Assembly: GCA_903930665.1 (NCBI GenBank)
Contig: CAIYZI010000203.1
Span: forward strand, 1 to 37,271
From: an uncultured beta proteobacterium
GTDB taxonomy: Bacteria; Pseudomonadota; Gammaproteobacteria; Burkholderiales; Burkholderiaceae
Length of the DNA: 37,271 bases
Reading direction: 5' to 3'
Shown here: piece by piece, positions 1 through 37,271 of the stretch
How the letters are laid out: each line of letters begins with the position of its first letter
Numbering within the stretch: the stretch's first letter is position 1
Notes under the pieces: generated by a model
Told to the model about the DNA's origin: nothing
What the model saw: only the letters and a program-made list of their open reading frames with translations
The model's database searches: none
Position numbers and translations under genes: made by a program

Positions 1-138
1 AGATAAATAATTCAAAAATGCCCATGAATTATCTTTGAATTTTCTGAATTATCTTTTTCGTCCTTCTAACGCTCAAACAAGGGGAGTGGATTGATGAAAA
101 AAGTTGTATAAAGATTAACAAACTGGCATAATCAAAAA

Positions 139-492
139 ATGGGAGCACCTCCTGGAAATAATTATAATCCTGCTGGTAGGCCCGTAGGAGCCGTCAACAA
201 AGCGACTTCGAAGGCCCGTGAGGCTATAGCCTTGTTTGTCGATAACAACTCTGACAGGCTTCTAACGTGGCTGGACGCTATAGCCCTTGAAAGCCCAAAG
301 GATGCGTTTGCAGCGTTTATGAGCGTGGTTGAGTACCATGTACCAAAACTCCAGCGTACAGAGCTTGCAGGCGATCCTGAGAAGCCTATAGGCCATGCAA
401 TCACTGTGAGCGAAGAACTGGCGGAGATCATGACGCTTGAACAATTGGAAAAGGTTAAAGAGCGTGTCCTTGCTAAAACCAACGCTGGCTGA
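139..492 (+). CDS. terS: Putative terminase small subunit
   Basis: 117-aa ORF with N-terminal NPAGRPVGAVNKAT motif typical of phage small terminases; directly upstream of and overlapping the large terminase ORF. Confidence 0.75.
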   Translation: MGAPPGNNYNPAGRPVGAVNKATSKAREAIALFVDNNSDRLLTWLDAIALESPKDAFAAFMSVVEYHVPKLQRTELAGDPEKPIGHAITVSEELAEIMTLEQLEKVKERVLAKTNAG

Positions 493-1957
493 CATTGAGT
501 CGGCGATAAAGATCAAGCGTTTTAATAAAATCAAAGATTTGTTTCCAGATAGTGGTCAATTCAGGCGCGAGCTTTATCCGCGCCATATGGAATTTTTTGC
601 AGAGGGGTTTAATTTTCGAGTCAGGGAGCTCCGAGCGGCAAATCGCGTGGGGAAAAGCGTTTGCGGAGCTTTTGAGGTGGTTTGTCACTTGACTGGCAAC
701 TATCCTGCATGGTGGGTCGGTAAACGCTTTAACCGGCCTGTAAATGCCCTTGTCGCTGGCGAGTCTGGTCGTTTGGTGCGCGATTCGATCCAAATGGAAA
801 TTATGGGGCCTCCATCTGCAATTGGGACTGGATTGTTGCCGGAGGCTTCTATCTATGAGCGGAGGCCGAAAACAGGCATTCCTGATGCGATAGACACGGC
901 GCAAATCCGCCATGTCAATGGCGGCATGTCACAGTTACAATTTCAATCTTTCGATCAAGGGCGTGAGGCGTTTCAGGCAACGGCGCGTGATGTAATATGG
1001 CTCGATGAAGAGCCGCCACTTGCAGTTTACACCGAAGCTTTGACGCGCACGATGACAACAAACGGAATTGTCATGGTGACGTTTACGCCATTAAAAGGCG
1101 TATCGGAAACGGTTTTGTTTTTAGAGGATCAGGCAAAAGAAGGGAAAGTTTGCCTTGTAACGGCAACGTGGGATGACGCGCCGCATCTTTCCGCGAAAGA
1201 CAAAGAAGAAATGCTGATGGCCTATCCGCCGCATCAACGCGATGCTCGGACAAAAGGCATTCCTGCATTAGGATCAGGTGCAATTTATCCTGTTGCGGAA
1301 AGTGATTTTGTTATTCCTGCTATTGATCTTCCTGTTCATTGGCGGCGCGGTTATGCACTTGATGTCGGCTGGAATCGTACTGCTGCTTTGTTCGGTGCTG
1401 TTGATGACGACAACGATACAATTTATTTTTATTCTGAACATTATCGCGGACAAGCTGAGCCTTCCGTACACGCCGATGCAATTCGAGCTCGTGGCGATTG
1501 GATGCATGGTGTTATCGATCCGGCTTCGCATGGTCGAGGTCAAAGCGATGGCAAACAGTTATTTGATATGTATGTTGATCTTGGGCTTAAAATAACAAAT
1601 GCAGCCAATGGGGTTGAAACTGGAATTTTCGAATTTTATCAAAGATTATCGAGCGGTCGCATAAAAGTTTTTAACACATGTGTAAATTTCTTGAATGAGT
1701 ATCGTCTTTATCGCCGCGATGAAAACGGAAAGATTGTCAAAGAAAACGATCATCTGATGGATTGTGGACGCTATTTTGTTGTGTCTGGTATCAATGTTGC
1801 ACAATTCTCGCCTGCTTGGATTGCAAAGACATGGCCGAAGCAGGCTCAAACAACGCAATTCATTTATGACCCCTTTGCCAAAGACCGAGTTCAGCAAGAA
1901 GTCGGAGGCCATCCGCAGACGGGTAACTACAATCCGCTTGACCGCAAACGCTTCTAA
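437..1957 (+). CDS. terL: Terminase large subunit (ATPase/nuclease); start uncertain (TTG 437 or GTG 464)
   Basis: Walker A-like AANRVGKS, Walker B VIWLDEEPP, MVTFTPLKG motor motif, nuclease-like GYALDVGWNRTAALFGAVD; overlaps the small-subunit gene. Confidence 0.93.
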   Translation: MNNWKRLKSVSLLKPTLADIESAIKIKRFNKIKDLFPDSGQFRRELYPRHMEFFAEGFNFRVRELRAANRVGKSVCGAFEVVCHLTGNYPAWWVGKRFNRPVNALVAGESGRLVRDSIQMEIMGPPSAIGTGLLPEASIYERRPKTGIPDAIDTAQIRHVNGGMSQLQFQSFDQGREAFQATARDVIWLDEEPPLAVYTEALTRTMTTNGIVMVTFTPLKGVSETVLFLEDQAKEGKVCLVTATWDDAPHLSAKDKEEMLMAYPPHQRDARTKGIPALGSGAIYPVAESDFVIPAIDLPVHWRRGYALDVGWNRTAALFGAVDDDNDTIYFYSEHYRGQAEPSVHADAIRARGDWMHGVIDPASHGRGQSDGKQLFDMYVDLGLKITNAANGVETGIFEFYQRLSSGRIKVFNTCVNFLNEYRLYRRDENGKIVKENDHLMDCGRYFVVSGINVAQFSPAWIAKTWPKQAQTTQFIYDPFAKDRVQQEVGGHPQTGNYNPLDRKRF

Positions 1958-1968
1958 GATAATAATTC

Positions 1969-2002
1969 GGGGAACAGGCAAGGATCGCATCCTGCCTGCC
2001 CC
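1969..2002 (+). promoter_or_regulatory. Imperfect 14-bp RNA hairpin between terL and the lipoprotein gene
   Basis: GGGGaaCAGGCAaGGAT-cgc-ATCCTGCCTGCCCC; triloop; no downstream T-tract. Confidence 0.5.
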
Positions 2003-2025
2003 CTAACCAACTACGAGGTGATATC

Positions 2026-2304
2026 GTGTCGGCTAACTTCAAAATAACATCTTTTGTTTTCTTGTGCAGCATTTTATTAAGTGCTTGCGCTCCGCAACAA
2101 CCGATGACCGATAGGCAGCGTGCAATTTTTAATGCATGGGCTATGTCCCCATCGGATTCGTACATTCCATCCTATCAATCGCAGACGGCTGCTTATGTGA
2201 GCAGTCCCCCATCCAGCTTGCCAGAAAATATCAGTTTCGGTAGTTCGGAATTGCCACAAGCTTATCCGAATGTTGTTTTTCCAAACTGCGTGACATGTAG
2301 GTAA
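2026..2304 (+). CDS. Small lipoprotein (signal peptidase II type)
   Basis: GTG start with GAGGT upstream; hydrophobic signal followed by lipobox LLSAC. Confidence 0.7.
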   Translation: MSANFKITSFVFLCSILLSACAPQQPMTDRQRAIFNAWAMSPSDSYIPSYQSQTAAYVSSPPSSLPENISFGSSELPQAYPNVVFPNCVTCR

Positions 2305-2307
2305 AAA

Positions 2308-3138
2308 ATGAACATCGCGCATTCATGCATAGCCTGTGGCTCGAAAAATCCAGAGAAAATTCTTTCTGCTTTTGCGCCGTTTATCTCGCATAAGGTTATG
2401 GATTATCCGAGGCAGACAATCGCTTTTGGAAATGTTGCCATGAGGCCGTTACTTTTAACTAACACGATGCATTGCAACGATTGTGGCATGGCATTCTCGC
2501 AGGTTAGATTTGGCGATGAAGAAATGGAGCGGATATATTCTGGCTATCGCAGTGTTGATTATTCTGCACTTCGTGAGAGCTATGAACCTGGCTATGCGTT
2601 GTTAAATGATCGCATCGGGAATGATCCTGTGGAGATTAAAAGCCGTGCTGAGCAAATGACCAAGTTTATCGACGGTGTGGTTGAGTTTGATAAAGTCAAA
2701 ACTGTTCTTGATTACGGTGGCGATAAAGGGCAACACATTCCGCCATGCTTTAATGGCAGTTTACGCTATGTTTATGAGCCTTTTGACGAAACAACGATTG
2801 AAGGTGCGCTTAAACTTAAAAGCATTAACAACATGACATTTGATTTCGTCATGTGCTGCAATGTTTTGGAACATATCCCATATCCGAAATCTACGTTAGA
2901 TATAATTCGACCCTCTTGTCACGAAGGAACCAAAATCTTTATTGATGTCCCGCTTGAAAATTACAGCGGCGGTGCTTGGTGTTGGCACGAACATATCAAT
3001 TTGTTTTCGCTTAATGGATTAAAAAAACTTATTGAGCAGTCAGGATTCAATGTTCTAAAAATGGAAGTGGTTGATCTTGAGCTTGGATGGAGCGTACCCA
3101 GTAAGGCAATTTACTTGTTGGCTGAGGTTGCGGAATGA
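2308..3138 (+). CDS. Class I SAM-dependent methyltransferase with N-terminal CxxC zinc-binding motifs
   Basis: CIACGS...CNDCGMAF followed by VLDYGGDKGQ (motif I) and FDFVMCCNVLEHIPYP. Confidence 0.8.
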   Translation: MNIAHSCIACGSKNPEKILSAFAPFISHKVMDYPRQTIAFGNVAMRPLLLTNTMHCNDCGMAFSQVRFGDEEMERIYSGYRSVDYSALRESYEPGYALLNDRIGNDPVEIKSRAEQMTKFIDGVVEFDKVKTVLDYGGDKGQHIPPCFNGSLRYVYEPFDETTIEGALKLKSINNMTFDFVMCCNVLEHIPYPKSTLDIIRPSCHEGTKIFIDVPLENYSGGAWCWHEHINLFSLNGLKKLIEQSGFNVLKMEVVDLELGWSVPSKAIYLLAEVAE

Positions 3139-3166
3139 AACGCAAACGCTGGATCAGCATTAGCCA

Positions 3167-3898
3167 TTGGGGGATGTTTCTTTGTTCATAATGCCAACAA
3201 TGAGCAGGCCAAAACAGGCCGCTGAGGTTTTGCGCCGTATCCGTGACAGCGGATGCACGTCGAAGGGGGCTGTCTTTGTGAATGGCCTGAACGTATGGGA
3301 TACGTATATACGGGAATGCCTACCGAATTTACCGAATGATTGGCATCTTCAATTATGGGAAGAAAATATCGGTGCGCTTGGTGCATTGAATTGGTGCTTT
3401 AGACAATATCCCAACGAACCTTGGTACGGCTTCATCGCCGATGATGAATATCTAATGCCTGAATCTCCGGGAGATTGGGACAATAAGCTAATCGATGCCG
3501 CCGGATCGTGGGGCGCGGCGCATGGTTGGGAAACGCTGCATCAAGGCAAGCGTTTTCAGGGTTATTGCGTGATTGGTGGTGATTTGGCGCGTGCGGTTGG
3601 GTATCTGGCAATCCCTACATGCTGGCACTGGTACGGCTTCGATAGCATGTGGGAATGGCTTCAAGGCCCGAAATTCTGGGGCGGTGGCGAAGCTTACAAA
3701 ATGTACTTTGTTCCCGAAGTGCGTGTTGAACATCGACATGCTTATGTTGAAAAAGCTCCGCTTGACGAGTGTTACAAGCTTGGCGAGTCTCGGAATGAAC
3801 AAGATCGAAATGCGTTTGCGGACTGGATTAAAAACGAAATGCCTCTTGTGGTTGAACGGATCAAGAAAGCGAAAGCTGAATGCGCAAGCCCTATATAA
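3167..3898 (+). CDS. Glycosyltransferase-like protein (GT-A/GT2-like); 5' end possibly frameshifted
   Basis: VSLFIMPTMSRPKQAAEVLRRI N-terminus and FIADDEYLMP DxD-like motif; ATGA start at 3135 lies in another frame (see findings). Confidence 0.65.
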   Translation: MGDVSLFIMPTMSRPKQAAEVLRRIRDSGCTSKGAVFVNGLNVWDTYIRECLPNLPNDWHLQLWEENIGALGALNWCFRQYPNEPWYGFIADDEYLMPESPGDWDNKLIDAAGSWGAAHGWETLHQGKRFQGYCVIGGDLARAVGYLAIPTCWHWYGFDSMWEWLQGPKFWGGGEAYKMYFVPEVRVEHRHAYVEKAPLDECYKLGESRNEQDRNAFADWIKNEMPLVVERIKKAKAECASPI

Positions 3899-4665
3899 TC
3901 TACGCTCCGCCCTATTCGTCGCTGTCTGCTGGCATCAAAGCCCTTCACATGTTGAATGATGCGCTGAACGCAGACGGATATTTGTCAATAACTTTGCCAA
4001 TGGGAGTTGCTGAATCGATCAATGTTGATCCAGAGGCTATCGTTATCTATCCAGAGATAGTTGTGGGAAATCCATTAAACGCAAAGCATGTTGTCCGCTG
4101 GCTTCTCTACTACGCTGGCCGTTACCGTGGCAACCGTGATTTTCCTGATACCGATTTATGCGTGGGCTATACAAAGCTTATTGCTAAGGATTTTGGAACG
4201 AACGCCGTGTTGTTTTTACCCACTGTCGATGAAACCGTGTTCACGCCGCCGCCGTATGGCACCATCCGCAAGGGATCATGCTTCTACGCCCATAAACACC
4301 GGACGTTTTACGGATCAACGATTAATCCCGACATGGCCGGTACGGAGATAACCAATCCCGGCCAAAGTCGGGATGAGATAATTCGCATCCTGCAAACGTC
4401 TGAGGTTATGTTTGCTTATGAGGACACGGCCATGATTATCGAAGCCGTTCTTTGTGGCTGCCCTGTTGTCTGCGTTCCAAGTCCACAATGGCCCGAATGT
4501 TGCGGCATGGAAGATTTTAGCGCAGGGATTGCTTGGGGAATGGATGAATATAACGAGGCTAAACGGACATTGCCGGATGCGCGTAAGCACTATGCAGACT
4601 TAAAAGAAGGATTTAAGGTGCAGTTGAGGGAATTTATCGAAAGGACGCAAGCATGGTCACAGTAG
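3880..4665 (+). CDS. Glycosyltransferase-like protein (GT-B/GT4-like)
   Basis: C-terminal SEVMFAYEDTAMIIEAVLCGCPVVCVPS resembles the GT-B acceptor/donor E-x7-E region; overlaps the upstream GT ORF. Confidence 0.65.
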   Translation: MRKPYIIYAPPYSSLSAGIKALHMLNDALNADGYLSITLPMGVAESINVDPEAIVIYPEIVVGNPLNAKHVVRWLLYYAGRYRGNRDFPDTDLCVGYTKLIAKDFGTNAVLFLPTVDETVFTPPPYGTIRKGSCFYAHKHRTFYGSTINPDMAGTEITNPGQSRDEIIRILQTSEVMFAYEDTAMIIEAVLCGCPVVCVPSPQWPECCGMEDFSAGIAWGMDEYNEAKRTLPDARKHYADLKEGFKVQLREFIERTQAWSQ

Positions 4666-4883
4666 AGGATTTGGCGCTAAAACTTGCCGCCTATTGCCGC
4701 GAGAACCCGGAGAATGGGTTGCGTGAGGTTTGGCTTGCCTATGACGGAAATATCGCATTGCCGTTCAGTCGTGGAACGGATAATATGGTTGCTGGAAAGA
4801 ACGGCGTTGATACTATGCTGGTGCTTCGGCCTGATTTTAAGGATGGGCGGAAACTGGTTTTGGAAAAAGGAGATGCTCTGTGA
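4653..4883 (+). CDS. Hypothetical protein
   Basis: 76-aa ORF overlapping the upstream gene end, collinear. Confidence 0.55.
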   Translation: MVTVEDLALKLAAYCRENPENGLREVWLAYDGNIALPFSRGTDNMVAGKNGVDTMLVLRPDFKDGRKLVLEKGDAL

Positions 4884-5026
4884 GAAAATTTAGAGATTTC
4901 ACCAAATGGTTGAAAAGCACTCCATCACAATCTGCGTTTGCTGTTGTTGTGAAGATTTATTATCCAATGACTAAGGATGAAGTATTTCAAGTGATAATTC
5001 CGTGGATTCCGGGAGAAATCGCATGA
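4880..5026 (+). CDS. Hypothetical small protein (48 aa, GTG start)
   Basis: Fills the gap between flanking ORFs; GTG overlaps previous stop and its TGA overlaps the next ATG. Confidence 0.4.
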   Translation: MRKFRDFTKWLKSTPSQSAFAVVVKIYYPMTKDEVFQVIIPWIPGEIA

Positions 5027-5205
5027 CCGCGCTTGAACACGCCAACCTTCTTAATCTCAAAATGATGTGCCTGTCGTTCGCTGTGAACGGTGGTGGACAT
5101 GAGGATGAGATTATCGCTCGCGCTGAAAAGTATTTCGCGTTTGTGACGAGCCAGAAAAAGAAACCAAGCTTGCATGTTGTCCCAAACGACAATGGTGCAG
5201 CATGA
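5023..5205 (+). CDS. Hypothetical protein
   Basis: ATG at 5023 in ATGA overlap; the 5002 start in the ORF track is less likely. Confidence 0.5.
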   Translation: MTALEHANLLNLKMMCLSFAVNGGGHEDEIIARAEKYFAFVTSQKKKPSLHVVPNDNGAA

Positions 5206-5381
5206 AAGACATCATCCGGGCCGCTAACCGCATCGCTGCGTTCCTCCCGGAATCGATGCAGCTTGAGTGGTCAATCGTTGTTCACGACACGGAAGCGTTT
5301 AAGGCTTTGACACCGGAAGAAGTTGAAGAGGCTAAGGCGCATCTTGAAGATTTGTTGAATGCGAAGGCTGCAAATGCCTAG
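5202..5381 (+). CDS. Hypothetical protein (59 aa)
   Basis: MKDIIRAANRIAAFLPESMQLEWSIVV...; overlaps flanking small ORFs in an ATGA arrangement. Confidence 0.45.
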   Translation: MKDIIRAANRIAAFLPESMQLEWSIVVHDTEAFKALTPEEVEEAKAHLEDLLNAKAANA

Positions 5382-5544
5382 TAAAAGCCCTGCACAAGCG
5401 AAATTGATGAGGATCGCTGCCCATACCAAGGGTGGCTATGGCGGTGTTCCGCAATCGGTTGGCAAAGAATTTGAATCTGCCGATGAAGAAAAAGTTGGTA
5501 AAAAGAAACCTAACAAATCCCCGATGAGCTTGTATAAGAAATGA
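5374..5544 (+). CDS. Small basic phage protein
   Basis: MPSKSPAQAKLMRIAAHTKGGYGGVPQSVGKEFESAD, a sequence type common among phage small proteins. Confidence 0.6.
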   Translation: MPSKSPAQAKLMRIAAHTKGGYGGVPQSVGKEFESADEEKVGKKKPNKSPMSLYKK

Positions 5545-5708
5545 AACCCCGCATCGACCAACGCACCCTAACTGCCAAGCCGCGCCGTGGTGCCGTCAAG
5601 AAGTTCATCACGCATCCCAAGAGCAGCAAGCATTTTGAAACGCCAGCAACGGCCAAACACGGATTAAAAAAACATGTTCCAAATCTGCATCGTCCCAAAC
5701 AACACTGA
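5541..5708 (+). CDS. Hypothetical small basic protein (55 aa)
   Basis: ATG overlaps upstream stop; MKPRIDQRTLTAKPRRGAVKKFITHPKSSKHFETPATAKHGLKKHVPNLHRPKQH. Confidence 0.4.
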   Translation: MKPRIDQRTLTAKPRRGAVKKFITHPKSSKHFETPATAKHGLKKHVPNLHRPKQH

Positions 5709-6006
5709 CGCTAATCTTTCGCTGTCTTACAAACTGCGTGAAGATGCAGAAAAGACTTACGAGACTATTTCGGAAGGCATGCAGCATGACAATCGCATGA
5801 AGCTGCATGACGACTACGGCTACAGATGCACGGTGCGTGGAACAGCAATTTCTTACATTTTATTCGTCGATGTTGAAAAATCTCAGCTTGTGCCGTTCGA
5901 CAAACAAATGGCGATGGATCTCGCCAACAAAGTTTTGTCAGATAAGCTTGAAGCCCTAGGATTTAAGCCGCAACCTCCGAAAAAGTCACCGATCATCCAC
6001 AATTAG
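5674..6006 (+). CDS. Hypothetical protein
   Basis: 110-aa collinear ORF. Confidence 0.55.
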   Translation: MFQICIVPNNTDANLSLSYKLREDAEKTYETISEGMQHDNRMKLHDDYGYRCTVRGTAISYILFVDVEKSQLVPFDKQMAMDLANKVLSDKLEALGFKPQPPKKSPIIHN

Positions 6007-6085
6007 GAACAATCAATAACGCATATAGTCTTATAAAGACAAATTGTTATTATTGTTTTAATTCAATTGGTTAAATGATATTCTG

Positions 6086-6110
6086 AACCCCAAACCATAC
6101 TCTTGGGGTT
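6086..6110 (+). promoter_or_regulatory. Perfect 8-bp hairpin immediately upstream of the 6119 start codon
   Basis: AACCCCAA-accatactc-TTGGGGTT; the G-rich arm may occupy the ribosome-binding position. Confidence 0.5.
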
Positions 6111-6118
6111 ATCCTGTA

Positions 6119-6925
6119 ATGGGACAAGCAGCGAAAATTAACTATGCCGCTCAGGATTTGAATATTTCGCGTATGACGCTCGATAATGTGGAGCATGTTA
6201 ACGCTATTCTTAACGATCCCGCTATTTTTCCCTTTATAAGCGCAGGCACAACGGAACCGCTTGATGCACGTTCTGTATTGGAAAACCCAATACATTACGT
6301 TCTTGGTTGCGATGATGCGGTTGTAATGTTCATACAAATCCAACCGGGAATTTATGATTTTCACACATCAATTTTACCAAAAGCGCAGCATGGATCGTGG
6401 CGGTTGCAAGCTGGACGCGCATGCTTTGAGTACATGTTCACGGCAACGGATGCTTACGAACTAATAACCCGATGCCCAGTTAGCAACAATCTCGCGCACA
6501 TAGGAGCCAATCTTTCTGGCATGCATCTTGAATTTTCAACACGTCCCTTTTGGCCGATAAAAGACGGCTACGAATCCATGAATATTTTCACGCTTTCCCT
6601 TCCGCAATGGGCGGAAAAGATTTCTGATTTATCGCATGAAGGAAAATGGCTGCACGATAAATATAAATCTGAATTTGAACGTCTTGGAATGGATGTTAAA
6701 CCCCATCCTGATGATTTTGTGCATGATAAATATTCAGGGATTGCTGTTGCGATGATTAAATCAGGGCAGCTTTATAAGGGAATTAATTTTTACAATCGCT
6801 ACGCTTTCGTGGCTGGCTATGACCCGATTATTCTTGAATCCGAAAATCCAACAATTCTTAAATGTGCGGATATAAAAATGCGCATAACCGATGAAAGTTT
6901 TGAGGTTCTCCCATGCCAACAATAG
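6119..6925 (+). CDS. Hypothetical protein, possible GNAT-like acetyltransferase
   Basis: NISRMTLDNVEHVNAILNDPAIFPFIS...QAGRACFEYMFTATDAYELITRCPVSNNLAHIGANLSGM layout similar to GNAT-like phage proteins. Confidence 0.6.
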   Translation: MGQAAKINYAAQDLNISRMTLDNVEHVNAILNDPAIFPFISAGTTEPLDARSVLENPIHYVLGCDDAVVMFIQIQPGIYDFHTSILPKAQHGSWRLQAGRACFEYMFTATDAYELITRCPVSNNLAHIGANLSGMHLEFSTRPFWPIKDGYESMNIFTLSLPQWAEKISDLSHEGKWLHDKYKSEFERLGMDVKPHPDDFVHDKYSGIAVAMIKSGQLYKGINFYNRYAFVAGYDPIILESENPTILKCADIKMRITDESFEVLPCQQ

Positions 6926-7206
6926 CTGGATTTAGCACAGCATCAGTCTTGGCGGCAGGTGGATTGGCTGCTGGTGTGGGCGGTATAATTTCATCGGCGG
7001 TTAGTGCGCCAGGAGTACCAAAAGTTCCCGCTGTCCCGCCATCGGCTAATCCTGCAACGCTGGCTAATGCCGCAACCTCTGGCGCATTCATCAATTCGAA
7101 AGCAAAAGCCGCTGGTGCCATAGGCCAAGGATTTGACAACACGATAGCGACATCGCCGCTTGGCACAAGTGCCCCTAACACGGCCAAGGGAACGTTATTA
7201 GGATAA
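6913..7206 (+). CDS. Small Ala/Gly-rich protein upstream of portal
   Basis: 97-aa ORF overlapping the upstream gene, collinear. Confidence 0.6.
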   Translation: MPTIAGFSTASVLAAGGLAAGVGGIISSAVSAPGVPKVPAVPPSANPATLANAATSGAFINSKAKAAGAIGQGFDNTIATSPLGTSAPNTAKGTLLG

Positions 7207-7209
7207 CTT

Positions 7210-9072
7210 ATGGCTCAAGCGGCGATACAAAAAAAAGAGGATGATCTTCCCAATTATACCAAAGGGGGGGCTTTATTTCTTTCTCAACAGCCTACGGATG
7301 AAGTCGAATCCGATGCAAAGGCGGAACGTGTTATGTCGCCGCAAGCTTGGCAGAAGCTTCGCGGTTATCTCGAACAACGCACCCAAGCTTTAAGAAACTG
7401 GCGTAATTCATGGTGGATGGAAAACTGGTCGGATCTGGCGCAGTTTATCATGCCGCGCCGGTCGATCTGGTTGACACAATCGGCTGGTGGATGGCCCACG
7501 CAAAACAATATGCTGCGTGGACAAGAGATTAATCAAGCCATTGTCGATCCTACAGCTACCTATGCCGTGCGTATTTGCGCGGGCGGCATGGTCAGTGGTC
7601 TTGCCTCGCCGTCGCGTCCATGGTTCAAAATGGTGACAAGCGATAAACGCCATCAGCTTGATCAGGAATCGCGCCTTTGGATGGATGAAACCGAGGAAAG
7701 GATTTACACGGTTCTTGCTTCCAGCAATTTCTATAATTCTTTCGCTCAGGAATGCGAAGATGAGATCGTCTATGGCACGTCGCCATCTATTTGCTATGAC
7801 GATGAAACGGACGTTGTGCGGTTTTATAATCCAGCGGTTGGTGAATACTACGTTGCTTGCAACGGCACGTTAAGAGTCGATACGCTCTATCGCGTGTTTG
7901 TGATGACGATTGCGCAAATGGCGAGTTTCTTTGGTGCCGACAATCTGCCGCCAGAAGTTCGCGCTTTGTGGGCGCAGGGTGGCAGTCAGATTGATACGGA
8001 AGTTATCGTTGCCCATGCCATTGAGCCTAACTTTGAAATTCAAGGCGATGAGGAAACAAAAGTCAAAGGCAAGTTTACCTATCGTGAAGTCTACTGGTGC
8101 TATGGCAAGGGCGGTTATCAGCCTTTATCTTTTACAGGTTTCCTTGAATGCCCTTTCACGGTAGGACGCTGGTCAACGCAATCGAATGATGCCTATGGCC
8201 GTTCGGTCGGCATGGATGTATTGCCCGATACAATCCAGCTTCAGATCGAAACGCGCCGCAAAGCCGAAGCTCTTGAAAAGAATGTGCGTCCGCCACTGAT
8301 TGCCAGCATGGATATGAAAAACCAGCCTTCATCGCAGTTGCCGGGTGCCGTGACGTTTGCGAATGACATTGGCCCGACAAAAGGCATGCGTTCGCTTTAT
8401 ACTCAGCAGTTTAATTTGCAGGACATGACGCAAGATATTGCGATGATCCAAGCTAGGATCAAGACGGGATTTTTTACCGACATGTTCATGGCACTTAGCC
8501 AAAATGCAGTGGAACCGGGAAGCACCAAAATTACGGCCTACCAATCGGCAGCCATCGTGCAGGAACGGCTTCAAGTGCTCGGCCCGGTGATTGAATCGAA
8601 ACTTGAAAATCTACGCACAAAGCTCAAACGTGTTTACGCCATTATGGAACGTCGCGGCTTGATTGAGCCAAAGCCGCAAGGCTTGAAGGGCGTTCCTGTT
8701 ACGATAGATTTTGTCAGCGTTCTTGCCTTGGCGCAAAAGGCGGCAAGCTTGGGTGGCGTTGAACGTCTGGTGGCTTTCATCGGTAATTTGGCTGGTTTGT
8801 ATCCTGAGGCAAGAGACAAACTTGACGCGGTATCGTCCATAGAATTGATGAACGATCTTCTCGGAAATCCGAGCAGGATTTTGAATGGGCCTGAAAAGAT
8901 GCAACAGCTTGCCCAGCAAAGAGAACAGCAGCAGCAGCAAATGCAGAAAATGCAGATGCAGCAGCATCTGGCGCAAACGGCATCGACTGCTGCCGACGCG
9001 GCTCAGACACTTTCGCAAACGACAGTTGGGGCTGGGAAAAATGCCTTGAGCCAGATTTTGGGTGGACAATGA
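7210..9072 (+). CDS. Portal / head-to-tail connecting protein
   Basis: 620 aa; WRNSWWMENWSDLAQFIMPRR, SGLASPSRPWFKM, RKAEALEKNVRPPL, Gln-rich C-terminus typical of T7-type connector proteins. Confidence 0.92.
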   Translation: MAQAAIQKKEDDLPNYTKGGALFLSQQPTDEVESDAKAERVMSPQAWQKLRGYLEQRTQALRNWRNSWWMENWSDLAQFIMPRRSIWLTQSAGGWPTQNNMLRGQEINQAIVDPTATYAVRICAGGMVSGLASPSRPWFKMVTSDKRHQLDQESRLWMDETEERIYTVLASSNFYNSFAQECEDEIVYGTSPSICYDDETDVVRFYNPAVGEYYVACNGTLRVDTLYRVFVMTIAQMASFFGADNLPPEVRALWAQGGSQIDTEVIVAHAIEPNFEIQGDEETKVKGKFTYREVYWCYGKGGYQPLSFTGFLECPFTVGRWSTQSNDAYGRSVGMDVLPDTIQLQIETRRKAEALEKNVRPPLIASMDMKNQPSSQLPGAVTFANDIGPTKGMRSLYTQQFNLQDMTQDIAMIQARIKTGFFTDMFMALSQNAVEPGSTKITAYQSAAIVQERLQVLGPVIESKLENLRTKLKRVYAIMERRGLIEPKPQGLKGVPVTIDFVSVLALAQKAASLGGVERLVAFIGNLAGLYPEARDKLDAVSSIELMNDLLGNPSRILNGPEKMQQLAQQREQQQQQMQKMQMQQHLAQTASTAADAAQTLSQTTVGAGKNALSQILGGQ

Positions 9073-9290
9073 AAGCTGCACGTACCAAAGAAATATGCCT
9101 TGGACAATTTCTTGAGGGATTGAACCAAGCGTCAGGTGGGGCCAGACACATGTTGCATCACCATCAGGATTCCCGATGGTTCAACATCATCGCCATCCTA
9201 GAGGCCATCCACAGCCTTTGCGTAGCGCAAGCGGTTGATCCGATGTTGCAACCGAAACCAAAACCGGAAAAAACGAAAGTCGTCATATGA
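9069..9290 (+). CDS. Hypothetical protein
   Basis: ATGA overlap with portal stop. Confidence 0.55.
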   Translation: MKAARTKEICLGQFLEGLNQASGGARHMLHHHQDSRWFNIIAILEAIHSLCVAQAVDPMLQPKPKPEKTKVVI

Positions 9291-9550
9291 AACGCCCCGT
9301 TCTTGTTGAAGCCCGTGACATGGTTGAAAGCGAAAGCCTTCAACGCGTAATCGAAGGGCTAAAGCTTTCACTGAGCTGTTCCCGCGAGATGCAGGCGTTT
9401 TCGCCGAAACAGGGATGGGGGCGAGTTACCGAAGGGCTGGCGCATCTTCTGGCTTCGGCTCGGAAACTTGCTCACAAGAAAGCTCAGACGCGGCAGGCTT
9501 TGTTGCAGGGGACGAATGAGGTTGCGTGGAAGATGCGGACGGATGTATAG
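9287..9550 (+). CDS. Hypothetical protein
   Basis: 87-aa ORF overlapping the upstream stop; convergent with the minus cassette. Confidence 0.5.
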   Translation: MKRPVLVEARDMVESESLQRVIEGLKLSLSCSREMQAFSPKQGWGRVTEGLAHLLASARKLAHKKAQTRQALLQGTNEVAWKMRTDV

Positions 9551-9815
9551 TAGTTAGTGCATCGCATACTTTTGTTGGTAAATTTTCCCTATATAATATG
9601 TTATCTGATATATGAATGCACGCTTTTTGAAGAAGAACATTTGGTTTTGAGGCTGATTTTATCAGCCTGTCTACCGCGCTTTCTCCACATTCGCATTTAA
9701 TGAATTTTGTTATTGTATAGCCCTTGCGAATTGTTATTCCAAATATCTTAATTGGTTGAATATAAAAATCAATGACGTGATTTTTCTCATTCATCATGGC
9801 ATTAAAATTCATCAT
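9426..9815 (-). CDS. Hypothetical protein, third gene of minus-strand cassette
   Basis: ATG overlaps the stop of the upstream minus ORF (ATGA); 3' third is antisense to the 9287-9550 ORF. Confidence 0.45.
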   Translation of the reverse strand: MMNFNAMMNEKNHVIDFYIQPIKIFGITIRKGYTITKFIKCECGESAVDRLIKSASKPNVLLQKACIHISDNILYRENLPTKVCDALTTIHPSASSTQPHSSPATKPAASELSCEQVSEPKPEDAPALR

Positions 9816-10228
9816 TTTTTATCCGCCGCTAAATCTTCCCACTTTTTCTGCCGATTCCAAGCTTCTTCCTGCATGACAAGATAATTCAGGAAAGCAAATT
9901 GCTTGATATCATTTTCAACAAGTCTGCCGATGAACAATGCGCCTGAATTATAATCAGTCATGGCGCGGTCGGCTGTAAAGGGCGTTCCAAAAACATTGCA
10001 GGTATGCATGAGGTCGTACAGCCACTCGCGGCCAAGATCGTTCTGCATGAGATCAGTAATGACATGCTTGGCCACTTCTGATTTTCGTTTACTTTCATCG
10101 GCGCGAAGTTTTTGGCGTTCTGCGGTATTGATCTCTGCGCGTATTCCCGTGACTGGGTCTTTGATGCCGGAATTAGGGGCTGGTATATCATCGTAAATAG
10201 TCGCAAGTGGATCGTATATCTCAGACAT
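9812..10228 (-). CDS. Bbp19-like phage protein
   Basis: NDLGREWLYDLMHTCNVFGTPFTADRAMTDYNSGALFIGRLVENDI matches the recalled Bbp19-like pattern (G-x-x-x-L-x-x-L...C-x-V-F-x-T-x-F...N-x-G). Confidence 0.7.
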   Translation of the reverse strand: MSEIYDPLATIYDDIPAPNSGIKDPVTGIRAEINTAERQKLRADESKRKSEVAKHVITDLMQNDLGREWLYDLMHTCNVFGTPFTADRAMTDYNSGALFIGRLVENDIKQFAFLNYLVMQEEAWNRQKKWEDLAADKK

Positions 10229-10442
10229 TTTCTATTTTCTCTTCGCTCAAACTAGCAATCAAATCCATCCACGCATCGGCATTTTTTTTCGTTACATAGG
10301 TGCTGGATTTTAATTTTGTGATTTTCAATCGCTTGGATTGAACTTCTTTATAGAAGGTTGCCCGACTAATGGAATAAGCCGCGCAAAATTGCGATACTGT
10401 CATCCAACTTTTTTCAATTTCGATGGGAATTGCAACCTCCAT
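10221..10442 (-). CDS. Small HTH DNA-binding protein (AlpA/excisionase-like)
   Basis: SWMTVSQFCAAYSISRATFYKEVQSKRLKITKLKSSTYVTKKNADAWMDLIA; ATG at 10442 (TTG 10460 also possible). Confidence 0.6.
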   Translation of the reverse strand: MEVAIPIEIEKSWMTVSQFCAAYSISRATFYKEVQSKRLKITKLKSSTYVTKKNADAWMDLIASLSEEKIENV

Positions 10443-10485
10443 ATGTATTGGTAAAAACAATCATATATAATTAGTTTCATAAGTC

Positions 10486-10500
10486 AAATTTAATAAATTT
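10486..10500. promoter_or_regulatory. Palindrome in divergent intergenic region, candidate operator
   Basis: AAATTTA-A-TAAATTT perfect inverted repeat between the divergent HTH and scaffold genes. Confidence 0.4.
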
Positions 10501-10562
10501 CTGTTGCATTTCAATAAGTTAGGTGCTATTTTTGTATATCTTCAATTAGCCGTTTGGTTGAT

Positions 10563-11423
10563 ATGGCCGACGCCACACTACCACAAACCGAAACATCGCC
10601 CGCACCTGCTGCCGTTTCAGCACCTGTGCCAGAACCAGCTGTAACGGCTCCTATTCCGCAAACGACAGTTGCGGCTCCCGTCACAACGACGGACGCTCCA
10701 CATGAAGCGGAAGTCGTAAAAACTGAAACCGCTCCTGCGCTATTGAGCGCGGAACCAACACCTGAACCTGCCAAGGTTGAAACTCCTGCGCCAGACGCTC
10801 CAAAGGCAGAAGAAGTCAAGACTGAAGTTAAGCCGGAAGGCGATAAACCTGCGACCGAACAGCCCATCCTTCCTACCTATGAGCCTTTCAAAGTTGCCGA
10901 AGGCAGCAAGATTGACGAAAAGGTTTTGGGCGAATTTACGGGTTTGCTAGGTAAGCTTGAACTGGCTAAAGGCGATCACAAAGCTACTCAGGAAATCGGG
11001 CAATCTCTGGTTGAGTTTTACCAGACAAACGTTGCCAATGTTTTGAAAGCGCAAACCGATTATTTTGTGTCGCTGCATGAACAACAGAAATCAAAAGATA
11101 TTGAAGCCTTGCGTAATGATCCCGTTATCGGCGGCAAAGGCGACGATAAAATTCTGACCAAAAACATGCAGGACATTGTTAACTCGCTTAATCGTCACGG
11201 CGGATCAAAAGAAGAAATGACACAGTTCCGTCAGTATCTTCAGGATCGCGGCGTTGAAGGTGCTTTACCGATTGCCCGTGTTCTCAAAAATCTTACCGAT
11301 AAAATTGCTCGTTACGAAAACGAATCTTCAAAAATGCTGCCGGGTGCGAAGCCTGCAATGAACAAGCCTCCGGTTGGCAAGGGCATTCTCAATTCGTTGT
11401 ACGGCGGACAGAAATCAGCATGA
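10563..11423 (+). CDS. Scaffolding-like protein
   Basis: Pro/Ala/Glu/Thr-rich N-terminus, charged helical C-terminus, directly before major capsid; ATG at 10563 preferred over TTG 10554. Confidence 0.7.
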   Translation: MADATLPQTETSPAPAAVSAPVPEPAVTAPIPQTTVAAPVTTTDAPHEAEVVKTETAPALLSAEPTPEPAKVETPAPDAPKAEEVKTEVKPEGDKPATEQPILPTYEPFKVAEGSKIDEKVLGEFTGLLGKLELAKGDHKATQEIGQSLVEFYQTNVANVLKAQTDYFVSLHEQQKSKDIEALRNDPVIGGKGDDKILTKNMQDIVNSLNRHGGSKEEMTQFRQYLQDRGVEGALPIARVLKNLTDKIARYENESSKMLPGAKPAMNKPPVGKGILNSLYGGQKSA

Positions 11424-11453
11424 AAAATTCAAATCAACTAGGAGTATTCTAAC

Positions 11454-12515
11454 ATGGCCTTGAATCAGTTTGGCACAGGGGTCTTACCCAACCTTGTAGA
11501 TCACGCAATGCTTTCTAATCCTGATGGCTCCGTCGCCACAGTAGCTTGGCTTCTCGCACAGGCAAATCCTATCCTCAAGGATATGATCTGGCAGGAAGCA
11601 AATGAAGCCACTGGCAATCAGGTGACGCTCAACACCGCATTGCCCCAAGGCATTTGGCGTTCCAATAATCAGGGTACTCCTGCTTCCAAAGGCATGAATG
11701 CCCGTGTGAAATTCGGTATCGGCGAATTGACCGATTACTCGCAGATTGACCGCGCACAAGCCCGTCTCGGCGGCAACCTCGAAAAAATCCGCTGGACGAC
11801 CGACCAGATGCATATTCAGGGTCTTGGTCAGCAGGTTGCAACGGCAGTCTTCTACGCGAACGAAGGCACAACCCCCTCGCAGTTCACTGGCCTTTCTCCT
11901 TATTACAATTCGCTCGAAACCACCACGGCGCAGACGGCTAAGAACGTTATCAACGCTGGCGGTACACAATCGTCCAACACTTCAATTTGGCGCGTTGATT
12001 GGGGCGATCACACAATTTACTGCCATTATCCGAAAGGTATGCAGGCTGGTCTTGTTTATGAAGATAAAGGCGAGTTCCGTCAGCTTTATGACCAATTCGG
12101 CAATCCGTTCGAAGGTTACACATCGTATTTCGAATGGTGGTTGGGTCTTACCGTGATGAATTGGACGTATGCTGGCCGTATCGCCAACATCGACACCACA
12201 ACCGCAGGTTTGGCTGGCACAACGCCTCCTGATCTGAACTCGCTGATGATCCAGTTGTCGTCCAAGATCACGACTTCGCCACGCCGCATGTTTGGCATTA
12301 CCGAAGTCGATGCTCCCGGCGATCCGATGCCCGGCACGATGCCGACTTGGTATTGCAACCGTACTGGCCGCGCTGGTTTGGATATTCAAGCGATCAGAGA
12401 CAAGAATGTTCTGATCTCGCTTAAAGAATATGCTGGTGAACCTGTCGAATTCTGGCGCGAGGCCCCGGTCAGAAGTTGCGATGCGCTGTTGGATACCGAA
12501 AGTGCAGTTTCCTAA
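11454..12515 (+). CDS. Major capsid protein
   Basis: 353 aa; ILKDMIWQEANEATGNQVTLNTALPQGIWR, QARLGGNLEKIRWTTDQMHIQG..., FEGYTSYFEWWLGLTVMNWTYAGRIANID; position after scaffold; good SD. Confidence 0.9.
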   Translation: MALNQFGTGVLPNLVDHAMLSNPDGSVATVAWLLAQANPILKDMIWQEANEATGNQVTLNTALPQGIWRSNNQGTPASKGMNARVKFGIGELTDYSQIDRAQARLGGNLEKIRWTTDQMHIQGLGQQVATAVFYANEGTTPSQFTGLSPYYNSLETTTAQTAKNVINAGGTQSSNTSIWRVDWGDHTIYCHYPKGMQAGLVYEDKGEFRQLYDQFGNPFEGYTSYFEWWLGLTVMNWTYAGRIANIDTTTAGLAGTTPPDLNSLMIQLSSKITTSPRRMFGITEVDAPGDPMPGTMPTWYCNRTGRAGLDIQAIRDKNVLISLKEYAGEPVEFWREAPVRSCDALLDTESAVS

Positions 12516-12533
12516 CATAAGGAGTTTAAGATC

Positions 12534-13073
12534 ATGGCTTTTTTAGAAAATGGCAGCGGCTGCAACTTCAGCAGTGCTCAATCTGTCACGGCTACTGCGG
12601 CATCAACCAACATCTATGACGTGACCGGGGCTGGCTCGACCAATGCCCCGGCGATGATCGGGGCTGGTGGTCTTAGCACGGCTCTTGGCTTCGATGTTGG
12701 CGGCGGCAATGGCGTTGAACAACCGTCAGTCTATATCACCTTTGGTACTTGCACGACCGTCACTGGTACACTCACGATTGCGCTACAGGTTGCGGCTGAT
12801 AACGGCAGTTATTCACCAGGTACCTATTACACAATCTTCCAGACTGCCGCTTTAACGGGAACATCGCAGTTGTTTGCCGGAGCGCAAATTTCATTCTATG
12901 TACCGCCTGTTCCACAAGGTTTGCTGGCGAGTGGTGCTTTGCCCCGTTTCTACCGCCTCAACTATACGGTCGGCAGTTCGATCAGCGTGCTTGTCAGCGC
13001 AAGCCTGTTGCTGGATGCGCCGAATCTCAGGCAGGCAACGCAGTATGGCGCAAACTTCCCAAGCGGACTGTAA
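12534..13073 (+). CDS. Bbp16-like capsid cement protein
   Basis: Directly after MCP; VYITFGTCTTVTGTLTIALQVAADNGSY...FYVPPVPQGLLASGALPRFYRLNYTVGSSISVLVSASLLLDA resembles Bbp16 family. Confidence 0.75.
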   Translation: MAFLENGSGCNFSSAQSVTATAASTNIYDVTGAGSTNAPAMIGAGGLSTALGFDVGGGNGVEQPSVYITFGTCTTVTGTLTIALQVAADNGSYSPGTYYTIFQTAALTGTSQLFAGAQISFYVPPVPQGLLASGALPRFYRLNYTVGSSISVLVSASLLLDAPNLRQATQYGANFPSGL

Positions 13074-13088
13074 TTCAAGGAGACTAAC

Positions 13089-13613
13089 ATGGCAAAGATG
13101 TATACGGCTCCACCGAAGTTCAGCCAGATTCCGAGCGTCATTCGTGATGATGTCCCGGTTTATTTTCTGGAAGATAGCTGCTACTTCGATGAAACGCATT
13201 TCTTGGCTGGGGCTATCCTTGAAACCACTCCAGATATGGTTCCCAATCTTGCCATGTTTCCTTTGAATGAACTTGCAAAAGTCAGAAAGGTAGAATTTCT
13301 TACGACCTATGATGAAGGCGGCAAGGAATTTCAGGCTCAAACAAAACGGGCTTATGTTAAAAAGCTTCCGGCGTTTCTGCACAAGTGGGAAACCGTCAAT
13401 GAGATGGCAAAACAGAAACGCATGCATCTGGTTATGGTTCTGAAAACTATGCAGGTTCCGATCCTTGGTGCTCCTCCGAAGCCAAAGAGCGTGTTCTCAG
13501 TCGATATGACCAGCATTCCACAAGTTCCTTATGAAGATGGCACAGCTATCGGCAAGGGCAACACGATGGATAAGGTATCAACGATTGATGCCGTTCGCGC
13601 ATCGGTGGCGTAG
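13089..13613 (+). CDS. Hypothetical head-region protein
   Basis: 174-aa ORF with upstream AAGGAG. Confidence 0.65.
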   Translation: MAKMYTAPPKFSQIPSVIRDDVPVYFLEDSCYFDETHFLAGAILETTPDMVPNLAMFPLNELAKVRKVEFLTTYDEGGKEFQAQTKRAYVKKLPAFLHKWETVNEMAKQKRMHLVMVLKTMQVPILGAPPKPKSVFSVDMTSIPQVPYEDGTAIGKGNTMDKVSTIDAVRASVA

Positions 13614-13621
13614 GAGATGAA

Positions 13622-13867
13622 ATGGCGAAATGGATTGCAAACGCGCTGAATAAAAAAGGAAGTCGTGGCGCATTGCATCGGCATTTGGGAATTAGCGAAG
13701 ATCAGCCGATACCGGAAGATAAACTTAATGCCGCAGCTAATTCGAAAAACCCAACCATTCGTCGTGAAGCTGCCTTAGCCAAAACGCTTAAGGGAATGCA
13801 CCACAAGAAATCAGAACATCACCCCGGCAAGAATGTAGTCGGTAAACTTTATGGCTCGAAAGGCTAA
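13622..13867 (+). CDS. Hypothetical protein
   Basis: 81 aa; KGSRGALHRHLGISEDQPIPEDKLNAAANSKNPTIRREAALAKTL, sequence type common in phage head regions. Confidence 0.65.
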   Translation: MAKWIANALNKKGSRGALHRHLGISEDQPIPEDKLNAAANSKNPTIRREAALAKTLKGMHHKKSEHHPGKNVVGKLYGSKG

Positions 13868-13870
13868 AAT

Positions 13871-14236
13871 ATGGCTCGCGGTTCTGCTTCAATGTATAAA
13901 AATTCCCCTCGGCTTGAAAAGGGTGAGGACGGTAAAGTTGGTGTAAGTAAGAATCCAGGCCCAACCAAAGCCGAGAAAACAGCCACGGCTGAAAACGGTC
14001 AGGTCGGCGGTGAACCGATACATGAGGAAATGATGGCGCGTCATAATCTTGACCGACACACCATGCACGCCGCCCATGAGCATGAACATGCCATGCATAA
14101 AGGTGGCGATAAGCATGAAATGCATGAGCGCCATCACGGCGAAATGAAAAAGATGCTGAAAAAGCATGAAGATGAAATGGGTTCTGGCCGCGAAGATGCG
14201 GAAACCAAAGGCGCAAAAATCGAGAATAAGGAATAA
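13871..14236 (+). CDS. His/Met-rich hypothetical protein
   Basis: 121 aa with HNLDRHTMHAAHEHEHAMHKGGDKHEMHERHHGEMKKMLKKHEDEM. Confidence 0.6.
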   Translation: MARGSASMYKNSPRLEKGEDGKVGVSKNPGPTKAEKTATAENGQVGGEPIHEEMMARHNLDRHTMHAAHEHEHAMHKGGDKHEMHERHHGEMKKMLKKHEDEMGSGREDAETKGAKIENKE

Positions 14237-14242
14237 ACCATC

Positions 14243-15301
14243 ATGGCTCTTTCAGGTTCAGAAGTTCTTTTTGTTAACGGCGTAGCTTCGAATGGCCAAC
14301 TGTCCGGCCAGACTGAACAAACCACCACTGGTGCTATTGCTGCGTTGGCTACGGGTGGTTCGTTGGCTCCTGCGGCCAATACGAATATCACGACGGTTGG
14401 CAATGGCACATTAACGGCTGCTGCTATCGTTGGCCGTATTATCACACGCAGCGGCCCAGTTGCGGCTTTTACGGATACAACGGACACCGCTGCTAACATT
14501 ATTGCGGCGCTCCCTGCGGATGCGATCATTGGTCAATCGTTTGAGGTCAATATCGTAAATACGACGATTTATGCGGAAACCGTTGCAGCCGGATTAAATG
14601 TTACTCTTTCGGGATTAAGCGGGCCTATTCCCGCCAATTCTACTGCGCGTTTCCTGACAACGTTAGCTACGGCTACAACCATAACGATGCAGTTGATTTC
14701 TTTGGCATACAATAATGCCAGTGGTTACGACCCATCGAGCGCACAGACGCAATTTGGTAGCGGTACGGGTACTTTTCTTGAAGAAGGCAACATCTATCGT
14801 GCGGTTTATTCCGCTGCGAGCGCCATTAATCCCTCGGCTACAAATGCCGATAATGTCATGGCTATTTTTTCGCTTCCGGCAAATTCTTTTGACGGAATTG
14901 GTAATCGCGGCATTTCGATTCAAGCTCTTGGTTTATTTGCGGCAAACACTCACAACAAAGAAACTAAAATTTTCTTTAACCCATCAACCGCAACAGTTGG
15001 CGGCACGGTTGGAAGCGGTGGCGTTGTCATTGCCGATAGTGCTTTGCAGACAGCAAGTGGCGTTGGTTGGGAATTGAATGCCAATGTCTTTAAGATTGGC
15101 GCAGCCGGTTCGAATACCCAATATGCGCAAGAAAGCGGTATTGCTGTTGGCCAAACGCATGGCGGTGTAGGCATTCCTGTTTATCCGACTGCGACTGAAA
15201 GCGGCGCAATTATTATCGCTGTAACTGGTAATGCAAGTACGGCTGGGGCTGCTGTGACGGATATTCAGTTAAACTTCGTCGAAATCAACGTGATGAACTA
15301 A
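14243..15301 (+). CDS. Putative head/decoration structural protein
   Basis: 352 aa; NGTLTAAAIVGRIITRSGPVAAFTDTTDTAANIIAALP pattern common in phage structural proteins. Confidence 0.6.
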   Translation: MALSGSEVLFVNGVASNGQLSGQTEQTTTGAIAALATGGSLAPAANTNITTVGNGTLTAAAIVGRIITRSGPVAAFTDTTDTAANIIAALPADAIIGQSFEVNIVNTTIYAETVAAGLNVTLSGLSGPIPANSTARFLTTLATATTITMQLISLAYNNASGYDPSSAQTQFGSGTGTFLEEGNIYRAVYSAASAINPSATNADNVMAIFSLPANSFDGIGNRGISIQALGLFAANTHNKETKIFFNPSTATVGGTVGSGGVVIADSALQTASGVGWELNANVFKIGAAGSNTQYAQESGIAVGQTHGGVGIPVYPTATESGAIIIAVTGNASTAGAAVTDIQLNFVEINVMN

Positions 15302-15315
15302 AGGTTCTGAATTGT

Positions 15316-15960
15316 ATGAAAATTCTTGTAGGTGTGTCGAGTTGTAGGGATTGGAAACCCCAGTTTGGGGTTAACTTCGCTATGGCGATTGCGACAGCCC
15401 TCAAGAATGGTCATGAGGTTGGTATTCAAACCGTTGATATTATGGCCGGAGCGGCACAATCACTTTTGCCGCAAGCACGGCAGAATATCCTCGATCATGC
15501 CGTTAAGAACGGTCATACGCATATTGTCATGTTTGATGATGATATGGTTTTTCCGCCGGACGTTATCATTCGTTTGGCTAAGCACAATAAGCAGGTTGTT
15601 TTTCCCAACGTTTGCCAAAAATTGCAGAATAAAATCAGCGGTGTTGTGTTGAAGGACGACTTAAGCCGCCTTGATTCAACCGGACGGAATGGTCTTGAGC
15701 GTGTTCCTTATGGGACATTGGCTTGTACCATGATTGAAGTAGCAGCTTTTGCTTCGTTGCCTCGTCCTCATTTTGAAGTGATGTGGTCGCCAAGTGCTGG
15801 TATCTATATCGGCGAGGATCATTATTTCTTCAAAAAGCTTGGCTTGGAAGGCGTTGAATTTTGGTGCGATCATGATTTGACTCAGGATGTCGGTCATATA
15901 GGCGATTACCAATACCGCTTTCCTCATGTGGAAACTTCTGAATTGAAGGAGGCGGCGTAA
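15316..15960 (+). CDS. Glycosyltransferase-like protein (GT-A/GT2-like)
   Basis: ILDHAVKNGHTHIVMFDDDMVFPPDVIIRLAKHNKQVVFPNVCQK: DxD motif in GT-A context. Confidence 0.75.
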   Translation: MKILVGVSSCRDWKPQFGVNFAMAIATALKNGHEVGIQTVDIMAGAAQSLLPQARQNILDHAVKNGHTHIVMFDDDMVFPPDVIIRLAKHNKQVVFPNVCQKLQNKISGVVLKDDLSRLDSTGRNGLERVPYGTLACTMIEVAAFASLPRPHFEVMWSPSAGIYIGEDHYFFKKLGLEGVEFWCDHDLTQDVGHIGDYQYRFPHVETSELKEAA

Positions 15961-16301
15961 TGTTTGACGGCATGAAACACATGGCCAAGACCCCGCATGA
16001 GCAGGAACAAGGCGATATTCCTGCACAGGAAAACATCTACCCCTACAATCTCAGCATTTCATTGACCAACGATGAACTTGAGAAGCTTGGCCTTGATTGC
16101 AACGATTCTGAATGTGAGGTCGGCAATTACGTCCACCTCCATGCTCTTGCCGAAGTAGTTGGCAAAAGTAAGAACGATACAGGCTACGGGGAAAAGCATT
16201 GTTTGAATCTCCAAATTACCCATCTTGAAATTGAAGATGAGGATGCGGAGAATGATGAAGCCGACCAGTCAATGGCAGGGCAATCGTCATACGGAGGCTA
16301 G
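15960..16301 (+). CDS. Hypothetical protein
   Basis: 113-aa ORF, overlapping start. Confidence 0.6.
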   Translation: MFDGMKHMAKTPHEQEQGDIPAQENIYPYNLSISLTNDELEKLGLDCNDSECEVGNYVHLHALAEVVGKSKNDTGYGEKHCLNLQITHLEIEDEDAENDEADQSMAGQSSYGG

Positions 16302-16304
16302 GAT

Positions 16305-17087
16305 ATGGCCACCGGAACAATCATTGACATTGCCAACCGCTCCCTAGGAAGTATTGGCGCAAGAGCGCAAATTCAGTCTTTTAACGAAGGCAGCACGGAA
16401 AGTAATGCTGTAAATACTTTCTTCCAAAGTACGTTTGAGAGTCTTGCGCGTTCAGCTAAATGGAACTGCCTCAAACGCCAAGCGGCCCTTAGTCTCGTTG
16501 CATCGGCTCCCGGAACTCCAACCAATCCTCAGGGGCTTATTACCCCATACCCGGATAATCCGTGGCTCTACAGTTATCTGGTGCCATCCGATAGCCTGTT
16601 TATCCGACAGCTTGTGCCTCCGCGCCCACAACTGCAAAACGGCAGCGGTACGCCTATTTTTCCGACCAATAACTATGTCGGTTGGCAAAATGGCAAACGC
16701 TATCAAATACCTTTCGAAGTTGGCTACGGTGTCGATGCAAATAATAATCCTGCGGAGATCATTAACACCAATCTCGGCGGTGCTTTAGCAATTTACACGG
16801 TCAATCAACCTAACCCGCAATTTTGGGATAGTTTGTTTCAGCAAGCTATGGTTGCGTCTTTGGCAGTGTTTTTATCGGCCTCTGTTTCTGGTGATAAAGC
16901 TTTGACGCAGATGTCGCGCCAGAATGCTGATGCTTTAATTATGACGGCACGATCTATGGATGCCAATGAAGGCACAATCACACAAGATCATGTCCCTGAT
17001 TGGATAGCGAGACGCAGCGGAGAAAGTGGCCCGTGGGATGTTGCCTATAATAACGGGCCTTGTTCCGAAATGCCTTGGCCTGTGTGA
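16305..17087 (+). CDS. Tail tubular protein A-like (T7 gp11-like adaptor)
   Basis: IIDIANRSLGSIGARAQIQSFNEGSTESNAVNTFFQSTFESLARSAKWNCLKRQ typical gp11/gatekeeper N-terminus. Confidence 0.8.
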   Translation: MATGTIIDIANRSLGSIGARAQIQSFNEGSTESNAVNTFFQSTFESLARSAKWNCLKRQAALSLVASAPGTPTNPQGLITPYPDNPWLYSYLVPSDSLFIRQLVPPRPQLQNGSGTPIFPTNNYVGWQNGKRYQIPFEVGYGVDANNNPAEIINTNLGGALAIYTVNQPNPQFWDSLFQQAMVASLAVFLSASVSGDKALTQMSRQNADALIMTARSMDANEGTITQDHVPDWIARRSGESGPWDVAYNNGPCSEMPWPV

Positions 17088-17090
17088 TAC

Positions 17091-20000
17091 ATGGCCGAGC
17101 AAACAACCATCCAAGAAGCGTTTATTTCGGGTGAACTTTCACCCGCTCTTTGGGGCCGTTGTTCAAACGACAAATACAAATTCGGCGCATCGACCATGCG
17201 TAATGGATTTTGTAATTTTCAAGGTGGTTACGCCTCACGCGCCGGAACTGCGTATGTCGGCACATGTAAACAGGGCAATCCTATCGGTGGCGCAACCGTC
17301 AATAATGTTTCAGGCGGCACACCTGTAAATTCAGGCCCACCACGTCCCATACCTTTCGCATTTAATGTGCAGCAGCAATATGATCTTGAGTTCGGCGATT
17401 ATTATATGCGCATCGTTTATCGCGGTGCTTATGTCACGGAAACCGGACAGAATGTAACGTCCATCACGCAAGCTGATCCTGGTGTTATCACTATAAACGC
17501 GCACGGATACTCAAACGGCGATTGGGTTTACGGATCAGGCATAGGAGGCATGACAGCATTTAATGGTCTAACGTTCGTTGTGCAAAATGCGACGACCAAT
17601 ACATTTACGCTAACCGATTTATTCGGAAATGTGATTGATACGATTACTTTTCCTGAGTTTACTTCGGGCGGAACTTTTGCCCGCATTTACACCGTCACAA
17701 CCCCTTATGCTGCTGTGGATTTGCCTTACCTAAAATTTACCCAGTCAGCCGATGAAATGAGCTTAACATGCTGGAACCAATCAACGCTGACGGAATATCC
17801 TCCTTACGATCTGGTGAGAAACGGAAATACGAACTGGACGTTTACAGCCACAAGTTTCGCGGAACAAATCAGCCCACCAACGAATGTAACTGGATCGGTG
17901 CAAAGTTCGGTTAGTTCCCTTCAGACTTGGTACTCCTATGTCGTAACGGCAATTGATGCAGCAACAGGATCAGAAAGCATAGCTTCCTCAATCATTAATT
18001 TGAAAAACAATGATATATCGGTAAATGAAGGATCAAATACAATAACGTGGAGTCCTGTTGCCGGAGCGCAAAGTTATAATATCTATGCGGCAACGCCTTA
18101 TTACAGTTCGGATGGTTCAGAAAGAATCCAAATTGGCGTTCCCTATGGCTACCTTGGGTCAGCACTTGGCACATCGTTCGTTGATAGCAACATTACTCCT
18201 GATTTTACGACGACACCTCCCTTACATGCAAATCCTTTTGCCAGAGGTGCTATTACGGAAGTTCCCGTAACATCTGCCGGAAGCGGCTTATCACAAGCCA
18301 CGATTGGCTATACCGTAAATACATCAACGGGGTCAGGATTTGTCGGATACCCTATTGTTTTGAATGGTGGACTGAACGGTTTTTATATCGCAGAACCCGG
18401 ACAGAATTTTGTTCTTGGAGATTCTATAACAATCACAAGCAGTGGGGCCATAGCGGCGACGGGTAGTTATACCTTCAGTGCCAATCCCACAAATGGACAA
18501 ACGATCATATTGAATGGCGTGACATGGACATTTGTTACAAGCGGGGCCAGTGGCACTCAGACAAATATCAAAAGTACCGCACAAGCAACAATATATCAGC
18601 TTGTCGCTGATCTAACTAATTCAGGAAATTCAAGCATCAATGTTGCCAATTATTCCGCTTCTGGTCTTGTGGTCAACATTACTTATGGTACGGCCGGAAC
18701 GGTCGGTAACAGTTATACGTTAGCTGTTGGAACCTATGGCGGCACTATAAGTGCTGCGACGTTGTTGGGCGGTGCGGCGGGCGGTAGTTCTGGTGGCGCA
18801 ACTGTATCCATCATTCTTGGGCCGGAAACAGGTACATATCCGGGTGTTGCTGCTTATTTTCAGGAACGCCGCGTCTATGCCAATACGCAAAATAATCCCG
18901 ATACCTATTATATGTCCCAACCCGGTGCCTATAACAATATGGATGCTTCAATCCCGACTGTGGATAGCGATGCCATCACCGGAACGCCATGGGGTCAGCA
19001 GGTGGACGGCATACAGTTTATGACGCCGATGCCGGGTGGTATGGTTCTTTTTACAGGCAGTGGTGGTTGGCAGTTGAGCGGTGGAAACACGATTGCAATT
19101 ACACCTGCCGATCAAGACGCACAGCCGCAAACCCGTTATGGTTGTTCTTCGACGGTTCCACCTATTCCCGTCAATTTTCATATTCTGTTTGTGCGTGAGA
19201 GTGACGGCGTTGTTTACGATCTGGTTTATAACTTTTTTGCCAACATTTATACGGGCAGCGATCTTACGGTTTATTCAAGCCATCTGTTTCAGGGCTATAA
19301 AATTGTTCAATGGGCTTATGCCGAAAAACCATACAAGATTGTCTGGGCGGTGCGTAACGATGGGGCATTGCTTTCACTTACTTATATTGCCGAACAGCAA
19401 GAGCAGGGATGGGCGCGGCATGATACCAATGGCCTTTATATAGGGGTGTGCTCAATTCAGGAACCGCCCATCGATGCCGTTTATGTTATTGTCCAGCGTT
19501 ATGTCAATGGATACTGGCTCTACTACCATGAGCGTTTTGACAACAGAATATGGGCGAATGTTGAAGATTGTTTTTGTGTCGATGCTGGTTTGACCTATCC
19601 AATGACTTATCCTGACGCCACACTCTATCCAGCGGCTGCCAATGGCACATCGAATATCACCAGAACTTTAACCATCGAAGGCGGAACAGGCTACACAAAT
19701 CCCGTAGCGCAGGCAGTTGATTCAACTGGTTCTGGAGTAGGTGCTACTTTTATGGTAAGCCTATCCGGCACATCAATTTTGAATGTCACGCCCATAGATA
19801 ATGGGCAGAATTACACGCCGGGTTATACCAACATTGTTATCACCGATCCTACGGGAACCGGGGCCAGTGTCAATCCTATCATTACCAATTATGTAAATTT
19901 CACGGCTTCATCAAATGTGTTTACGTCCGGTATGGTTGGTGATGTTCTGCGCGTTGGCAATGGCAGGGCGACTATCGTTAGCCAAACGGGAACCGCTTGC

Positions 20001-20615
20001 GTAGCGGATATAACAATCCCCATTACAGATACAATCCCGAATGATCCGACAAATACGCCTGTGCCTGCCGTGTCTGGTACATGGTCAGTTTCCACGCCAA
20101 CAACGATTGTAACGGGGCTTAACCATCTTGAGGGACTAACGGTAACGGGATTGGCGGATGGCGGCGTGATTAATCAGGCTGTTGTTTCTAATGGTCAAAT
20201 TACGTTGCCGGTCACTGCTTCGCAAATCACGGTAGGATTGCCTTTCCTGCCGCAGTTGCAGACGCTAAAACTGGATTTCCCTTCTCAAACTGGTACGACA
20301 CAAACAAAGCGTAAAAACATTCCTTCTGTAGGTGTGCGCGTCCATGATAGTCGCGGCTTTAGTGTGGGACGTAATCAACCAGATGCATCCGCACAACCGG
20401 GACAAATTAATATCCCTTGGACAGGTATGGTGCAGGTCAAGGAACTCAATCAAAATATTCCCATGGGGCAACCTATCCCGTTGGCTACCGATGATTTCTT
20501 TATCAATATCGGGCCAGATTGGAATGAAAAAGGACAGGTGGCTTTTCAACAATCGTACCCATTGCCAATGAACATTGATGCCGAAGTAAGTTATTCTTCG
20601 GGTGGTGATACATGA
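17091..20615 (+). CDS. Tail tubular protein B-like (T7 gp12-like nozzle) with inserted beta domains
   Basis: FISGELSPALWGRCSNDKYKFGASTMRNGFCNFQGGYASRAGTAYVG; FQERRVYANTQNNPDTYYMSQPGAYNNMD; IVWAVRNDGALLSLTYIAEQQEQGWARHD. Confidence 0.88.
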   Translation: MAEQTTIQEAFISGELSPALWGRCSNDKYKFGASTMRNGFCNFQGGYASRAGTAYVGTCKQGNPIGGATVNNVSGGTPVNSGPPRPIPFAFNVQQQYDLEFGDYYMRIVYRGAYVTETGQNVTSITQADPGVITINAHGYSNGDWVYGSGIGGMTAFNGLTFVVQNATTNTFTLTDLFGNVIDTITFPEFTSGGTFARIYTVTTPYAAVDLPYLKFTQSADEMSLTCWNQSTLTEYPPYDLVRNGNTNWTFTATSFAEQISPPTNVTGSVQSSVSSLQTWYSYVVTAIDAATGSESIASSIINLKNNDISVNEGSNTITWSPVAGAQSYNIYAATPYYSSDGSERIQIGVPYGYLGSALGTSFVDSNITPDFTTTPPLHANPFARGAITEVPVTSAGSGLSQATIGYTVNTSTGSGFVGYPIVLNGGLNGFYIAEPGQNFVLGDSITITSSGAIAATGSYTFSANPTNGQTIILNGVTWTFVTSGASGTQTNIKSTAQATIYQLVADLTNSGNSSINVANYSASGLVVNITYGTAGTVGNSYTLAVGTYGGTISAATLLGGAAGGSSGGATVSIILGPETGTYPGVAAYFQERRVYANTQNNPDTYYMSQPGAYNNMDASIPTVDSDAITGTPWGQQVDGIQFMTPMPGGMVLFTGSGGWQLSGGNTIAITPADQDAQPQTRYGCSSTVPPIPVNFHILFVRESDGVVYDLVYNFFANIYTGSDLTVYSSHLFQGYKIVQWAYAEKPYKIVWAVRNDGALLSLTYIAEQQEQGWARHDTNGLYIGVCSIQEPPIDAVYVIVQRYVNGYWLYYHERFDNRIWANVEDCFCVDAGLTYPMTYPDATLYPAAANGTSNITRTLTIEGGTGYTNPVAQAVDSTGSGVGATFMVSLSGTSILNVTPIDNGQNYTPGYTNIVITDPTGTGASVNPIITNYVNFTASSNVFTSGMVGDVLRVGNGRATIVSQTGTACVADITIPITDTIPNDPTNTPVPAVSGTWSVSTPTTIVTGLNHLEGLTVTGLADGGVINQAVVSNGQITLPVTASQITVGLPFLPQLQTLKLDFPSQTGTTQTKRKNIPSVGVRVHDSRGFSVGRNQPDASAQPGQINIPWTGMVQVKELNQNIPMGQPIPLATDDFFINIGPDWNEKGQVAFQQSYPLPMNIDAEVSYSSGGDT

Positions 20616-21073
20616 CCAACATTATCATCACAGAAGCTACTCTCTCCCATGTTCAAGAATTAGGGCGCACGATGAACATAGAACATATGATGGAATACGA
20701 AGGCATAGGCCTTAAAGCGCATCGTTCGTTGTGGCGATCATGGAAAAAGAGCATGTTACGCAAAACAGCAATTATTGATGGGGAGATTGCTGCATGTTGG
20801 GGCGTTTCCGGTTCGTTACTTGGCGTTTTAGGGAAGCCTTGGCTCGTGACAAATTCTATTGCAAGAGGCGTAAATCCGCATGTTTATGCGCGTATTTACC
20901 GCGCTGAAGTAAAAGAAATGCTTAAAATTTGGCCTGTTTTAGAGAATTGGGTGGACAATTCCTACATAGGGGCTGTTAAACTTTTGAAACTATCCGGTTT
21001 TGAATTGGACGAACCCGTTCCTCTTGGTAAGATGAAACGGATGTATAGTCGTTTCTACAAGAAGGTGTCCTAA
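20612..21073 (+). CDS. Internal virion protein gp13-like (GNAT-like fold)
   Basis: IITEATLSHVQELGRTMNIEHMMEYEGIGLKAHRSLWRSWKKS...WVDNSYIGAVKLLKLSGFELDEPVPLG; order gp12-gp13-gp14. Confidence 0.7.
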   Translation: MTNIIITEATLSHVQELGRTMNIEHMMEYEGIGLKAHRSLWRSWKKSMLRKTAIIDGEIAACWGVSGSLLGVLGKPWLVTNSIARGVNPHVYARIYRAEVKEMLKIWPVLENWVDNSYIGAVKLLKLSGFELDEPVPLGKMKRMYSRFYKKVS

Positions 21074-21724
21074 ATGGATTTGTCCAACGCGCAAACTTTG
21101 ATGGATGGAAGTGCTGCGGTTGGTGCTGCCGGTTCACTTCAACAGGGCTTTGCTGGTCGCGGTGCCGCGCTTTATAATTCCAAGATTGCAGAACAAAATG
21201 CCGCTCTTGCAACCCAGAATGCGGAATGGACGGCGGCTGAAGGTGAACAGAAAGCAGGTATAGCCGGATTGCAGACGCGAGCTACGGTTGGCGCGCAGAA
21301 GGCAGGTCAGGCTGGCAACAACGTCGATGTCAATAGCGGATCGGCAGCAGCAGTACGCCAAGGAACCGCCGAAGCCGGGCAGCTTAACCAGATGAACATC
21401 CGTTCGAATGCAGCGCGGCAGGCTTACGGGTTTGAAGTTCAATCGGCTGGCGATATGGCGCAATCGAGGCTGGATAAATCGCAAGCTGGCAATGACGTGG
21501 TGGCGGGGTTAACAAATGCGCTTACGAGTGGGTTAAAGGGCGGTGCGCTGGCTGCTGAGTTTGGTGGCGGTGGTGATAATTATCTTGATTCATCAACACA
21601 AACATCACGCGCTGCCGCTGTAGCCGAAGATGTTACCAATGATGGAGGTCAATATCTTGCATCGACTCCAACATCAAACTGGAAACCCTACATGAGCAAC
21701 AATTCCGGCACTTTAACGTCCTGA
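21074..21724 (+). CDS. Internal virion protein gp14-like
   Basis: Ala/Gln-rich; GRGAALYNSKIAEQNAALATQNAEWTAAEG...GNNVDVNSGSAAAVRQGTAEAGQLNQMNIRSNAARQAYGFE. Confidence 0.7.
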   Translation: MDLSNAQTLMDGSAAVGAAGSLQQGFAGRGAALYNSKIAEQNAALATQNAEWTAAEGEQKAGIAGLQTRATVGAQKAGQAGNNVDVNSGSAAAVRQGTAEAGQLNQMNIRSNAARQAYGFEVQSAGDMAQSRLDKSQAGNDVVAGLTNALTSGLKGGALAAEFGGGGDNYLDSSTQTSRAAAVAEDVTNDGGQYLASTPTSNWKPYMSNNSGTLTS

Positions 21725-21731
21725 GAGAATT

Positions 21732-24062
21732 ATGGCACCCCCGATTTCAGCCCAAGTTCCAGACGCTAATCCTTACGGTACGTCACAAGGCGTTACCCCG
21801 GCAGAAGGGGTGCCGAATGACGAACTGCGCACTCATGCCTCGCCTGAGGATTTCGGCGGTCAGGTTGGAGCTGCGGTTTCGAAGTTGGGGGATACGGGCG
21901 TTGATATTGGGCAACATTACGCACAGATGGCAGCGCAAGCTCATGCCGATGATATTATTTCAAATCAACTTGTTCCGGCAACGACTAAAATATCAAGCGA
22001 TTATTATCAACTTAAAGGAAAGGCCGCTGTTGATGCCTATCAGCCAACAGTAGATGCTCTAAATCAGGTTCAGCAAAATGCGGTAAAAGACTTGCCTCCG
22101 TATCAGCAAAATCTTGTTCGTTCATTTTCGATTAGGCATATCACTAATTTGCAAGACGGTTTAATGCGTCATCAAGATGATCAAATGAATCAATATGAGA
22201 AAAATTCATCGGATGCTTTTATCGGAGCGCAAGGTGATATAGCGGTAACGGCTGGCAGCAATCCATATGTTGTTAATCAATCCATACAATCAGCCGTTGG
22301 TAAATCTACATTATATGCTGTTCACAATGAGGGAATTGATCCGAATGATCCGCAAGGTAAGGCCATTATTGATGAACGTTCAAGGCAAGTAACTGGACAG
22401 ATCACGCAAAAGGTAGTTGAGGCCAGTATCTTGCGTGGGGATATAAATTTTGCCAATAGTATCTATCAGAAAAACAAAGACAGTATCGGCGGTGCGCAAC
22501 AAGTTGAGATTGAAAAAAATCTCCATGCCGAAAACCAGAAATATACTGATCAAGGCAATGTAGCTGCGATTATGAGTGGATCACCAATGCCTCCACCTGC
22601 ATTGGGCGGAATGCAATCGGTTGATGTGAAAGCTGGCGTTGTGAAAGCTGCGCAATCTCGCAATCTTGATCCGAATGTAGCTTTAATGATTACTGGTTTA
22701 GAATCATCATTTGGTCACGATGGCAATCCCAATGTTGGAAACGTAAAGGATCTGCCAACAAAAACAGTGGAAGATGGATTTAATAATCAGGCCATCAAAC
22801 AGGATGAAGCTACCAAAGTAGCCAACAAAATGTTTAATGGTGCCGCTACACCTGCGCAGATTTATACCGTGTATCAGCAAGGAGTTGGTGGAGGGCCAGC
22901 TTTATTAAAAGCAGCGCAAGAAACGCCAAATGCAAAAGCCGTTGATGTCCTGTCTCAATTTAACACCAAAGACGAACCAAATTACGCCTACAAAGCTTTG
23001 ATCGGAAATGGTGGAAACGCCACTATGACGGCTAAACAATTTACCGATATGATACAGGCAAAATGCGATAATATGTATGGTTATGTAGCATGCAATACGG
23101 CTGCACCAAATGGCGGTCAAAAAGATTTGGCGCAAGCTTTTATTCAGCCGCATCAAGAATCTGGCGTTACCATGCAGCCAACATCTAATCCGCTAGATGC
23201 GTTGAAACAATTTGAGGATAATTCCGCTACTTATTACGCAAGAGCTAATGCTTTGCCGACAATAGATTCCGTGAATGGAGCAAAAAAAGGTTTGGATGAA
23301 CAAAGGGCTTCACTTACAAAGCTTGCCGATGATTATAAAAACAGTCAGTCCGCTAAGATACATGACGTAACATCCTTGCCTGATTTCTATTCTTTGAATG
23401 ATCCCCGCATAACACAGGAAATGCGTACATTCATGGGACGTGATGATGCCGCTATGAAATCGGCAAACGAAATGGCTAAGATTAATCGTGAAGCTGCGGG
23501 AAAGCCTGACCCAACGAAATACGGTTCAAATTATGCGCAAGTTCAAGAGGATATTGTTAACCACAAACTCACGACATATTCGCAGCTCAACGATTACATG
23601 TCTAAAGGGATGCTTAATGGTGATGGGGTTAAACAAGCTAGAAAAGATATTGACGATGAATATAATATTAAGGAAAGAAAGGCGGCAGCTTATGCAATTA
23701 TAAAAGCTCAGACTTTGGGTTATTCTGATAATAAAGGCGAGGCCGCTGTTAAACTAAATACGGTTATGTCGATGCTGCCACAATTAGCATCAGATAAGGA
23801 TCAAGCTGGAATTTCTCCAATTGATTATTATGATCCTAAAAATAAGGAATTTATCGGTAATGCCGTAAAAGATATATCTGTTCCAAAAGCACAAAGTATC
23901 ATTGAGAGTGCCACGCAAGCACCTAAAGTAAGAGGCGTTGATGATGTATTGTATGACGCTTCAAAAGTTCAAAATGATCCAGTAAAATTGCAGAAGTATA
24001 TGGAAGAAGCTAAATCGCTTGGTTGGAAACCGAAACCGCAAGTTCCAGTGGAAACTAAGTAA
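21732..24062 (+). CDS. Internal virion protein with lytic transglycosylase-like domain
   Basis: VVKAAQSRNLDPNVALMITGLESSFGHDGNPNVGN...IYTVYQQGVGGGPALLKAA lysozyme-like fold pattern; position equivalent to gp15. Confidence 0.75.
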   Translation: MAPPISAQVPDANPYGTSQGVTPAEGVPNDELRTHASPEDFGGQVGAAVSKLGDTGVDIGQHYAQMAAQAHADDIISNQLVPATTKISSDYYQLKGKAAVDAYQPTVDALNQVQQNAVKDLPPYQQNLVRSFSIRHITNLQDGLMRHQDDQMNQYEKNSSDAFIGAQGDIAVTAGSNPYVVNQSIQSAVGKSTLYAVHNEGIDPNDPQGKAIIDERSRQVTGQITQKVVEASILRGDINFANSIYQKNKDSIGGAQQVEIEKNLHAENQKYTDQGNVAAIMSGSPMPPPALGGMQSVDVKAGVVKAAQSRNLDPNVALMITGLESSFGHDGNPNVGNVKDLPTKTVEDGFNNQAIKQDEATKVANKMFNGAATPAQIYTVYQQGVGGGPALLKAAQETPNAKAVDVLSQFNTKDEPNYAYKALIGNGGNATMTAKQFTDMIQAKCDNMYGYVACNTAAPNGGQKDLAQAFIQPHQESGVTMQPTSNPLDALKQFEDNSATYYARANALPTIDSVNGAKKGLDEQRASLTKLADDYKNSQSAKIHDVTSLPDFYSLNDPRITQEMRTFMGRDDAAMKSANEMAKINREAAGKPDPTKYGSNYAQVQEDIVNHKLTTYSQLNDYMSKGMLNGDGVKQARKDIDDEYNIKERKAAAYAIIKAQTLGYSDNKGEAAVKLNTVMSMLPQLASDKDQAGISPIDYYDPKNKEFIGNAVKDISVPKAQSIIESATQAPKVRGVDDVLYDASKVQNDPVKLQKYMEEAKSLGWKPKPQVPVETK

Positions 24063-27000
24063 TGGACGATCAATCTGCGATTCAGCCAACACAGCCATCA
24101 CAGGACACTCAACAGCCAGTTGCTCGTGATCTTGCGGCAATTCCCGTAACACAACAGCCAACGCCAGTAAATCAACCACAACAGCAGCCTATAGACCAAA
24201 CGCGCAACCTTTCTGCCACTCCGTCTGAATCTAATTCTCAAGTTGCTACGGCGCAGCAAGATCAGCAACAACAATCTGATTTAAGCGCATTTGCTGCCGA
24301 TGCTCAAAAAAGTTCTGAACAAAATAACACCGATCTTGCATCCTTCACGCAAGATATTTCCGCACACATAAATAAGCCGGAAGTGCAAGAGCAATTAGCC
24401 GCTGAACAGAAACCAATTCAGCAACAAGCAGAATTTGATTCTTACAAAGCAACAATGAACGATCAAGATAAACAAGCATTTGATGCGCTTATAAAACTTT
24501 CTCCAAATAATGCCAGAGCCATGATGGAAGTCGGCAAAACTGTTGACGCATTGGGTGGTGCCGCCAAAGATTTATTTACGGGGGTAAGCAATATAGGCGC
24601 ATCAATAAACAATGATGTAATAAATTTGGTTACATCAAAAGTTCCGCTTTATGATGCTTCGGCAAAAGAACAAATTAGTTCCGATTTGAGTCAGTTCAGA
24701 AATTCAAAAACCTATAAAGAAAATGCCGCTAGTTTCTATAATCTTGCAAACGATATTATAAAACCATTCGCTACGGCTTTTGCGCAGAGCGCCTATATGG
24801 ATCAGCTTCGCACAACATTTGAAAACATTCCACCACCCGTTGATGAAAATGGCGTGAGCATAGAAAACCCCATTGAAGTCATGATGAATGCTGGTGCAAC
24901 GCCTATTCAAGTGGCGTTTTCTGTATTGGGTTTTAGTCCTCTCGCTCAACAGATAGGTGAACGAGCCGGAATGAGCAAGGAAGATGCCATTAATTTTGGT
25001 CAGCAAGTTGCACAGATAGGAATGGTAGTCGGAGGTGGTTCTTTTATTAAAACACCTGAGAAAATTACTCGTCTTAATGACGCAAGTGCGACGGGAACAG
25101 AGCAGAAGTATTTTTCTGAACCATTGCGTACACAACCTGATGAAGCAGAAGCCAGAATGAACATAATTGGCATGATAGCTCCAGATCATGAGGTTCCGCC
25201 TATCAATGTGGAGCGCGGTGCTCCTCAAACAATTCATGATGTTGCCAGACAGATAAACCCAGAAGTTTTTTCTAAGTGGGACCCCATAACTGCTCAACTT
25301 CAACGACTTCATACATGGATTGGCGATTTAGCTCAAAAGCGTGATGATAATATATTGAGCGATCCCGAAGTGGTTGCCGCAAAAGGCAAGGTTGATGATC
25401 TGACAAATACCAATAATGAACAGATAAATTCCATATTGGATAAAGTCCATGGTGTTGAAGATAAATTGACCAATAAGCAATCTGAAAAATTGGCCGATTT
25501 ACGTTCTCAAATTGACCAGTCTAAAACAGCATTTGATGATTTTTTGGCCGATAAAAAAATGGCAGATACGCCCGATATGGAAGCCGTCAGAAATCGGATA
25601 ATTGACCTGTCCAAGAAAAGAGAAGGTTTAGCGGATGATGTAAATAAGGCTTATCGTGACGCTGCCGATAAATTTCCTGAAACAAAAACTGTACCAGAAC
25701 CCCAATTCAATTTTTCTAAAGAAAATGTGGAAGCGCATCTTGGCGATGTAATAGGGGAAAAGCCAAATCAGGAACAAACATCTAAAGAGCAAATGAGAAA
25801 TTCAGTGATTGGCGATATTGTTAGCAAACAGATAGCCGCTGGAAGAAGTTTGGAAGAAGCGCAGACGACCGCACATATCACTGCAACCTTTCTGCAAAGC
25901 ATGTCCGACATTTACGGCGGCACAAAGGGAACGATTGCGGATTGGTATAAGAATGAAGGTGCCGATGTTATTAAACAAGGTGAGCGGGTTGCTCAACTTG
26001 CACAAAAGGGAAGTCTGGAACAGAAGGCAAAAGGATCGTACATACCAGCATATATTTCTAATACGGGTAGGGCAATAATTCGTCTAATGAAACGTGCGGA
26101 TGCGTCAACGTTTATTCATGAAAGCGCACATCATTTTCTTGATATTATGGCTAAGTATGCAGCCGAGGAAGGCGCACCGAAGCAACTTGTCGATGATGTT
26201 GCTAAAATCAGGGAATGGCTCGGTAAATCGAAAGGTAATTGGAGCGGTTTTACACGTTCACAGCATGAGTCTTTTGCGCGTGGTGTCGAAAGATACTTCT
26301 TGGAAGGCCATGCTCCTAATGAGGCAATGGCGGATATATTCGCTAAACTGAAAAAGATGCTAACTGATATTTATAAATCAGTTACAAACATACCGGATCA
26401 AAAGGTAGAGATTAATGATGATATTCGAAAGCTTTTTGACCGTATGCTTGGCGGTGGTGATGAAACTATTATAGCGAAAGAACATACGACTGGAAAAGAG
26501 TTTGCCGATTTGCATGAAGCCGACGCCAAAGAAACTGAACCAAAAGACGCTGCCGCTGTTGCCGACAATATAAATGCCGAACGTCAAAAATTAAAGGAGC
26601 AGAACAATGTCACAACGACAGAAAATGCAACAAGTCCAGCAGGAATTGGAGAACCTGCAACAACAGGCTCAGCAGCCGAGCCTTCCGCCACAGAAGGCCG
26701 CATTACTGAACAATCTGGCGAGGTCGGCGCAAGCGGAGTTAAAACTCCGGCAGAAGGCGATGGATTACGACCAGAGCCACGGGCAGTCGATAGAGGAGCA
26801 ACAAGCGAACCAGGCAGGAATGCCGCTGTCAGTGCAACAACAGCCGAAGAACGGGCCGCAGCCGGAACCACACATCCAACCGGAGGCAAGCCCTATTTCC
26901 TAGATGAAAGCAGCAAGCGTTTTCGTTTGGATAAGATTAACGGCACTGAAGATGCTATGGCGGCACTCAATGAATTAGTTGCCAATAACTCAGACATTAT

Positions 27001-29317
27001 GGATGCGCGTTACGGCGAACCTGCTTATAGACAGGCTAAGCTTATTGACGCTAATTTTGAACTTATTGAACAGTTGGCGGAAAAATCAGCGACACTTAAA
27101 AAGGATGCTCAAAACTCTCCGCAAGACATGCTCGAATATCTTCGTATAACTCAACAACTTCAAATAGCAGCAGAAATAAGAGCCGAATTGCAATCTGATT
27201 GGGGACATGCGGGGCACGCCCTTCGAAGGGTGGTCGGTTCACAGAATATCCCTGATCTGGCTTCCTACGTAAAATCAGTCACAGGTAAGTCACTTCTTCA
27301 GTTGGAAGAAGAAGCTAAACTTATGGATACAATTAGTAAACCAGAAGCCAAAGCAGATTTTGCCGTGGATGTGCGTAAAGGAAGATATCAAGCATTTGAA
27401 GATGCTACGCTTGCATTTTATAGAAACGATATCCTGTCAAATCCGCTTACGCATCTTGCCTATCTTTCAAACACTTTTGTTAAAGCCTATGGGCGCATCC
27501 TCATAAACACTCCTTATGCTGCAATGATCGGCGCAATCAGGAATGATGAGGAACGGGTGACTTTAGCGCAAATACCTCACATGCTGACTGTCGTTAACAA
27601 TGCGGCAATGAATGCTTTCCCTGCCGCATGGGGAGCAGTTAAATCCGGTATTCCGTTTATGCGCGGTTCGGAAGAGGGCGTAGCACGCAAAGCCCTTGAT
27701 AAAGTATTTGCAGATAGATTTTCCGGCAGAAACGATTTGTTGAAAGCTGCGAGAGTTGAGGCCAAGGCCAATAAATTTAAGCAATCGGATATAGACGCAA
27801 CACTTGCTCTTCGTAGTGCAGACAAAGAGTCTGCCGCAAAACAGCAAGCTTCATATCCCGCCATTCATGCGTATTTATTGAGTGAAATAGATAAGTCAAA
27901 TAAAGGATACAAACAATCATTGCCGGGGGATATTGGGCATTTCCTGACTGTCCCTGAACGATCAATCGCAGGTATTCATACTCTTTCGTATTCGGTAAAT
28001 TACGAAATGCGGATAGCCGAGAAAGCTTTTCAGGATGGTGTGTCCAAAGGACTAACTGGCGATGCTATGAATGAGCATCTTGTGAAATACACCCAAAGTC
28101 CTCCTATGGATGTAATGAAGGATGCTCACGAAAAATCACTTCAAGCTATGTATATGAAAACATCAAGCCAAGAAATGAACAGGATGTTATCATCTATAGC
28201 AAATCCCAACATTCCTGGGTTAAGGCTTGTAACTGGTTTGGCAATGCCGTTTGCAAAAATTGGCGTGAACATGCTCGATCAGGGGTTAATTGAAAGCACA
28301 CCGTTGGGGATTCTAAAAAAATCTGTCCGCGACGATTTGCTTGGAAAGAACGGGGATATTGCTAGAGCGAATGCTGGTGCCAAGATGATGCTTGGGGCAA
28401 CCGCTGGAACAGCCGCTTTTGGAATGGCTATGGCTGGCTTTATTACTGGTGGTGGATCAACTGATTACAAAAGACGCGCCATTGATATTGCTGGTGGATG
28501 GAAACCATACAGCATCAAAATCGGAAATCTTTATATCCCTTATAAAAAATGGCTTGGTGAAATGTCTCCCATTGTTGGCGGTTGCGCTGATTTAGCTGAT
28601 GGCATTCACTCTCTTTCGGAAGGTGATACGCATCATATAGCTATGGGAATTGCCGCTAGCTTTGCCGAAAATATCACAAGCGATACGTGGCTCAATGGAA
28701 TGTCTCAACTTGTCGAGGCTTTCAGAAATCAAGACTCAGGATGGCGTTACGCTCAAAATTTGGCTACAGGGTTCATTCCTTATTCGGCTGCATTAAATAT
28801 GGTCAGGCAACAAGTTGATCCGACTGCGAGATCAACGACAAGCAATGGAATTAATAATCTGTATGGGCTTGCGCCAAAGATAGCTAATCGTATTCCGTTT
28901 GTTTCTTACATGCTAGATCCAAAGGTAAACGTATTAGGCGGAGAATTGCCTAGCGGAACAAACATGGGATTGGCTTGGGACAAAAATGATCCGATTGTTC
29001 AGAAGCTCGATAAACTTGATATTGGCATTTCTACAGTTCCGAAGGAAATTATGGGTGTTAATTTAACGCCAGATCAGTATCACGAATATGCCGTCGTATC
29101 TGGTCTTACTTTGAGGCACATGCTTTGGAATCAAGAAAAAACTGGTTTATTGCAGCAACCAGATTTTGAAAAACTTTCTCATTATGACCAATCAAGAGAA
29201 ATTGATAGAACAGTCACATCATCACGTAATGCTGGTGCTGGTTATTTAACTTCTAAAAATCCTGAAATTATGGAGAAGGCGGCGGATATTAAAGAAAGGT
29301 TGCATAATAATCCGTAA
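24062..29317 (+). CDS. Very large internal virion/ejection protein (gp16-position, polyvalent-like) with HExxH motif
   Basis: 1751 aa; TAATG overlap with upstream gene; zincin motif FIHESAHHFLDIMAKYA; long helical Gln-rich segments. Confidence 0.75.
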   Translation: MDDQSAIQPTQPSQDTQQPVARDLAAIPVTQQPTPVNQPQQQPIDQTRNLSATPSESNSQVATAQQDQQQQSDLSAFAADAQKSSEQNNTDLASFTQDISAHINKPEVQEQLAAEQKPIQQQAEFDSYKATMNDQDKQAFDALIKLSPNNARAMMEVGKTVDALGGAAKDLFTGVSNIGASINNDVINLVTSKVPLYDASAKEQISSDLSQFRNSKTYKENAASFYNLANDIIKPFATAFAQSAYMDQLRTTFENIPPPVDENGVSIENPIEVMMNAGATPIQVAFSVLGFSPLAQQIGERAGMSKEDAINFGQQVAQIGMVVGGGSFIKTPEKITRLNDASATGTEQKYFSEPLRTQPDEAEARMNIIGMIAPDHEVPPINVERGAPQTIHDVARQINPEVFSKWDPITAQLQRLHTWIGDLAQKRDDNILSDPEVVAAKGKVDDLTNTNNEQINSILDKVHGVEDKLTNKQSEKLADLRSQIDQSKTAFDDFLADKKMADTPDMEAVRNRIIDLSKKREGLADDVNKAYRDAADKFPETKTVPEPQFNFSKENVEAHLGDVIGEKPNQEQTSKEQMRNSVIGDIVSKQIAAGRSLEEAQTTAHITATFLQSMSDIYGGTKGTIADWYKNEGADVIKQGERVAQLAQKGSLEQKAKGSYIPAYISNTGRAIIRLMKRADASTFIHESAHHFLDIMAKYAAEEGAPKQLVDDVAKIREWLGKSKGNWSGFTRSQHESFARGVERYFLEGHAPNEAMADIFAKLKKMLTDIYKSVTNIPDQKVEINDDIRKLFDRMLGGGDETIIAKEHTTGKEFADLHEADAKETEPKDAAAVADNINAERQKLKEQNNVTTTENATSPAGIGEPATTGSAAEPSATEGRITEQSGEVGASGVKTPAEGDGLRPEPRAVDRGATSEPGRNAAVSATTAEERAAAGTTHPTGGKPYFLDESSKRFRLDKINGTEDAMAALNELVANNSDIMDARYGEPAYRQAKLIDANFELIEQLAEKSATLKKDAQNSPQDMLEYLRITQQLQIAAEIRAELQSDWGHAGHALRRVVGSQNIPDLASYVKSVTGKSLLQLEEEAKLMDTISKPEAKADFAVDVRKGRYQAFEDATLAFYRNDILSNPLTHLAYLSNTFVKAYGRILINTPYAAMIGAIRNDEERVTLAQIPHMLTVVNNAAMNAFPAAWGAVKSGIPFMRGSEEGVARKALDKVFADRFSGRNDLLKAARVEAKANKFKQSDIDATLALRSADKESAAKQQASYPAIHAYLLSEIDKSNKGYKQSLPGDIGHFLTVPERSIAGIHTLSYSVNYEMRIAEKAFQDGVSKGLTGDAMNEHLVKYTQSPPMDVMKDAHEKSLQAMYMKTSSQEMNRMLSSIANPNIPGLRLVTGLAMPFAKIGVNMLDQGLIESTPLGILKKSVRDDLLGKNGDIARANAGAKMMLGATAGTAAFGMAMAGFITGGGSTDYKRRAIDIAGGWKPYSIKIGNLYIPYKKWLGEMSPIVGGCADLADGIHSLSEGDTHHIAMGIAASFAENITSDTWLNGMSQLVEAFRNQDSGWRYAQNLATGFIPYSAALNMVRQQVDPTARSTTSNGINNLYGLAPKIANRIPFVSYMLDPKVNVLGGELPSGTNMGLAWDKNDPIVQKLDKLDIGISTVPKEIMGVNLTPDQYHEYAVVSGLTLRHMLWNQEKTGLLQQPDFEKLSHYDQSREIDRTVTSSRNAGAGYLTSKNPEIMEKAADIKERLHNNP
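26607..26903 (+). CDS. Candidate overprinted gene, 98-aa Gln-rich coiled-coil-like protein inside the ejection protein gene
   Basis: ATG at 26607 preceded by AAAGGAG (26593-26599), 7-nt spacing; out of frame with host gene; host protein is low-complexity here. Confidence 0.5.
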   Translation: MSQRQKMQQVQQELENLQQQAQQPSLPPQKAALLNNLARSAQAELKLRQKAMDYDQSHGQSIEEQQANQAGMPLSVQQQPKNGPQPEPHIQPEASPIS

Positions 29318-29357
29318 ACACACATAAACATTTATAAACACAAACACTAAAACACAT

Positions 29358-29400
29358 GGAATTTCAAGCACTTACATGTTAATATGGCGTTGAAATTTCC
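29358..29400. promoter_or_regulatory. Inverted repeat upstream of tail fibre gene
   Basis: GGAATTTCAA (29358-29367) ... TTGAAATTTCC (29390-29400), enclosing TAATAT. Confidence 0.4.
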
Positions 29401-29417
29401 TCGCCGGAGGTGCGGCT

Positions 29418-31553
29418 TTGACTATCTCTTCTTCCCAAAATTCCGTTGTTTTTCAGGGTAATGACGCAACGAATGTTTTTGACATTCCGTTCGTTATGGA
29501 TGCCGCAAGCGATATCATTGTTTTTTACACAAATTCATCCGGCATAATTACCGTAATTCCTCAGACACAATACATCATTTCGATTAATCCGCCAGCAACA
29601 GGGATGATTTGGGGTATCGGCGGTACGCTACAATATCCAATTTCAGGTTCACCGATTGCCGCCGGAACATCGATAAACGTGACACGCTTGTTGCCGTTGC
29701 AGCAAAATACCAGCCTCACCAATCAGGGAAACTTTTATCCTCAGGTCGTTGAAGCTGCCCTTGATACGCTTGAAATGCAAATTCAGCAGGTGAGCGCACG
29801 GACGGGGCAAATACGCGGTATCTGGCAACCAAACACGTCTTATAATTATGGCGATATGGTTCAGGATGGAAGTTACGGATTAGACAGTCTTAATTACTAT
29901 TTATGCGCACAAACAAACGTATCTTCATCGTCATGGTCGAATGATCTTGCGGTAGGCTATTGGTCGTTGGCTCTTCCCGCAACGATTCCAGTCACACCTC
30001 TACCGCTTTCAATCGCCAACGGCGGTACGGGGGCTTCTTCGGCGGCAACAGCTTTGGCCAATCTTGGCTGTGTATCGCTTGCCGGAAATAATGTTTATAC
30101 TGGCACTAATAATTTTACAGGCGGCTCGGCACAAGTTTCGACAAGAAGCGTCGGAGATAGCAGTGCTTATGCTGCATCAACGGCATTTGTAAACGGAACG
30201 GCACTTACTCTTGCAACGGGAACCACGGCGGTCACGCAAGCCAACAGCGATGCGACGACGAAGGTTGCCACGGATGCGTTTGTGCAAAATGTTTTAACGG
30301 CGAAAGGTGCTGTTTTGCAAAATCTTCTGCCCAACACGCAATGGCAGGTAGCTACGGGCATGGGTTCTGTTACTAAAATGAACAGCCAAGGGACTGGAAC
30401 GCAAAATGTCGTTGCGGTTACAAGTTTTACGACAGGCAGCAATACAGTCGTTTTTAATACTGCCAATACCCAGCAAGCAAAAGTTGGCGATATCGGTTTA
30501 TTTAGCGCAGGCGATGCAGCGATCACTTTAGCACCGATGCGAATAACGGCAGTTTCTTCGAACGTTTCGTTTACCGCCAATTTGCCGTGGGCGGGTAAAG
30601 CTTCAACATCATCCGCTAAAAACTTTCAGTTGATAACAGTTGGCGATTATACCGGGGCTTCTGGTGGTGCTGCTTTTGATGGTTGGACTAAAAATCCTTC
30701 ATCGTTGATAATTTGGCGTGATGATTTTTCCATCAATCAAAAAGCAGGAAGTCCTTATAGCGTCGGGTTTAGAAAAGATTCTAATTCAACGGAATATTAT
30801 TATTCGTCGCTTAGCCCGAATGATGTGGAAAAACTGGCAGGAAGAACTCTTGTTTTTGGGGCTTGGGTTTACCAGAAAGCGCAAGGTGGATCAGGAACGT
30901 GGACTTTATTCGTCAACGATAGCGGAAATCAATATACGGCTCCCACGAACGGAACGGGGTCTAGCGTTGGCGGTTATCAATGGCTTGAATTTTCATTTAC
31001 CGTTTCTTCGACCTGTACGTATTTGGAAGTAGGATTGCAGCTTAACGGCACGACGAACGATATATATTATCTAAGTCAGCCTATAATGGCTTTCGGAACA
31101 TTTTTAGGCGTAGGAAATTACATTCAGAATTCAAACGAACGGCTTGATTTTCTAGTCCATCTTAACGCCCCCACTTTGACCCCTTATTCGGGGACATTTC
31201 CCTCTACGGTATGGACGCCCGGTGCAACTTATTATGGATATGAGCTTGATTTAGAAGCCATTTGTTTTTGCCAAGTCACAAGAACAATAAAGAGCATCAC
31301 GGGAAAAATCGAATATACAACGGCCACACCTGGGCTTGTTTTACAGTTTGTGGACTATCTCGGCGCACCGGGGATATTCGGCCCTGAGGTTTCAACCCAA
31401 GTCGCCAACAAAGTCGTCTGCGACATCGGGGATTGGTACATAGACCAAGGGAATAAGTACGCCCAAGGATATTTTGGCATAACGACTTTCACAACGCCAT
31501 CGGCTGTTATTGCTAATATCACAGTGGACTTTTCCTCAGCGAGGCTATCATGA
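29418..31553 (+). CDS. Tail fibre protein
   Basis: TTG start with GGAGG; T7-fibre-like N-terminus (VFQGNDATNVFDIPFVMDAASDIIVFY...LPLQQNTSLTNQGNFYPQVVEAALDTLEMQIQQV), SIANGGTGASSAATALANLG motif. Confidence 0.85.
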   Translation: MTISSSQNSVVFQGNDATNVFDIPFVMDAASDIIVFYTNSSGIITVIPQTQYIISINPPATGMIWGIGGTLQYPISGSPIAAGTSINVTRLLPLQQNTSLTNQGNFYPQVVEAALDTLEMQIQQVSARTGQIRGIWQPNTSYNYGDMVQDGSYGLDSLNYYLCAQTNVSSSSWSNDLAVGYWSLALPATIPVTPLPLSIANGGTGASSAATALANLGCVSLAGNNVYTGTNNFTGGSAQVSTRSVGDSSAYAASTAFVNGTALTLATGTTAVTQANSDATTKVATDAFVQNVLTAKGAVLQNLLPNTQWQVATGMGSVTKMNSQGTGTQNVVAVTSFTTGSNTVVFNTANTQQAKVGDIGLFSAGDAAITLAPMRITAVSSNVSFTANLPWAGKASTSSAKNFQLITVGDYTGASGGAAFDGWTKNPSSLIIWRDDFSINQKAGSPYSVGFRKDSNSTEYYYSSLSPNDVEKLAGRTLVFGAWVYQKAQGGSGTWTLFVNDSGNQYTAPTNGTGSSVGGYQWLEFSFTVSSTCTYLEVGLQLNGTTNDIYYLSQPIMAFGTFLGVGNYIQNSNERLDFLVHLNAPTLTPYSGTFPSTVWTPGATYYGYELDLEAICFCQVTRTIKSITGKIEYTTATPGLVLQFVDYLGAPGIFGPEVSTQVANKVVCDIGDWYIDQGNKYAQGYFGITTFTTPSAVIANITVDFSSARLS

Positions 31554-31858
31554 ACTGGAAGTATTCACCTTCAAACAAGCAATTTTATAAATTTGTAGAC
31601 GCGAGCCTTTTGCCGTCTGACGTTGTTGATGTAACGGACGCGCAACGCCTTACGCTCCTTAAAGGTATAGCACAAGGAGGCGTCATACAGATCGTTAATG
31701 GAACGCCAACTGTCGAACTTTCTATTAAAGCTCAAATTGATGCATTGGAAATTACTGCAACGCCACGTCGTATGCGCGAGGCCACATTAGGAATTGATAA
31801 TGGGTGGTTGCAAAATTTGAATGCACAGATTGTCAATTTACGTTCCAAACTTACTTAA
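31550..31858 (+). CDS. Tail fibre assembly/chaperone-like protein
   Basis: Small ORF ATGA-coupled to fibre; C-terminal [37 protein letters not shown] resembles tail fibre assembly proteins. Confidence 0.55.
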
Positions 31859-31866
31859 GGTAAATT

Positions 31867-32061
31867 ATGAAACTCAACCTTATCATAACGATCATTGCGG
31901 TTCTTTCATTCACCGGAGGAATAGCGTTTGGCCAATCAACCGCTATGCCTATCGTCATGGGTTATTTAACAACAGTCGGTTGCAGCGGGAGCATGCAGTC
32001 ATGTTGGATAAAATACTCTTCTGCTCACCCCATTCCTGCATCGTTGGTAATTACACCATGA
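31867..32061 (+). CDS. Small secreted protein with signal peptide
   Basis: [30 protein letters not shown] signal peptide; ATGA overlap with next gene. Confidence 0.6.
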
Positions 32062-33182
32062 AAAAAATTCTTACTCTTTTATTATTTCTTGCATGTCCAG
32101 CATGGGCACAGTCCACGGCAACTCCCGTTGTCCCCGGTTCAATTGGAACAAGTGCGCCATATTTTACGCAATACTCAACAGCAAATCCTCTGCCAGTTAG
32201 CGTCAGCACTAGCTCAATCTCTGGCGTCTTCCCCGTAGCGAACGGGGGGACGGCGGCGACTGCGTTGGGCGCAGATTTAACTAATTCCGGCGGTGTCTTA
32301 CAAGGCACTCTCACTATAAGCAGTAATTGCGGTCAGGTGACTTCATGCACGATCTTAACCACTGACCAAAACAAAGTAGTGCTTAACAGCGATTCATCTC
32401 CAGTCGCAGTTAGTTTGCCTACGGCAGGCTCAACTGGTTTCCCGGCTGGGTGGGGGTATACTGAATTAAACGTAGGCCAAGGGCTTGTGACGATTACCCC
32501 AGCTTCAGGCACGATTAATAATTTTCTTTCAACTGTTACGTTATCTCAAGGACAGTCTGCGTATATCTACACACTGGACGGATCGACGTGGTACGCCTTC
32601 TTCAATAATTTTGGAACACCAATTAACGTCACAGCGAACGGAGTTGCCTCAACACCTGCGTTGCAGGTGACAGGTAATTTTTACTCAGGGGGCACCGGGA
32701 CAACCACGACACCACAATTTGCCGTTCTCGGTACAAGCACTCCTGTTACCGGATGGAACACATTGGGCACAGCAATCGGTGTTAACCTTGCTCCTGCCAG
32801 TAACGGAAATTTTCTCGATTTTTGGCGTAATGGCACAGAGCGCGCGCATATCGACTCTTTTGGCAGTCTTACTTTAGGTGGTAATTTTACAGGTGGCATC
32901 ATATCGACCTTTGGAAGTGCCACAACTAATGTGAGTGGAAGTGTATCGGGTACGGCAGCGTTCAGTATGCCGTTTCAAGGGACGGCTTACAAAAAAGCTA
33001 TGGTCTATCTCACTGCTCTAAACGGCACCGCCTCGTATACCTTTCCAGCCGCATTTACCAACACTCCTGTGGTCGACAGCACAAGCGGTCTGGCTACAAG
33101 TCTGGTCACATCAATCGGCACCACAGCCATGACCGTGACGGGTACAACTTCAACAGGCTGGTTATTTATTGAGGGGTTCTAA
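32058..33182 (+). CDS. Secreted fibre-like protein with signal peptide
   Basis: ATG at 32058 in ATGA overlap gives [18 protein letters not shown] signal; [14 protein letters not shown] and C-terminal TGWLFIEGF fibre-like motifs; the 31821 start in the ORF track is unlikely. Confidence 0.7.
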
Positions 33183-33184
33183 CT

Positions 33185-34540
33185 ATGAGGATATTCTTAT
33201 CCTGTCTTTTTTGGCTGGCAAATCTACATTTTGCCTATGCTGTTTCGCTTTTCGGCGGCGGTAATGTCGGCATTCCACTCCCCTCAACACAAACGGCTAC
33301 GATACAGGCAAATTTAGCGTCAACTAGCTTCACGATACCAATAAATTTTATCGGAGCCAGCATCGAACTATCTGATGCCATAGCCGATAATGTTTATGTC
33401 CCATCAAACACATCTCTTATCAACGTTTTCAAAGCTTTGTTTACAGGTAACGGTTGTATTCTGCGTTACGGCGGAAGTAGCGAAGATACCACCGTTCCCC
33501 CTGCGCTTACCCAAGCCATCGCAAATGATATTGCCGGTTTTACGCAAAATGTCGGTTGCAAAATGCACTATGGGCTTGACGGCTACGCCAACAACCCGAC
33601 TGTGGCGGCTACACAAGCTGGCTATATCATCAATGCCATGGGGGTTGGTAATGTGAGCTTTGCCATTGGCAACGAACCTGATTTATGGGGTCTTGGATAT
33701 GCGGCTTATGGAACGATCTTTAATGCCGCTGAAGCGTATGTTCTTGCAGTCAATTCAAGCGCGACATTTGAGGGGCCAGAAGTAGCTTGCACCGGATGTG
33801 GAGGCGTAATCCAAGCATATCAAAACGCTACAGACAGAACACCTGCGCAAATGACGGCGGTAACGGGACATTATTATCCTTATGGACAACCCACAGCCAT
33901 ACCGACTTTTCAGCAAATGACGACATCGTGCAACAATGGAGATTTTTCAAGCTACACAAGTTATGCTTCGAATATGCGCATCAATGAAAGTAATGCAGTG
34001 GCTGGGGGCGGACTGCCGGGGCTGAATGATCGCATGGCATCGGCATCATGGTACATCTGTGTTTCCTCGATCCTAGCAAAACTAGGGTATATCGGGTACA
34101 GCAACCACAATCATATCGGATCGTATTACAATCTTTACCACGAAAATGGTGACACAACATGGACACCAAACCCAGTCTTTTACGGCGCGTATCTTTTCAC
34201 GCGGTTACTGGGGCAGACCATTATTTCAACTACGAACACTAATCTTGATGCGAATGCTAGTGTGATTGCTACCCTAAATTCAAACAGCAAAGCCAACATT
34301 CTTGTCGCCAACAATAACTGGACAACCAATCTAACATTCAAGCCAACCGAAACGGGGACGTGGTCTAACGGAACCGTTCTTCTCTTAAACGGCGCGTCGT
34401 GCGCGGAGATTAATCCCACACTTGGAGGGTCGTCTTTCGGTGAAGGCGCGGCATGGTCAGGCACAACAACACCAATAACAAACGGCCAGACAGTGACGAT
34501 ACCGCCCTGTGGCGCGGCACTGGTGAGTATTACATCTTGA
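33185..34540 (+). CDS. Secreted GH79-like glycoside hydrolase (clan GH-A)
   Basis: Signal peptide MRIFLSCLFWLANLHFAYA; FIGASIELSDAI, RYGGSSED, FAIGNEPDLWG (acid/base), INESNAVAGGGLPGLNDRMASASWYICVSSILAKLGYIGYSNHNH (nucleophile), C-terminal beta domain. Confidence 0.75.
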   Translation: MRIFLSCLFWLANLHFAYAVSLFGGGNVGIPLPSTQTATIQANLASTSFTIPINFIGASIELSDAIADNVYVPSNTSLINVFKALFTGNGCILRYGGSSEDTTVPPALTQAIANDIAGFTQNVGCKMHYGLDGYANNPTVAATQAGYIINAMGVGNVSFAIGNEPDLWGLGYAAYGTIFNAAEAYVLAVNSSATFEGPEVACTGCGGVIQAYQNATDRTPAQMTAVTGHYYPYGQPTAIPTFQQMTTSCNNGDFSSYTSYASNMRINESNAVAGGGLPGLNDRMASASWYICVSSILAKLGYIGYSNHNHIGSYYNLYHENGDTTWTPNPVFYGAYLFTRLLGQTIISTTNTNLDANASVIATLNSNSKANILVANNNWTTNLTFKPTETGTWSNGTVLLLNGASCAEINPTLGGSSFGEGAAWSGTTTPITNGQTVTIPPCGAALVSITS

Positions 34541-34576
34541 CGCTTTTCCTCAAACTCCTCGGCCAATTCCGACCCC

Positions 34577-34617
34577 GCAACCTCCCGATTGGCGACAATG
34601 GCTGTAAGCGAGGTTGC
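34577..34617. repeat. Inverted repeat in intergenic region after GH79-like gene
   Basis: GCAACCTC (34577-34584) and GAGGTTGC (34610-34617); small nested ATTG/CAAT pairing. Confidence 0.4.
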
Positions 34618-34678
34618 TGATTTGATACAAGGGGGATAGAAATAAAACGTGCCTTTAACCAACTAACAGAGGAATACC

Positions 34679-35098
34679 ATGAGCATCATCACCAGCATTG
34701 AAACTTACTTTGAACGTGTCCTCGGCGGAACGGAAAAGAAAGCCGTTATCCTCGAACAGGAAGTTATCGACTTCCTAACCCCGCTCGGCCAGCAGATTCA
34801 AGCTACCGCCCTCACGCTCGGCAAGCAGGACTTGACGGCTGGCTTGAAGGTCTTGAAGGATGCGGTCACTACGGCTGTTGCAGCTGGTGCTACGGCAGCG
34901 GCAACGGGTGCAAGCCCTGTGGCAGCGGCAGAAGCGGCTTTCCTCACTACGGGGGCGGCAGAAGGGCAGACGGCGCTAAACAACGCCGAGGCGGGGGCTA
35001 TCAAGGCCGGAGTGGCTATCGCTCAACAGGCTGCGGCTGAGCTCGCGGGAAACGCTGCACCTACCGCAGCGGCAGACACGCCAACAACTGCTGGTTAA
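34679..35098 (+). CDS. Ala-rich hypothetical protein
   Basis: 139 aa, AGAGGAA SD-like upstream. Confidence 0.6.
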   Translation: MSIITSIETYFERVLGGTEKKAVILEQEVIDFLTPLGQQIQATALTLGKQDLTAGLKVLKDAVTTAVAAGATAAATGASPVAAAEAAFLTTGAAEGQTALNNAEAGAIKAGVAIAQQAAAELAGNAAPTAAADTPTTAG

Positions 35099-35108
35099 GG
35101 GTGATAAC

Positions 35109-35381
35109 ATGAAATACGTTGCAAATCCGGTAATCGTAGATGCATTCAAGATTGTCAGCGTCGCTGAAAAAGCGAATGCAGATTGTAGTTTGAATATAGC
35201 CCTAAGCAACGGAGATAATTACGTTGCTACGGCTGAAATGCTGTCGCGTATGATCCCCGTAGAAGGTGACTACCTCGTTCGCCAGTCTGATGGTTATGAA
35301 TACCTCAATCCAAAAGACGTGTTTGAAAGAAAGTATACCCAGATGGCTGATCCTATCCATAATCCAATGAAAGTTGCGTAA
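35109..35381 (+). CDS. Hypothetical protein
   Basis: 90 aa; GDYLVRQSDGYEYLNPKDVFERKY pattern common in small phage proteins. Confidence 0.6.
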   Translation: MKYVANPVIVDAFKIVSVAEKANADCSLNIALSNGDNYVATAEMLSRMIPVEGDYLVRQSDGYEYLNPKDVFERKYTQMADPIHNPMKVA

Positions 35382-35382
35382 C

Positions 35383-35802
35383 ATGGCAAACGCCGTCAGC
35401 ATCATCACAACCGCCCTTAACCTGTTCCAGCCTGACAAATCAGTTTGGGTTGGCGGTGGAGCTTCTGTTCTCGTCGTGGCTCTCGGAGCTGTTCTGGTGG
35501 CGTTGGGCGTTGCCATACCCCCTATCGGCATTCTCGGCCTCACCACGGCAACTCCGCTAACTATGGGCATGTTTACCGCCTTAGCTATTCCGGTTGGTCA
35601 TCTGGTCACGTCGCTTGTTCCTGCCACCAGAAAACAGCAGATTGACGCGCTAGCGGTCAAAATCGGCGTCGATGCAGAGCATCTAAAGAGCTTCATCCCG
35701 CAAGTCGTCGCGTCTTTCCCTCCGCAAACCAAGGATCAGGCGGTTGCTCAAGCCGCAGTATCCCCTCCAAACGACAGCTTTAATCAAGCACCTAAGGGCT
35801 AA
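35383..35802 (+). CDS. Membrane protein, holin candidate
   Basis: Two hydrophobic segments (VLVVALGAVLVALGVAIPPIGILGL; MGMFTALAIPVGHLVTSLV) upstream of endolysin; ATG 35383. Confidence 0.5.
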   Translation: MANAVSIITTALNLFQPDKSVWVGGGASVLVVALGAVLVALGVAIPPIGILGLTTATPLTMGMFTALAIPVGHLVTSLVPATRKQQIDALAVKIGVDAEHLKSFIPQVVASFPPQTKDQAVAQAAVSPPNDSFNQAPKG

Positions 35803-35804
35803 TC

Positions 35805-36029
35805 ATGCTGGATTCCGAAAAGCGAAAAATCGACGAGCAGAAGAAAATCTTCGATGCCATAACGAAACAATGGCTGGATGAAAAATTTCGCGATTTCGGG
35901 CGGTTTACATTTAAGGCAATCTTAGCTGTTATATTTATCGCCGTTTTGAAGTTGATTTTCAGCCTGCATTATTCGGATTTACGCGCACTTTTGGAAACAT
36001 CGGCGCAGGTTCAGGACTTGGCTAAGTAA
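35805..36029 (+). CDS. Single-TM protein, lysis-associated candidate
   Basis: FTFKAILAVIFIAVLKLIFSL transmembrane segment; directly before endolysin. Confidence 0.5.
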   Translation: MLDSEKRKIDEQKKIFDAITKQWLDEKFRDFGRFTFKAILAVIFIAVLKLIFSLHYSDLRALLETSAQVQDLAK

Positions 36030-36052
36030 GGGCTGTACGATGGAGGTTCGAC

Positions 36053-36586
36053 ATGGGCTTTTGGTCTCAATTCCTCGCGTGGCTGCATCCTCCGGCGGTG
36101 AAGCCAGCGGTTATAAAGCCTGAGCCAATAATGATGCAGCCAACCGATAACCGCGCAGCCTTTCTAACCACGATTGCCATAAGCGAGGGTACGCAGGAAA
36201 TAGGCGACAGAGGCTATAATGCGCTCTTTGGTGGGCTTACCTTCACCAGCTATGCCGATCATCCCCGCAAGACATTCTTTATCCCCAGACTGAATATCAA
36301 AACTACCGCAGCCGGACGCTATCAAATCCTTGAACATATCTACGACTATTACAAAGCAATCCTAAAACTTCCTGATTTCTCACCGGATAGCCAAGATAAA
36401 ATAGCCTTAGAATTAATCAGGGAGTGTCAGGCACTTGCTGATGTAGATGCTGGCTACCTGAGCAGCGCAATTACAAAATGCTCTAGCCGTTGGGCTTCTT
36501 TTGCAGGAAATCACTATGGTCAGCCGACGACCCCGATGGGTGTGCTTATGGCTGCATTCTCTAAAGCGGGGGGCAAGTTAGCGTGA
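36053..36586 (+). CDS. Endolysin, lambda R-like lytic transglycosylase (GH104-like)
   Basis: AISEGTQEIGDRGYNALFGGLTFTSYADHPRKTFFIPRLNIKTTAAGRYQIL...DFSPDSQDKIALELI...ITKCSSRWASFAGNHYGQ matches lambda R. Confidence 0.9.
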   Translation: MGFWSQFLAWLHPPAVKPAVIKPEPIMMQPTDNRAAFLTTIAISEGTQEIGDRGYNALFGGLTFTSYADHPRKTFFIPRLNIKTTAAGRYQILEHIYDYYKAILKLPDFSPDSQDKIALELIRECQALADVDAGYLSSAITKCSSRWASFAGNHYGQPTTPMGVLMAAFSKAGGKLA

Positions 36587-36780
36587 AAGTTCAACCCCTC
36601 CACAAAATCCTCATCGAGCAGGACAAACGCCAGTTATGGCGGGTTGTGGCCGTACCGACGACCTGCACGGGATTGAGCAGGGATAGGCATACCGTGCTGT
36701 CTGATCCATACGAAACCACTAAGGCAGCAAGGCCGATGCTTGAGTTGGCTTTGAAGGCTATGACGTGGGTGGTTGGCTAG
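36583..36780 (+). CDS. Hypothetical protein
   Basis: Overlaps the endolysin stop; 65 aa. Confidence 0.45.
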   Translation: MKVQPLHKILIEQDKRQLWRVVAVPTTCTGLSRDRHTVLSDPYETTKAARPMLELALKAMTWVVG

Positions 36781-36801
36781 GATTGGTTATCAGGTTGCGG
36801 A

Positions 36802-36891
36802 TTAACCCAGCAAGCGATGTTTGCCGCGACCAAGTTCCCAGTGGCGGTCAGCCATATTTTCTATTTCTTGGTCAAGAATTATATCACTCAT
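36802..36891 (-). CDS. Possible small protein (29 aa)
   Basis: ATGA overlap with upstream minus ORF, GAAGGGAA upstream; MSDIILDQEIENMADRHWELGRGKHRLLG. Confidence 0.25.
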   Translation of the reverse strand: MSDIILDQEIENMADRHWELGRGKHRLLG

Positions 36892-37205
36892 TTCCCTTCT
36901 CCTATCTTGGCAATGGCTGCGCGTATTGCTTTCACAACGGCCTGATTATCTTCATCGTCCGTTGCTGATGGCACAAGGTCGCGCAAATATAGGTCGCACC
37001 ATTTGAGCATTTGTTTCGGCGTGATGTCGCCCAACTCCGGCAGCACCATCCCATCATCCACCTGCTCGGTGGCGGCGAGGGCTTGTCCGGCAACCTCTTT
37101 TGCTTCTTCGATTGCATCAACAGCGGACTCTGATGCACCATTCCAGTATTCGTAAATCGTCTGCATATTATCGCGCAGCAGCTTGATCGCTTCTTGTGGG
37201 GTCAT
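36888..37205 (-). CDS. Hypothetical protein, start of opposing transcription unit
   Basis: 105-aa acidic helical ORF on minus strand, no competing + ORF. Confidence 0.6.
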   Translation of the reverse strand: MTPQEAIKLLRDNMQTIYEYWNGASESAVDAIEEAKEVAGQALAATEQVDDGMVLPELGDITPKQMLKWCDLYLRDLVPSATDDEDNQAVVKAIRAAIAKIGEGK

Positions 37206-37271
37206 GGCTTCACTATTCCTTTTCTGCGGCGAGCAGGTGTGAATGCCGTCGCCAAGACGCTTGCCGCAAGA

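Follow-up and report, generated by a model that had tools for sequence, protein, structure and literature searches.

A GH79-family glycoside hydrolase with a signal-peptide-like start among the late genes of an epsilon15-like podovirus

What an enzyme of glycoside hydrolase family GH79 is doing behind a signal-peptide-like start, among the late genes of a phage, is the question raised by one gene in the stretch of DNA analysed here (37,271 nt, hereafter the window). To our knowledge GH79 is known from cells only and no phage GH79 has been described so far, most subscription literature lying outside the search; as far as we know, phage depolymerases are nearly all regarded as virion tailspikes acting at entry.

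The window was the whole of contig C203 from a fragmented MAG (760 contigs, 87.6% complete, 6.6% contaminated). Genes for terminase, portal, capsid, tail, tail-fibre assembly and endolysin were all found on the same strand as the GH79 gene, in keeping with the "phage late operon" of the preliminary description of this DNA:

437..1957, + strand: terminase large subunit; the start listed is a TTG, and the true one may differ
7210..9072, + strand: portal / head-tail connector (PF12236, phrog_332)
11454..12515, + strand: epsilon15-type major capsid protein (NF045672; E 1.6e-71, above cut-off)
24062..29317, + strand: internal virion protein (phrog_9880, phrog_6651)
29418..31553, + strand: main tail fibre/receptor-binding protein with a podovirus virion-anchoring N-terminal domain (phrog_1640), without signal peptide
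31550..31858, + strand: tail fibre assembly protein (phrog_188; E 2.5e-5)
36053..36586, + strand: endolysin (phrog_90; E 1.6e-39)

A gp7-type capsid, the portal (35.5% to that of epsilon15) and the gene order all agreed with an epsilon15-like podovirus. The contig is thus a partial phage of this type, its relatives by portal and capsid being epsilon15, phiV10, BPP-1 and AF. As no terminal repeat was present on the contig and no integrase, repressor or replication/early genes were recognised on it, it represents an incomplete phage fragment, namely the late module only. The portal gene was absent from all of the many genomes searched in the bin's genus, so the organism of the bin is at most a candidate host; scans of IMG/VR with the internal virion protein and the tail-fibre-like protein gave no matches either. 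Within the head/packaging block (window 2308-4665 and 15316-15960) a methyltransferase gene (PF13489), two glycosyltransferase-like genes and an Anp1-like glycosyltransferase gene (PF03452) were also noted, and a small lipoprotein-like protein with an LLSACA lipobox was encoded between the terminase and methyltransferase genes (window 2026-2304).

The gene in question and its putative ribosome-binding site were read as follows:

33185..34540, + strand: GH79 enzyme gene, 451 aa; signal-peptide-like residues 1-19, TIM barrel and C-terminal beta domain
33171..33176, + strand: Shine-Dalgarno-like GAGGGG, 8 nt 5' of the GH79 ATG, read from the sequence

Upstream of the ATG the frame was open for four codons and then met a stop at 33173. 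Because the frame is closed there and GAGGGG precedes the ATG, the signal-peptide-like N-terminus (MRIFLSCLFWLANLHFAYA, followed by VS) is part of the GH79 protein. A rule-based scan recognised in it a Sec-type signal peptide with an AxA cleavage site (signal peptides throughout this work were assigned by a simple home-made rule, not by SignalP), and residues 1-19 were the segment of the AlphaFold2 model that was disordered, with pLDDT <50. The motifs quoted for the protein beforehand (RYGGSSED, FAIGNEPDLWG and INESNAVAGGGLPGLNDRMASASWYICV...GYSNHNH) were all present in the translation of 33185-34540, and the "multiple Cys" mentioned with them numbered 8 in the mature protein. Judged from its N-terminus, the protein is probably exported by Sec.

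We collected 64 relatives of the window GH79 from IMG/VR and GTDB genomes and aligned them, and the GH79 protein was folded with AlphaFold2. Searches of Pfam, PHROGs and NCBIfam returned no meaningful match, and since neither Pfam nor NCBIfam gave a match to GH79, membership of the family was visible only by direct comparison. Against the PDB, phmmer retrieved five distinct GH79 sequences (E 3.7e-17 to 5.5e-16), among them BpHep of Burkholderia pseudomallei (PDB 5bwi/7pr9; E 3.7e-17) and AcGH79 of Acidobacterium capsulatum (PDB 3vny/7psk; E about 2e-16); human heparanase gave E 0.02 to 1. The model (pLDDT 87.5, pTM 0.88) displayed a GH79 fold from residue ~35 to the C-terminal end, and its secondary structure contained the beta-rich C-terminal domain that had been proposed. 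The best 17 Foldseek matches in the PDB were all bacterial GH79 chains, headed by AcGH79 (E 8e-37, TM 0.81-0.83) and including BpHep (E 8e-32); human proheparanase (4e-22) and GH51/GH44 (about 1e-22 to 1e-17) ranked below them. The phmmer values and the best Foldseek value exclude a chance likeness to GH79. Both the phmmer matches to BpHep and AcGH79 and the model, closest to AcGH79, upheld the GH79-like assignment, and the comparison with GH79 structures that had been suggested as a check placed the protein inside clan GH-A. We regard its GH79 family and clan GH-A fold as close to certain.

The codons named earlier for the candidate acid/base and nucleophile (33674-33676 and 33986-33988) were both GAA and corresponded to E164 and E268, which aligned with AcGH79 E173 and E287. 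A Glu pair at strands 4 and 7, as expected of this clan, was found at the ends of model strands E157-161 and E264-269, and E61, N163, E164, H229, Y231, R265 and E268 were invariant in the 65 aligned sequences. The window enzyme shared with AcGH79 the fold, the catalytic Glu pair and counterparts of E45, H327 and Y334 (E61, H308 and Y315 in the phmmer alignment). Unlike AcGH79, to which it was about 20% identical, it is phage-borne and has shorter active-site loops, including the loop that matches the Asp105 loop. Fold, catalytic pair, a GGG after the nucleophile and a conserved Tyr were likewise common to BpHep (about 22% identity) and human heparanase (14%), the latter having a pro-peptide whereas the window enzyme has none. 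The GGG of the window enzyme (274-276) took the place of heparanase G349/G350, glycines that presumably bind the substrate carboxylate. Gly349, Gly350 and Tyr391 are among the substrate-holding residues of heparanase (PMC6892829); in AcGH79, Glu45 and the backbone of Asp105 hold the sugar O4, and Glu45 pairs with His327 (PMC10785800).

Other parts of the site departed from the family. Substitutions N98S, N306S and F307N set the window enzyme apart in the 65-sequence alignment, and besides the Asp105 loop the rim segments E164-P198 and Y231-R265 were short, P198-H229 being long. The short Asp105 loop was considered as a mark of phage-specific endo-action, but it was equally short in 12 of the 63 bacterial relatives and is a hint only. 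From the residues retained, the enzyme is likely to be catalytically competent. Because the catalytic and -1-site residues, including GGG 274-276 and Y315, are kept in spite of N98S, N306S, F307N and the short loop, a beta-glucuronide would be our best guess for its substrate; the same three substitutions, together with the strong divergence of the enzyme (branch length 3.9 in the tree described below), mean that specificity may have shifted in the phage. With good grounds we infer, as had been suggested, a secreted depolymerase directed against a uronic-acid polysaccharide.

Three packed genes whose products begin with signal-peptide-like segments lay in the interval from the tail-fibre/chaperone genes to the endolysin gene, and the GH79 gene was the last of them. 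The other two were:

31867..32061, + strand: 64-aa protein with a signal-peptide-like start, its mature part like the N-terminus of the 374-aa protein
32058..33182, + strand: 374-aa tail-fibre-like protein with signal peptide and motif VANGGTAAT; its start overlaps the preceding stop (ATGA), and 2 nt separate its end from the GH79 ATG

The similarity between these two proteins (E 1e-4) ran partly via the signal itself, and the N-terminus of the larger one resembled a protein of a related prophage (L104; E 0.001). A module QSTAxPxVxG...YSxAxPxPxS was observed in both (window 31867-33182). Tail genes of seven phages, taken as a control, were devoid of signal-peptide-like starts, the exception being a protein of phage AF (24808-25830), adjoining the spanins. 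Signal peptides were found in Burkholderia phage BcepC6B gp19, annotated "tail fiber protein" (MKKLIAILLAVPALALGA...), and in Xanthomonas phage PBR31 gp35 (MKKLIALFSLFCTSAFGA...), each lying between tail spike and holin, and two related prophages (L104 and L105) of bacteria of the bin's family carried signal-peptide-bearing homologues in the corresponding stretch. This signal-peptide "tail fibre/structural" family (269-369 aa), between tail spike and lysis genes, comprised:

L106, 2960-4033: BcepC6B gp19
L107, 4675-5484: PBR31 gp35
L104, 12141-13250: prophage homologue
L105, 11303-12265: prophage homologue

Acyltransferase-like genes were read by eye close to the slot in both prophages. Another PBR31 protein, gp40, has been published as a signal-peptide-bearing esterase encoded next to the lysis genes (PMC10975493). 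Like the window set, gp40 (an SGNH esterase), gp35 and BcepC6B gp19 are signal-peptide-bearing surface-glycan or tail-fibre-like proteins beside a podovirus lysis cassette; none of the three is a glycoside hydrolase, however, and the gp40 gene lies on the other strand. The slot from tail fibre to holin/endolysin was occupied by O-antigen-modifying genes in epsilon15 (O-antigen/polymerase-inhibitor genes), phiV10 (oac) and Tyrion (an O-antigen acetylase). The O-antigen conversion genes of epsilon15 and phiV10 lie on the opposite strand and serve O-acetylation or the control of polymerisation, not hydrolysis. Tentatively, epsilon15-like and other proteobacterial podoviruses might possess a late "exported set", in which a small module protein, a tail-fibre-like protein and a polysaccharide hydrolase or esterase, encoded consecutively and exported by Sec, would accumulate in the periplasm and be released at lysis, there either destroying receptor glycans at exit (cf. 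viral receptor-destroying enzymes) or joining particles outside the cytoplasm; GH79 would be one interchangeable catalytic part of it.

A second phage GH79 was found on a 46-kb IMG/VR contig (IMGVR_UViG_3300048907_000160, hereafter L008), its domain being 30% identical to that of the window over 411 residues. As in the window, this phage-borne GH79 had a signal-peptide-like start and its gene sat between virion and endolysin genes. L008 differed in that the 951-residue protein, behind its signal peptide, carried a tail-protein domain (phrog_5939) in the N-terminal half with the GH79 domain fused at the C-terminus, in that the GGG motif was missing from this domain in the alignment, and in the phage itself, the window capsid protein having no match in L008. 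Phage-borne GH79 behind a signal peptide and beside lysis genes has therefore been found twice, in different phages. The neighbouring L008 genes for an SGNH esterase, a glycine-rich protein and a tailspike-like protein had signal-peptide starts too and were followed by the endolysin gene; a 50-residue module after the signal (63% identity) was common to two of these four proteins. Runs of consecutive signal-peptide phage genes were also observed at L008 5419-13777 and L097 2379-7811, several of the proteins sharing after the signal a two-Cys module of ~50 residues (QPVxLxVQGGxGSRTLCLxGxGxxGxxxDxxCxPIGxxDPxAHT), with different domains following it. One of them, at L008 11396-13777 and L097 from 6001, resembled by eye a tailspike in which a signal peptide precedes the customary virion-anchoring N-terminus.

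A tblastn search of INPHARED with the GH79 protein gave no match at 1e-5 (only noise of E 7 at a limit of 10), no phage GH79 was present in PHROGs, and in BFVD, where the best viral fold match reached only 6e-15 (TM 0.61), there was none either. Two further candidate loci were discarded, L002 being a chance match of 14 residues, antisense within an unrelated replication-type gene, and L003 an antisense frame with stops over an lpxD-like gene. Our literature searches found nothing linking GH79 to viral auxiliary genes, and nothing on superinfection together with glycoside hydrolases and signal peptides. The window gene is the first phage GH79 found in the collections searched; it adds a viral branch to an established enzyme family, in a setting that is partly precedented.

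Cellular relatives of the GH79 gene occurred in Acidobacteria, Verrucomicrobia, Bacteroidota and other environmental bacteria, with a relative in only one other genome among 300 of the bin's order and none in the rest of the bin. Homologues of the window structural proteins were absent from 80 cellular GH79 loci, so that these are not known as prophages of the window type. In the tree the window GH79 grouped weakly with L008 (77/36); since this grouping is weak and both branches are very long, the tree gives neither a common phage origin with L008 nor the donor of the gene.

Regarding function, we lean towards a role at phage exit, for which we infer activity, substrate, export, timing and benefit. 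The product would be a catalytically competent retaining GH79 beta-glucuronidase, expressed late as part of the tail-fibre/lysis operon. The host Sec pathway would carry it to the periplasm, in which disulfides could form among its eight Cys, and lysis would free it. As a soluble depolymerase it would then hydrolyse a glucuronic-acid-containing polysaccharide of the host surface (capsule, EPS or O-antigen) and so loosen the matrix round the lysing cell; progeny would no longer adhere to debris or to one another, which would help them to escape. Its task would be to destroy receptors or clear the matrix at exit, not to serve as a tailspike at entry. This role is favoured because of the GH79 fold and family, the kept active site, the signal peptide with its fixed start and ribosome-binding site and the lack of an anchoring domain, and also because of the packed signal-peptide genes, the surface-modifying or signal-peptide proteins in the relatives' slot and the precedent of PBR31 gp40. 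The L008 variant, fused to a tail-protein domain, counts against it.

That variant speaks for a different reading, unlikely on balance, in which the enzyme is a virion component, a tail-associated depolymerase digesting capsule or EPS at entry; its signal peptide might be cleaved off or do no harm, or the enzyme might be added to the particle after lysis. The GH79 gene directly follows the tail-fibre genes, in L008 the GH79 half of the protein follows an N-terminal half that matches a tail family, and the signal-peptide neighbours in the window, BcepC6B and PBR31 include tail-fibre-like proteins, one of them annotated as a tail fibre. Earlier the signal peptide had been taken to make a virion role less likely; virions are assembled in the cytoplasm, whereas a signal peptide would direct the protein to the periplasm, but the argument is weaker than it looked, as the L008 GH79-tail fusion and the relatives' "tail fibre" proteins bear signal peptides as well. 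The window protein itself had neither a PHROG match nor an anchoring domain, being GH79 from residue ~35 on, whereas the adjacent fibre has phrog_1640.

Less probable still is an alteration of the host surface before lysis or in a lysogen (superinfection exclusion or seroconversion), after the manner of the O-antigen genes of epsilon15 and phiV10. The slot shared with these genes and with the Tyrion acetylase is consistent with it, but they lie on the opposite strand, as befits lysogenic expression, and the GH79 gene, by contrast, runs in the same direction as the late genes and almost abuts them; no integrase or repressor was recognised on the contig, whose early region is missing, and before lysis a Sec-exported enzyme must cross the outer membrane to meet surface glycans. 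We consider it very unlikely that the gene is an auxiliary metabolic one, supplying the infected cell with glucuronate from environmental (plant or algal) glycans as cellular soil and freshwater GH79 may do: its relatives in environmental bacteria would fit, but a late position beside lysis genes leaves little time for catabolism, and the family is rare in the bin's order. A host gene, or a chimera assembled beside phage DNA, is hardly credible despite the fragmentation and contamination of the bin, given same-strand phage genes on either side at gaps of 2 to about 140 nt, the lack of a related gene elsewhere in the bin and the independent occurrence in L008.

These results extend GH79 to phages and may give a new tool to cut glucuronate-containing polysaccharides. 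That the slot which related phages fill with surface-modifying or signal-peptide proteins here encodes an intact GH79 enzyme bearing a secretion signal suggests that surface-glycan enzymes are also employed at exit.
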